A DNA stretch of 64,000 nucleotides from assembly GCA_002049455.2 (NCBI GenBank), contig KV918782.1, positions 396,627 through 460,626 of the forward strand, given 5' to 3'. Both the position numbers and the translations under genes were made by a program. The notes beneath the pieces are model-generated. The model was not told where the DNA came from. It did no database searches and saw only the letters and a list, made by a program, of their open reading frames with translations. This document shows positions 1 to 64,000 of the stretch, piece by piece; the stretch's first letter is position 1, and the number at the start of each line of letters is the position of its first letter. The DNA is from Porphyra umbilicalis (lineage: Eukaryota > Rhodophyta > Bangiophyceae > Bangiales > Bangiaceae).

Positions 1-191
1 ACGTGGCCCCACCCGAGGCGTGGCTGTCAGCAATCGCCATCCTAAACGATCCCCCATACCTGTATCCAGATAAGAATGTAGGGTGCGCACCGTACACTTC
101 TATCGTCCTTTAGAAATGTAGGCTGCCATTACCGGTGCTCCGGCGGCAGGGTTGCATGGGTGGGATCCACCGATCACATGGTTTGATCACT

Positions 192-3100
192 GAAAGCGCG
201 TTCGCGAAAACACCCTGGACTTGCGAAACGACAAAACCGTTTTCACACGACGAAAGATTGACAAGAGCGTCACGTGCATCTTCTGAGGGTGCTCTGACAA
301 GAGGCAACGCTGCTCAGACGCAATGCCACCTACACCTACGCCACTGTCTCGCCACACCAAAACAGCTTCCTTGTCTTTTTTCCATCCCTTTCTCACCAAC
401 ACCACAGGGCGGCCACCACGGGAGCCCCGTACAATCGCCCTTGCGCAGTCCCCGCCACGCGGACCACGCGAGTGGACGGCGGACCAGCGGGGCGACCGCG
501 GGGGGCTTCGACCCCCCCCCCACCCCGTCTCCACGCGCTCCCACGTCCTTTGCGCAAGAAGGAAGCCCCGCATCCCCCTCGTCGCTTCAACGCGCAGAGC
601 GTTCTGGGGCGTCGCGCTCATGCGGACGGGGGGCCGTCAGGCGGAGTCCCGCCCTCGGCACGCAATACGCGTGCGCATAGCGTTTCCCAGGAGTCGGGAG
701 CCAGTGTTGGCTCTCGTCACGCTTGTCGTCGCGACTCGCGTCGTAGGGATGAGGAGGAGGTGTAGCGGGGTTCACTGTTGAGTGACTTGCTCGGCTGACC
801 ACGGCGGGAGAGGGTGTGCCGGAGCGGCGCTGACGACCCTCTGTGGGGTGCATACGATGTGTACGACCTGGACACACCGTAAAAGTACAGGTTGGCGGCC
901 GCACATGGGCCGACGCCGGTACAAATACTTTCGCGCGGCGTGTCAGCGGCCAAGACACAGCCAAAGCACGCGTATGCGCACGTGCGGGCGCAATGCATGA
1001 GAGCTTTCCGGAATGCGATGGTCCCGCCTCCTCCCTGACATCCATGCGCACCCCCAGAACACATGCAGTGCCACACGTGGGTGCTCTATCAACAGCACCA
1101 CCACGCGTACTCGTACGAAGCACCAACCGTGCTGACCGCGGCGTATCGGCCGTATGCAAGGATCAACGGGTGTCCCTCGGCGCTCGAGTCGTCTCCGGGG
1201 GGTCCAACAAGTCCACCGCACCCGCCAGTAGGGGGTAGTAGCACGGCGAACAGCGGCAGCGTGGGGGCGCAGCCAAGGACGGATCAAGGCACCCCCCCCC
1301 CCTCCCAGAGGGCGTGAGGGGCGGTTTTGAGAAAATGCAACTAAAACCACCCCACACATCCATATATCAGTGAGTCATTTTCAGTAGCCCTGTTTACCCC
1401 AATTCCGCTTCTTTCGCGCCCCACGCCGGCCGACATGCAGCGCCTACACGCATTTATGGCGCGCGAACGGGAGCGAACTAGCACGTGTGCGCGCTGCGGT
1501 CGACGCTTTGGATGGTGCGGATGATTGTCCAACCGTTTGCTGTCCCAAAACCTCCGCCACCGTCGACCCAACCCGCGGCCACCGCATTCACCCCCACGCA
1601 ATGGCAAAACGTGAGCGTAAAAATCGTGCAGCCGACCATCCTCACCCTCACGTGCGGCGCTAAGCATTCTTGTTCGTCCGTCGAAGCGGGGGAAGCCGCA
1701 ACACCCGCACTCCCGATGCCTTCTGCCCGCCGCTGCGCTGTTAGACTCCTTCTGTCTTTTCTGGATCGCGATAGTGATCACCGAGATCGTAGACAGCCCC
1801 GGAAAGCGCCAGTTTAGGGCCGTATGATATGAAATTTGATCATGCCACGTGAGATTGTTTTCTACAAGGAGCTGAATCTGCAGCTGCCAGTGGCACGCCA
1901 GGAATTTTTGGGGAGAAGCAGCGGGTCCTCCCAAATTGGTGAGAAAAAGGGGGGCGGTAGCCCCTCCCCTCATTTCTGACGCATGAATGTCCGACGACAT
2001 ACCCCATTCAGCCGAGCCATCGGCTGTACTGGGCACAATGGCTAATATCGCCTGTGTGCACCCTCACGTGAATGATGACTTGCAAAGATTGAGCACTTCT
2101 TCGGATGGTTGCGTGAGAGGCGGGAGCGGGGGTGGGTTCGCCTCCCCATCGGGACGGCCTGCGTGCGTGCGTCTGCGTCTGGGGCGCACTGGCGCTTGCG
2201 ACGTGGGCGGCCGCATCGGCCGGAGGCGTCGTTAGGCCGCGCCTGGCAAGTGCAGCCGCGGCGGGGGCTGTGAGTGGCTTGTCGTTCATGGCAGCATGAT
2301 GCTGCACTCCTATATGCACGCCAACAGCTCTTTCATGGCCGTCGGCGGATGGCAGGTCCGCGGCGGTCTTTCGCAGTTGAAGGTGCTACCGAGGCGCGGG
2401 CGGGAAGCGGCGCACCGCTGACGGTAGGGGGGGGAAAGAGCGGCGCGGCGGGGAAGCGTGGCGTGGCGGGGTGCGGGGTAGGGAGACTTGAGAAGGGGTG
2501 GGGGGGGGGGGTTCCCGCGCGTGGCAGTTGTCATCAGTGCACTTTTCTCATTGCGGCCCGATGGTCGAAACGGCCGCGCCCCCCTCGCGGGCGCGCAGGC
2601 GGGTGAGCGAGCCGCTGTGCCATGTTCTGTCGCTGACAAGCAACGGCGGGCGGTGGGGAGCCCCCGCGTCGCCTTCCTAGCCGCCCGCCGTTATTTTCTG
2701 TTGCCATCCGCGCGGCCTCTGCCTCGAGGGGAGCGGAAGAGTGTGGCAGGCGGGGACGATGGCCTGATGTGATGGGCGGGTGGCGACGCCGCTGCCCGGC
2801 GTGGCTGGCGGCGCGACCGCAGCCGACGTCTTCGGCAGAGCGAAAGGAGTTGGGGTTGCAGCGAGCCAACAGGGCCGGAATGCGCTGTGTTTGTAAGGCA
2901 AAGGGGCGCTCCTGGACGGGATCGTTCGAATCATTGCTTTTGTATGATAACACAAAAAAACATATGATGTTTTTTGTTTACATTCCTTCGGACCAACGTT
3001 TTGAGGTGGCACGCGCCAAAGCTGTTCGCTGCGCTTGCGCCTACTTTAATTCAGACTGTTAGCGAAGCTTCTAGTAGGGATCAATTCGTGTTCTCAACGC

Positions 3101-4521
3101 TCAGGAAGCCACGTTGCATGGAATGGATGGCCCTAGTCGGTTTGATGGTCACCCTCTAGGCCATTTCATTGGATTCTCCCATCTGCACGCCCAATCAAAA
3201 TCATCCACGTTTCAGCATTCTTGGCTCACAATCGCTCTGGTCCCAGATGGATTCCACATGCAAGCGATTACAGATTCCGTCAAAAGCGTTTACAGTTTCC
3301 TTCGGGAAACCCCCACTGTACAGTATATACTCCACAACAGGGTCCAGAAATGGTCAGCAACGCGCCTCTTTGCGGCAGTGACAGCACTGCCTCTCCGCTC
3401 TCTTCCGTCGTCTCGCCATATCGCCATCTCACCCCTCCGTCGGGCCTTTCACACCACCACTCCATCGTCGTCACCGCACCGCCATGCTCTCTGCTCGACG
3501 CGCGCGCCGCATTCACTCCTTCTTTGGGCTTGCGCTCCGCATCCGCCCCTTTTCTTTCCCCCGCTCCTCCCCCTTTCTTTTCGCCCGCGCGCTGCATCTG
3601 CCCCTTTCTTTGCCCCCCCCCCTTCCCTCATCCGCACGCCAGGTGCGGTAGGACGACACTACCGCGCGGTGGGTGGAAGCGGCGGCCACTGCCGCTGACG
3701 CTGTTGCCGCCGCGCCTGCCGCCGACTTATGGTTGAGCAGTGGACGACCGTGCGCACGACGCGCGCCTGGACACGGCAGCGAGTGGCGCCCGCCGCCGCG
3801 GCGCCTGCGGCCGCGGCGGTCGCGGCCGCGGCGACGGCGGCGGCGTGGCGCCCCTGCTATTTTCTCGCTCCACCTCGCCGCCGGCCCCCCCGTGCCATCG
3901 ACGGCTTCTTCCCCCCCCTTCCCCATCTGTGTCCCCACATACCCCCCCTCCCCATTCACCGCGTCGCGGCCGCGCACGTGCGCATCGCGCAGCTCGGCCT
4001 CGAGTCTCGCTGCGGCAAGCGACGACCGCCCAGCCAACGTCGGCCGGTGGTTGCCCGGGTGGTGGTGGCCGTGCCTCGGTGGCAGCCGCCGCCCGGCACG
4101 GCGGTGGTGACAGCTGCTTACCCTCCGGTGGGTGCGACAAGAGGCCGTCGCGGCCATCACCTACCCCCCCTCGGACGAAGACAAAGCGCTGGTAGCCGAG
4201 GAGCGTGCGGTCGGCCGCTACCCACCTCTCGGCGGGTACCCTTCCGACGGCAGCGGCTGCCGCTCGTGCGGGCCGCCGTAGACGCCGCGGCGGAGGTGGG
4301 CGGAGCGCCCTCTGCGCCAGCAAGCGGTGGTCACGTCGGCGACCGCCATCACCGCCGCCATGGCCGCCTTCCTCGTCTAATGTTTTCTGATCTCCCGCTC
4401 GTACGTGCGCTCCCATGGGCGCCGGTCGTGAACCGGTGCTCGCATTCCCAACACATCTTTCGTCGTATGAAAACAGTTGTATTATTTTGCAAGTCCGTGG
4501 TGTTTTCGCGAGCGCGCTTTT
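192..4521. mobile_element. 4.3-kb element bounded by long terminal inverted repeats
   Basis: Positions 192-260 and 4453-4521 are inverted copies of each other, about 80% identical by eye. The outer tips read GAAAGCGCGTTCGCGAAAAC on the left and its near complement on the right. A third copy of the left end lies at 29190-29338 and extends the match inward to about position 340, so this is a repeated family rather than a chance palindrome. The interior has no reading frame I recognise. It includes an AT-rich patch near 2930-3130, C-rich stretches near 3540-3640 and 3900-3960, and an Arg/Ala-coding GC-rich block at about 3640-4440 that resembles 15630-16450. I could not find a clear target-site duplication. 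Long, diverged TIRs with unrelated internal sequence fit a non-autonomous Mutator-like or foldback element, but the superfamily is a guess. Confidence 0.6.
3640..4440. repeat. GC-rich Arg/Ala-coding block, diverged copy of 15630-16450
   Basis: Read on the minus strand, this block contains a segment (GARRAHGRPL, followed by an Ala-rich stretch ending in THRAVV) that matches the minus-strand reading of 15630-16013 (GARRARGRPG, then an Ala-rich stretch ending in THRAQV). The shared order of words over about 35 codons shows common descent. No known domain is visible, and both copies are interrupted by stops in every frame, so this is better called a repeat than a gene. It lies inside the right half of the 192-4521 element. 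Confidence 0.4.
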
Positions 4522-5622
4522 AGAGCAAACCTAGCAATGTCAAAGGACTATCCTTAGAATCTCAATTAGGCTTGCGACGTGGCGCCCCCTCACAGGCCCC
4601 CTATTGTTGGCTCCTAAAGAAGGCGATATGCGCAATAGAGTTACTCCTGAGAGGGTTACTTCTTCATCGATAGTCCTCTTTGTTGGTGGGCAGCTGGTCC
4701 TACGCATGCAAGTACAACCTCCCCCGTGGCGTTTCCCAATCGTCGACGGCCTCCAGCACACGCGTCTACTGCGAGTGGTGACCCCAATGAGCGCCTAACA
4801 TCGTCGCCGCCGCAGCCCCTTGATCGATGTGCGTCGATGCCCACGAACAAGCGCGGCTGTGCGTCTCACCGCGCGGAAAGGCGCGCCTCGCCCCCGCCCC
4901 CCCCGCCGCCTCCCCACCCTCTACCGCCCCCCCCTCCACCTCCCCCTCCCCCTCCTCCGCCCCCCGAGCAGCCGCCACCAACGGCTCCACCGCCACCTGC
5001 ATAGCTGTGAGAGGCCGTGGACGTACCGCCCATCGCACCCCGCCTGGCGTGCCCCCCCCCCCTGCTGCTTGCGGATTGCGGTGGTATACAGTCTTTCTCC
5101 ATTGCTGTCCCCCCCTTTTGGTGATCGTCTCGTCACGGGAGGGCCCAGATCTCTAGCCGAGCGCGTCGCTTGCCGCTCCAGATTGCTAGTTAATCGGGCG
5201 AACAAGCACCTGTCGATCGCATGCGCTTTGAGATCGTCGGAGTTCCTCCAGATACAAATCTCTCCTTGAATGGATTTTCGCACGCTCGAACCATGTAGTG
5301 GCTCTTTCAAGTGTACAGCCCCGGATCGTCTTGGCTCTCTGCGCCGTGAGCGGTCGCGCTTGGCAGGACGACGGCTTGGTGCGCGCGCCCCCACCCCGCG
5401 CTCCTCGATTTAAGCACGACAGCCCCTCTTGTCTTCACACGTGCAGCTCGCGTGCCTCCCTCGCAACGCGTGGATTCAAGTAATGCGGGTCGGATCGCTG
5501 GCTCTTTGCGGTTGTCGTGGGGGCCTGCCACCTCCGTACCGCCGTTCCCCTTCCTCCCTCAACTCCGCCTCCCCACCAACCGCCGCCATCTTTGCCGGCC
5601 GACGAGGGATTCTCCTGTATTG
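4522..5622. other. Gene-poor spacer with a polyproline microsatellite
   Basis: No recognisable gene. Positions 4890-5000 are a C-rich microsatellite. A 92-codon plus-strand frame (4726-5004) reads it as near-continuous proline before ending in a TAG, but its N-terminal half has no recognisable content. I see no promoter, RNA gene or repeat boundary I can support here. Confidence 0.4.
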
Positions 5623-6014
5623 CTGATCCCCGAATTTTGTCCTGGTGGACAGAGACTGACTTGCGGACCGACTCTCTCCATCAATCAGATGCGCCCCGGG
5701 GACTGACTTGGTGCTCCTGATAGCTTACATGTGCCCATACAGCCTGGAAATCAGCATCAGCTCCCCGTTTTTCTGCACTTCTGGCAAGGAGACAGTAGAA
5801 AATCTCAAGATCTCTCGTCGGCAGCTTGCTCCGTGCCAAAAAAATCGGATCAAGCGGCAACCAACAGTGAGTTCTGCTGGATGCAAGGTCCTGGCACCGA
5901 ATGCGGGCTTTCTATTGGCTTTGATGCCCTCTTACTGTCGGTTTAGATCAATAGAGTGCTGTTATTCACAGTCTGTCTCTGTCTCTGTCCCGCAGCACAA
6001 AATTCGGGGATCAG
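5623..6014. mobile_element. 392-bp MITE, copy A
   Basis: This copy starts CTGATCCCCGAATTTTGTCC and ends with the complement, GGACAAAATTCGGGGATCAG-like, so it has terminal inverted repeats of about 20-35 bp. CAGAGACTG-type sequence sits just inside both ends. A second copy of the same length lies at 6547-6938 in the opposite orientation. Most outer ends are preceded by a TATTG-like string, so a TA target duplication (Tc1/mariner/pogo type) is possible, and the true tip may lie a few bases further out. The interior codes for nothing recognisable. A pogo-type transposase fragment lies 1.4 kb away, but I cannot show that it mobilised this element. Confidence 0.75.
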
Positions 6015-6546
6015 CAAAACGTTGTTGTGATTTGGTGTTCCTTTTTTCCCGCACCCATGTGCCCCCCTGTTGGTACGTACACTCCCTGTCCCACACAAGG
6101 GGACCTAAGCACTCCATGTCACGCCATAGCCACCTATGTGGTACCGATGCATCCTCCGCGGGTTGTCAGTGCGAATGTCTGGTGGGGCGGATGGAGGTCA
6201 GTAGGATGCCAGGGTCCACGTGCCCACGAGTGATCACCCGGAGTGATGCACAACAGGGTGACGGGCGGATGCTCGTGGGTGAATGGACTTGGACCCTTTC
6301 TGACCGACATTTGCCCTCTGGCTCTTGGTTCTTTGTTCACTTGCTGTCTGAGGGTCTATGCGTGCGCTTGAATAGGATAACGCGACACGGCAAGCTTCTT
6401 GCTCGGACGACAACGTTGTCAAAGCGGGTCATGGGGCACGCGGGTGTAGCAGACGGACGGATGGAAGGGGGGGGGGGGAGGCGGGTGAGAGACGCCCAAC
6501 TCGAGCAGGGAGAATAGGGTGCCTATGCACAAGTAGGCTGATATTG
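6015..6546. other. Unique spacer between the two inverted MITE copies
   Basis: This 532-bp stretch separates MITE copies A and B. It contains a G run near 6470-6479 and no reading frame or motif that I recognise. It could be the loop of a composite element or simply host sequence between two independent insertions. Confidence 0.4.
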
Positions 6547-6938
6547 CTAGTCCCCGAAATTTGTCCTGGGGGACAGAGACAGAGACTGGCTGTGAATGAC
6601 AGCACTCTATTGGTCTAAACCGATAGTAAGAGGGCATCGAAGCCAATAGAAAGCCCTCATTCGGTGCCAGGACCTTGCATCCAGCAGAACTCACTGTTGT
6701 TGCCGCTTGATCCGATTTTTTTGGCACGGAGCAAGCTGCCAACGCGAGATCTTGAGATTTTCTACTGTCTCCTTGCCAGAAAGGCAGGAAAAAAGAGGAG
6801 CTGATGTTAAATTCCATGCTGTATGGGCACATGTAAGCTATCAGGAGCACCAAGTCAGTCCCCGGGGCGCATCTGATTGGTGGAGAGAGTCGGTCCGCAA
6901 GTCAGTCTCTGTCCACGAGGACAAAATTCGGGGATCAG
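6547..6938. mobile_element. 392-bp MITE, copy B, inverted relative to copy A
   Basis: This is the reverse complement of copy A (5623-6014) with scattered mismatches and one or two small indels. It begins CTAGTCCCCGAAATTTGTCC and ends GGACAAAATTCGGGGATCAG. Both copies are 392 bp, so the pair forms a large inverted repeat around a 532-bp spacer, and a transcript through both could fold into a stem of about 390 bp. No protein is encoded. Confidence 0.75.
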
Positions 6939-7440
6939 TAATACAGAAGTGCAGAAGCGTGTACATGTAGCTGCGCGGCGCATACAGGACACGTGTCTGC
7001 ATAATGTGCGGATGTGCTCGTACGCCCCGATGAGTCTCGTTGGACAAACCGAGAGTGGCGGTGGATACGTGTGCTCGTGGCAGTGGAGCACTAGTGTTGA
7101 CTTCTGCGCGCCGGCAGTCGGTGGTGGTGATCTGGGGGAAACTGTTTCTGGTTTCGGTTGTCAGGGCCAATTACAGCTTCCCTTCTTGTTCAATACCGTT
7201 TTCTGTTCTTGTTTCGTGCGAGCAGACGGGCAGGGAGTGCTCTGAGTCCATCTATCAGGCATCAAGCAAGAGCATTTTCTTGCCTACACACCAGAACCTG
7301 GCGGTCCATCCTGGCCGTGCGGCCGCGGACCAAAACTGTTTCTCGGAGATGACTTACAAAGCCGCGTGCCTCGGTTTTTGGTCCCTTCCGTACAGATCCC
7401 GCCCCACCAGCCATGTTCTATTTCATTTTGTCGTCGACAT
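6939..7440. other. Spacer between MITE and pogo pseudogene
   Basis: About 500 bp without a recognisable gene. It lies beyond the 3' end of the minus-strand transposase remnant and may include that element's terminal sequence, but I could not identify an inverted repeat matching the other side. Confidence 0.35.
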
Positions 7441-9145
7441 TTATTCATCACCTTCATCCCCGGACAAGTCGTCTGACGACATGATGATCATATTCACCGT
7501 GTCAACAATAGCCTCCTCCGCATCCTCTGCGTCCAATTACGACCGCTCAGCTTCACGAGCGTCTCCCTCAGACGTCACCCCAATCATGTCCTGTCCGAGG
7601 GAGGAGCCTCGCATCAGCGCAAGCACCTCATCCACATCATGTTCCACGTTTGCAAAACCGTTGCGGTACACACCATGAGACGTAGCGAAAAAGACAGACA
7701 CAGCTACTGAGAGGATCGTGGACTTCACCCAACAGTGCAAAGCAGATGTTGACGTCACTTTTTCCCACTCCTCCACAATGAGTGTGGCCGCATCCAATAG
7801 GTGGGCACTTCCGCGCCCGGCCAGGCCACAGTCCCGTACCGGGCGCGGTGTCTGGCTCGGGGGCGGCAGAAGGGAACGGAGTAGGCCTTGTTGAGCGGCC
7901 GCGTCGGCCGCGTCGTCGGGCGCCTCGAGCGCCGCCGACCGCGGCGCACCATGCACCCGTAGAACATCAACCGACGGGGCCCGCCACAGGCGCTCATTCT
8001 GTGGGCAGAAGCCCCGCAGAGACCTCGAGGGTGGGGGGGACGGCAGAAACGACATGGCCACAGGTGGGGTGGGAGGTGGGGGAAGAGGTGGAGGGGGCGG
8101 TAGAGGGGGCGGCAGGGGCGGCGGCGGGGGCGGCACCTGAGGCGTGGGCGACGGGGAAGTCAGACGAACGGGCAAGGACCTGACGAGGATGACCAAGAGG
8201 CGGTGCTTGTAGCGCCTCTTCAGCGACTCAATTACGCCAGTGTCCTTTGCCCGGTACACCGCCGTCGTGTTGTCGGGAAGGAAAAATATTCCCACGTCCT
8301 CCGAGCTTAGTGCAACGTCATGAGTGGATGAATTATCCATGAGTAGAGCACACTTGGCGCCCCGGTGACGTTGGCGAATAGCCGATAGGAAGACGTCATT
8401 CCACCTTCTGTCGTACACATGCTTGTCCATCCACGCCTTTTTCTGGTCGAAATACGGCAAAGGGCATTCGTTGCCTTCTCCACAGAAGTACAGCGGGCGG
8501 GCGGCCGAGCCAATCATGGCCACTTGCGACTGGTGCATCCCCGTCGCGTTCGCGCATAGCTAGCGTGACTCTGTTCATCCAGCGCATGGCCTTTGAGCCG
8601 CGCGCAATCCGGCCGTCACGGCGAGGTACGTACGATCGGGTGGGTAGGCACTTCTACAACAGCCCTGTCTCATCCATGTTGCAAACACAATCAGGGGGGC
8701 AGCTTACGAACTTCCGCCGTAAATACTCCACGGCCGCCGCCGCCTCGGCCAGGATGGTGCCACCTGCCTGCCCGTGCATGGCAATGTTGCAGATGTCGTA
8801 CCGCTTCAAAATCCCTCAGATGTAGCCATGGCTGGCCGTGGAGCCGGTGACCGACAGCCGCCCGGTGTTCGTGCACGCCACTTCCTGGAGAAGAGCGGTG
8901 GTTATAGGAATTCGACGGTGGCCCAGCGAGTATACAGCTACGTACCACTGGTACAGTGAAGTGTCTAGCTCTGGCCATTTGCCCTGCCAACAGCTAGTCC
9001 GTGCCAACGTGTGTGCATCGCTTGGCAAGGCGCGGTCCTTGGCGACAGACCGCATCATCCTCAGTCCCGGGTCCTTCGTGATGGGGATCGCCAGCTGCCG
9101 CAAGAATACCGTCCAGGAAACATCCGCATCCCTAAGGCGCACCAT
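7441..9145 (-). pseudogene. pogo/Tigger-type DDE transposase, decayed
   Basis: Pieces of one transposase read downstream from ATG 9145. First comes a CENP-B/Tc5-like DNA-binding segment (WPELDTSLYQWYV). Next is the first catalytic Asp in CNMDETGLL, then RGSKAMRWMNRVTLA, then the second Asp in LLMDNSSTHD, then FLPDNTTAVYRAKDTGVIES carrying the third Asp (DDD type). The gene is broken. A stop follows the DNA-binding part near 8816, a TAG replaces the residue after DETGLL, a 1-base frameshift lies near 8545-8555, and a TAA near 7537 precedes an acidic tail ending at 7441. An unusual polyproline insert (about 8060-8150) sits after the third Asp. In living relatives this enzyme excises and reinserts Tc1/mariner-type elements at TA sites. 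This copy cannot be active. Confidence 0.85.
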
Positions 9146-9749
9146 CTTTTATTTAGTGTAGATTGATATCTCGTGTCAGGGCCTGCTTCGCCGCCTCCGA
9201 GCCACCATGGTGGCCGGACGTGGGCCATTGGCCGCGGCCACGTTGTAGCCACGGATCTTTGCAGCCGCCTCTGCAGCTCCCTTAGTCGCCAATAGTCCTT
9301 GACACGTTGCCGCCGCCGCTTGTGCTGCTTTGCGGACAGCATAGGGCCACTCATGCGTCAGTTCTGGCACAGCCGTCTCAAACGCATCCTCAACAGTAGC
9401 AGAAATAGCATCCAAGGGCGTAGGCAAACGTGGCGTGGTGTCGGTCGTGCCACCCGGAGGGCGGCAGGGGGGAAGCGAGTGGTCGGGTGCAGGGGGAGGG
9501 AGGGAGGGAGGCGGGGAGGTAGGTTGGGGGTGTGCGATGGGGTGCCGTGGTACGAATGGCATGGCTCGGTGGGGTAGGTGGGAAGCGGGGAAGTGGGACG
9601 ACCATCGTGACGGGGACGACGGGCGCGGTATCGACGGTCGGTGTGACGACGGCGCGATGGCAGTGGGCTCGACGAAGGCGTTTTTGCCGTTTATAAACGC
9701 TGACGGAAGAATTGATACGAGTTAAGTGGTTGAGAAATTCAAAGGTCAA
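9146..9749 (-). other. Pro/Ala-rich open region upstream of the pogo remnant
   Basis: Two overlapping minus-strand frames (9176-9562 and 9390-9749) are open but low-complexity, with proline-rich then alanine-rich sequence. Together they could hold the lost N-terminal exon or basic helix-turn-helix of the pogo transposase, because they lie immediately upstream in the same orientation. I see no diagnostic motif, so this is a positional guess. Confidence 0.25.
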
Positions 9750-12041
9750 TCTACCAACCTTGGGGGATGCAGCAATGGATTGTCGGTCGACCTACTTTCA
9801 GTGCTATCCCTCTTTGGACAAGAACAGAAGCGATAAGAATGAAGAAAGACTGTACGATCGCCGTACACGTGGATAGTAAGACCGATACCAACAACGTCCG
9901 CATCGAGCCAGTTCCACATAAATTACGAGCGCCACGTATGTCGCCGAGTGCGCCTGTGATTGGGTGTCGAGCCGCGGCGAGCTCTTTACGAAATGGTTCC
10001 ACTAGGTTCTGGGTGACCGAATGTATTTGATGGAAAACGGGGGCTACTGTATAAAGCGGTTTGCGAAATGCGAAGGCGACGTTGGTGGTTTCGACCTTCC
10101 GAACTCACGCAACCAGAGGTCTCGTGTCCCCGTGGTAGGGGCGCTGCGTGTCCTATGGGAGACGTCATCATTTGAGCGGCCGATCTTCCTTCAATCGTTC
10201 TAACTGGATGACACGGATCACGTTTTTACGTCCATTCTAGCGTGAATAATCAGGCGTTCCGGCGAACATCCGTCATGCGACCGACACGTTTCGGGTCACC
10301 ACGTGTCTTCAGAGCTGAAAGCGCGGTTATCTGATCAGACTTCTGTTTCCTTCGGGTCAACTCGTCTCCGAAGGCGACGGTGACACCTACGTTGTGGGGC
10401 CAGCCGTGGCGCGATGGACGAGCCAGAGAGCGTCGCTCGAGCATCAACTAAGGGCAGGGCACGTGCAGTGCAGTTGACGGTCATGGCGACGCCACGCGAA
10501 GTCTGTTTGAGCGCCCGAAAAACAAGTCAAGGATGGCCACTTAAGTGCCGCATGGCCAGCGGCCATTGGCGTCGGGTGCGGTGGCGGTGGCACACCCGCG
10601 GCCGCCGATGTGCGGCGGCCCCGCGCGGCGGGGGCGTGATGGTTAGCGGCAGTGCTGTCGTTTTCGGTGGCGGCCGTCGGCGCCGTTGTCAGTGCAACTG
10701 AGAATCGTCAGTTGGGAGGGGGGGGGTCGGGTGGTGTGGCACTCTGCCTACGGCTGCGGATAGCGATCTACGCCGCCCTTCTGGGCCACGTATGTCGCAT
10801 CGTGCTAGCAACGGCGGCCTGTAGGCAGCACCACTGGAAACACATTCACTATTTCTAAAAGAGTATCACCGGGCTCTGGCGCACTGCTGCCTATGAGTTC
10901 TTCACGAGCTGTGCACGCCGTAGTTCGACGACCATAGCACTCTGCCACTCGGTCCCCTGACCTTTCTGTCCAGTCATTGTGTCGGTGAGGAGCGGGGAGG
11001 GGCTCACCACTGTACGCGCACCACGCTGAAAGTCAAGCAAAAATACATCAGGGGCTGGTTCTCACTCCCTGTTTCTCCCTTCCCCGCACCTCCCAGGCTT
11101 ACCTCATGCCGCTATGCTTGCTCGACTCCTGGCCGCCTGCCCACTTGCCTCACCCTATTCCAGAGGGGCCCTCTTCTCGGGCGCACGCCACCGTCGCCTG
11201 GCTCTGTCCACAGCACTCACCGCGCACCGCGCGCATCGCCCGGCATGCTCACTCCTCGAGGTGTCCCCAGCAGGTGCTCTTTGCCTCTAACTCAGGTGCG
11301 CTAGCCCACGCGGCGGCGGCCTCGCTTCCTGTTGGCCGCCAAGCCGTACCTGGCCCTCGCGCCATCAGGCGCCCCGAGCTGGGCGCCAACAGCGGCACCG
11401 CCGCCGGACGCCATCTTGGAGCCCGTGGCCCGAGTGTAGGTCACCCGCTACATTCCGCCGACTGCAAAGCGACTGCCGTACCGCGCGGCGACCCCCCCAC
11501 CATCCTGCGCGTCAACCGATGCGCTGTCCGGCGCGTCAGTCGCCCCGCTGTCCGGCGCTTCAGCCGCCCCGCCGTCCCGCGTGTTGGCTTGACCGCTGTC
11601 TGGACCGTCTGCCACGCGGCCGTCCCGCCCGTATGGCATTCCGCCGGCCGGTCCATCGGAAATCTCGCCGGCCTCGGAACTGTCCAACCCTGTCGACACT
11701 ACAGAGGCACGGGGAACGCACAGGGGATTGAAGGGCAGACACTGTTGGCAGTGTCCCGAGTAGGCCACTGCAATATGAGGTATGATGACCATGCCCAAAG
11801 AGAAGAGTATCAACTAGAGGGGAAAAACTTTTTCTTCACAGCTGTGCGTCGTTACCGACACCTACGGCCCAAACAGAGCTCACTCTCTGCCTCAGTTTAG
11901 CACTGCATGGTGTGCTTCGGAGAGTGCACGTGCGCCAAGAACCTCCATAAGCTCGTCCCTGACATCACCCACCCCCTCTCTGATGGCTTTCTGGCCAAGC
12001 CGTGGCCCGAGAAAATACATTGTAGAAGGTACGCCCTACAG
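9750..12041. other. Gene-poor stretch
   Basis: No convincing gene. Open frames here (for example 11106-11900 on plus and 11448-11813 on minus) lack any recognisable domain. The minus-strand frame contains loosely repeated Asp/Ala/Gly words near 11500-11640 that come from a degenerate GC-rich tandem repeat. I found no RNA gene or element boundary. Confidence 0.35.
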
Positions 12042-12270
12042 CAGTAGCACGCGAGTGTGGGCACAACGTCGGTTGGCGGGCGGCCATGGGTAGGCGGCGG
12101 TGGGTGGGCGGAGGTGGGCGGCCAGACGCGTCGCGCGGCCGGAGAAAATCAACCGCGAAGATGATGGGCCCCACAACAGTGGCACGCAAGAGTGGGCGCA
12201 ACGTCGGTAGGCGGGCGGCAGTGGGTGGGCGGCGGTGTGCGGCGGTGTGCGGCGGGTCGCGTCGCGCCCC
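12042..12270. repeat. Two-copy imperfect tandem repeat
   Basis: Positions about 12042-12141 and 12178-12270 are direct copies. Each begins with a CAGTRGCACGC-type string, then GTGGGCRCAACGTCGGT, then a run of GGCGGGCGG-type words, and ends in a CGCGTCGCG-like block. About 36 bp separate the copies. There is no coding content I can defend. Confidence 0.6.
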
Positions 12271-14380
12271 CGTGCTCGGCTAGCGGTATTTCAACAGCGC
12301 CCTGGCTCTGCTGCGGACAGACGGGGTGACGGCCCCCCCCCCCGAAATCGGGGGCGCTGATGGGGGCGCAGCCGGCATCGCGACCCCGTCCCCCCAATAG
12401 GGCACGCTGATGGGCGTGCAGCCGTCACGGGCCCCCCGCTTCCGTGGGTTGGTCGGCTAACAGTGCAGGGCTCGGAATCGCACGACCACTTGATGCGTGG
12501 CGTTGCGCGGTTTCGCCAAAAACCCGTGCGCGGACACCATCCAGCGCGATCGGTCCCCACAGCGCCGTGACGCAGTCAAAGTCAAATCAGGTTCACGGCG
12601 CATGCTTCCCGATTGGTGCCCCAAAAACTTTTTCGGCCTCGCGTGACGCGGTGTCATGGTGCTCGACCAAGTCTGGCTGTGCGATCTAACGGTGCCACAT
12701 GTGGCGACGATCGCGGTCGTCCTTGGGCTTCGTTTGGCGTCGTTCCCTCAATGACAGCACTCAGATTCATGTCAAACTTCTCGACACAGTCGCGAACGGG
12801 CGCTCGGGATCTGCATATCGGCCTTCCATGTGGAAAGCGCGCCGGCATTCGCGACCGCCTCCGAACCCCCAGCCTGTTATCCGGTTGGACTTATTTCAAT
12901 CTTCTAAATCGCTTCTGGGGCCTTTGTGGACAGATCCGTCTCGCTGACATTGTCGGTGATCACTCAAGCTGCGTTTTTCCACATAGAGCGCCACGTGGGG
13001 ACACGTGGGACACGTGGGCCATATTTGGTGGATGCGGAGCGTTGTTGGTACCGCTCTAAGAAGAACCCGAGCAAGATGCTTAACATCACGATGCCGACTG
13101 CCCCCTCGCCGTCATACTCGCCCTGATCGATGCACGCCCGTTGTGCGGCGGGCGCGGCACACGCGTGGAGAGCTGCGCCGCTGCCGTCTAGGTTTCTGGG
13201 CGTGTCAGAGCGTTGTCAACAATGAGATCTGATCGCCATACTCACGCCACGTTCCACAACGTGTCCCATTAAGCACCTGAAGTCCGATTGAACACCACTT
13301 TTGGCACAAAGAAGCCCTTTTTTTGTTCGGGCCATAGAAATCGAACTACCCACTTGATTTGGGCTTGCGCTGACCAAGAATAGCTGTGCGGCTATCGGAT
13401 TTCTGTTTCGACTCGGAATAGCTTTTAGGATAGCCGAGGCTATCTCGCAGGAGACTTTGATTGGCCCATGTGATGGATCAACGACCCGTTTCACAGCAAG
13501 TAGAAGAACGTGGCTGAAGCGTGTGCGCCACGTCTGCAAGATTGACTGCCAGTTCCTTCTGGGCAGATATGGTCGCTGTTCCGGAACGTCCGCATGAGCT
13601 GTCGGACATGGCGATGGTCCTATAGCGACGCCCTGACAAGGACCTGTTTCTTGTCCGTCTGCCGACGAGTGTTCTCTGCGCCTTCGTTATGGGTGATACG
13701 GCTTCTCACCACAGCTGTCAACTGCCGCTGCAGTGAATCAAGTCCTAGCTGAACATATCGTCTTGATCGGGCCAAGAAAGGACGTGGTGTAAGGGATCCT
13801 GCAGGTTCTTCGGCTCATGGCAGCAACGCAGCCAACCGCTGACGTACATGTCGCTGTCTAAAGACTCGGACATGCTTCTAGAATGGAATAGCCTATAGAG
13901 ATAGCCTGAGTTGTTGACAATGCTCTAAGTGACCACGACCGGTTTCACATCAGCACCAACCCGCATCGTCTGAAAAGGGAAGGTCACGACCGGCGGCGCG
14001 GTGGGCGTGCCGCCACTGCCGCCACTTGACAGCGCTGCGTCATCGGCGCTCGGCCCCATAGCGGCAACGACGGGTGAGCATGCCGGCAGCACAAGCCGCA
14101 CGCGTACACTCTGCAGTGTCCTGTCCCAGTTGTCGCCCGGGGACCAGATTGCCGACCGCCGCGCGGCGGGCCCCGATGTGCCATTCGTGGGCGCCGGCGT
14201 CGTACCATCGCCACCGTCGGCGGCCGGCTGGCCCGCACTGAGGCAATACGCCACCCGGTACGTGTTCGGCGTGGATGGCAGTCGAGCCGTCTGCCAGTTG
14301 ATAGGAGGTGGGTCGCGTGAGCTGGTTGTCAGCGGCTCCTTCGCATGTTGTAATCAAGTCCAGGGTATTTCCGCGACCGC
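12271..14380. other. Gene-poor stretch with a CACGTG cluster
   Basis: No recognisable gene. A minus-strand frame at 13925-14254 reads as ordinary-looking protein but matches nothing I know. The one compact signal is three CACGTGGG-like words at 12992, 13002 and 13011, described separately. Confidence 0.35.
12992..13018. promoter_or_regulatory. Triple CACGTG (G-box) cluster
   Basis: Three copies of CACGTGGG start at 12992, 13002 and 13011, almost one helical turn apart. CACGTG is the palindromic core bound by bHLH and bZIP factors in many eukaryotes. No gene start is visible nearby, so this may be a regulatory remnant of a transposon or simply a short tandem repeat. Confidence 0.25.
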
Positions 14381-14388
14381 GTAAACAG

Positions 14389-15143
14389 CAGGGGTTGTCA
14401 TGAATATATCCTGCAGCAACATAACCATGCAATATATCCGTATCCGCTTCGGATACGCGCCGAGGACGCATATCCTGAATGCATTATGAGAAAGAGAGGA
14501 GAGGATAAAACCATCCTGTGCGACAAAGATCGCGAAAACATATCAGATCCTTATCCCAGATATAAGAGTCAGGATACAGGAACATACAAAAATTATTGAA
14601 CTTCTCGTTCCGGCGGAATTCCAGTAAAATACAGTCCACATCTCTGTTCACGTTCCAGCAATTGGGCGATTCATCTGAAAACAAGTTGCAGCGACAAGCA
14701 GCGATCCTGCCCGACCCGGGAAAAATCCGTTCAATCACGCGACTCGGCCCGCTTGCGTTTTCAGCAAAGTGAGACACGAGGTTCAGAATGGTTCTTCTGA
14801 CGACCGTATACATGAATGGCGCGGAACCGCCTGGACCGCGCCCGTCGGGGCGCACACCTCAAAGGTGAATGTCACGTCGTACTTGAAAGCCATTAAGAAC
14901 TCGAGAAGTGTCTGAATGGCGTCACTGTCTGGCTCTAATTGTGATGTCTAGCGGACTTGAAGGGATATCATTGGATGCGATAATCGTATCCAGATACGGA
15001 TATATTCTTTTCATCAATCCTGTTTTGGAGGCAAATATCCGTATCCGAATCTGAGTCAAGGGTGTTATCGACAATCAGATACAAAGCATCGGCGTGTATC
15101 CGTATCCTATTAGGCCCCTAAATTCATACTCTGACAACCCCTG
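14389..15143. mobile_element. 755-bp hAT-type MITE with 8-bp target duplication
   Basis: The left end is CAGGGGTTGTCA at 14389 and the right end is its exact complement TGACAACCCCTG ending at 15143. The flanks are GTAAACAG (14381-14388) and GTAATCAG (15144-15151), an 8-bp duplication with one mismatch. Tips beginning CAGGG and 8-bp duplications are typical of the hAT superfamily. TATCCGTATCC and GGATACGGATA words recur just inside both ends, as subterminal transposase-binding sites often do. A minus-strand frame (14484-14855) is open but unrecognisable, so the element is probably non-autonomous. Another end of the same family starts at 17321. Confidence 0.85.
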
Positions 15144-15151
15144 GTAATCAG

Positions 15152-16780
15152 GTCTGCGGCCGCGTTCGCGATAATACGCTGGCCATAGTTTTCTGAAGAA
15201 AGAAAGGTCCCCGGACAGTAGTCTAGTGTGCTTTTCCACACCCACGCGTCAAAAAGGTCCATTCTTCTGGTGCACGTTGCAGGAGTACATAAAAATCGAT
15301 TTCGACAGTCCGTTTGGCTCCTTACGCCGATGTGGGCCGTCCCACGGCGCTTTCTTGACTATGGGAGCATGCGCCGGGGCTGTCCGCATCCTTCTGTGCA
15401 GTTGTTAGTAATGGCAATCTCTTAATCGCCTGTACCGTCTGCGGAACCCCAATCGTGAAAAGAAAGGTACGTGAGGGCAGGTGCGGCGTTTACGGGGTCG
15501 TGAGGGCAGGTGGGCGCGGCCACGAACGGCCATGATGTCGTTTTTCTGCGGTAGTTGGCCAGAATCGGGCTCTGGGGGCCCTGTTGGAGACAGCCAGTTT
15601 GAGTTTTCGAACGGGGGGTCGTGTCGGCACTAAATGCGCGGCGGTCTTGGTGATCGCGTCCGTTCCCCCAGTACCTGCGCGCGGTGCGTGAGGGCGGCAG
15701 CGACCACCGCTGGCGGCGTTGCTGCCGCAGCTGCCGCGGACGCGGCTATGGGCCCTGGACGACCCCGTGCACGACGCGCGCCCGCATGCCGCAGCGGGCG
15801 GCGGCCGTGGCCGCGGCGGTGGCGACAGCGGTGGCAGCCGCGGCGGTGGCGGCGGCTGTCGTGAACCCCGTGTTGGCGGCGCGCGGGCGCCATTTTTGTG
15901 ACGCCACGTACATCTGCCGCCGAAGGATACACAGCCGCCGCTGCCGAGGGGTCGACGCAGCCGCCGCCGCCCGCGATGAGGCGGCCGCCTGGGTGGTCCG
16001 GCGCGAGCAGCAACGCGCTCCCTCGACGGGTCAGCGGGGCCCGAGCCTCCGCGCCCCGCCGCCGGCCGTGCCATTGCCGTCACCGCGGTGTCCAATCGCC
16101 CTTCCCGTGACGGCGATAGCCGCTGCCACGGCCGCGTCACCACCGCGCCGCTGCGGCGCGTGAGATCGTGGGCGACCGCCCTGGTGGCGGCCGGCCGGCG
16201 GACACCGGCGCCACCGCCAGCGGTGGGGCGCCATCGGGCCGCCCATGGCGGCGCCGCAGCTGACCTTGGCCTCCCCGCCGGACGGCGTGGCGCGTGGCCG
16301 GCGTTGGGGCACGCCTGACCCTGTCCCGCTGCCGCCGGTGGTCGTCGCCCCCGCCAGCGGCCGCCCCGCGTCGACGCTGTGCATGTGTGCACGTGGGGGG
16401 AGGTCTTTGTTGGCCGCCCCAATTGCCGCCGGCGCCGCAACGTCGGCACCCCCCCGCGCCGCCACCCCTGCTTAAGATTCCGAGAAGCGGTCTCTTGGGC
16501 TTCTGGCCTCTCACTGGTCAACACGAAAGATTACTCGCATTCGAAGTGTTCCGAACCGTGGCACACCCCAGACAGTGGCGTGAAGCAGGTGTTGACATTG
16601 CGCATCGCGCGACCGGCGTTTGAGTGACTCAGAGCGCTATCCGTGCCACGATTCCTGACCGCCTCCTTGAAATGTCTTGACGGCGGTGCGGCTCAGACAC
16701 GATCTGGTCTCACAGCAATCGTGCAGTGGCGCGGGACTTGACGACATCTGATGTCAAGACGACCCGACAAGGCGAGCCCT
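15152..16780. repeat. GC-rich Arg/Ala-coding block related to 3640-4440
   Basis: Positions about 15630-16450 are a diverged copy of the block inside the 192-4521 element, with the best match around 15630-15880. On the minus strand a 344-codon frame (15490-16524) runs through it, but it is almost pure Arg/Pro/Ala/Gly and has no recognisable domain. I regard it as repeat sequence. The rest of the interval shows nothing I can name. Confidence 0.35.
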
Positions 16781-17320
16781 TTATTCTTCATCCCCCACTG
16801 GAAACGCCCACACCAAACACCCCATCAGCAATTCAACATCGTCAGGCGGCATGAGGCCATCCTCGATGGCGTCGAGGACTGTATCCCTGCCCCGCCTCGT
16901 CTCCCACGCGCCAATGCGGCGGGCGGCGGCAGCGGCTAGTGCCGCCGACCACATGGCAACGTCCTCCGCGTCCTTCTGCTTGCACGCTGCAGACTTGTTC
17001 GGAGCCCCGCGTTGAGTTTTGTTGCCACGCAACCGACAATCGTCAGCTCGCGTGGCCGCCCGCGCCCCCGCCCGAGCGGGTTTCCTCGTCCGTCCATTGT
17101 TGTGCAGGTCGGCGCCAGGTGCTCGGCTCATCGCCGACGCCTTGACGAATTCTCCACGGGACCCCAAAAAGGTGCCGGCCGTGTGGAGAGCAGCTTCTTG
17201 ATTACACCTTCCATGCAGCGCCTCGAAGGCCTGCTCACTGTAACGCCCGAGGCTGCCAAACCGCCGTAGGAAGGCAGCGGAGTGGCAAGCCAGCACGTGC
17301 ATTTTGGGCGTTACCGTAAC
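16781..17320 (-). pseudogene. C-terminal fragment of a DNA-transposon protein
   Basis: The frame opens without a start at 17320, exactly where a hAT-type end begins, and reads VTPKMHVLACH followed by LGRYSEQAFEALHGRCN. It then runs through a basic, low-complexity middle to a TGA near 16781, past an acidic helix-like tail. The order 'PK-H-hh-H ... SEQ-EA-H-N' is a C-terminal signature I associate with a group of eukaryotic transposon proteins whose upstream part carries a GDY...PCLLC motif. That motif is present at 25.7-28.4 kb on the same strand. I infer that this is the displaced 3' end of that gene, although about 200 residues expected between them are not seen. Confidence 0.55.
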
Positions 17321-17457
17321 CAGGGGTTGTCAGGATATGCATTTCGAGGCGAAATAGGATACGGATACACGCTGATGCGGTGTATCGTCGCGATTCCGTA
17401 CCACGCTACTTGGGGACTTACCCCGGCGGTTTTTAGATTGGTGCCAGTACGTCTGAA
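17321..17457. mobile_element. hAT-type terminal segment, partner end not found
   Basis: The sequence starts CAGGGGTTGTCAGGATATG and matches the reverse complement of the right end of the 14389-15143 MITE for about 60 bp, including AATAGGATACGGATACACG. It therefore marks the left end of another element of that family, inserted into the transposon gene fragment that ends at 17320. No TGACAACCCCTG right end occurs downstream in the window. The element has been truncated, or its other end was lost when later insertions arrived. Confidence 0.7.
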
Positions 17458-19179
17458 ATGGCTATACAGGGCCATATTCGACCCCGCTTCTCCACCCGGC
17501 GGCCGCCCGTCGACGGGACGCCCGTGCCCGCGTCGTCCTCCGCGATGGCCGACGAGGAGATGCGATACCAGACCGTCGTGGGCCCCCTGCCCGTGTTGTC
17601 CAACCCGGCGACGTGGGCGCCCGCGTGGGCCCGTGAGGAGGCCCGCACGGGAGTGGCGGGATCGCTGGCCCACGCGACGTTCCGGGGCTTCGACCCGCCG
17701 CGTCCCTCCAACCCGTTCGCCAAGCACATCGCGGCGATGCCGCACGCCCTCGTGCCTTCCCTTGACGACCGCGCCTCTCCGATCACCGTGGTGCGGCGCA
17801 GCCGCGAGGTGGGGTACCGCCGCCCCTACGTGGGCTTCATGGACGACCCCCCGGTGGACCCGCCGGTGGTGCCGACCTTCGAGTACATCCTCACGTGCCC
17901 GCCCTTCATCGACGTGTCGGACGCGGAGGGCCCCACGACGGTCCAGCTGACCTCGGCTGGCAACCACCGGGGCGGTCTTACCGGACACCTCGTGGCGTGG
18001 CACCAGGCGGAGTACTCGAGCTGTGCCACGGCGACCCGCTCGCGCTTCTACCTGCCGACTCCCGCGTGGTGGTCCGGGGTGGAGGTCCCGTACGGCTGCA
18101 TGGTAGAACTCCCGTGGGTGCACGCGTACGCCACGGACGACCTCTACGCGGGACGGCGCGCCTCGTGGGCCGTCTTCCGTAGCGAGTGGGCCCTTGCGGC
18201 GGCAGTCGTTCTCCTCGAGACGTTCCGTACCCGTCGGGTCTTATGGCGTTACCCCCCGCGTCACCTCGATTGGATCCGCTCCCTCGGGGAGTCCAACATC
18301 TGCGTCAACCCCGCGGGCCCCGACGCAGAGGCGGCCGCTACCCTCGGGGAGTTGCTGGACCTCGCAGACCAGCTTCCCGACACGGAGGCCTTCCGCCAGC
18401 GCCCCCGCGCGCGTAGCACCGACCGTCGGGACCGCGAGGGTTGGATTTGGGCGTCCCTCGAGGTGGACGACGACGGAACTCACGCCAAGGTCGCCGAGGA
18501 CCTTCGCCCCTTCGACCTGCCGTACACCGCGGACATCCTCGAGGCGCGTGGCTACGGCCCTGCTCGCGGGGGTTGGGCCGCCGCCGTCTCGGCTGCCCGC
18601 AGCCCGCGTTACCCCGGGTGTGGAACCGCACCGCCCGCTACCTCCGTGGTGACCGGCGCCGCGGCGTTGTCCCCTCCGGGTCCGTCGCCGCCGGCCGCAT
18701 CCGCCGCCCCTTCTGGGGGTAACTCCGGGGGTAGCCTCATCGTCTCGTTCGACCCCTTGTAACACCGTGACCTCCCCGACGTGGCCTTTGACCAACTCGA
18801 CCACATCCCCTCGGACCGTGTCCCGCAGGGTTTGGCGCGCGTCGTGGCTTGTGACCCCGGGGACCTCCGCGGCTATACCACGGGGACCCTGGTAGCCGGC
18901 TTGAGCCACACCGTGGTCTCCCTTGGCAACTCGATCGCCCAGTGGGCCCGCAACCACCCCGGGGTTCCGCCCCGTCACTTGGAGGAGTTGCTCCAGCGGG
19001 TTGGTCGGCGTAGCATCCGCGCGGTTCTCATTCGCGAAGTTGGCGTGGCCGCCGGTGGGGCCAACCGCCGTCAGCAGCATCACCGCGACCGCGACGCCTA
19101 CCACGAGGAGCCCGCGGCGCAGCGCCCCCGTGGTCCGCCCGGTCCCGAGTGGGGTGGGCCTTCGTCGGCCCGCCGCTGA
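17458..19179 (+). pseudogene. Unknown gene antisense to the chromovirus, one in-frame stop
   Basis: A 434-codon frame from ATG 17458 (a second ATG is at 17545) ends in TAA 18760-18762. The same frame then stays open to 19179, giving about 573 codons with one interrupting TAA. The amino-acid mix (Trp, Tyr, Phe and Asp well spread) looks like real protein, whereas the opposite strand is Arg/His-rich. No domain is recognised. It lies beyond the integrase end of the minus-strand gypsy element and points towards it. Some Ty3/gypsy elements, for example maize Grande, carry an antisense gene in this position. An AATAAA at 19309 could serve as its polyadenylation signal. The TAA is one C-to-T change from CAA, like the stops in the adjacent element. 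It could instead be an unrelated gene caught between insertions. Confidence 0.55.
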
Positions 19180-19633
19180 ACCGGGGTGGGGGGGGATAGT
19201 GATGTCGAAAGGGGTGGGGTAACAGCCCCCTCGGGAGTTGTAGTCGTAGCGCGTAGTAGTGTAGGGGGTCTCGTAGTGTCGACGGTGCCGTACGGCGCGT
19301 CACCGACCAATAAACCCCATACGGGTCGTTTGCGTATCACCCTTGGGAGAGCCCCTTGTTCGTCAGGCCGAATCTTGGACCCCCGTCGTGGTCCATCATT
19401 GGATAGGCCCCCGTCGGTCAGCTATCACGTACCACCACCGCCCTCTGCTACCGTCCATGCCACCCGATCGCCTTGGCTCCCCTCCCCCCAGGTCACGGAG
19501 AAAACGGCAAGCCCGTCTCGCAGTCGAGACGGGCGCCACCACGGCCACGTGGATCCGTCCGGGACACGTGTCGAACCCGAAAAGCTGCCTCGATTCGAAA
19601 CTTGAAAACCACGTGTCCCACGTGGGAATTGCC
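19180..19633. other. Noncoding tail next to chromovirus: AATAAA, hairpin, CACGTG words
   Basis: This stretch separates the plus-strand unknown gene from the end of the minus-strand chromovirus. It contains AATAAA at 19309-19314 (plus sense). It also has a perfect 10-bp hairpin, GCCCGTCTCG at 19511-19520 with loop CAGT and complement 19525-19534, a C-rich tract at 19485-19496 that could be the complement of a polypurine tract, and four ACGTG/CACGTG words between 19548 and 19612. I searched by eye for the chromovirus LTR here and found no sequence repeated on the other side. Confidence 0.4.
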
Positions 19634-21275
19634 TTAACCGAGGAAGTCGACGACCGACCCGGCTTCTTCGACTCGTAGGCCCACACGTCGCATATACTGG
19701 TGCACCTTACGTCGGTCGAATCGACTGGCCAACTCGAGGGTGTCCTCCTTGGGGTGGTACCCCCACCAGCGGGTCCACAGGCGTAGCATACCATCGTCAG
19801 CGACTTCGTGGCCCACGAAGGCCTCCCAGACGAACTCCTTGCCCGCGTGTTGATGCCCCTCGGGGACCACGATATCTTGGGGCACCCCGAGGGTCTGCAG
19901 GAGCGTCTGCGGATCCCCCGGCGGGCCCGGCGCCGCCGTCACGTGGTCACTGCTCACCGTCTCAGGGTACCCGTCGATGTCGAACGAGAACGTGCCCTCT
20001 CCGCGGGACAACACCTTGTACGGCCCGGCCGCGCGGGTCCCGAGATTATACTTGGTCCGCGTGTGGCCATCGACGAACACCCAGTCCCCCGCGTGGACGT
20101 CCTTGTTGACCGGTCGTACGCGGGCGTCGTAGTTCCTCTTGTACCGCCGCTGTGCCAGCGTGAGGGACTTCTGCACCTTTTGGATTAGGATCCGCAGCCG
20201 CGCTCGGATGCCCTCGCGGACGGCTCGTTGGCTGCCGTCCGTCTCGTCGGGTGCCGGGGAGCCGACGAGGCGTTCCACTGAGAGACTCCGTACACGCTCA
20301 GGGGTGACGAACTCGAGGGGCGCCACCCCGGTGCTCTGCTGCGGTCGACTGTTGTAGGCCAACGTCAGCATCGACACCAACTCGTCCCATCGGTCTTGGT
20401 GGTCCTCGACGTACGTCCGCAGCTGGCCCACGATGGTCCTGTTGTACCGTTCCACTTGGCCGTTCGTCTGCGGATGGTACGTCGTGGAGTACCGGTTAGA
20501 GACCCCGAGGAGCGAGCAAACCCCTTGGAAGAACGTGGAGCGGAACTGAGGGCTATTGTCCGACAACACCGTCGCCGGGGGTCCGTACGCCGCCACCCAG
20601 TGGTCCAAGAAGTCTGTCGCGATGGTTTCCGCGTCAATCCGCTGAAGGGGGATGGCCCGTGTCATCTTGGAGAAACGATCCACGAGGACCAACAGATGCT
20701 CGTTCCCCACCGCCGTCCGGGGAAGGGGGCCAAGTAGGTCCATACACAGATCCGTCGGCGGTTCCGTCGGGGGTATGGTCTTGAGGTAGTTTGTCTTGCG
20801 TCGCTTGCCGACGCGGTTCCTCGCGCACTGCGTGCAGTTGGCATCGAAGGCGTAGACGTCCACCACCATTGATTCCCAATAAAACCACCGTCGCATCGAC
20901 GTGTACATCTTGTTCGCCCCCGGGTGCCCGGCTTGCGGAGGGTAGTGCTCCCGCATCATCACCCCGTAGCGCATGTGGGTCGGCACGTAGACTTGCGCGG
21001 CCCCGTCCAACGGCGCCGTGCGCACCAACAGGCCGTTCGGGTCCTCGCGGAACCGCGACTTGTCGTTGCTGTCCATCGCCACGCGAACCTCCTTGCACGA
21101 TCCGTCCTCCGCCTGCCCTTCGAGGATCTCGGCGAGCGTCAGGGGGCCTAGGAGTCCCCCCTTGGTCTCTGGCGGCAATTGCCACTCGGCCGACGAGTTG
21201 GGCAAAGCCAAACAAGGTACCGCGCCGGGTATCGCCCCCTCGTCTCCCGCGGGTGTTACATCGTGTCCGCCGCGT
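19634..21275 (-). pseudogene. Integrase with zinc finger and chromodomain
   Basis: The frame carries an HHCC zinc finger (REHYPPQAGH then CTQC), followed by the integrase core. Its Asp residues are in DLCMDLLGPLP and TVLSDNSPQF and its Glu is in HPQTNGQVERYNRTI, so the D,D,E triad is complete. A GPYKVL-type segment follows, then a chromodomain-like tail (LWTRWWGYHPKEDTLEL) before the stop at 19634. Chromodomains of this kind steer insertion towards histone-marked chromatin. The frame is joined to the RT-RNase H frame only through a shift near 21260-21275, so the pol protein is not continuous. The core itself looks well preserved. Confidence 0.85.
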
Positions 21276-23394
21276 GGTGTGACGCCCCGGGACGCGTCTG
21301 TACCACGTATTCGAACTCCGCCAATCGCAACCGCTACCGCGCTAGCCTCATGTGGGCCCCGTCCATGTGCAGCATCGACTTGAGCGCCGCGTGGTCCGTG
21401 CGTACCGTGAAGCGGGTCCCTTCGACGTAGGGGCGGAGAAGGAGGGACGCCCACACAACCGCGAGGCACTCCCGCTCCGTCGTGCTGTAGTTTCGATCCG
21501 CCGCGTTGAGGGAGCGGCTCCAATAGCCAACGCGCCGCGTTGATTGGTCGGGTTGTTCTTGTAGAAGGACCGCGCCGACCTGCCCCGCACTTGCGTCCGT
21601 GTCCAACGTGTAGGTCCCTTGTCGCCTCGGCAGGGCGAGGATGGGGGCCTCCGTGAGTCGCCTCTTGAGTTCCTCGAATGCCCGCAGGGCCTCGTCGGAC
21701 AGCGTCCCCCACCGGTCGGGCCTCTTGGAACTTGTCATGGCCGCCAACGGCCGCGCCACTTGGGCGTAGTCCTTGACGAACCTCCGATACACGTTACACA
21801 TCCCGAGGAAGCTACGTAGGTCCTTCTTGCACCGCGGGGGAGACGCCTCATTGAGTCCGCGGATGTTCTTGTCTTGTACCTTCAGCTCCCCCCGGCCCAC
21901 GATATGGCCCAAATACTCCACCTCCTCTTGGAACAAGTGGCACTTCTTAGCCTTCAGGGAGAAACCCGCGCCGCGCAGCGCCGTGAAGACCTCCCGGAGG
22001 TGTTTCACGTGTTCTCCCGCCGACTGGGAAAAGACGCTGGTGTCGTCGAGGTACACGAGGCAGCTCTTCCACTTGAGTCCCCCGAGGATCATGTCGATTG
22101 CCCGTTGGAAGGTCGCCGGGGCATTGGACAGACTGAAGGGAAGGCGGATGTAGCGGTAGGCCCCCTCGTGGCAAACGAAGGTTGTCTTGTCCCGGTCCTC
22201 GTCCGCCACGGGGATCTGCCAATACCCCGAGTTGCAGTCGAGCGTCGAAAACACCTTGGCGTCCCCGAGGAAGTCAATACAATCGTCCATACGTGGCAAC
22301 GGGTACACGTCCCGCACCGTTACCTCGTTAAGTCGGCGGTAATCCACGCAGAACCGCATCGTCCCGTCGGGTTTCGGGACTAGAACGACAGGGAAGGCCC
22401 ACTCGGCGCTCGAGGGCTCGATTACCCCGAGGTCCCGTTTGCGCTGCACCTCCTTGGCGATGATGTCCCTCGAAGCGTGGCTCGCCCGATAGGGTTGGGC
22501 CCGCTGTGGCCGTGCCGCGGGGGTCACCTCGATCCGGTGCGGGGTGACGTCGACCTTGCCGAGTTGTCCCGACCATAGCGCCTTGTATTCCTCGAGGAGG
22601 TCGTCCACGTCACCACGAAGCGTGTCGGGGACGCCCTCCCAGTGGAACTCCGTCTTAGGATACGTCTTGTCCGGCGGGTGCGGTGGAGGTTGTCCCTCGT
22701 CGATCCTCTCTTCGGCTTGCCGCCCCGTCTTGACCTCCTCGTCGGGCTTGTCACGAGGATCCGCCCCCATTGTTAGGACCGCCCCCGGTTCCTCCTCCTC
22801 CTCGACGACGTGCAGCGGTCCATTGTAGGCCGTCGCGGTTCCGATGACGTACCCCTTCGTTACGTGTACCGGCACGTCCCCGATGTTCGTCAGGTAGAGG
22901 GACCGCGGGGTGTTGGGGGAGAACTCCGCGACCGCGTTACTCAACAGTACCTTCCGTCGGCTCATTTTGACAGGGCGTTCCCGTACCAGGTGGACCCCCT
23001 TGACGTTGCAGCACACTTGGACCGCCAGGATGCACCGCGGGTCCACGGTTACCCCTTGCCGAAGCCGTATAGCCCCAGCTTGGGCCTTCGGCTTGTTTCC
23101 TCGTCGAGGGGGTGCGGGCCGCGTGTTCCTTGTCCACCTCCGCGTCTCCACCGTAGACGTGCCGTCGTCCCACTTGATCGTCTGCGTCTTGGGGGAGATG
23201 GTGTCCACGTAGTTGCGCTGGAAGTCCCACCCGAGGATGAGCGGTACCGACAGTGCCTTAACCACGAGGAACTCATACTCCATAGCGGCACCCCCGACGT
23301 AGATCGTCAGCGACACCTCCGCGTCCACCTTGAGCAGCTGCCCCGAGGCGTCACTCACTTGGGTCCGGGGCGGCGCCCGCGGTGCATACTCGGT
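21276..23394 (-). pseudogene. Protease tail, reverse transcriptase and RNase H
   Basis: The N-terminal part continues the protease (LILGWDF). Reverse transcriptase follows with FCVDYRRLNEVT, LPFSLSNAPATFQ and the active-site YLDD at 22042-22053. RNase H follows with YTLDTDASAGQVG, STTERECLAVVWA and FTVRTDHAALKSML. A TAG at 21334-21336 stands where relatives usually have Trp, after which the same frame continues with RLRLAEFEY and QTRPGASHHAADTM before it is lost. Apart from the stop, the catalytic residues of both enzymes are intact. Confidence 0.85.
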
Positions 23395-24087
23395 TCACCG
23401 TTATGGCAGCATATCCGCGCGGATCACGCTTGGCCCGGCGCCAGTGTCGACCACCGCCCTCGTGGGGACGGGGGTCTGCCACGGCGCCAACTGGTACGAC
23501 GCGCTAATCTCAACATTCTCTTGCCGTAGTAGCAACAGCGTCCCCTTGAACCGCGGGCGATATCGCCCGCGACGGCAGGGGCAGCGGGCCGGGACAGGCC
23601 ACGTCGCGGTTACCCCAGGGGAGGCAAACGTGACGTGGCGGGGGGAGACCGGGGAGTTGGGGCGGACAGGGGGGATGGAAGGGGATGGCGATGCCACCCC
23701 CCCTAGGCGTTTCCCGCCCCGCGGCGCCCCTTGGCCGGGGTTGCCACGGGCGGGGCGTCCCCCCCTTTCCGTCCTCGTTGACTCCGCACCGCCCAACAGG
23801 TCGTCCCACACCAGGGCCACGACGAAGGTGCGATCCGAGGCGGCGCCCGCCCCCGCGTTCCTCTGTCGAAGGAAGGTGCTCCGCGCGGCCTTCACGAGGT
23901 CCCGCTGTTTGTCCGTCAGAATCTTGCAATCAGGGACTCGGTGTCCACGCGTCCAACACATGTAGCACAGCGGGGGACCCGTCGGGGCCTCCCGCCGAAC
24001 ATAGGGCGCTCCTCCGGCCGTGCGGAACCCCGGGGTACCCGACGGCAGCACCGCGACCGTGTCGTAGGTCGCCGTGTCATCCTCCTC
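23395..24087 (-). pseudogene. CCHC zinc knuckle and retroviral-type protease N-terminal part
   Basis: CYMCWTRGHRVPDC is a perfect CX2CX4HX4C knuckle (nucleocapsid type). About 140 codons later AVVDTGAGPSVI gives the DTG active site of an aspartic protease. The frame then meets TAA (23401-23403) and TGA (23395-23397) two codons apart, after which the same frame carries on as protease and RT. The piece also follows gag in frame across a single TAG. The knuckle therefore lies after the first stop, which is unusual because nucleocapsid normally belongs to gag. This suggests that the TAG is a mutation rather than a regulated gag/pol boundary. Confidence 0.75.
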
Positions 24088-25380
24088 CTACGAGGAGTGG
24101 AGCTGGTTGACCGAGAGTCCTCGGGGCCCCGTCGAAGACTGTCCCTTCCGCGATGATCCCCCGGGTGACCCCCGGCTGGCCAACGCCATGACGTCCTTGG
24201 CGGCCCGATACTTCCCCGACACGTACGTCGATAAATGCTGGTAGCTTCGTTGCGCCGAGTTGTACACGAAGGCATCCGTCCGTAGATACTCCGGTAGGCC
24301 TTGGATCAGCTGTTGCTTCATCGTCCCCTCTGAGTGGATGTTGCCGCAAAGCTCAGCGAGGCTCCGTAGGCGTGCCGCGAAGGCGTCCACTCCCTCGTTG
24401 TCCACGAGCGCCGCCCGGCTAATCTTGTCCTGCGCCAGCCCCAAAGCGTGCGGCTCCGCGTGGGTCGACAAAAACCAATTGACCGCCGCGGGAAAGGATC
24501 CAAGCGAGCGCCGTCCGCCCGCGATATCCGACCCCGGTAGGTTCCGAGTGAACCGCGTCTCAGCGTCGCCCGCGAGGAAATTGGGAATTAGGTACAAACC
24601 CATCCCTTCGGACACGTCGTTGTCATCGCAGGCCTTGACGAACTTTCGGAGCCACGAGAAGACCTTGAGGGGTTCCTTCCCGTTGAAAATCGGGGTCCCC
24701 CCGACGGAGAACTTCATATTCTTGGCCGTCCGTCCCATCTTGCGGGCATGCGACGCCCCGTAGGTCGAGTGACGGTTCCGTAGGCGGTACGATCGGTAGT
24801 CCAGGACGCCCGCGAAGCGATCGTTCGGGCACTCGAGGACCGCCAACTTGCCGGACCCCACCTTGCGCCCCACGTGGTCGTCGTCGTTGTCGGTTGTCGC
24901 CGGCGACGGCGAGGAAGATGAAGACGACGATGACAACGAGGGACTACGGTGACGCCGTGACTTCCCTTTGCTGCGGCTCTTCCGCGTGCCCACTGGAGAA
25001 TCTCGGCGAGGGGCATCTTGAGCAGAGCCCGCGGGGCTCGCCGCGATGACCCGAGAAACGTCGGCCAGTAACGACTCGCGGAACGTCGACAGCGCCGTGT
25101 CCAGATCGGCCATCGCCAGAGGCGTCGCCGGATCACGATCTTGATCCACCAACCCCTTCCGTTCGTCGTGACGTCGAGGGATGAGGGCACCGGCCCCCGG
25201 TGGGACCCGACGAACCGTTTCGCCCACGAGGTCCGCCAATGGCCGAGGCGGAGTGAAGGGAATCCCTGATCCGGCCGCGGATCCCCCTGTTGCAGCGACC
25301 GATGGGGTCACCGCGGATGTACCCGCCGGCATACCGCTAGCGATCGCGTTCGAATTGGGGATGTCGGACGGCGACGCCAT
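24088..25380 (-). CDS. Gag (capsid) of the chromovirus
   Basis: I chose the start at ATG 25380 because it opens a normal-looking protein (MASPSDIPNSN). The upstream in-frame codons begin from a non-ATG and read unlike gag. An Arg/Ser-rich basic stretch followed by a run of serines precedes the capsid-like region, which has a typical retrotransposon-gag pattern (PLKVFSWLRKFVKACDD, a Trp-containing helix, then LCGNIHSEGTMKQQLIQGLPEYLR). The frame ends at TAG 24088-24090 and resumes in the same frame with the CCHC knuckle. About 430 residues. Confidence 0.8.
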   Translation of the reverse strand: MASPSDIPNSNAIASGMPAGTSAVTPSVAATGGSAAGSGIPFTPPRPLADLVGETVRRVPPGAGALIPRRHDERKGLVDQDRDPATPLAMADLDTALSTFRESLLADVSRVIAASPAGSAQDAPRRDSPVGTRKSRSKGKSRRHRSPSLSSSSSSSSPSPATTDNDDDHVGRKVGSGKLAVLECPNDRFAGVLDYRSYRLRNRHSTYGASHARKMGRTAKNMKFSVGGTPIFNGKEPLKVFSWLRKFVKACDDNDVSEGMGLYLIPNFLAGDAETRFTRNLPGSDIAGGRRSLGSFPAAVNWFLSTHAEPHALGLAQDKISRAALVDNEGVDAFAARLRSLAELCGNIHSEGTMKQQLIQGLPEYLRTDAFVYNSAQRSYQHLSTYVSGKYRAAKDVMALASRGSPGGSSRKGQSSTGPRGLSVNQLHSS

Positions 25381-26034
25381 CGTAGTGGCCGGGCGGTAAT
25401 CGACGACAGACCGACGCGGAGATCCACGTCGCCTTGAACTCACAAACCAACAGACGATCGGGGAACCGGCTACCCGGTACGGCCGTGACAACGGCCGGAA
25501 TCCCCTGCTGCTCCACCAGAAATTGTAGCAGTTCTAAGCACCACCACGTTGGCTCGTCGTCTTGCCGAAGTGACCTCTTGATCAGCTCGGTCCGTCGAAG
25601 GAACTGCCCCGGAAATCGACCCACAGCCCAGCCTTCCCCCAACGGGAGGAGAGGATCACGGCAAAGCCCAGTGGGGAATCGTAGTCCAAAGCACAGTTAG
25701 TTGTATCAAACGGCGACGGGGACGGCGTCCCCACTCTCAATAAACCCATCCCAAACCCGAACGCCGGTGGCCAAAGTAGCCACCCCAAATGCGCCAAACC
25801 GATAAATCCCTCCAAAGCGAAAAGTTCAAACAAGTAGTTGGGGGGTTGGGAAAACCACTGGGGAAAAGCCCCGCCCCCGACCAAATCCAATCTCCCCGAG
25901 ATCTGGACAGGTCATTCCCTTGCTGGCCCGGATCGGGATATTTTGGGACGGCCCCCGGAGGTGTGCTGTCCACAGCTGAGGGGCCACGCCCCTTCCAACT
26001 GGGGACCCCCGACCGCCACACGCACGAGGCCTGG
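25381..26034 (-). other. Leader or LTR-side sequence of the chromovirus; junction with older transposon gene
   Basis: Upstream of gag (minus sense) there is no gene. The transposon-protein frame from 26.4 kb stays open down to 25737, but after about 26035 it loses its family pattern and reads as random Trp/Gly/Ser-rich sequence. I therefore place a junction near 26030-26040. If a 5' LTR exists it should lie here, but I found no second copy. A TGGTGGAGCAGC string on the minus strand near 25510-25520 could be a tRNA primer site; this is very weak. Confidence 0.35.
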
Positions 26035-28378
26035 ACAATCTTGGCAGCCAAATGCAGCAGGTCCGTTGTGATGCTCAGGGTCTTGTGTAGAGGCATGAAA
26101 GCGATATCGGATGCCGGCACCAACATGAGTGGTCGGCGCTGAATTGACCGGTGTTGGTCGTGTGTCATGGGGCGCACGAGCGAGGCATTCTCTGAGCACG
26201 AGCCCAAAGCACGGCACACCTCGGTGGCCTGCTCCACCGTGCGGGGCTCACCGCGACACTGGCTGCCATTCTGTAAACAGCCATAAAAAGCCACCAGCTG
26301 CTCGTCGCTCTCCCACCGAGGACCAACCGCCGAGCACAGGAGGCACGGGTGGCGGCTTGACGCACCTGACTGCCCACAGAACGCTGTCATCCAGGCATAG
26401 TCGCCTGTCAGAATCAGCAGAACTGACCTCAAAACGCCCCCACCAGGAGCCCCGTGGACCTTAGGTCATCGATGTCGGCCAACCACAGAGCGTATATGCG
26501 CCGTAGGGCAGCGTAGTCGTCGGTGCGGCAGGGGAAGACACCAATCACAATAGAGTTTCCGACACTGGCTCGCCGGCGCTGGTTTGCAATGCCCAGACAC
26601 ACCTTGACAGTGCTGGTCCTGCCGCCCTTGTCCATTCCAAAATGGAGCTGAACAGGGGGCCCCACAAGACCGACGCTGTCAGCGGAGGGCGACTGACTTC
26701 TGTCGCTCGCCTCGGCAGCCGCCGTTGCGCGACCGGGTCCCGCCGGAGTGGTGCTGCTGGTAATGACGGGTGATCCGCCGCCGCCGGCCCGCACGCCGGC
26801 AGATGCATCAGGCTGGGCCTCTGCGTCACTAGCCCGTGGCACAGATTCCACTCCGGCATCCGTACATGACACGGTCGTGTCCATTGGCCGTGGCGTGATG
26901 CCCATCGGAGCGGCAGCGTGTACGCCGGAGGCGTCTGGGCCCTCCGCCCGGCCCCAGCGCGCCGTGGTCCCACAACAGGCCCCACCCACAGGCCGGGAAG
27001 CTGGCCCCACCCAGCACCCAACACCACCCGCGGCTCCGCCACAGATACCCCCTGCCCCCGGCCCACCGCTCGTCGCGTCACCTGTCGGTTCACCGCCGCC
27101 CGCCGTTGTAGCGGCGAGTGGTGAGTGGACGGGTTGACAGCGGTTCTCAGAGGCACTAGTGGGGCCAAGACCCAAGGGGCACTCGAGAAACTCCTTGCGC
27201 TCTACCAAGTCGTCAATCAGAGCTTGGATAGCTGCTCGAGGGCTGACCAGGTATGCTCCTTCATCGCACGTCTTGACTTGGTTCTGTGCTTCAAGTGAAA
27301 AGCTGACCTGGTCCGCCCTCAGGGCCGACAGGGAGGCCAACCCGCTATCCCGTCCGCCCAAGAAGGCCCGAATCCGCCGCCAAGTCACGCCGCTTATCTT
27401 GTTTGCAATCTTTAACTGCGTCTGTTGCCGGACCGACAAGGACTTGAGCAGCGCCACTCCAACACGACCTTCGGCGCTCGCCCGCCGAGAAATGGCCGAC
27501 ACGGCGGCTGACACCTCCGCGGGGTCAACAGTCGTCAGACTGGACAACAGCGACGCCGCCGTGTTCCGTCTGCCGCGGTCCTGGCGCGGGCCCACCACGG
27601 CTTTTGTGGCCATAACCACGCGCTTGTACGTCCTTATGACCCCGTTAGAGAACTTAACGGAAATGCTCTGCGGCCTCGTACGTCGTAGGTGAGCACCCAA
27701 CAGGGCTTCTGTGCCACAACTCGCCGGGCCGACGCCGATTCCGGCCTCTGACACCGTCGACAGCTTGATACGTGACGGTGTGCACGGCTCCACCGGCGCG
27801 GGCTCGTGAAAGGTCGGTAAGCCGTTCGCCCCCGCTTCTTTTGCGACAGCTGCTGCTGCAGGTGGTATAGGCGGCGGAGTAGCGGGTCCCACACTGGTCG
27901 CAGCGGGCTGCTCCGCGCGCCACTTGCACGTGGGACACACCTTATGCAGCCGCCGCCAGAGCAGGCGAGCTTCTCGCTCTGCCTTGGAGGTCTCCCACAG
28001 CAGCCGCAGGCACTTGGGCCCAAGTACGACAGTGGCGGGACGGTCGGTGGATACTTGCGGGTGCAATAAAGATGAGCACACGGACGCTCGTTTACTTGGG
28101 GTTGGTTGAAGGACCTTGTAGCAGGGGTAACAATAGCCCAGGTTAATGCCTTTGGTGTCTTCCCCAGAAGCGCAGCTGCAGTTGCGGACCTTAAAGCGTC
28201 CCTCAAACTCACGAGCCGCTCGATCCCAGACAATACCACTCTTGACCGCCGTCAGCCATCGCTCTCCACGCGGTCCTGGTCGTAAGAACGCCTCCTCGCA
28301 CCCAAGACACACGTAGGCAGGTCCACCCGTTGGGAAAACCAGCCGAACCTCAGCAGAGGCGGCCAAACTGGAAACCAT
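26035..28378 (-). pseudogene. DNA-transposon protein with zinc-ribbon-like N-terminus and GDY...PCLLC motif
   Basis: The start is ATG 28378, the first ATG of the frame. The N-terminal half has Cys pairs (CLGCEEAF, CSCASG, CYPCYK, VCPTCKW) suggesting zinc binding. A long Pro/Ala/Gly linker follows, then HFGMDKGGRTSTVKVCLGIA and a frameshift in a G-rich stretch near 26430-26440. The next frame reads LTGDYAWMTAFCGQSGAS followed by RHPCLLC and a Leu/His-rich segment. The acidic motif plus C-x2-C cluster resembles transposase-like proteins scattered through algae, oomycetes and invertebrates, but I cannot name the superfamily. The protein should continue for several hundred residues. Instead it is cut near 26035, and a matching C-terminus appears at 17320-16781. 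Confidence 0.55.
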
Positions 28379-29189
28379 GAAGCAAGGCAGAGGGACGGAG
28401 ACAAGACAGGCCCCATACGAAAAAGAAAAAAACAATCCAACCGTCCCGCCATTGGTCCCGCACACCACGCGAGCTGCTGATCACGATGCGGTTCTCCGCC
28501 GCAAAAAAAGTCACTGTGCTGATGTTGTGCTGTAACGGCACCAAGTCACTTACCTAGGGGCGGGGGTGGCCAAGGCGGGAGTGAACAGCAAGGCGGCACG
28601 ACCAGCGCTATCCTCCATTGTCCAAAAGCAAGAGGGAGAGCAGGGGGGAAGGGGGGAAAGCGCTTGACTGCGCCTGTGAGAAAAACGAAGACGAGTGACA
28701 CTCGTCGCGACGCTGCTAGCGACAATGTGGGGGATGAGTGATGAGTGACTGCTGTGGAAGCGTGACAGTGCAGGAGAGGGCTGGTGTTGAGATCGAGTTT
28801 ACGTGGCCGAGGAATTTTTTGAAAAGTGTCTGACCCAGATGTCCGCGCCTAAGCAGGAGTGCCGCGTGGCAGCGGCGGCGGGCACGCGTCGACAGCCCCG
28901 CCAGCCGATAGGGCCGGGTCTCCCGGTCGGGCGCAGCCCGTGCCGCCCCTCGCACGAAGGCGCCCTGCGTGTGGCCGTGGGCGCGGCAGCAGTGGCGCGC
29001 CGCCGCCGATATGCGGCCCAGCGATTCACGGCTGTGGCTGATCTGCAACGTGCCAATGGTGTGCCGCGGAAGGGTCCAATGGCCAAAGTTATTTTGCCGC
29101 TGACCAATAGCATACCACAGCCATACTGCTGTGGTCGGCGCTTGCTTGTGGTCGATCTCGGCGGCGGGGCAGCGTCGCCGCGCACGCGC
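28379..29189. other. Gene-poor stretch
   Basis: No recognisable gene. The interval between 28850 and 29190 is GC-rich and Arg/Ala-coding like the interior of the 192-4521 element, and it lies directly inside the lone copy of that element's terminus. It may therefore be a truncated copy of that family. Confidence 0.35.
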
Positions 29190-29338
29190 CGTTGAGGTGA
29201 ACTTGTGCCTGAGATGCGTAGCCTTCAGGTCAGAGCACACCCTCAAATGATACTCGTGATGCGCTGGTCCATCTTTCGTTTTGTGAAAATGATTTTGTCC
29301 TTTCGTATGTCCAGGGTGTTTTCGCGAACGCGCGTTCA
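29190..29338. repeat. Third copy of the 192-4521 element terminus
   Basis: This segment is the reverse complement of positions 192-340, about 80% identical by eye, and ends TTTTCGCGAACGCGCGTTCAG. It is oriented as a right-hand end. No matching left-hand end is visible within several kilobases, so it is either a solo terminus or the remains of a deleted copy. Confidence 0.65.
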
Positions 29339-30054
29339 GGCCCGTTCGCAGCACATTTCGCAGTTCCGCGGGGCCGGGGTGCATTATCTACGAAAGAACA
29401 TGCGGGCACCAGACATAGGGTTACTGTATTTACGAGTCACGCGAGCCAAGTATATTCCCAGTACGACCCAATTGATTGATATCAATACTGGCCTGGACAA
29501 TCTAGATGGCCACCTTCGCACCGACTCGTACCTCGATGTACCCGCCCGCTTGGCAGACTGCCGCCACGACGCATGTCGATATAGTGTCTCCGACCATGTG
29601 TCCTCGGTGTGCTTCATCCTCTCCATCCCCTGGCGTGAGCACTCGTTCTCGTATTGACGACGTGGAGGCCCGCGACGGGGCTCCCGCGCCAAGCGCACGC
29701 CAGCGGATGCCGTCGTCGACCTGGTTGGCTTTTCGCGCTTTTTTCTTTCACATCGCAGGCTGTATAATTCTTATAGCACAGCTCTGGCCATGTGATACTT
29801 GGGAGGCGGCAGCAACGTTGACATCTGTGAAGTATTTTGCGTGCACGCAGCCACGCTGTACCAGTCAGTCTGTCGGAAGACCTCGTTGTGTCAGCAGCGA
29901 CCGCAGCCGTTCGGCAGGAGTATAAGAGGCTGTGGTTGGTTGGTGATCAGGTGGAAGGGATGTTGTTGACGTAGTGGCACGACACAACAATGGGTTCCGC
30001 GCGGCGAAGTGACAAGAGTGGAAGTCGCGAGTGGCGTCCTCGGGAGTTGGTACC

Positions 30055-30190
30055 CGCCAGACGAACGCCAGGCTAAACGAACAAAAAACAAACGATGATT
30101 CCGTCTGGCATTCGTCTGTCCGTCTTCTGGCGATCGTCTGACAAACGAGCGCCAGACGCGAGCCAGACGAAATCCAGTTTCGTAAGATCG
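30055..30190. repeat. CAGACG/CGTCTG palindromic cluster, copy 1
   Basis: Words of the type GCCAGACG and CGTCTGGC occur repeatedly in both orientations. They include an imperfect palindrome, TCTGGCGATCGTCTGACAAA followed by CGAGCGCCAGACG. A similar core sits at 31400-31440. It looks like the subterminal region of a small transposon. Confidence 0.45.
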
Positions 30191-31332
30191 GTGACTCGAA
30201 GGGTCCTGGCACGTGAGCGGACCAAATCTAGAGCGGGCAGGTCAAGCCCTTGTGAGTGGGCTGGCTTGTGAAGAAATAATTATTTTCCCTACTGACCATC
30301 TGCTTGCGGACTTCGCATCGTTACGAGGACGAATGGTGCGAACTGAGACGCCTGAAGGCCGCTCTCCGATGGCTATGGTGCTACGTTGTTTACAGCTGCG
30401 CGCAACAACTGAGTATGCTGTAACAGGAGAAATTGCGTGGCCTGTGGCCTCCCAGGGAGCGCTGTGAGCGTGTTTCTTTCTAAATTTTGAATTCACGTGG
30501 TCAGGAGAGGGCGCGAGTGGAAGCAAGAGAGGGTCCGCTGTGCATTTGAGAAGAGGAGGCCTCTGTTCGTCTTGCCCTGCACAGCCTCGAACCACCTCCA
30601 CCATTATCGGGGCCGCTCTCTTCGACTTCTCTGTTGCATGGTTGCCTTTTTTACTTACTCCCTTCTTGTTGAATATTGCAACCAGAGGTATGCGCAGGGG
30701 GTGGCGGCGGTCTTTGTGCGAGATCAGAGGCCACCGTCATGCCTCTGCGGCGCCCCCTGCCGGGAGTAGTTGTAGGATGTGAGGAGCGGGTTGGGGAGGT
30801 CGGTGATACTTGCGCCGGTGGCGGCGTAGCACGTTGAATGAGAGTCAGATGGTGGTAGGTGGTTGGTCTTTGGACCTACGTACCAGCCTATGCTGCCAGC
30901 TGATGACGCGGTGGGGCGCGGCTGAGCGGGAGGGAACCTGTGGGGAGCAGTTGAGTGGCATGATGCGATGGCTAATAGATATAGCGCTGACAGGGAGGCT
31001 GCGGATGGCGTGAGGAGGGCGTGGGTGTTTTGGCGAGGAGGTGCGGTCGCGAGGCGGTAGGTACAGCGGTGGGGTAGTGGGTTTAGCGGCGGGGTCGTAG
31101 ATGAGGTGAAGGGATAGTAGGTGGGGCTGCGGGGTGGCGATACTGGACTGCCGGGGTCCCTGGCCGGCCCGTACGGGCGGCCAGGACGAAACGGTTGAAT
31201 GGCTGGGCTAAGCTATAGTCTCTAACACGAAATACAAAAGTAGTGCACCCACACAATGACCCAGAGAATCACATACATGGATCTGCTGACACCTGCTCTC
31301 ATGGCCTATCCAGCGTGGTCGATATGCCCAAG

Positions 31333-31470
31333 CGTTCTGTCAAACGAAACGTAGACGAAGAAAACTCACGGCAAGCTTACGAACGGGCAGACGAAAACCC
31401 GTTCGTCTGGCGACCGTCTGTCAAACGCCTGCCAGACGAATGGCTTACGAAACCGGCTTTCGTTTGTTTG
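31333..31470. repeat. CAGACG/CGTCTG palindromic cluster, copy 2
   Basis: The core GTCTGGCGACCGTCTGTCAA followed by ACGCCTGCCAGACG matches copy 1 at about 32 of 38 positions in direct orientation, and each core is itself nearly palindromic. With copy 1 it brackets 1.1 kb of unremarkable sequence. The two could be the ends of one element or two independent insertions. Confidence 0.45.
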
Positions 31471-32812
31471 GTGCCAACCTTCCATGGTGACGCAGGTGCC
31501 CACGTGATGCTGTGCGCGGGCCTGTGACGAGGAGAGGGCGGCGCCGTGCGCGTGGCCCGTGCGAGGGGGTGGTGGCGTCGCGATGGCGAAACTGGGCGTG
31601 CGGGATGCCGCGCAGCTGACCGCGCGGTACGTGGTGGGGGGAGGTGAAGACGCCGCTGGCTTTCCGGTGGCAGCACCTACGGCGGCGGCGGCGGCCCCTG
31701 CGCCCGCGCCTCTTGCTGCGATAGGCTTGCTCCTGGCAACAAGCCTAGCCACCATGGACGAGGAGGCGGGAGTGGCGTGGCGTTTGCCCCGGGGGGTGGG
31801 TCGGCTGCGCGGTAGCGGCGGCGGAGGCGGACGCAGGTGTGAAGCCGGAGGGCTGGCGGGGGTGAGGTTGTCGGCGAGCGGCGCGTGACTTGGGATGGTC
31901 GCAAGTACGGCGTCGCCTGCGCAGTGGAGCTTAACTGGGGGTGGGATACAAAAGCCATTCTGGTAATGTGAACAGCAAGTCTTCATGTGGAAAGTCATGC
32001 GGTGAGTCAAAAACCACACACATCAGCACTGTTTTGTGGTGACCCTTGTTGGATCCACGGCTCAGCGTCGAATGATTGGCCAGCGTTGCGCCACAGGTGC
32101 CCAAATCCCACAAATTACGGCAGTCCCCACATGCCGCTGTGGAACGCGCTACGGCAGTTTCACCCGTGTATTGCTGTCTTCCCAATGTTGGCCAATGCTG
32201 TCGATGTCAAGAGGGGTGATCAAAACGGCTCGGGCGCGCGCGCCTGCCCGTGGACGCCCGCAGGGACATGGAAATAAAATCCAATGCAGGGCATGAAAAA
32301 TATAGCCACGTGCCAAGTGAAGCGCGACGCGGCATGCTTAAAGTCTAAATAATGCTTCGGAACTTACACAAATAGATGGGCTTTCATCACAGAACAACTC
32401 CAGGCCAGGGAGTCTTCGCGTACGGGCTTTCAGTTTCAAGGACACAGGACAAGTCGCTGTGATGCAAGTCTGCGCATCAGCGGCGCACCGAACAAAGCCC
32501 GCCCACTTCGCGCTCGCATGACCCCCACACCGACCCGCGCCGCCACATCGGCCGCTTGACGGCCAACGGCCGTGGCGCCCCCAACCCGCCCCTTTGTCTT
32601 CACTTCTCTTGTCCCCCATTGTCATCCTCTGGCGTCTCCTCTTTCTTGTTACTCATTGCCCTTGCATCGGGCCCTTCGTCGCCTACCGTTCAACGTCGCT
32701 CGATTGCGCGTCACCTCCACGCTCGCCCCCTCGTCTGACGCGCCCCACTGCCTCTGCCTGCCCGACTTTCTCCGTTTTCCATCCTCTTGCGCTGCCGACC
32801 TGCGCTCTCACC

Positions 32813-35800
32813 ATGTCTTTTGGGGGCGGCACGCCCTTTGCGGCGGCGCCGCTGTTTGGCGCCACCCCCGCCTTTGGGGCCACCCCCGGCGCGTCCACGA
32901 CGCCCGCCACCGGCCTCTTTGGCGCCGCCGCCCCCGCCGCCGCCCCCACTGGCGGCCTCTTTGGCGGCGGCGCGGCTGCCGGGGGCGCCGCCGCCGGCGG
33001 AGGCCTGTTTGGGTCGGGATCGCGCCCCGGGGGCGCGACGGGGGGCTTTGGCGCGCCCGCCACCGGCGCCGCCGGTGGGTGGGGGGCCCCCGCCGCCGGC
33101 ACGAGCGCGTTTGGCGCCCCCGCCGCCGGCACGGGCGCGTTTGGCGCTCCCGCCGCTGCCACGAGCGCGTTTGGCGCCCCCGGCACGGGCGCCTTCGGGT
33201 CGGCCGCCGCCGCGCCCGCGACCGGCGTGTTTGGCGCCCCCGCCGCCGGCGCGGCGGGCGGGTGGGGCGCGCCCGCCCCCGCCGCCGGCGGGGGTGGCCT
33301 CTTTGGCAGCGGCGCCACCGCCGCGGGCAGCGGCGGGGGCCTCTTTGGCGGCGGCGGCGCGGCGCTGGGCACGTTTGGCGGCGCCGCCGCCAAGGGCACG
33401 TCGCACACCCCCTACGCGGCCACGACCGTCCAAGACGGGTCCAACACCGTGCCCTACACCTCCATCACCATGATGCCCGCGTACAAGGGCTACTCCCCAG
33501 AGGAGCTGCGGATGGAAGACTATGAAGCGGGCAACAAGGGTGGTGGGGGGGGGGGGGCGCTGCAGCGGGGGGGGGGGGGCTCTTTGGCGCCCCCGCGCTC
33601 TCGTCGGGCGGCGGGCTGTTTGGCGGCGGCGCCACGACCAGCGCGTTTGGCTCCACCGCAGCGCCGGGCAGCACGGGCGGGTGGGGGGGCTTTGGGGCCA
33701 CGTCGGGCGCTGGGGGGCTCGGCGGCACCGCCGGCGGGGGCGCTTTTGGGTTGGCCGCCCCCGCCGGCGGCGGCGCCTTTGGCGCGGCCGCCCCCGCGGG
33801 CGGCGTCGGGGGCCTCTTTGGCGGCGGAGCAGCCGGCGGCGGCGGCAAGGGCGCCTTTGGCTCGACCCCCGCGGCGGGGGGCGGCTTGTTTGGCGCCCCC
33901 GCCCCGGTGGCCGGCGGCGGCGGCGCGTTTGGGGGGGGGGTGCCACCGGTGGCAGCCTCTTTGTCGGCGCCGCCACGGGCGGCGCGTTTGGCTCCACCCC
34001 CGCCGCGGGAGGCGCGGCGGCGGGCGGTGGGGGGCTCTTTGGGGGGGGCGCCACGGGCGGCACGGGCGCGTTTGGCTCCACCCCCGCGGGTGGGGGTTTT
34101 GGCGCGCCGGCGCCCGGCGCTGCCGCCGCCGGCGGGGGCCTGTTTGGCAGCGGCGCCACGGCTGGCGGCGGCGGCGCCACGGGCGGCGGGGGCTTGTTTG
34201 GCTCTGCCCCGCCGGCGGGCGGCGCCGCCGCCACGGGCGGGGGCCTCTTTGGCGGCTTTGGCGCCACCCCAGCAACGTCGGCGCCGGCGCCAGCGGGCGG
34301 GGGGGGGCTGTTTGGCTCCACCGCCGCCGCGCCGGCGGGCGGCGCGGCGGGCACGGGCACGGGCGGGGGCCTGTTTGGGGGCTTTGGCGGCGCCTTTGGC
34401 GCGCCGCCCGCGGCGAGCGGCGGCGGCACGGGCGCCGCCGGTGGGGGGCTGTTTGGTGGCGCCCCCGCCGGTGGCGGGGGGGCCGGCGCCACGTCGGGCG
34501 GCGGAGGGCTGTTTGGGAACTTTGGCGGCGGCCTGGGCGGCGCCGCCGGCGGCGGCGGCTTGGGGGGGGGGGGGGGCTCTTTGGCGCCGCCCCCGCACCG
34601 TCGACGGCGGGGGCGGGCGGGGGGCTGTTTGGGGGGGGGGGCTCGGCGGCGGCCTCGGGGGACTCGGGGGGGGCACCACGGGCGGCTTTGGGGGCTTTGG
34701 CTTGGGCCTCGGCGGTAGCACCGCCGCGCAGCAGCAGCAGCAGCAGCAGCAGCTGCAGCAGCAACAGCAGCAGGCCCAGGCGGCGGCCGCCGCCGCCGCC
34801 AACCCGTCCCTCGTCGCGCGGCTGGGGGATCACCCGTTTGGCACCTCGGCGCTCTTTGCGTCTGCCGGCGGCGGCGGCGGCGCGGTCGTGGCCGCCACCC
34901 CCACGCCCGCCGCGTTTGCGCCACCGTCTGGCGGCCGCGGCGCCGTTGCCATCTCCCGCCGCAGCGGCGGCGCGGCGAGCCTCCTCCGCCACCCGGCGCG
35001 CCGCGCCGGCGCGGCGCGCGCCGGCGCCGCCACCGCGTCGGGGGCGGTGGCGCTCGCCTCGTGGGGCGCTCCGCCCGTGCCGCCGTCGGCCTTTTTCGCG
35101 CGCCCGCCGGGCGGCGGCGGCGGCGGCGGCGGCGCGGGCGCCGCCGACGCGCCGCCGCCAGGCGGCGGCGCGTTTGCGCCCGGCAGCTCCCTGGTGCGCG
35201 CCGCCTCGCGGGCGGCTACGATTAAGCGGCTGGTGTTGGAGCCGCCGCCGCCCGTGGCGGCGCCGCCACCGCCGCCGGCAGAGGCCGACGCGGGTGAGGA
35301 GGCGGCGTCGGCGGCGGCGGCGGCCGACCCGTCGCCGTCGGCGGGTGCGTGCTGGGGCGGCGCAACGACGCCCGGGCGGGGGCGCCCGCTGGTGCGGTCG
35401 TCGACGCCCGGGACGCGGGGGGGTGGACCCCGCGCGGCGCGCCGTCGCCGGCGCGCCGCGGCCGGCCGGCGTCGACGCCCGCGGCGGCGGGCGGCGGCGG
35501 CGGCGGCACGCCCGCGAGTGGCGGCGGCGGCGGGCGCACGAGTCCTGCGGACACCCCCTCCCGCCGCCGCCTGTCGGTCGCCGACGCGCTGTCCGACGCG
35601 GCCGAAGACGGCGACGCACCGTTGGCGTCGGCGGGGCGGCGGCCGCCGCCGCGCGCCGTCGGCCGCACCGACGCGGGGGGCGGGAGCGGCCTTCGGGGGG
35701 GCGCCACCCCGTCGGGGCGCCCGCGGCGGCCGTCGGCGCGCCCGCCGCGGGGCGTCAAGGCCGACGCTGCGGCCGGCCGGGCCGGCTCCACGGCGGTGGT

Positions 35801-36257
35801 GGGTGGCGCGCCCGCCGACCGCCCCGACCTGCCCTACCTGACGGAGCCCGACTACTACACGCGGCCGTCGATGGAGGAGCTCGCCGCGGCGCCGGCCGCC
35901 GACTTGGCGTCCGTGACGGGCTTTACGGTCGGCCGCACGGGCGTTGGGGAAGTCACCTGGACGACGCCCGTGGACGTGCGGGGCTTGGACGTGAATGGCA
36001 CCCTCGAGCTGCAGCCGCGGCAGGTGTCGATGGACGCTGACGCGGTCGGCGCGGCCGCCCTCAACGCCCCAGCGACGGTGCGGCTCGTCGGCGTGTGGCG
36101 GCGGGACAAGGCGACGGGCGCGCCACGGCGGGGGGCCGCTGCCGACGCGGCGATGCGCAAGAAGCTGCGCGCGCACTGCGAGGCGGCGGGGCTGACGTGG
36201 GGGGGGTACGACGGGGAGGGGGGGGTGTGGCAATTTCAAGTGGAACACTTTTTGTAA
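32813..36257 (+). CDS. NUP98: Nup98-type FG nucleoporin with GLEBS motif and autoproteolytic fold
   Basis: The protein builds the permeability barrier of the nuclear pore. From ATG 32813 (context CTCACCATG) come GLFG/FG repeats and then a GLEBS-like segment (YKGYSPEELRMEDYEAGNKG, about 33484-33543) that in relatives binds Rae1/Gle2. More GLFG repeats follow, then a Gln run encoded by CAG repeats (34729-34770), an Ala/Pro-rich linker, and a C-terminal Nup98 peptidase-fold domain from about 35820 (LTEPDYYTRPSMEEL, VTGFTVGRTGVGEV, VWQFQVEHF). The reading changes frame only in G runs (33541-33577, 33930-33940, 34560-34573, 34629-34642, 35414-35421) while FG repeats continue on each side, so I infer assembly errors. 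The protein ends HFL-stop, without the Ser of the usual HF/S cleavage site and without Nup96, consistent with a stand-alone plant-like Nup98. About 1,145 residues. Confidence 0.9.
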
Positions 36258-37018
36258 GGGGGGGGGTCGCGGGGGGGAGGGTGTGGAAACTGTTGGAGGG
36301 GGGTGGGCAGTTGTGCGGCCTGCGGTGAAGCGCCAGTTGGTGCGGGTGGGGGGACGCGCTTCCGTGACGAGACGCTTGCTGAGGGCCCCACCCGTTGGCG
36401 GGGGGTGCTGCCCCTGCCCGTGCCTGATTTCCTGTGCGGTCTCAAGGGCGGTCGCGGGGGAGGTGTGGCGGCGCCCAGCAGTGGAGGCTCGCGCCCGCGG
36501 CGGGCAATGGCGGGTCAGTCCCAAGCGTTGGTCACGACGGGGTGTCATGCGCCTTTTTCGTAACCATGCCAAGCCGTGTCGCCACCCGTGCCGCGCCGCG
36601 TGACGGCGACCATGGGCCATGACAAGGACTTTCCCATGCGGGGGCAATGGAGACGCGTCGGAGCGAGCGCCCGAAAGGAGCAATCGTACGAGGGAACCCA
36701 AGAGAGAGGGACTTGAATACACAGGAGGGATAAAACACGTGCAGGGACGCAGCCAGGGCGCCGCGGGGTAGCCAGCGCGCCCGCCGCCCGTACGGGCCGT
36801 TGCTTCGCTCCCCATTGCGTCTCCGAGTTCTATGTCTTCCCACCATGGCGGCGCGAGAAACGATCGCGCGAGCAGCCGCCGCCTGGCCAACGGCGACCAA
36901 GCCTTGCCCTCACTACGGTCGCGCCAACGGCGGCAGAGCCACGCCACAAAACCGCGCGACGGGACTGCGCCGGCCATGACCGCCGCGTCAACGTCAACGG
37001 GCCAGCCCGTTTCGTGGC
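36258..37018. other. Convergent intergenic region between Nup98 and the F-box gene
   Basis: Both neighbouring genes end here. The sequence starts G-rich and has no open frame of note. A GTAAG directly overlapping the Nup98 stop resembles a splice donor, but no downstream exon is evident and the next gene is on the other strand. No polyadenylation hexamer in canonical form was seen. Confidence 0.4.
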
Positions 37019-38476
37019 CTACAGTCGGCAGACACGCCCAGCCCCGCGGCTGGCGGCGTGCCGCCCCCACGCCATGCATAAGTGGCGGGTGCCGACACAC
37101 GCCGCGTGGCCGACCGCCTCGGCGACCGCTGCCGCGTCGGTGGTGCCGGCGTTGGCGACGCGCACCGCCTCCCACACCACGTGGCGCTCTAGGCCCGCCC
37201 AGTGGGCGTCGCACCGCCGCGCGCGGGCGAGCAGCGGCCACGCGTCCACGACGCCGTCATGCACGGCGACGAGAAAGTCGAGGAAGGGCGTGACGGTGGC
37301 GGCATCAACCCGCGGGTCGCCCTCCAGAAAGCGGACGACGGGGCCCTCTAGCCGACGGTTGGTCGCCGCGTCGACCCACCACCCAAAGTGCGGACGCTGG
37401 GGGGCCGCCGCGGGGACACCCACGGCGGGACCGTCGCCGCCGCCCACCCGCTCCCGCACCAGCCGCCGGAGCGTGGCCGCCCGGCCCGTGCGCACGCGGA
37501 GGTCGGAGAGCACGGCGGGCATGCCCTGGTTGCCGTCCCAGGGCACCTTCTCCTTGGGCGTGAGGGGCTTCGTGAGAAAAAAAGCGATCCGCAGCACCGC
37601 CCACACGTTTAAGAACCGTTCCGACCTGCCGTCGCGGGTACAGCGATACCAGTGAAACTGGGAGATTGGGTGGTACAACGCGTACTGGGGGATGCCCCAC
37701 ACCCGCACCGCCATGTCCGCCGACACGCCATGGTGCTTGCACGTGCGGCAGCGGCCGCGGCTGCCCGGCCGCGCGCGGCTCGCCAAGCCCGTCGGGTGGG
37801 CGGCGAGGAGGTGGTCCGCCCACGCGAGGAGGTTTGTGCCGCTCGCCTCGGCAGCCGTTCGCGACGCCCACGGGCGGGCCAGCGTCATCACCGCGCGGAG
37901 GGTGTGGAGGGTGGCGCGGCCTTGCACGGCCGCCGCCTTCTGGGGGATCAGCGGGGGCCCTGGCGAGGGGTCCTGACACCCGTAGCAGCACGCGACGCGC
38001 CTCTGCCGCGACATCCACCGCTCTGACACCGTGGACCCGTCCCCCAACACCGCCATGGCAATGGCCGCATAGATGGGGTCGTCGGCACACGCCGCGCGGA
38101 GGCCGACCGAAACGTCGGCCACCGCCAGCCGGTCGGCGACGCTCAGGTGGTGGAGCACGAGCAGCACCACCTCGTCGGGAAGGTCCACAAGCGTCGCCCG
38201 TGGCAGCGGCGGTTGCCGCTTGGACTTGTGATGGTGGCGGGCGCCCGCCCCCGACGCTGCTGCGGCGTCGGTGGCGGCGGTACTGACGGCGACGGCCGAC
38301 CCGACTGACCCTGTGTCGGCCACAGCGGGCGCCATCGCCGCCGCCTTCACCGTCGGCACCGTGCGGGGGGGCCCCACCACATGGAAAGACCCCCCAGCGG
38401 CCCCATCACCGTGGCGGCGGCGCTTGGCAGCGGGGGGTGCAGCCGCCTCCGCGCCGGTTGGGCCGCCAGGTGCCAT
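37019..38476 (-). CDS. F-box protein with Cys-rich central region
   Basis: The first ATG in frame is at 38476, giving 485 residues. After a low-complexity N-terminus with a KRRR cluster and a HHHKSKR stretch, an F-box motif reads LVDLPDEVVLLVLHHLSVAD followed by RLAVADVS (about residues 110-150). F-boxes bind Skp1 and recruit substrates to SCF ubiquitin ligases. Two Cys clusters follow (CCYGC and CRTCKHHG) that could bind a metal, then Trp-rich segments (HFGWWVDAATNRR). No WD40, LRR or Kelch repeats are visible, so the substrate-binding part is unclassified. The frame is uninterrupted over 1.46 kb, in contrast with neighbouring genes that contain long homopolymers, and codon use is GC-rich like them. 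It is convergent with Nup98. Confidence 0.75.
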   Translation of the reverse strand: MAPGGPTGAEAAAPPAAKRRRHGDGAAGGSFHVVGPPRTVPTVKAAAMAPAVADTGSVGSAVAVSTAATDAAAASGAGARHHHKSKRQPPLPRATLVDLPDEVVLLVLHHLSVADRLAVADVSVGLRAACADDPIYAAIAMAVLGDGSTVSERWMSRQRRVACCYGCQDPSPGPPLIPQKAAAVQGRATLHTLRAVMTLARPWASRTAAEASGTNLLAWADHLLAAHPTGLASRARPGSRGRCRTCKHHGVSADMAVRVWGIPQYALYHPISQFHWYRCTRDGRSERFLNVWAVLRIAFFLTKPLTPKEKVPWDGNQGMPAVLSDLRVRTGRAATLRRLVRERVGGGDGPAVGVPAAAPQRPHFGWWVDAATNRRLEGPVVRFLEGDPRVDAATVTPFLDFLVAVHDGVVDAWPLLARARRCDAHWAGLERHVVWEAVRVANAGTTDAAAVAEAVGHAACVGTRHLCMAWGRHAASRGAGRVCRL

Positions 38477-39650
38477 GACGCCACCCCAGCCAACCCGGCG
38501 GGACGGCTGGCGGCCGCACGCAAACACCGTCTCGCAGGAGTCGACGGCGTTGGCGACGCCCCGCAGCAAGCAGGGCGAGAAGGACGTGGCGACGGGGGGA
38601 GGGAAAGGATGCGACTTGCCTCGGACCGGCACGGCGGCGGGTCGGCCACTGTGGACAGTGGACCTCGGGCAAGGCGGGCGGGCGCCAGCGGCGGGAGGAA
38701 CAGGTCAGGGCAGGGGACGGGCAAGCGGGACGGCGGCGTGGCGTCGTCGGCACCCGCCAGCGGCGAGCCGCGGCTGCAAGCACACCGCGCTGGCGGGTGC
38801 CGGGTCAGTGGCCGCTTGCGTGCCGCAAGCGCTGGCGGAAGGGCGGTCGGCAGCGCGACACCCAGACCGCGATCACGTCGCGTCGGCTCCCGCAACGCTC
38901 GTGCATCCGGTCGTGATGGGAAGGATGGCCGACGCGGTCGACCCCGATCGCGATCGACTGACGCGCGTGGCCACCGACGATGAGGGGGGGGGTTACGTGT
39001 CGCTGGGCGGCGGCCGTCGTGCACCGCGCTGTTTGCCGTCCAGCTGGACCCCTGCAAGTGTGCTCACATCTCAAGCCAGAGGGCAGGCAGCGCCTGCATG
39101 AAGGCCACATGCACGTGAGCCCCCCGCAAACGAGCGCCACGCAACCCCCACGCCCCTCCCCGCGGGGAGGGGTGGACAAGGCCAGCGGCTGGTGGTCTTG
39201 CCCTCCCTGTGGAAGTCGACCTCAGCACTCCCACTCCCCCTACAGGTACCCCCCCACACTGCTGCTGCAAAAGATCCGACTGTCTTGTGCCAACCAGGAA
39301 CCAAAACGTGACCGGTTTCAGGGGGGTCGTGCTCGCCACAGGGGAGCGTTCAATAAGGTCGGTGCGATACGGGGGTTCAGCGTGCGGTGACCGACTGCCT
39401 GCGCCAAAGCGGGGGTGAGCACGAGTAGCTCTGCTCACGAGACAACCGCACCTCAACAACCACCACGGCGCCGCCGCCCGTGTCAACAGGGACACCCCGT
39501 CTGTGTCCTATCGCGCACCTTGCGTTGTGTCTTCGTCGTCACGCGCCGCGCACGACGCGAGCGTGCTTCTTGCACAGCTTCTAGTGTGCCGCTGTTGTGA
39601 CCTTCTCGTTGCTCCACGCGCCGGGCGTGTGTGTCCGTGCTCTATCGAGA
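38477..39650. other. Divergent intergenic region with a 20-bp perfect palindrome
   Basis: This lies between the F-box gene (-) and the Harbinger-type transposase (+), so it should hold both promoters and possibly the left end of the transposon. It includes the palindrome CCCCTCCCCGCGGGGAGGGG at 39153-39172. I found neither a TATA box nor a terminal inverted repeat that I can match to the other side of the transposon. Confidence 0.4.
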
Positions 39651-40913
39651 ATGGTGTCTGCACGCCGAGAGGAGATTTGTCGCCTCCGGGCGCTGCTGAA
39701 GCGGGCGACCTTTGTCGTCGCGTTGCAGCATTCGGGCACAGTTTCACCGCGGTGTGTCTTTGCTGAGTTGGGGATGCTGTTGGTTGCGGCGCGCACACAC
39801 CAGCGCCTCACTCACCTGCTGGCGACTCGGTACATGCTCTCCCGTCGCAATCGCATTCCCAAGTCTGGGGACTGGAGAGATAGGGTGCTGCACGCACTGC
39901 CACCCTTGTACTTTCGCGCGCATCTGCGTGTAGAGGCGAGCACGTTTGAGTACCTTGTGTCTCGTTTGGACTTGACGGCGTCTGATATTTTTTATCCGCC
40001 GTCCGGACGGCCGCAACTATCCGTCCGTATACAGCTCGCAATTGCTCTGTTTCGGTTCGGCCACTATGGCAACGCGGCGTCTGTTATAGTCGTGGCTCAG
40101 CGCTTCGGGGTTTCCCCAGGAACTGTAGTCAATGCGACCAAGCGGGTTTTGTCGGCCATTTTGCGTTGGGAGGCCGACGAAGTCCGTTGGCCTACTGCTG
40201 CCGAGCGCCAAGCGCATGCGCGGCAGTCCGAGGAGAGGTATGGGTTTAGGGGGTGCATTGGGGCGGTTGATGGCACTACCATTCCTTTTGCGTACGCCCC
40301 TAGCGTTGACCCGTGGTGTTTTTTCGACAGGCACAAGCGCTACAGCGTGAATGTACTGATTTCCTGTGATTGGGACCTACGGATCACGAGCGTGGTCCAA
40401 GGCTTTACGGGCGCGGTGCCTGACACGGTGGTGCAAGCAGCTGCCCCATGGCATATTTACCCAGAGCGGTACTTCTCCCCTGGCCAATACCTTTTGGGTG
40501 ACAAGGGTATGCTGGGGTCTGTTCGCGTGCTTCTACCTCACAAGGGGCCAGCGGCCTATATCCGTGCCAACCGCAACTACAACTACCAGCATGCACGGCG
40601 CCGCATTTCGGCCGAGAAGGTCATTGGTGTACTCAAGGGGCGCTTTGCCAGTCTCAAGGAGCTACGGGCACCAGTGGCATCGGATGCTGATTTTACCAGA
40701 CTAATGGAGTGGGTGGCGGTTTGCGCGACGCTCCACAACGTTTGCATTCGGCTTGGCGACACGTCGCCTGAAGTGGCCGTGGACGCGGCCGACGTGGCCA
40801 ACGCGGCGACCGGATCCGCGGTGCCTCTCCCCGCGGCGGCAAGTGCCGCGAGAAGCCGCGTGCAGCAGCAAGTGTTGCAGTACATGATTGCCCACGGTCG
40901 CTACCACTGGTGA
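39651..40913 (+). CDS. PIF/Harbinger-type DDE transposase, apparently intact
   Basis: The ATG is at 39651; the earlier open codons begin from GTG. The 420-residue protein has an N-terminal helical part with LSVRIQLAIALFRFGHYGNA and FGVSPGTVVNATKRVL (helix-turn-helix-like), then the DDE_Tnp_4 core. The first Asp is in GCIGAVDGTTIPF, the second in YLLGDKGML and the Glu in ISAEKVIGVLKGRF. This is the order and spacing of HARBI1/PIF enzymes, which cut and paste DNA at 3-bp AT-rich targets. There are no stops or frameshifts, so it may be active or a recently domesticated copy. It faces a partner gene at 40981-42816 across 67 bp. Harbinger elements typically encode such a second DNA-binding protein that works with the transposase. 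Confidence 0.9.
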   Translation: MVSARREEICRLRALLKRATFVVALQHSGTVSPRCVFAELGMLLVAARTHQRLTHLLATRYMLSRRNRIPKSGDWRDRVLHALPPLYFRAHLRVEASTFEYLVSRLDLTASDIFYPPSGRPQLSVRIQLAIALFRFGHYGNAASVIVVAQRFGVSPGTVVNATKRVLSAILRWEADEVRWPTAAERQAHARQSEERYGFRGCIGAVDGTTIPFAYAPSVDPWCFFDRHKRYSVNVLISCDWDLRITSVVQGFTGAVPDTVVQAAAPWHIYPERYFSPGQYLLGDKGMLGSVRVLLPHKGPAAYIRANRNYNYQHARRRISAEKVIGVLKGRFASLKELRAPVASDADFTRLMEWVAVCATLHNVCIRLGDTSPEVAVDAADVANAATGSAVPLPAAASAARSRVQQQVLQYMIAHGRYHW

Positions 40914-40980
40914 TGTGTTCGATTGGATGTTTTTTTTTTTTTTCCGCACCAGCATATTACTTAAAAATAATAAGAAAATG

Positions 40981-42816
40981 TCACTGCCGATGGGCTGCCA
41001 TCTCGGCAGCCAGCATGTCTTTGAACATCTGGTTATCCGGCTCGGCCAGGATGAGCTTCGTCAGGTTGGCCACACGCGCAGTATGCCTTTCGTCCGACTT
41101 GGCGCACAGCTCGCGGTCGGCGCGTCGACTGCTCTCGATCATGTTGGCCGTGATCGCCGCCAACACCTCCCCTATGGCCTTGTCCGCCTGGGTGGCCGCA
41201 GTTGCGGGCTGACCGTCACGGCCAGACCGCCCACTCGCGCCCCCAGGGGCAACAGCAAGCGGTGGCTGCAGCAGAGCGGCCGCCGCTGCCCGCCGTCCCC
41301 CGTCTGGCAACTCCATGGTGCCTCCCCCAGGAGATGTGGTCCCCCCCAGAGCCCTGCGCGCCCCCACACAATGCCTGGACGCCGAACCAGTGCCGAAAGA
41401 AGGCGCCCCCACCGGGGCCTCCTCATCCAGGCCCACGTCCCCCTCCATCAAGTCCTCCTCGTCCGCTCCGGCGTCCTCGTGGTTCTCACACACGTCCGAC
41501 GTGTCCTCAAACATGCTGCCGCCCGCGTCTTCGTCTGCCGCGGACGCCCTCCCGGATGATGCTGGTGGCACGGGAGGTAGGGCACCGCTGACGCGGATGC
41601 CCGACCGACGGGGGGTACCGACGTACCGCATCGTGTTGTCAGCGAGTTGGAGAATCTCGTCGACATCTTGGACCGAGCCATGCCAATCTCGAGCCTTTTT
41701 CAGAACAATTTGACGCACGGCGGCCGTCTCCTGCTCCCCCGTCGTCCCCGTCAGGCCCCGCACCGACTCGGCCGCGGTGTGGAGGTCTTGTGCAGCCCTG
41801 ACTACGCGGCAAAGCGCCAGCGAATCCCGGCCAATGGAGGCCAGCGTCATGGGCGGCTCGGCCGCGTCGCTGCGTGAGGCCTCGAGGCCACCCGGCGCAG
41901 ACCCCGACTCAGCGTGCCCGGCGTCTGCCGCCGCTGACTCCGCCGTCCCTCCAGCTTCTGACCCCGACGCACCGGCGGCACGTCCTACCGCCGACGATCC
42001 CAGCGTCGCCGCCGCCGCGGACACGGCGGTGGCCGCCGCGTCTTGACCGTCCATGTCCGCCTTGAGCAAGTCGCCCATAATGTTGGACAAATGTAGTTGG
42101 AGGCTTCTAGATGATGACCCGTGGGACGCAACGCGAAAAGCGACCTCATCTGCCCACTTGGAGACGACAAACAGCCTCTCGTCCATGGTCACCATGACCC
42201 CACGAACTGAGGCACCGTCGACGGCTTCGTCATTGGCGCCGCGTTGCGCACGACTGCGGCCGCGCCCAGCACCAACTCGACCACGGCCCCGGCCGCCCTG
42301 GCCTCGTCCCCGTCCACCACCACTGCGGCCGCGTCCGCGGCCGCTGCCGCTGTTGGGAACACCACTGGCGCGGCGGGCAACGCCGCCTCGAGACACGCCC
42401 TTCGACGGTCCGCCGCGCCCACGGCGGGCTGGGACACGTGGAGAGCGCTCGTCATCTTGAGGTGCCGTGGCCCGAGACCCCGCCACATTCTCGTGCAACA
42501 CGTCGTCCTCAATTTGTGAGGCGAGGTCGTTGATCGTGGGGGAGCAACGCGCCACGTGGGCGTCCCCGTCGCTGTCGTGATGGCGTGCATCGTCGGCATC
42601 TTGCGCTCGCGTGTCTGCAAATACATGACGAGGGGGATCGTTGTGGTCGGCGATATCACCGCCACGGAAGCGGGGGGAGAGCCTTGCAGCGACAGCCGAC
42701 GTAGCGGCTGTTGGCGCGGGTGCACCACCACCAACGTCGGTGGTGGTGGTGCCACCAACCCCGCCCCCCACTGCCGCCGCCGCCGCCGCCGCTGCCGCCG
42801 CCGCCGCGGCCTTCAT
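40981..42816 (-). CDS. Probable Harbinger accessory protein, Gly/Arg- and Asp/Glu-rich
   Basis: I chose ATG 42816 because it starts a poly-Ala/Gly opening (MKAAAA...). The open codons upstream translate a tandem repeat. The 611-residue protein has a long Arg/Gly (RGRG) basic stretch in its first half, a more ordered middle (MVTMDERLFVVSKWADEVAF), an acidic block (DEEDLMEGDVGLDEE) and a C-terminal helix pattern (LTKLILAEPDNQMFKDMLAA). The tail resembles the ends of Myb/SANT or NAM-associated partner proteins encoded by PIF/Harbinger transposons. No SANT repeat is visible, however, so the assignment rests mainly on its convergent position 67 bp from the transposase. It could instead be a host gene. 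Confidence 0.5.
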   Translation of the reverse strand: MKAAAAAAAAAAAAAVGGGVGGTTTTDVGGGAPAPTAATSAVAARLSPRFRGGDIADHNDPPRHVFADTRAQDADDARHHDSDGDAHVARCSPTINDLASQIEDDVLHENVAGSRATAPQDDERSPRVPARRGRGGPSKGVSRGGVARRASGVPNSGSGRGRGRSGGGRGRGQGGRGRGRVGAGRGRSRAQRGANDEAVDGASVRGVMVTMDERLFVVSKWADEVAFRVASHGSSSRSLQLHLSNIMGDLLKADMDGQDAAATAVSAAAATLGSSAVGRAAGASGSEAGGTAESAAADAGHAESGSAPGGLEASRSDAAEPPMTLASIGRDSLALCRVVRAAQDLHTAAESVRGLTGTTGEQETAAVRQIVLKKARDWHGSVQDVDEILQLADNTMRYVGTPRRSGIRVSGALPPVPPASSGRASAADEDAGGSMFEDTSDVCENHEDAGADEEDLMEGDVGLDEEAPVGAPSFGTGSASRHCVGARRALGGTTSPGGGTMELPDGGRRAAAAALLQPPLAVAPGGASGRSGRDGQPATAATQADKAIGEVLAAITANMIESSRRADRELCAKSDERHTARVANLTKLILAEPDNQMFKDMLAAEMAAHRQ

Positions 42817-42903
42817 TGCGTACGACACCACGCACCACTTCACCACCAACGCCCCCCGACCACCGTAGGCCACACTATCTCCCAGCGCGCGAAACCCCTC
42901 GTA

Positions 42904-43107
42904 GGCCTTGGCACGGCCAACGGGAGCGTGCAACCACCGTGGGAGACAATGGCACGCACGGGGGACGATGAAGATTCTCAAGCAATAGGTGTTCTCGATG
43001 CACCAGGCCTTGGCACGGCCAACGCAAGCGCTCAACCAGCGTGGGAGACAACGGCACGCACGGGGGACGAGGAAGAATCTCAAGCAATAGGTGTTGGCGA
43101 TGCACCG
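42904..43107. repeat. 102-bp tandem duplication
   Basis: Two adjacent 102-bp units start at 42904 and 43006, both beginning GGCCTTGGCACGGCCAACG and ending in a CAATAGGTGTT...GATGCACC string. They are about 90% identical. The unit is a multiple of three and lies just upstream of the chosen start of the accessory protein on the minus strand, so it may be in its 5' leader or, if an upstream start is used, give a duplicated 34-residue segment. Confidence 0.75.
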
Positions 43108-43559
43108 GGGTGGAGGGGGGGCCAGCAGTGCTGTGATAGTGCACGCCGTGGGGGCGGCGGTGTGATGCCGCCGGAAAGAGGAGAGGGGGGGAAGCCGGCG
43201 TCGCAATACGAGCACCAGTACAAAAATGGGGGGCGGGGAAACTCGGCGAGAGCCAGGGTGGGCGGGGAAACAAAGTGGTGTGAAAGGCAAGATACGGTGC
43301 AAGAGGTGGGCAACGAGTGGAACACCAGCCAGGCTCGTGCATAAAAAATTGCTCGTGGATCTATAGACGCGCCGGTACACCGCTGCGCTTGATGCTACCG
43401 CCGACGAGCGCAGGCACCGACACACCACCGGGCCACAGGTACAAAGAGAAAACAAAGCTGCGTGAGCTCGTACAACCGGGTCGAGCGAGACAACATGCGC
43501 GCTGCGCACGTCCGCTGCAGGGAGAGTAGATCAGCCGCGCACCGTCATGGGTGCCTGTG
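43108..43559. other. Gene-poor spacer
   Basis: No gene seen. If the Harbinger element ends on this side, its terminal repeat should be here or within the minisatellite that follows. I could not match it to the region upstream of 39651. Confidence 0.3.
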
Positions 43560-44010
43560 ACGGCTGTGAGGGTGCAGGTGGTCGCACAGGCGACTCGAAA
43601 CGCATCCGTACGGCGGCTGTGGGGGGGGCGGGGCGCGGTGGCGACCCGAAACCCGCCCGTGCGGCGTCCGTGGGGGGTGCGGGGCGCGCTGACGACCCGC
43701 GATCCGCGCGTGTGGCGGCTGTGAGGTGCGCGGGCGCAGTGGCGACCCGAAACCCGCCCGTGCGGCGGTTGTGAGGGGTGCGGGGCGCACTTACGACCCG
43801 CGATCCGCGCGTGTGGCGGCTGGGAGGCGCATGGGGCGCGGTGGTGTCCCGAAACCCGTCCGTGCGGCGGTTGTGAGGGGTGCGGGGCGCGCTTACGACC
43901 CGCGATCCGCGCATGTGGCAGCTGGGAGGTGCGCGGGGCGCGGTGGCGACCCGAAACCCGTCCGTGCGGCAGCTGTGGGGGGTGTGGCGCGCGCCGGCAT
44001 TCGGGACGGC
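43560..44010. repeat. 102-bp minisatellite with 51-bp sub-repeats
   Basis: GACCCGAAACCCGYCCGTGC-type words start at about 43643, 43744, 43846 and 43948, giving a period of 101-102 bp. Halfway between them a related GACCCGCGATCCGCGCGTG word recurs, so each unit is two diverged halves of about 51 bp. Because 51 is a multiple of three, the frame is kept in both directions and long frames appear on both strands (for example minus 43531-44172). I regard these as repeat artefacts rather than genes, although a 34-residue repeat protein cannot be excluded. Confidence 0.7.
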
Positions 44011-44323
44011 TGCGGGGCGCACCGGCAACCCGTGGTGGGTGGTGGGGCTGGCGCAGTTGCGATCCGCCGCCCCTGTGTGTCCGAACCGTGTGGGCGGCAG
44101 AGCGGATCGATGCAGGCCACGGTTTCCATAATGGAGGGCTGCCGTGTGGCCATGCAAGGAACGCTTGCGCAACCAGTGTGATTGTCCTTCCTGCCGTAGA
44201 AAATCGGAGGGCGGCCTCGGAGATCCACGACTTCCACTGACCGTGCCCTCATTTGCATCTTCTCGAATTCAAGTGCGGACTGCATAGCCGTACGCGTGAT
44301 CCTAAATCCAATTCTGTTCGTAT

Positions 44324-46644
44324 TTAGGAACCCTTGGGCACCCCCTGAAGTGGTCCAGCGACCCCCTCCAAACAGGGCTTCAACCGTTGTTGAACCAGCC
44401 TACTTCCTGATGTGGCCGGCGTCCCCCCCGCGTAGTGCCGCCGCAGCGCCTCCATCCCGTGGCGCAGCAGCTCCACGTCGCTGCGGCGGACAGGCCCCTC
44501 CCCCCGTCCCCCCGCCGCTGCCCCCCCAACCAGCGTCCAGTCCATCAGCACCTTTGCGAGCGCCGCCGGGCTGCTCTCCCGCAACAGCGCCGCGCCCGTC
44601 ACCTTGTGGTACACCGCCGCCGACTGCACGGCGGCAGCGGGGAAGGTCGGCGGCTCCCCCGCCGCCACCTCCTCGGCGCGCACCCAGTCGGTGAGGAGGG
44701 CGCCCACGTCGCCGGCGGAGAGGGCTCGGAAGACCCCCTCACACGGCAGGGGGGCGGGCCACGGAAGGGGATCCCCGCCACTCACCCCCGTCAGGTCGCT
44801 GCGCGTCGGGGAGCCTTGGGGGGGCGGCGGCGAGGGGCTCCCGCCCTCGACCGGCGGCCCGTCGCCCCCCCCCCCGCCATTGTCGTCGCCCCCCCCCCGC
44901 CCCCCCCAACGGCGGCTTGGGCGGTGGCAGCCGCCCCCAGCAGGCGTGTGAAGTTGTCGTAGCTCCCCCACTCGGTGCTCACCGCGGCGATAAGGTCCGC
45001 CTCCCTCGCCGCCCCGTCTGACGACAGCACGGTGAGGGCGGCGGCCAAGTTGCTGTGGTTGACCGAAAACTGCAACGCTGCCGACCGCAGGGACCACACG
45101 CCCGACTCGGCAGCCGTCACGCCGACGCCCGCGACCGTCTCGAGGGCGGTGCCGAGCGCCGACCCGACGAGCGGCAGCAGCGCGAGCCCGATTTTGGGCG
45201 CCGCGAGCACCACCGCCGCCCGATCCCGCCGCACGCGCGCGGCCGTGAGCGCCGCGTCGAGCGCGAGCAGCTCCGCGTGCGTTGTCGCCGCCGCCGCCGT
45301 CAGCACCGCCGCGTCGACTTCGAGGCGCGACACCCGCTGGTACAAGTCGCGAAACGCTTCGCCGACGCCCGTCGACGCGCGGCAGTGCAGCTCGACGGCG
45401 TCGGCTTGGCAGCGGTCGAGGAACCGCCGGCGGACGGCGTCGGCGAGGATCGCCGCCGCCAGCGGCACGTCCGTCGGCCGCAGCGCATTGTGGGCGGGGA
45501 AGTAGAGGGAGCGCATCCAGCCGGCACGGCGGGACGCGCACGCGGCGGGGCCTTCGCTCACAAAGAGGCCAGCCTCGGACGCGAGGACGAGCAAGTTGTG
45601 GCCGGCCCGCAGGGCGGGGAGGCCGGGCGTGGCGGGGGGGCGCCCGAGCACCGCCTCCAGGGCGGGAAGCGTCAGCAGGGTGCGGTTGGCGACCGCCACG
45701 GCGTAGGCGTCGGCCAGGTCGTCCACGTCGAGCAGGGACGAGGGGGCGACCGCGGAGGGTGGGGGGGGGGGAGGGGGCACGACAGACACGCGCGGCGGCA
45801 TCGGCGTTCTCCCAGCCTCCCCACCCCCCGACGCCACGTAGGGCGGCAGGCTCACGGCAGGCGCGCGCTCGTCCGACGGCGCCGCGTCGGCCGCCCCCAC
45901 CGTGGTCCACAAATCCACCAACGCGCGGAGCAGCACCAAGTGCCGTGCCGCCTTGGCCGCCTTTGTCAGCGCGACGAGCTCCTCGACGCGGCCGACGCAC
46001 GGCACGTCGTCCGACGCTCTCCCCCCCCCCCCGCTGCGCCGCCGCCGCCGCCGTCGCCGCCGCCGCCGCCGCCGCCCCCACCCGCCGCCCGTCCCCGCCG
46101 GCGGAAGAGCAACGCCCGCACCGTCTCGGCCGGAAAGTCCCCCCGCACCACACACAAGGCCAGCGGCGTGCGCCCGCCCGCGTCGACGGCCGCGCGGCGC
46201 GCCCCCCCCTCGAGCAGCACCGTCACCACCGCCGGCGCGCGCGCGCGGACGGCCACGTGCAGGGGCGCTTGGGCCTCCCCATTGAGCGCCGCCCGCGCGC
46301 TGCACCCCGCACCGAGGAGGGCGGCCACCACCGCCGCGCGCTCTGCCGGCGGCGCTTCCCCCCGCGCAATGGCCGTGTACAGCAGGGGCACCCCCGGCCG
46401 CCGGCGGGACGCCACCCGCACGTCCGCCCCGGCGGCGGTGAGCGCCGCGACGGACGCGGCGCAGCCGACGTGGACCGCCTCGGCCAACGCCGTCGTGCCG
46501 TCCCGGTCCGTCGCGTCCACGGCGGCGGCGGCGGCGAGGAGCGCCGCCACGGCGGTGCCGTGGCCCCCGGCCGCCGCCGCGTGGAGGGGCGTCTGCCCGC
46601 CCGCCCCGCGGGCGTCGACGCCGACGCGTGGGGGCAGCGGGGGG

Positions 46645-46677
<33 letters not shown>

Positions 46678-47178
46678 CCCCCCCCGCTCCGACCCGCGCG
46701 GGTGGCCACGGCCGCCACCTCCCGCTCGCCCGCGGCGAGCAACACGCGGAGGGCGTCGACGTGCCCCCCACGGGCGGCAGCCACAATCGGGGGGTCCCCC
46801 CCCCGCGGGGGCACCCCCCCCCCGCCCGCGCACCGCCACGCAAGAGGCGCCCGAGGCGCCGCGCGTCGCCCGCCGCCGCCGCGTCGGCCACCGCCCCGTC
46901 GGCGGCGGCAGTGTCCAAGAAGAGGGGCGCGTCGGCGCCAACGACGCTGCTGCTGCTGCTGCCGCTGCAGCTGCCGCTGCCGACGCTGCTGCTGCCGCCG
47001 GCGGCGGCGCGGCGGAGACGGCGACCGAGGGGGGGCATGGGGGGGGGGGGGGCGCCTTGCACGGCACGCCGGCGGGCGCGCCGCCGCGCGCGCGCGCGTC
47101 GCCACGGGCGCCCGCCGGCGGCGGCCGCGGTCGGCGAGACGGCAGGCGCAGGGCGGGGAGGATGACGGTCAATGGCAT
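44324..47178 (-). CDS. Ankyrin-repeat protein with unclassified C-terminal domain
   Basis: From ATG 47178 (MPLTVILPALRL) the protein runs to a stop at 44324, about 950 residues. An Ala/Ser-rich N-terminus is followed by ankyrin repeats at about 46130-46850 (GGHVDALRVLLAAG, GGQTPLHAAAAGGHGTAVAA, DGTTALAEAVHVGC, EAQAPLHVAVRA, GGRTPLALCVV). After a Gly/Ala linker comes a helical region (VEELVALTKAAKAARHLVLL, ALRAGHNLLVLASEAGLFVS, IGLALLPLVGSALGTALETV) and a C-terminal part (VLMDWTLVGG, ELLRHGMEALRRHY). Ankyrin repeats mediate protein binding and no enzyme motif is visible. The reading changes frame only at C/G runs (47041-47052, 46796-46830, 46020-46034, 44863-44908), so these are probably assembly length errors; otherwise it would be a pseudogene. 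Confidence 0.7.
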
Positions 47179-49700
47179 GGCCAAAGGGACGGAAGGGGGA
47201 GTTGCGTTGCGGGGAGGAGAGACGGGGGGACGGGCGCACGGGAGGGCCCAGCGGTCCCGCCGCACGTGTGGCGACGGCCGTGTGGGGCGCGCGGCGGCTG
47301 CGTGTCGGGTCGCCGCCGACGCGGGCGGTGCGCCCCGCACACGACCGGGGGTGGGGACGGGGGGGGGGGTGCGTGCGTCGACACCCGCGTACCTAACTAC
47401 AGAACTGTCAGGCACGACCCGCGACGGGCTGGGGGACACCGTCATCGCTGTGGGCGAGGCCCAACAGAGCTCAATTCCGATCGTGCGTCTGATTCTAAAC
47501 TGGCGCACAACAGTCGAATCTAATGCCATCTCATTCGGTGTTGCGGAGATCGCTCTCGTCATTTTCAGCAGGACCACAAAGCACACGTGATCAGAAACGG
47601 GATCGGGCGCGATGGAGAGAGGTCAAGAATCGGGTAGAAGTGCACAGCTTGAAGTCCGCCTGACAGTCTAAAGTCATTCTCATACAATAAGACGCCTCGT
47701 GTATCGGGCGCGTCGTTGGTGTGCGTGCTCTGACCATCTTCAAACTGTGACAATGGCTTGGATGAAGGGTTTTGAGCCTTCTGAAGCCGCGCTCTGGGCG
47801 TGAAGTGCAGTAGGTCCGGCATATTGGCGTGAGCCGAAGCGGGTCATCTGTGGCAAAAAAAAAGGTAGAGAGTACCTCTACCCAGCTGGAGAAGCCCACA
47901 TGTCAAAAACCGTCGTTGAACCTGAGCTGTAGCATGCTTGCCGAAGAACCATTTCTCATGCGTTTAATAAAGTGAGACGGACTATAGGCCGGGCCATGAC
48001 ATCGTGCCCACAGAACACGGAGCTCCTGCGTTTCTTGCTTCTGAAAACACGAGGCTTAACGCATCGGCACAGCACACTTCGTATCAAGACAGAGAAGCTC
48101 ACGAGCAGTAGAATGGCCCAGCAGAGTGAGCGACGCACACGCCCAAAGGCAGGGAATTTTGGGCGGCCCATCCCAGACGGGACGCGTGAGAAAAAGCGCC
48201 CACACATACGATCAATCACACAGCCGCTAGAGCTGCTGTGCCAAGGCAGTGCGGCACTATCCGTTCACAGCAAGCTGTGGGGTTGGGGGGAGGCTCGTCG
48301 GGGGGGGGAATGCGACGCAGTCCATCGCGTGCTGTGTCTCATTATTGGCCAGGGGAGAGTAAGAGGTGTAGTCGTCCAGCTGCACACTAATTACCATACC
48401 GAGAGCCGTTACGGCAGTGTCTCTTGGTCCTGTCAGAGAAACATTTTCCTCACGAGGTAATTCACCAGCGGCGCATAATGAACTCTTCATCCGTTTGGAA
48501 CAGATTGGCCCTGTGTTAGCCTTTTGTTCAAGACGGGAATCGGGTCAGCGTCTTGTTGGGCTTCGCCTGCAGCAACGGTTGAGGGCTGTGTTTGTCACTG
48601 GAGTGACACCAGACGGTGCGGCATTACAAAACTACTCGGGCCGGGCTCACATCTGGGCACAGGAACAGCTGTTCGGCGAGCGACCTGCGCCGTCTGGTTG
48701 TTGGCCCATGGAGATTGAGCCGCGAGCAAAGCGAGCAGATCACGGAGCGCGCCCGCCGATTGGTCGGCCGCGGCCGATAATCGGGCCCCCTCTGACTGAT
48801 GACGAGGACACTCTTGCAATCGGTGCACTGGCCTATGCACCCACCGCGAGCGCGTCCTCGTCATTTGTCACCGGTGCGCGCCCCGCCACGCGAGGCGGCT
48901 GGACGCGTGAGTGTGTCCTGCAGAGCTGGCCCGATGCCAGACGAGCAGTGGGGCCGGTCAACAGCAACCCCCCCGCCGCCACCGTCACTGCGCCAATCGT
49001 CCCGTCATGACTTTTTCCCATCGAGACCTGATCGAGACCTCATATGCGATGAGGTTGGCATCGCTCAGGATATGATTTCCTGCAGGGTTGCTCGATGGAC
49101 ATTGTTGGGCTTTGCGATGGGCTGAATTGGGTGGCCACCGGGCGCCCAGACAGTCGACGTATTGGACGCGTGGGAGAGCAGTTACTTTCGCTTGGAGAAA
49201 CTCCCACAAACAAAAAAAAGTACAATGTTACGACCACCGTCGTCCCGCCACCTCCTTCAACATCTCGCCGGTCTCTGACTCTTGGCCCAGCTCGAGCTCG
49301 GGCGAACTGAAGTGCAGTCAATGTGTGACGCGAGCGCGCGGACGACAGACGGTTGGATGAGGATTGTTCGAGACAATGACTGTGCTTTCATTGGTTTTTT
49401 CGCTCTCTCATCGACGTGCGACCGGCTTTACGTACACTTCTGCGGTTGATGTCATCGGCCAGACGCATTGTTGCAGATGCAAAGTCAGATGCTGCTGGGG
49501 ATGGTTCCTGCGAAGAAGACGTGGTCACGACGACGGTAAGACGGACAACTTGTCAGGCTAAGTGCACCACCATTTGTGCACAAATGCTTGGAATTTTTAT
49601 TGGCAGAACGTTGGGCGACACGACCAGACACTTCGGAATCAACTGCCCAATCAGGATGGCTTTATCTATTCTACTGTCTAAAGTTGACAGGACCTCATCG
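47179..49700. other. Gene-poor stretch
   Basis: Upstream of the ankyrin gene. The first 220 bp are GC-rich and could be its promoter. Plus-strand frames at 47972-48460 and 48417-49010 are open, but neither has a recognisable domain. I see no RNA gene or transposon end here. Confidence 0.35.
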
Positions 49701-49806
49701 CGGCGATGACTTCGATGGGATGACCGATGGACAGAAAATGCCCATCGACCGTCTTTTTTAGCCCATCGAAAGTCCATCGAGGGCTCGATGGGACCGCGAT
49801 GGGAGA
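49701..49806. repeat. Cluster of CGATGG/CCATCG words
   Basis: About seven copies of CGATGG or its complement CCATCG fall within 100 bp, in both orientations (for example TTCGATGGGATGACCGATGG, AATGCCCATCGACC, TCCATCGAGGGCTCGATGGG). The last is a short perfect dyad. It could be a subterminal transposon region or a cluster of factor-binding sites. Confidence 0.35.
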
Positions 49807-50216
49807 CTGTCCACAGCGAACGATCCAGTGTACACGGCTCTATGGCCGGCTCAGCGTCACGTGCCGGTGCTGCCCCGCGCGGCCGCTCGGCCACTGCCCG
49901 GCCAGCCGCCCGACCACGCCTTGTTCACTGCGTCGCGACGCGGGTGGGCGCGGTGACGCAGCCGCCAGACCACCGCAGCGTTTGCCTGTTGAGGTGTTTG
50001 GGCGTGACGACGACCACGCCCCTGCAGACGGCGTGTACCTCGGCGCGCGTGTCGGCAAGCGCCAACGTGCGGGCGGGGTAAGGACCTTGGACCGCCGCCG
50101 TGCCTGGCAGCGGTGCGCGGCCGCCCGCGTGTCACGCCGCCGGCGGGCGGGGCCGCCTCCCTCTGGGACCCCGCCCCCGACCAACGCTGCGAAAACGCTC
50201 GTCTCTCCACGGCACA

Positions 50217-50238
50217 CCCCCCCCCCCCCCCCCCCCCC
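50217..50238 (+). repeat. 22-base poly-C tract in the 5' leader of the VWA gene
   Basis: Twenty-two consecutive C residues end 12 bp before the ATG at 50251. Tracts of this length vary in cell populations and in sequencing, so the count is unreliable. Position in the leader means length changes would not disturb the coding frame. Confidence 0.6.
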
Positions 50239-50250
50239 GGGTTCTCACCC

Positions 50251-52845
50251 ATGACGGGCATGGCTGCCCCCCGGCGGCGGCGGCTCGCCGCCGCCGTCGC
50301 CGCCGCGGTGCTGGCGGCCGCCACCACCCCCACCGGCGGCGGCGCGCAGGGGGGTGGCTTGACCACCCTCCTCGACACCAAGCGGGAGGTGACGGCCCGC
50401 CTCGCGCGCGCCGCGCGCGCCGCCCTCCTCGGCAACGACCGCTGCGCGTCGCTGGCCACGTGCGCGTCGTCCGGCGGCTGCTCCTACGCCGCGTGCGGGT
50501 GGGAGTTTGACGACACGCTCCGCTGCACGCCGCGGGCGGCGTCGCCGCAGTCTGGCTGCGGCGGCGACGGGTGCGGGGCGATCAAAATCGCCAACCGCAC
50601 GGGCTTTGTGCGCGTCGCCGCCGGCACCGAGTTGTCGACCGACGGCCTGGTGCCGCTGGCCGTCTACCAAGAGACGTGCCTCCTCCGCTCCCTCGATGCC
50701 CTCTTTGTGCGCCAAGCCGCCGACACGGTGCCGTGGGCCTACTTTGGCACCGCCAACGGGGTGCACCGCATCTACCCGGGCGTCCGCCGCACGCACCTCG
50801 ACGATGGGACGTGCCGGCCGTACGACCCGCGGCTGCGCCCGTGGTACGCGTCGGCCGCGTCGGGGCCCTTGGACGTGGCTATTGTCGTTGACCGCTCCGC
50901 GGCGATGGGCACCACCGTCACCCCCGGCGGGCGGTCGGTGATGGAGGCGGCATCGGCGGCGGTCGACGGGCTCCTCGGCACCCTCGATTGGTCCTCGTAC
51001 GTGGGCGTCGTGCGCTACAATGACGCTGCCGAAGAATTGGTGTCGTTGAACCGCTTCGTCCAAGCAACGCGGGAAAAGGTCGGCCTCCTCCAGTCCGAAG
51101 CGGCGTCCTCCCTGTCGCCCGCCGGGGGGGTCAATGTGTCGGCCGCCCTCGGCACCGCCTTTGACCTCTTTGAGCGCTCTGCGGCGGCAAAGCGCAGCTC
51201 CGGCTGCACGCGCGTGCTTTTTTGGTTGACCGGCACCAACGACGACTGCTACGCCCGCGAGTGTGGGCCCGACGCGCGCGGGCCGTGTACGTGCACGTCG
51301 ACGGTCGTCGACGAGGTGCGGCGGCGGCAGGCCGCCCTCGTCGCCGCCGACGGCATTCCCGTCACCATCATTGTGCTGTCGTTTGGGGGCGCCTCGGACG
51401 CCCTCGCGCGACAGCTAACGTGCGGCGGTGCCGTCGACGCGCAGGGCCTGGTCGTCCCGATTGAGGACGATGGGGGCAACTTGGTCACCGCCATGGCCCC
51501 CGCCTACCGGTGGTTGTCCACCGCCCGCCGCCGCACGCCGTTGGCGGCCGGCTCGGTGTTTTTCTCCGAGTCGTACGAGGACGATGGGGGGTTTGGCGTA
51601 TTGACCACCGCCGCGCTGCCCGTGTATGACAATGCCGGCGCGCTGCTCGGCGTGGCGGGGGTGGACATCCCCCTCGCGGAGCTCCGCCGCCGCTCCCCGT
51701 CGGCCGAAGACGCGGTCGCCGAACTCTCCGCCGTCGGCACGTGCTCCCGCCCGGGCCTAACATCGTGCGAGCAGCAGGCGTTGCGGGCGCCCGCCGCGGG
51801 GGTGTGCGCGCAGCAGCTGCCGCACGCATTGAGCCGGTGCTTTTCGCCGCCAGGGGGCAACAACGGCAACGGCACCGACAACGATGACGGCGGCGGCGTC
51901 GTGTGGGTCACCCACCTCGACCCGGCCGACGCGCTGCCGGCGGCCGCCGCCGCCGCCGCGTGCGCGCGCCTGACGCCCGACGGCTCTGGGCGGCTGGCGA
52001 CGGGGCGGTCGGCGGCGGCGGCGGTGGCGCTCGCCGGCGTACTCGGCGTGGATCGCACGTGGGTGGGCGCGTTCCGCAGGGCGGGCGGCGGCGGCGGCGG
52101 CGGCGGCGGCGACGGCGGCGACGGCGGCTACGTGTGGGTACTCGGCGGCAACCGCACCGCACCCGTCACGTACACGGGCGGATGGCCGCGGGGGGAGGCG
52201 CCCCGCCCGGGCGAGGGCGCCGGCGACTGCGTCACGGCCGACCGGCGGGGCGTCGGCGGCGCGTGGGCGCCGACGCCCTGCACGACCGCAGCCGTGTACG
52301 TGTGCGAGCTCCCCGGTGGAGCGGCGGCGGCGCTACCGTCAGTGTGTGGCGACGGCGGCGTCACGGTGATTGGCGACGCGCCCGTGGCGCAGACGGTCAA
52401 CCCGCCGGTGGCGCGGTGCCCCGTGGCGGCGGCGGGCCCGCCAACGTGCGCGGCCGTGCCCGAGCGCCAGCGCCGCCCGTTTTGTCCGCTTGGCGCCCCG
52501 GGGGATGATTGTGCCGACCGCTGCTGCGCCGGCTGCACCTGCACCCTTGCGTCATCAAAGGGGGACCCTCGTGAGGGCGGGGGGGGGGGAGGAGAGGAGG
52601 GCGGCGGGCTCGGCCCCGCCGCGATTGCCGGGGTGGTGGTTGGGGGCCTGGTCGGCGCGGCGATCGTGGCCGCCCTCGGCTGGTTTTTGATGCCATGGAT
52701 CCGCCGGTGCGTGGGGGGGGGCGGCGCGGACAACGCCGCCAAGCCCCTGAGCATCGCGTCGGAGGGATCGGCAGAGGGGGGGGTCAGCGGCGGCATGGAC
52801 GGAGAGCCCCGCGGCGTGTCCGTGCCAGACACTTGGGACACGTAG
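50251..52845 (+). CDS. Single-pass membrane protein: VWA, Cache-like and C-type-lectin-like regions
   Basis: The ATG is at 50251 (a second is at 50260), giving about 864 residues. An Arg cluster and a hydrophobic Ala/Val stretch form a signal peptide. A Cys-containing N-terminal region leads into a Cache-like sensor (YFGTANGVHRIYPG, YDPRLRPWYA). A von Willebrand A domain follows (PLDVAIVVDRSAAMG) whose metal site reads DRSAA instead of DxSxS, then a second Cache half (DNAGALLGVAGVDIPLAEL). After a Gly-rich loop comes a C-type-lectin-like segment (TWVGAF, GDCVTADRRGVGGAW, AVYVCEL). A Cys cluster and a membrane span (AAIAGVVVGGLVGAAIVAAL) precede a short cytoplasmic tail. The VWA-inside-Cache order is that of calcium-channel alpha2/delta-like proteins; here a surface sensor or adhesin role is inferred. 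The frame is uninterrupted. Confidence 0.8.
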   Translation: MTGMAAPRRRRLAAAVAAAVLAAATTPTGGGAQGGGLTTLLDTKREVTARLARAARAALLGNDRCASLATCASSGGCSYAACGWEFDDTLRCTPRAASPQSGCGGDGCGAIKIANRTGFVRVAAGTELSTDGLVPLAVYQETCLLRSLDALFVRQAADTVPWAYFGTANGVHRIYPGVRRTHLDDGTCRPYDPRLRPWYASAASGPLDVAIVVDRSAAMGTTVTPGGRSVMEAASAAVDGLLGTLDWSSYVGVVRYNDAAEELVSLNRFVQATREKVGLLQSEAASSLSPAGGVNVSAALGTAFDLFERSAAAKRSSGCTRVLFWLTGTNDDCYARECGPDARGPCTCTSTVVDEVRRRQAALVAADGIPVTIIVLSFGGASDALARQLTCGGAVDAQGLVVPIEDDGGNLVTAMAPAYRWLSTARRRTPLAAGSVFFSESYEDDGGFGVLTTAALPVYDNAGALLGVAGVDIPLAELRRRSPSAEDAVAELSAVGTCSRPGLTSCEQQALRAPAAGVCAQQLPHALSRCFSPPGGNNGNGTDNDDGGGVVWVTHLDPADALPAAAAAAACARLTPDGSGRLATGRSAAAAVALAGVLGVDRTWVGAFRRAGGGGGGGGGDGGDGGYVWVLGGNRTAPVTYTGGWPRGEAPRPGEGAGDCVTADRRGVGGAWAPTPCTTAAVYVCELPGGAAAALPSVCGDGGVTVIGDAPVAQTVNPPVARCPVAAAGPPTCAAVPERQRRPFCPLGAPGDDCADRCCAGCTCTLASSKGDPREGGGGGGEEGGGLGPAAIAGVVVGGLVGAAIVAALGWFLMPWIRRCVGGGGADNAAKPLSIASEGSAEGGVSGGMDGEPRGVSVPDTWDT

Positions 52846-52998
52846 GGAGAGGGGCGGGGATGGCTGGGGCGTGGACTGAACACAAGAGCTGACAGTCAGA
52901 CACAAGGAACGCTCCCGCCGCCGCTGAGCCTCGCGGCCAAGGCAGGGCGCAGCGGGGCTGGACGCTGCGGCTGCCGCGGTGGAACGAGCAACATGCTC

Positions 52999-53139
52999 GG
53001 GGATATTGCTTGTCGCGGTGGGGCGAGCAACATGCTCGCCCCACCGCGACGAGCGATATCCCCCGCTGCACTGGGCTTTTGCCACCTTCGTGATGAAGTG
53101 ATGAAGGTGGCAACAACCCAGTGCTGCTGGGGATATCGC
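52999..53139. repeat. Two adjacent strong hairpins downstream of the VWA gene
   Basis: The first stem pairs 52999-53029 with 53033-53063 (31 bp, two mismatches, 3-base loop), with GTCGCGGTGGGGCGAGCA and its exact complement at its core. The second stem pairs about 53061-53094 with 53099-53132 through TGCACTGGG...GCCACCTTC. A further GGGGATATCGC at 53129-53139 can pair back with the first stem, so alternative folds exist. The block begins about 150 bp after the VWA stop and lies about 1.3 kb beyond the stop of the Fanzor, whose transcript reads towards it. It could be a 3'-end structure, a small foldback element, or part of a structured RNA. Confidence 0.7.
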
Positions 53140-54479
53140 TGACTTCCTACTTTTGGCCCATTTTTTCGATGTTCAAAATGAGCCACATAGTCTGACACTG
53201 TGTCTCAGCCATCCACCCAGCGGAATCCATTGGATTGACCAATGGGCAGCTGACCTTTCTGATTTCAATGATGTCGGCCAAAATTGGGAAGGCAGAAATG
53301 TTGCAACCTGTGACATATTCCAAGTCGAAACATGTTTGGTGACAAGCAGGGAGCCCAAGGACAAGATAAGTAGTCCCGTGTGGCAGGGGAGCTGAAAAGT
53401 TGGGTGCTCAGACTGCGGAGGAACGGAAGGAGTGGGCGGAGCTACCAGAACAACAGCCTGTGACAGCAGGTCGGCAGTTGGTGAATGCGGAGGAATGGGG
53501 TAGGGCGGCCGGTGAGGCTGGTGGCCACCGATGGGGCACACGACTGGCCACCCCTTCAGCGGCGAGCGGCCGCCTTGTTGAAGATGGCGCTGGCGCGGCG
53601 GGCGGTCTGGAAAGCGGCGGGCGGCTCGAACCGCCCTTAGCGTAGCAGCGGTCGCCAGCGATGCAAGGCAGATGGTGGCGCCCCTTCTGCGCCTGCTGTC
53701 GCTCTGGCCACGCTGCCAGGTGCGGACACATACCCATCATGAAGTTGTTGTGCCCCCCTGGCAAGCCTGGGCTGACGCAGTCGCCGCAGGCGCCTGCCAC
53801 CTACTGTCGCGTGCCGCAGGCAGCTGCCTCCTGCAGATACAGCTGTTACTCGGAGTTGCATTCGTCACGCGAGTGCCACGACCGCGCGCTGACAGTCCCC
53901 AACAGAGTTTAGCCGTCACGCTGCGGGGGTCCTGTACCGATACGCACCACTCCCTCCACAGTGGGAAACGGACGGCAGACCGCTCCTTCCACTCCGCGGC
54001 CAACCATACGATTGTAGTGCCTGCAGGCGTCACTGATGTCGGCATCGGGGCCTTCACCTGTTTGCGGAGCAGCTACACTTCGCATGGGCGCTGACCTGTC
54101 AAGGCGCCGATACGATGTCGGTGTGCCTCATGAAATGCCATAGTGTGCTTTCTTTCGCAACAGTGGGGTCGACGAGGGATGGGCCAACGTTGTGCCAGGC
54201 GGAGCACCTTCCTATGTCTCCTTTGGTCGCAGACAGTCGCCCACCTCAGACAGGCAGCTACAGCTGGCTGGCCAACGGAGGCAGTGGTTTCCCAGCTGGC
54301 AGATATTTCCGAGGCCGACCCCGTCACACAGTCGTGGGCCAGCTTCCACTTGGAAATAGCCGCATGCAGGGCTCGTCGACAGACCCATACAACGCCGGTC
54401 TCTCTGGCGTGAAGGTACCAGGCCACAGCTTCCACACCAGTAGTCACCTCTGGAAGAGGTGAGGAGCGAAGCACCCTAT
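53140..54479. other. Region 3' of the Fanzor
   Basis: No named gene. A minus-strand frame at 54073-54483 is open for about 136 codons directly after, and slightly overlapping, the Fanzor stop, and reads like plausible protein with scattered Trp and Cys. In characterised Fanzor and TnpB loci the guide RNA is encoded over the 3' end of the gene and the following noncoding DNA up to the element boundary. This interval is therefore where such an RNA would be expected. I could not identify element ends. Confidence 0.35.
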
Positions 54480-57400
54480 TCACACACCACGAGATGAACC
54501 TGGTGAACAGTCTACGATTACCCGCTCGAGGCGGCTCGGAGACGAGTGGCTGTGCCCTATGGCTGGCGCGGGGCTGGCAGCAGCCATCTGGCCGACGTTA
54601 CTCGTCGCCAGGTCACCGCTTGCCGACGCAGCAGCTGCGTCGTGCGCCCCGTCTGCCACCACACCCAGCGCCTCTACCCGCACCGTTGGCGCCGCCACTG
54701 GCACGGCCGTGGGGGCCGTCCCCGCCTCCGCGGCCGGCGCGTCGGCGACGACAGGTCGGCGCCAGGGCTCCCACGACGCGGGTGAACACCGCGTCCACCC
54801 GTAGCCGGCCTCGTAGGTACCCGCGTCGATCGCAGCCGCGTGCCGCACCGCCTGTACAGGGTCTTCCTGGGGTGGCGCGCGTGACACGGTGTACCCCCGA
54901 ATGTGGGGGTAGATGCTCCGACCCTGCATGCTCTTGATGGCAATCTTGCACATGTTGCGCGCCGCGTTGGTGTCTCGCCCGACGTACGAAGCCGGGCAGG
55001 CGACGTTGGTACACAGCTTGACCCCCCACAGCGCCAGCGGGTCGGTCCCAAACGCCCACTTGCCGTGAGCCGCAATCGCCTGCAGCACCTTTGTCCGCAC
55101 CGCCTCTGCGTGCTCCTTGGCGCGCTGGGCAGCCGCACCGTCGCGTGGACCCGACCGACTGCCGGTCGTCACACCCCGTCGCGCGCGCCGGCCGCCGCGG
55201 AGGGGCGAGGCGCGCTTGGCCGCCGACGCCGACGCGCGATGTGCGTAACTGCTTGCCGCCTTGAGGGGCGTCAGGTCAACCGGCGAGTCGGGCGACACGT
55301 ACGTGTTGCACAAGCCGTGGCCGCACTCTGCACACGTCAGGCTCGTATTGTGCTCGTCCACGTACACGAGGTGCACGTGTTTGGCCATGCGCCGCACGAG
55401 GTCGACGCTGCCGGCGCGCGGCCGACACCGCCCAATCGCCAAAACCGCCTTGGTACCGTCCACCGTGCGCCGCAGCAAACCGCCCGTCAAGCGGCGCGCC
55501 AGCACCGCCGCGTACCGGTTGCGCTGGATGAGGGCGTGTAGCCGCGCCTTGCGTTGACCGTACGTCGCGGCCGCCCCGTACGCCGCCTGATAGGCGTCTG
55601 TGTAGGTACGCGCAATGCGCACAGTGGCCGCCACCACCCACGCGCCCCACGTCGTGACCTTGAGGGAGCACCCGGCCGCCAGTGACTCGCGTGGCACGCC
55701 TGGGTGTGCCGCCGCCCACACCGCCACCGCTGATGCCTCGGCGCGCCTCGTCATACCGGCGCCCGTCGCCTCGCGGTACGCGCCTTTGGAGACGACCAGC
55801 GTCGCACCAGTGGGCGGGACGCACACGCGCCGGCGCCTCCCGGCGGCGGCCGCACGTTTGAGTGCGGCACACAACACGCGCAAGCGGTCGGCCGACGGCA
55901 GCGACGTGCCGGGCGCGCCGAGCTGCGGGGGCGCAGCGGGTGCAGCAGCGGCCGCCGCAGCCGCCACTCGCTCTGCCGTGCGCAATGCCGCCGCCGTCTG
56001 GCGCTTGTCCTGCGCCGCGCGCTGCACGAGGCACGCGGCGTGTGCCCCAATGTCGACCGACACTGCACGCCATGCCGCCTCTGCGTGCGCCGCCGCTTCT
56101 GTCTTGGCCTTGACAGCCGCCGTCGCGTGCGCCGCCTCTTTGAATAGGGCCGCCTCGCCCACCCACACACACACGTGGTTGGACAGGTGCCACGGTTGGA
56201 CGTTGCCGCCATTGATCGTGGCGTGCGCGGTGGCGCGCATGCGCGTGAGGATGGCCCGGCGGCGGCCGGGGGCGCTCGTCCCCCGCTTGCGGGCCACCTC
56301 TTGCCGTTGCATCGGGGTCAACCACTCGTCGCCAAAGGCCGGCTGCTTGTACCGCCGGCGCTTGGGGGGGGGGGGTCCACCGCGTCTGTCGGCACCGTCG
56401 GTGCGTGCTCCAAAGGCGGCAAAGACGCTTGTGCCGCGGGCGTGGCCGCCGGCGGGCCAACCAGGTCTGTACGAGTCCGCTTTGGGGGAGATCCCGCCGC
56501 CCCGGTCGACGCACCGAGCGCTCCACGGCCGCGCTTTTTGGTCGTCTGGCTCACCGCGTCACCGCCGCCGACGGGAAGGCCCGCCGCGGTGGCCTTGGCC
56601 GCGCGCGCAAGGTCAGCCAACTTGGAGTGTAGCGCGTCGACGGTCGGCAAAACCCGACCACCCCGCCGCACGAGGCACTCGGCGGCGGCGGTCGCGGCCA
56701 TGGCCGCCCGCGCGAGCGCGTCGCCCGCAATCCGCAGCGCCCGGTACGTCCGATACGCGTGCAGGTGCGGCGCAGGTGACTGAACAAACGGCACCGCCCC
56801 GGGGCAGTAGGCAGCGACAATCGACGCGACGCCCGGGTCCCACCCAACAAACGCCAGCTCTTTGACGACGTCGGGCGAAAACGCCATGCGGTCCAGCTGC
56901 GACCGCACGCTCGCCGTCTCGGTGGCCCCTCCCCCCCCCCACGACCGGCACTTGCAGCCTTACGACGCGCCCGCCGAGCGGCCGCCGTCGACGCGGCGGT
57001 GGCGGGGTGCCGTATCGTAAAGTGCACGCCGACACCGTCCGACACGATGGAGGGCCCGACCACCGTCTTGGCGCCGACAATGCGCGCGCGGCGGAGCAGC
57101 GTTTGAATGAACAGCCCGTCGGTTGTCGGCGCTGGCAGCGACACCCCGGCGGACGCCAGGCGCCGGCGAAGCAGCGCGCCGCCGACTCGCGCGTACGCGG
57201 TGCACGTGGCGGCTCGGCCGGGTGACGTGTCGGTCGCCTCGATGCCGGCACGGATGCACAACAGCTGGGCATAATGGAGCAGCGGGTAGACGTGCAGCGG
57301 CCGCTGTCGCAGGGTCGACGCGTCGAGCTGGAGGAGACAGCGCCGCCGACCGTCACCACCGGCGTAGACGAGCACAGTGTCGTACGCCAGCGTGGCCCCG

Positions 57401-59406
57401 GCCGCCATGGCAGCCCCATCCGCCGCAGACACTTTGCCCGCCGGCCACTTGAACGACGGCGGGCGCGTGCCGTCGGCGGCTTGCAGGCCGGCAACGAGGG
57501 CCGCAATCAGTGCCGCGCGGCGCTTTCCGTCGAGACCGCCGGGGGCCTGCGGGTAAACGTCGTGAACGATGCACTTGGCAATGGCCTTGACCGCCGACGT
57601 GACGCGCGTCACATAGTGGTTTTCAAAAGCCGTCGCCACGGTGGCCCAACCAGACGTGTCGCCCGGACCCGGCAGCAGCGTGCTGCACGGCAACTGGCTT
57701 GGCTCGGTCACCGCGTCTGTCACCGCCGCCGACGCCGCCACAAAGGCAGAGTAGTCGCCATCGCCTTGGGCGGCGGCCTTGATGTCCCCGCGGGGCTTGA
57801 CGTGTGCGCCTCTACCCGAGCAATCGACGCACGCCCGCCGGGGGGCGCCGCCAAACGCGTGGACACCGCGACAAGAGACGGTCGAAGCGACCTGCTTCCA
57901 GGCACGCCCGTGGTTGCTTGTCAGCGACGCCGGCACGGCCGCGATAAACTCGTCGAGCGTGCGCCGGCGGTGGCCGCCGCCACCGCCGCCATCCCCACCA
58001 CCGCCGCCGCCCCCGCCCGCACCCTGCCCGCCGCCACCACCGTCGACGCGCTCGAGCAGGTACCGCATCGTGCCGTCCATGACAATGGACACGAGCCGCA
58101 GATGCTTTGTCTGTGTCGTGGCCAACTCGGTCAGCGCGGCCGCCCCCGCGGTAGCGTTTGCGACAGCGGCGGCGGTCCCCGTCGGCGCGCGACGGCTCGA
58201 CGTCGTAGGCGGGCGCCCCGTCGGGGGCAAAGAGTTTGCCGGCCCCCCTGGCGCCAGCCGTCGTCGGGCACCAAAAAACCGGTCGACCGACACGGAAACG
58301 GTCGTCGTCACCTCCCCCGTCATGCGGTGCTGGTCGACGCACCCCAAGTCGCGCCCGCGGTCTGCATTGTGGCCCGACCAGCCGTGGGCGACGGCTCGCA
58401 GCGGACACACAGCGCTGGCCCGGGTGTGGCCACGCGCGTGGCACGCACTGCACTTGTTGTTTCCGCTGCCGGCCTTGACGACCTTGGCCGCCTTGGCCGC
58501 CTCGCCAGTCGCCGCGTGCGCCGCCTTAGTGGCAGCGTCGGCCGGACACGTTTTCACATTGTGCCCCGTCGCCCCGCAGCCGCCGCATCGACGCTGGCGG
58601 CCACGCGTGGTGCCGCCGCCGCGCGCCGTGGCGCCAGCGTCGCCACCATTGCCGTCGCCATCATCGTCGCCCGCGTGGTCCCCCGCGTCGCGCTGCACCA
58701 TGGGGATCAGGCCCTTGACCGCCGACAAGACGCTGCCCGCCGCGTGACGCGCTCGCGCGCAGAGGCGCCTGCACGCCACCCGGGCGGAGGCGTCGGCTCT
58801 TGTGTCGGCATCGGTGGGGGGTGCCGCGGCGCCCTCATCACCGTCGTCTGGTGCGGGTGGCCGGGGCGGTGGCACCGTCACAGCGGCGACGGCTTGCAGC
58901 ACGGCAGTAGAGGCCGACGTGGCGTCGTCCATCGCCGCCGACGCGGGCGACCCAGTGCCCCGCGCGTGCACCGGCTTTGATGCGAGGAGCTTGGACAGGA
59001 GGGCACTCGCGGCACGCAAGCTCGCCACCGGCCCCGCATCACCGGCCGCCTCACACGCGGCGACGGCGGCGGCAACCTCCACCGTCGCCGACCGCACGGC
59101 AGACGCCGCACTCTGCCGCGCGCTGTCGAGGTGGCCACCCGCCTTGATTGCCGCGTCCTCGCCGGCCGTACCGAGGCGCGTGACCTCGTCGTCGTCGTCG
59201 AGGTCTGCGCCCACAGGCCCAGCCACACCCCCGCCATTGTCCCCATTGTCGTTGCCGCTCGCCGTCGCCTCGCGGGGCGGCGCTGTCGCCAAACTGGTGG
59301 TCGTCGTGGGGCGCCGCGTCGTGGGACAGTGGCCGCTGCGACGCGCCCGAAGCGCTGTCGACGTGCCGGGTGCCTCCTCCTCGTCGGTCGACGACTGGTC
59401 GTCCAT
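54480..59406 (-). CDS. Fanzor: eukaryotic TnpB-like RNA-guided nuclease with N-terminal zinc knuckles
   Basis: From ATG 59406 about 1,640 codons run to the stop at 54480. The N-terminal part is acidic and low-complexity, with zinc knuckles CGGCGATGHNVKTC (58546-58587) and CSACHARGHTRASAVC (about 58400-58455) and a CVDC motif near 57810. The nuclease half has the pre-RuvC strand SDGVGVHFTIRHP, then RuvC-I VGWDPG (Asp codon 56837-56839). Where TnpB has its second acidic residue this protein has LAIGRC. A Glu in VYVDEHNTS (55353-55355) follows, then CAECG and CTNVAC as a four-Cys finger, and RDTNAARN (Asp codon 54972-54974). The relocated Glu is a Fanzor feature. The frame changes twice, at a 10-base C run (56931-56940) and a 12-base G run (56364-56375), with sensible protein on both sides, so I infer assembly errors. 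Known Fanzors are usually much shorter. Confidence 0.88.
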
Positions 59407-59631
59407 GGCGGGGGACGAGCGCACACGGGCGGGGGAGGACTTGACGTCCTCAAGGCGGTGGCGCGCCCTTGCCGCCCGCTAGGGGTGTCGGCGCGGGGCG
59501 GAACGGCGGCCAGGCCTGTGGGCGCATGGTTGTGCACGGCGCCAGCACCCATCACACCTTTTATAGGAAACGGCACGGGTAGCGGTGGCTGGCTTGCCGC
59601 GGCCGAGCGCACGACACAAACACACCCTCGC

Positions 59632-59767
59632 GTGCAGGCACTCCCGCCGCGCTCTCCTCCTTCCTCGGCTCCACACGCCACGCCGCCGCCAGCTCGTGAG
59701 TGCAGGCACTCCCGCCGCGCTCTCCTCCTTTCTCGGCTCCACGCGCCACGCCGCCGCCGGCTCGTGC
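59632..59767. repeat. 68-bp tandem doublet upstream of the Fanzor
   Basis: Two head-to-tail units start at 59632 and 59700, each beginning GTGCAGGCACTCCCGCCGCG and ending near GCTCGTG, with about three differences. They lie about 225 bp before the Fanzor start codon on its upstream side, so they could be promoter repeats. Confidence 0.8.
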
Positions 59768-60384
59768 AGGCGGGTGTACCCACAGGCCGCCATGCGGGCA
59801 CCGTCGGGCGTGGGAGAAGCTCGGCGGTGGGTCGGCGGGTCGGCACCCGGTGGGTCAGCACCCGATGGTGGGAGAAGACAGTGTACGGACGAACGGGCAC
59901 CGCCAGTCCCCCCTCCCGCCCCCCCCCCCCCCTTCTCCGCGGAGATGGGGTGTGGAAAATTTTGACGTCATACGCGCGGGCGTGTCACGGACAGAAGGGG
60001 TGTTGCGCGTTGAACGCCACCGTTGGCCATCATGGAGACGCCTGGACGACGTCTTGCCGACCGCTGCGGTGCGGCGGCGTCGCCGCATAGAGCACATGCC
60101 CGCCATACAGGTCCCACGGGTCGGACGGATGGGCCCAGCCACAGCGCTGCGACGACCCCACGCCCATCTCGCCGGGGCGTGCGACCACCTTGCCGAAACA
60201 CCCCCTCCTTCCTGGTGTTCAACGCGCCGACATGGATGAAACCCGGCCGCACGAGTCGTCGTGGCGGTGGGGGTGGTCGGTCGTGTGGGGTGTGAATTTG
60301 GACCATCACGGCTGGTGTCGGTCGTCGGGTGGCGCCGCTGCACTAGAGACCCCCCACCATACCTGGTGAGGGGGGGGGGGGGCG

Positions 60385-60490
60385 GGGACAATGAGGACAA
60401 TGAGGAAACAGACAATGAGGACAATGAGGAAATTGAAGAAAACGGACAAGGAGGACAAGGAGGACAATGGGGACAACGAGGACATTGAGG
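60385..60490. repeat. GGACAATGA-type microsatellite
   Basis: Imperfect repeats of a 9-bp purine-rich word (GGACAATGA, with GGACAAGGA variants) run for about 105 bp after a G run. Open frames across it encode repetitive Glu/Asp/Asn and are not gene evidence. Confidence 0.75.
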
Positions 60491-60570
60491 CATGCGAGAG
60501 TACGGGGCGACCGTCTCTGGGACGACCAAACACCGGCATTCGGGCGTTCGGTGGCGGCCAGGCCCAACGC

Positions 60571-60630
60571 CGACACCCACCGACACCCACCGACACCCAC
60601 CGACACCCACCGACACCCACCGACACCAAC
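60571..60630. repeat. Six tandem CGACACCCAC decamers
   Basis: Five exact copies of CGACACCCAC followed by one CGACACCAAC form a clean 10-bp tandem array. One-helical-turn spacing would place any bound factor on the same DNA face, but slippage is the simplest origin. Confidence 0.85.
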
Positions 60631-60840
60631 CAACACGCGGCGCGCGTCTCCACCACCACCACCGCCGGGCACGAGTGCGAGAGCGCCGACTCGCGCTTTG
60701 GCCAGGCGACACCGTCGCGGTTGCTGCCGTCGGATCGGGAGTTGCGTCGAGTCGCGCCAATTGAAAAGCAGCCGCCCGCGCAGTCTTAAATACAATTTCA
60801 AAGTGGTCTACAACCCGCCTCAAGTTCGGTACCATCGGTC

Positions 60841-60960
60841 AAAGTGTCGATCACTGGGTCAGAGTGTCGATCACTGGGGTAAAGTGTCGGTCACTGTGCT
60901 AAAGTGTCGATCACTGGGCTAAAATGTCGATCACTGGGTGAAAGTGTCGATCATCGGGTC
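60841..60960. repeat. Six 20-bp tandem units (iteron-like)
   Basis: Six units exactly 20 bp long, consensus AAAGTGTCGATCACTGGGTC, fill 60841-60960 with one to four differences each. The most conserved part, GTGTCGATCAC, is an imperfect dyad. Two-helical-turn phasing and dyad cores resemble arrays bound by replication or transposition proteins, but no such protein is tied to it here. The array lies 1.4 kb upstream of the Fanzor start. Confidence 0.85.
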
Positions 60961-61629
60961 GTCGGCAGCGGGGTTATGTCTGGTGGTGGGCGGTCAGTTT
61001 GGCAGCGCCTCTGCCGTCGCCGGATCATACGCGTAGTTGTGTATCCAAATTGCACTATCAACTCTTGAGACGAGGAGATGCTACGGTGTGGTTGTTGGTG
61101 CGACAAGGCAACGACGACCGGCGCGCCGGCACATGCACGCACTCTAGGTCGCTGCTCCCCAGCGCCTTCAGCATTCCACTCTGTCCCTCCCCCTGGCCAT
61201 CCCAAGTCTCCCACCGTGTCCGTTGTGCTTGTACTTCCCCACCTTTGTGCGCTTTTGTGGATTCCCTGTAGACGCTTACGACACCCGACGCGTTCCGACA
61301 GCCGTATAGAAGCCGCTCGTATGATCGTCAGCCTCGGTCTTTTGGACAAAGGTCCGTTGCATTCAAAAAACATCTCGCCTGTGGGGGCAGGCGCGGCGGG
61401 CCCCCTCGCCGCCCCCCCGCTCACGCCCCCCCCCCGGCGGCGGCGCCGAGCGCTTCGGCGGTGACGCGTCCCCCCCCGACAACCCCCCCGACACGGCGGG
61501 CTCCCTATGGGCGGCCACCACCCGCACGACATGCCCAAACAGCGCCGCCTCGTCGAGGTCGTCGAGTGGCGACTCATAATCGCCCTCGTACACTGAAGAA
61601 GTGATGCCAAAGAGGGGGTCCTCACGCAA
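60951..61629 (-). CDS. Hypothetical gene or exon downstream of the 332-bp array
   Basis: Just inside the first array unit (minus sense), TTTTTTGTACAG looks like a splice acceptor. It is followed by an open frame reading REDPLFGITSSVYEGDYESP and then LDDLDEAALFGHVVRVVAAH before a C-rich run at 61420-61436. Beyond that run a different frame reads GEMFFECNGPLSKRPRLTII and RAASIRLSERVG. The change at a homopolymer suggests one protein with an assembly error, as elsewhere in the window. No domain is recognised. Start, splice pattern and end are uncertain. Confidence 0.35.
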
Positions 61630-62405
61630 CTGTACAAAAAACTAATGGAGGCTGCTCCCATGACCGCTCTGTATCGAGAAGCGCCGTGAAAAGACCTATC
61701 CGCGGTGCTTTTTTTCACAACATACGCAACCCCTCCCAGACGCATCAATTTCAATGGTTCGGAGCCTACGAAAAACGCGTTGGCGACGCTTCAGCTTGTC
61801 AAACTGCCTGTTTTGGGCTGTGGCATCGGATAGGACTCGCAAAGGAGCATCGCGTGCATATGCGAAACTCACAGACGTGCCACGCACCGGCCGTTGAGTG
61901 ACGGCTCGACTTTATAGACGTGCACTGAAAAAGTGATGCCAAAGAGGGGGTCCTCACGCAACTGTACAAAAAACTAATGGAGGCTGCTCCCATGACCGCT
62001 CTGTATCGAGAAGCGCCGTGAAAAGACCTATCCGCGGTGCTTTTTTTCACAACATACGCAACCCCTCCCAGACGCATCAATTTCAATGGTTCGGAGCCTA
62101 CGAAAAACGCGTTGGCGACGCTTCAGCTTGTCAAACTGCCTGTTTTGGGCTGTGGCATCGGATAGGACTCGCAAAGGAGCATCGCGTGCATATGCGAAAC
62201 TCACAGACGTGCCACGCACCGGCCGTTGAGTGACGGCTCGACTTTATAGACGTGCACTGAAAAAGTGATGCCAAAGAGGGGGTCCTCACGCAACTGTACA
62301 AAAAACTAATGGAGGCTGCTCCCATGACCGCTCTGTATCGAGAAGCGCCGTGAAAAGACCTATCCGCGGTGCTTTTTTTCACAACATACGCAACCCCTCC
62401 CAGAA
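61591..62405 (-). repeat. 332-bp tandem array, 2.45 near-identical units with TATAAA
   Basis: Units begin at 61591, 61923 and 62255 (CACTGAARAAGTGATGCCAA); the third stops at about 62405. The copies look virtually identical over hundreds of bases. On the minus strand the two complete units contain TATAAA (61911-61916 and 62243-62248) and an open stretch with basic residues (DKLKRRQRVFRRLRTIEI). All three carry a GTATGT donor-like word and a TTTTTTGTACAG acceptor-like word. This looks like a duplicated promoter plus first exon and intron reading into the frame at 61629-60951. High identity means either recent duplication or an assembly collapse or expansion. Confidence 0.85.
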
Positions 62406-64000
62406 GCATGACAGTCTATGGTGCGTCTGCCGGTGCCGTCGCACCGCGGCGACCGCCGGTGGTCGCGACGCGGGGTGACTTCTGGCCGGCGCCAGAGCAG
62501 GGGGGTGCGCTGGGGCGGCAGCGACAGTGCAGAGAGCGCGGGGACCGCCGCTATAACGTCCATGGATTTCTTCGTTCCTAACGCTGCGGGTTTCCAGTTG
62601 GAACTGCTGCCCAACGATGAAGGCTGCGACGCGTCGACCGGCGCCAGCCGGTCAGCGTTGTGGCGGGGCAGCGGCCAGCAGGATGCTTTGCGGTGGCGTG
62701 GATGGGGTCGTTGTCCAGAAGGGGTAGGAGTATTCGTCTCTGGGTACAGGGGGCACCCACTCAGGCGGTGGCGCACGCCACTTTTCTGGCTGTGGCCGCC
62801 TCGTTGCCGTCGGCGCTGGCGGAGACAGCGGCGGCGGGACGTCGCCGCTGGTTGGCAACTGAGCGGCACGTCACGATGACGCCAGACGGTTCTAGCGTTG
62901 ACTTGAAGGGGGTAGTGGGGTGACTGTGTAGACGGCGAGGGATGGCTGCAGGTCGGAGAGTGTGGGAGGTCTGCGGCGGGGGACGACTTGCTCCTGGAGC
63001 TGAATGAGCAGAGTTGGGGACAGGAGAATACCACGCGTGGCCGGCCTCCTCTTTTAGGCCGTCCGCCGACCACACATATACCTTCGTCGTGTCCCGGGTG
63101 GGTCGCATGCGTCTGTTACTGCACCTCTGCCGCAACATTGTCGTGTCGCACGCGGCGACGACGGTGAAGGGGCGACGGCGGAACAGGAAACCTGGCAGGT
63201 GTTGCGGAGTAGGTGACGCAGACGGTGTGGTCAGGTGGTGTGTGGCAGCGGAGGTGCGGAAAGAGGTCTCCGCAGGGTTGGTTGCCTTTTATCGGTGCGA
63301 AAACAGACACCGCGGAGCCACGTTCTTTTATTTTTTGACAAACTCTTTCACGCCACAGCGCCTGCCGCAGGGACACAGTTGTGTGTCGACATGTGTTTTG
63401 GGGGTGGCGAGGTGGGAAATGGACGGTGGAGCGGGTGGTGCATTCGGGACGAGAAATGTCATGCTGGAGACGCTGACTGTATTTGGGGTTGGTCTAGTGC
63501 CTTTCCCGGCCCGTCGCTGTCGGTTATCCTAACATAACGACTGCGCACGCCCGCTGCGCCACCCCCTTTCGGCAAATGACGTCGTGATAGGCACCCTCCC
63601 GGCCACGGCGGCCCACGACCCGGCGCCCAAACTGTCTGACGGCATTTTATTTGGTCGGGTCCTCCTGTCCAGGCTGTCCAGGGGAAGCAGAGAATCACAA
63701 AACAGGACGAGGTCGCAATAAAAACATACGCAGATAAACGAGGGAAGGTGGCTACCGCGCACAGTGGTGCAGGGCGCCGAAGTCGTAGACCGAGCCCCGT
63801 GACGTCAGTTATCATGTACCCACTGTGGACCCTGACGCAGATGCGTGCCGTGTCTTCCTCCTCGCAGCATATGGATGACATCACACCAATCACAGCAACG
63901 CACACACTCACACACCACTCGCCCACCAAGGCGACCACGACAGAGAGAACGTACCTTGCTACCACTTGCGCGCTCTGCGCGGTCCGCCCAGCGAGGCAGC
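62406..64000. other. No gene identified
   Basis: Several moderate frames overlap on both strands (for example plus 62418-62879 and 62660-62923, minus 62360-63073), but none has a recognisable domain and they switch coding style. A protein-like stretch on plus (HATFLAVAASLPSALAETAA then ERHVTMTPDGSSVDLKG, about 62770-62920) is the most plausible exon. The minus strand upstream of the 332-bp array may instead be the 5' part of that transcription unit. Confidence 0.3.

Follow-up and report, generated by a model that had tools for sequence, protein, structure and literature searches.

On its minus strand, the window (the whole 64,000-nucleotide stretch of Porphyra umbilicalis DNA analysed here) carries a long gene that opens with an ATG in GCCATGG context at 59406 and closes with a stop codon ending at 54480 (Table 1). 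Dozens of copies of the gene are present in the genome, which also has an actin gene of clearly eukaryotic type. In the window copy the gene is spread over three frames, since two homopolymer runs, near 56941 and 56365, differ by 1 bp in length from those of the 96%-identical copy L039. The latter is an uninterrupted frame, with 1,660 codons between stops and 1,636 counted from the ATG; the 83%-identical copy L040 is likewise uninterrupted over 1,921 codons from stop to stop. All motifs, from the knuckles through the nuclease, are contained in single frames of both copies, and introns bridging the three window frames are ruled out, as L039 and L040 are intronless. The TATA motif found in the window recurs ahead of the gene in two members of the 83%-identical subfamily, L040 and L041.

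Table 1. Features of the gene and of the element end in the window (positions are those of the whole stretch)
Feature	Position	Strand	Basis or remark
TATA box, in CCTATAAAAG	59559..59565	-	~150 bp upstream of the ATG
Probable Fanzor1-type gene, ~1,640 codons	54480..59406	-	frame reading and comparison with copies
N-terminal extension, ~residues 1-262, acidic/Ala/Gly-rich	58621..59406	-	
Knuckle 1, CX2CX4HX4C, CGGCGATGHNVKTC	58546..58587	-	canonical CCHC pattern
Knuckle 2, CX2CX4HX6C, CSACHARGHTRASAVC	58405..58452	-	non-canonical pattern
Conserved core before RuvC-I, read as putative REC/WED; holds SDGVGVHFTIRHP, like SpuFz1 TTDGASVSVYLKHP	56984..58134	-	inferred from motifs
RuvC-I motif VGWDPG	56831..56848	-	
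RuvC-II with E_alt (Glu six residues ahead of CAEC), first zinc-ribbon half, TNB Pfam match below the cut-off	55323..55361	-	VDEHNTS and CAEC at about 55361-55323
Second zinc half CTNVAC and RuvC-III RD	54972..55013	-	CTNVAC at 55013-54996; RDTNAARN from about 54977
Last ~54 codons, low divergence	54483..54644	-	
Right end, stop codon to element boundary, hairpin TCACCTCT-TCC-AGAGGTGA and CTACTGGT	54436..54482	-	

The knuckle and nuclease parts constitute one intronless gene, as the original prediction had it, each of the two uninterrupted copies holding both halves in one frame. That the two parts are separate genes or neighbouring elements joined across stops would accord with their lying in different frames within the window, yet this is very improbable: two related copies read through as a single frame, the distance from knuckles to nuclease is near-constant (1,827-1,875 bp in 30 of the 47 highest-scoring genomic nuclease rows), the metagenome protein P0008 joins knuckles and RuvC-I in one chain, and the TATA box sits upstream of the knuckles. 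The fusion, which the original prediction proposed to check in orthologues, extends through most of the family in the genome, a knuckle block lying upstream of the nuclease in 41 of these 47 rows.

In the nuclease half, DPG, E_alt, CTNxxC and RD are present in that order, and the RuvC-I motif, VDEHNTS segment, four-Cys finger and RDTNAARN named in the original prediction are all found on the minus strand. The GWDPG motif falls at residue 849 of protein P0001, counted from Met, and the E_alt segment reads EHKTSQTCAEC in P0001 and EHNTSLTCAEC in the window. No shuffle among 20,000 of the 1,636-residue protein reproduced the ordered nuclease motif string, and 25 of 34 nuclease copies match the strict RuvC-II/zinc/RD expression without a stop. 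Upstream of RuvC-I, the segment SDGVGVHF at 783 resembles the WED TDG motif, with S for T (the SpuFz1 segment is TTDGASVSV). The core between the knuckles and RuvC-I is read from motifs as a putative REC/WED region.

Two fingerprints of Fanzors have been described, namely DPG at RuvC-I and a Glu six residues before CxxC (PMC10711439), and the gene carries both. The spacing expression given in the same source, DPGx(120-160)Ex6CxxCx(12-18)CxxCx(4-8)D, was built for Fanzor-related TnpBs and is unmatched here: the order is kept, the gaps are much larger (~495 residues from DPG to Glu, and zinc halves ~100 apart), and the second half is CX4C. Solved Fanzor1 segments also have a CX4C second half, and the zinc gaps are wider in SpuFz1 and PpFz1 too. 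A profile built from segments of three solved Fanzor1s (SpuFz1, PpFz1 and GtFz1) scored P0001 at 12.0 bits, the window frame at 9.7 and the best relative at 14.7, compared with 4.0 for the top one of 3,310 decoys, a set without TnpBs; all 18 region-bearing targets, the window frame and 17 proteins, fell at 5.0-14.7 bits. The proposed profile search therefore places the window frame above every decoy, weakly and over a match of ~35 residues, so that likeness to the solved Fanzor1s at the sequence level is beyond chance, weak and short. The TNB profile (PF07282) exceeds its cut-off in 32 genomic rows, of which 7 do so only when neighbouring matches are included; the window copy is not among the 32. 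By hmmscan, one of six proteins with the region passes the cut-off of 26.3 (P0005, 33.2 bits), the others being P0006 (25.4), P0004 (25.2), the window frame (21.8), P0002 (19.7) and P0001 (18.7). The NCBIfam TnpB profile, with its cut-off of 100, scored no higher than 14.9 bits, PDB sequence searches with family members returned no Fanzor and nothing relevant, and two structure models were unusable (pLDDT 34.6 and 35.2). Three protein searches for relatives found only the metagenome proteins P0003-P0020, two of these searches having scored 8,000 candidates sharing most words, from which known Fanzors could escape. A viral origin was rejected: a C-terminal query of viral contigs gave 5 pattern matches, none of which was confirmed as a relative. 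Taken as a whole, the window gene is probably a divergent, giant copy of a Fanzor1 in a repeated element that is itself probably transposable.

The predicted oversize is evident, at ~1,640 residues against the 600-700 aa given for the majority of Fz1s (PMC11423790); other accounts describe Fanzors of 400-700 residues (PMC10432273) and some Fanzor1s of up to ~800 (PMC10711439). The ~700 extra upstream residues originally proposed must be revised, since only ~420 are an N-terminal extra and ~400 look like ordinary REC/WED. Beyond these ~420 residues, enlargement is also seen in the RuvC domain, in the zinc ribbon and in the tail. In a model of P0008, parts of the stretch matching the N-terminal extension appear as helices at pLDDT 60-80, the model being otherwise unusable.

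Two CCHC knuckles had been predicted within this N-terminal part; the first is canonical, whereas the second departs from the pattern, and neither exceeds the cut-off of the Pfam zinc-knuckle profiles in the proteins scanned. The best match, to zf-CCHC_6 (PF15288) in the relative P0003, reaches 18.4 bits against a cut-off of 22 (E 0.002); knuckle 1 shares the CX2CX4HX4C arrangement of this family, unlike knuckle 2, which has X6 before its last Cys. When the 1,636-residue protein was shuffled 20,000 times, no shuffle placed two CCHC-like motifs within a span of 80 residues, and 11 contained a single canonical knuckle. All four ligands of knuckle 1 are kept in 13 of 14 sequences and those of knuckle 2 in 9 of 14.

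The dN/dS ratio is 0.28-0.29 over the knuckle-2 block and the core, close to what the flanking regions show (N-terminus 0.33, linker 0.31), and 0.46 in knuckle 1, where it rests on 5 changes; the knuckles are therefore not singled out by dN/dS. It is possible, though doubtful, that they are relics of a captured domain with no present role, selection acting on the chain as a whole. The similar ratios in the flanks, the Pfam scores below the cut-off and the loss of a knuckle 2 ligand in 5 of the 14 sequences, the uninterrupted L040 included, agree with such a history, in contrast to the intact knuckle 1 in nearly all sequences and the lower dN of the knuckle block (0.09-0.10, versus 0.23 in the N-terminus and 0.34 in the linker, although dS is also higher in these two regions).

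At its 3' side, the gene leads directly into the right end of the element, which has a hairpin and a sharp boundary and occurs at no fewer than 66 genomic sites (0 for the reversed pattern). By analogy with known systems, one would expect a guide RNA here. Folding energies there are mildly low (z of -1.9 and -1.5, for folds including 5 bases of flank). Short exact-match tests, run on L040, L041, L043 and L039, revealed no target-site duplication. The last ~54 codons possibly overlap the predicted guide-RNA scaffold, for which the sequence is suggestive at most: between 54644 and 54525 divergence is low (0.04) and the third-position ratio is 1.02, i.e., third positions show no excess over first and second positions. 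Gene conversion between subfamilies, with no overlapping guide RNA, would explain about equally well why the 3' third has diverged so little. It would fit a drop in divergence that spans ~1 kb unevenly, the third-position excess of the last 14 codons (54524-54483, ratio 2.1) and the ratio near 1 of an unrelated upstream stretch (0.93); it sits less easily with the values at 54644-54525. Covariation, also counted on the side of gene conversion, is uninformative, as 22 of 53 predicted pairs vary and 2 of 53 show double changes among 26 distinct sequences (L010, L011, L014, L017 and L027 dropped).

Under the Fanzor1 reading, and by analogy, transcription beginning in the 3' end of the gene would pass over the right end and on into the DNA beside it, giving a right-end RNA whose flank-derived part would serve as the guide. 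The protein would bind this RNA and cut matching TAM-bearing DNA, and such guided cutting may favour retention and spread of the element. As a weaker step, the knuckle block may bind nucleic acid in single-stranded form, the likeliest partners being the right-end RNA and a displaced strand or element end. A broader proposal, rather unlikely in our estimation, is that the helical region and zinc knuckles form a nucleic-acid-binding module built into the giant chain, which would relieve the guide-RNA scaffold, or a transposition factor, of some of its tasks, one protein carrying the right-end RNA and handling the single-stranded element end. An action of the knuckles on element DNA (a hairpin end or single-stranded transposition intermediate) instead of guide RNA is unlikely too. 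In its favour are the hairpin and sharp boundary of the right end and the Chlamydomonas Fanzor1s carried by Helitron2 elements (PMC3627910). Against it, no transposase was identified, and none of the contigs with RepHel rows (at least 28 in the genome) carries this right end or a Fanzor row. A Helitron origin is unsupported on the same counts, which are lower bounds, the left part of the element being partly seen.

Fanzors are eukaryotic RNA-guided nucleases, relatives of CRISPR nucleases, and are in development for genome editing. A repeated lineage about twice the known Fanzor size, with uninterrupted copies and added knuckles, would show a protein growing new nucleic-acid-handling parts, and permits a direct test of whether these replace guide-RNA structure or aid unwinding. 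A literature search, with most subscription journals outside it, found no paper pairing Fanzor with 'zinc knuckle' and none joining TnpB, Fanzor and CCHC.

Among known systems, the Chlamydomonas CRe-1/2/3 Fanzor1s of Helitron2 elements likewise have many copies, a hairpin near the 3' end and retained 3' ends; unlike the present gene, which is intronless and shows no detected tie to Helitrons in the genome, they are described with five or ten exons (PMC3627910). Parasitella PpFz1 (9cf0) shares the second zinc half (CKNMSC) and a RuvC insertion, its FRI domain (PMC11423790). That insertion comprises ~100 residues and binds cyclophilin according to the same source, whereas here DPG and Glu alone are ~495 residues apart and an N-terminal knuckle block is added. 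SpuFz1 of Spizellomyces punctatus (8gkh) resembles the gene in DP at RuvC-I (DPN, versus DPG here), in the E placed six residues ahead of CxxC, in the second half (CTNxxC), in RD and, less exactly, in a TDG segment (SDG here) ahead of RuvC-I. It also belongs to a repeated element, with Fanzor-less 'ghost' ends, and has 638 residues (PMC10432273), in contrast to the ~1,640 here, with N-terminal knuckles, a longer RuvC stretch, a zinc-ribbon insert and a longer tail.

The knuckle-bearing Fanzor is real and family-wide. In the window copy (59406-54480, minus strand), the Fanzor-like protein is encoded across three frames, and the whole protein lies in one frame in two of the five longer copies examined: L039, with DNA 96% identical to the window copy and an unbroken frame of 1,660 codons from stop to stop (1,636 when counted from the ATG), and L040, with 83% identical DNA and an unbroken frame of 1,921 codons from stop to stop. 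The other three (L041, L042 and L043) do not hold the whole protein in a single frame. Compared with L039, the window copy shows within the gene an in-frame length difference of 18 bases where the sequence is rich in Gly, and two one-base differences within G and C runs. Because the L039 and L040 frames are uninterrupted and the window copy differs only by such small length changes, the gene is single and intronless, and knuckles and nuclease belong to one gene, as originally predicted. Either the copy in the window has been inactivated or its homopolymers contain sequencing errors.

The nuclease part, used as a query, gives 87 matches in the genome, the best 47 at E <= 2.6e-178 (several with internal stops), and a 144-residue query spanning the knuckles gives 60. 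The fusion recurs through most of the family: 41 of the best 47 nuclease matches have a knuckle match no more than 16 kb upstream, in the same orientation, at a distance of 1,827-1,875 bp in 30, 1.4-2.9 kb in seven and 6.8-10.9 kb in four; one of the six without it (on contig C194) lies 0.7 kb from the contig end. All 32 Pfam TNB matches coincide with nuclease matches, so this profile sees no second Fanzor family. Two subfamilies, whose DNA is approximately 83% identical, both show this architecture, with a TATA box upstream. Among loci L009-L028, 11 of 20 copies, including the window copy, lie less than 10 kb from a contig end, reflecting either a subtelomeric location or simply assembly breaks in repeats.

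Two CCHC-type knuckles had been proposed. In 14 aligned sequences (eight chosen by the authors from the 60 knuckle matches, L039-L042, the window copy and the metagenome relative P0003), the four ligands of knuckle 1 are kept in 13, but those of knuckle 2 in nine, and the Pfam zf-CCHC_6 matches are all below cut-off (E 0.88 and 0.21 in the family proteins P0001 and P0002, 0.002 in P0003); the second knuckle is non-canonical. Outside this alignment were L043, which had no match to the search string, and the relative P0008, whose sequence contains both motifs. Between L039 and L040, dN/dS is 0.46 in knuckle 1 (just five changes), 0.28 in the knuckle-2 block, 0.29 in the core, 0.12 in RuvC-II, 0.33 in the N-terminus, 0.31 in the linker and 0.35 overall, values that indicate purifying selection on the whole chain without singling out the knuckles; dN is 0.09-0.10 in the knuckles, below the N-terminus (0.23) and linker (0.34). 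An upstream extension does exist, but at approximately 420 residues, not the predicted 700 or so, since the conserved core, read as REC/WED, begins at residue 425. Further length is added between RuvC-I and RuvC-II (~495 residues), in the zinc-half gap (~100) and in the tail (~165).

Features of the window and of the protein (residues numbered in P0001 from its Met; segment limits set by the authors)
Feature	Position	Description
DDE_1 transposase-like ORF	window 7537-8559	
Retrotransposon ORFs	window 19634-23394	RT, RNase H, integrase domains
83% G+C stretch	window 34001-36000	
ORF	window 50008-52845	von Willebrand factor A domain; weak, below-cut-off chemoreceptor-like sensor match
N-terminus	residues 1 to about 262	acidic/Ala/Gly-rich
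Knuckle block	residues 273-379	
Linker	up to residue 424	
Conserved core	residues 425-831	read as REC/WED
GWDPG	residues 849-853	
Glu	residue 1346	
CTNVAC	residue 1460	
RD	residue 1472	
Tail	up to residue 1636	

The Fanzor fingerprint, as given in PMC10711439, comprises DPG and a Glu that precedes the zinc motif by six residues (E_alt), and both are found in this protein. A profile was built from segments of SpuFz1, PpFz1 and GtFz1, whose sequences were taken from the PDB. It scores P0001 at 12.0 bits, the window frame at 9.7 and the best relative at 14.7, with a maximum of 4.0 on decoys (310 ORFs of the window plus 3,000 shuffled sequences); because these included no TnpBs, the Fanzor/TnpB split rests on the fingerprint. 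The 18 of 21 targets that contain the region score 5.0-14.7 bits; of those without it, P0008 (an N half) scores -2.3 and P0003 and P0007 were not reported. What matches is a stretch of ~35 residues that surrounds E_alt; a second, weak piece comprises the second zinc half and RD. Against a Fanzor identity, P0005 is the only one of six proteins to pass the TNB cut-off in hmmscan. Plain PDB sequence searches found no Fanzor, the published Fanzor spacing expression is broken here, and structure prediction gave unusable models. Judged by sequence, the nuclease half appears Fanzor-type, as predicted, and the protein is taken as a divergent Fanzor1. Its second zinc half, CTNVAC, corresponds to CTNPNC in SpuFz1, CKNMSC in PpFz1 and CTNDSC in GtFz1, and its VSDG...HP lies where SpuFz1 has TTDG...HP.

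Among 594 copy pairs, 338 differ by more than 10% in the upstream part; in these the mean divergence, 0.10-0.34 upstream, drops to 0.03-0.08 across the last ~1 kb. Gene conversion would explain this drop as well as an overlapping RNA. Third codon positions at 54644-54525 are no more variable than others (ratio 1.02), which would fit an overlapping RNA, but that reading is weakened by a ratio of 2.1 in the last 14 codons, of 0.93 in one upstream stretch as well, and by a divergence of 0.07 in the non-coding end.

The likeliest role of the protein is that of an RNA-guided nuclease, which rides on its own element and helps that element. By analogy with Fanzor/TnpB, a right-end RNA should pass through the right-end hairpin into flanking DNA. 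The knuckles, upstream of REC/WED, could contact the scaffold of the guide RNA or the duplex near the TAM. Copy-to-copy similarity extends leftward beyond the window and the contig end. No Pfam transposase was found in the eight scanned of 15 ORFs listed upstream of the copy on contig C78 (L056). A Helitron link is not supported: the contigs with listed RepHel matches do not overlap those with listed right ends or Fanzor matches. Ahead of the gene lies a module of ~0.9 kb (61587-62492), which recurs head to tail on contig C507 (G000:C507:28640-36497) in steps of ~990 or 664 bp.

At 24 of 30 loci (L009-L038), the stretch after the gene terminates in CTACTGGT, beyond which flanks differ. A different sequence follows GGGTGCT in L010, L014 and L017, the end is changed in L023, and L011, L027 and L001 have no anchor match. 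In L010, L014 and L017, ~8.5 kb separates the stop from the right-end hairpin, with an identical junction in all three, reflecting site-specific insertion or one event copied; a 3.5 kb piece of this stretch (L061, C447:33000-36500) carries an ORF with APGPSGLRMEHL that looks like a non-LTR retrotransposon. Five metagenome relatives (P0013, P0016, P0018, P0019 and P0020) terminate in CSLEGDG or similar versus CSPGSSRGV, suggesting another right-end type.

The 26-base end pattern occurs at 66 genome sites with at most three mismatches (none for the reversed control), 40 of them adjoining a Fanzor end. Of the other 26, the solo right ends of this genome, three are separated from a Fanzor end by ~8.5 kb and one (on C215) starts 148 bases from the contig end. 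Solo right ends are possibly non-autonomous "ghost" elements, resembling those of SpuFz1 as described in PMC10432273.
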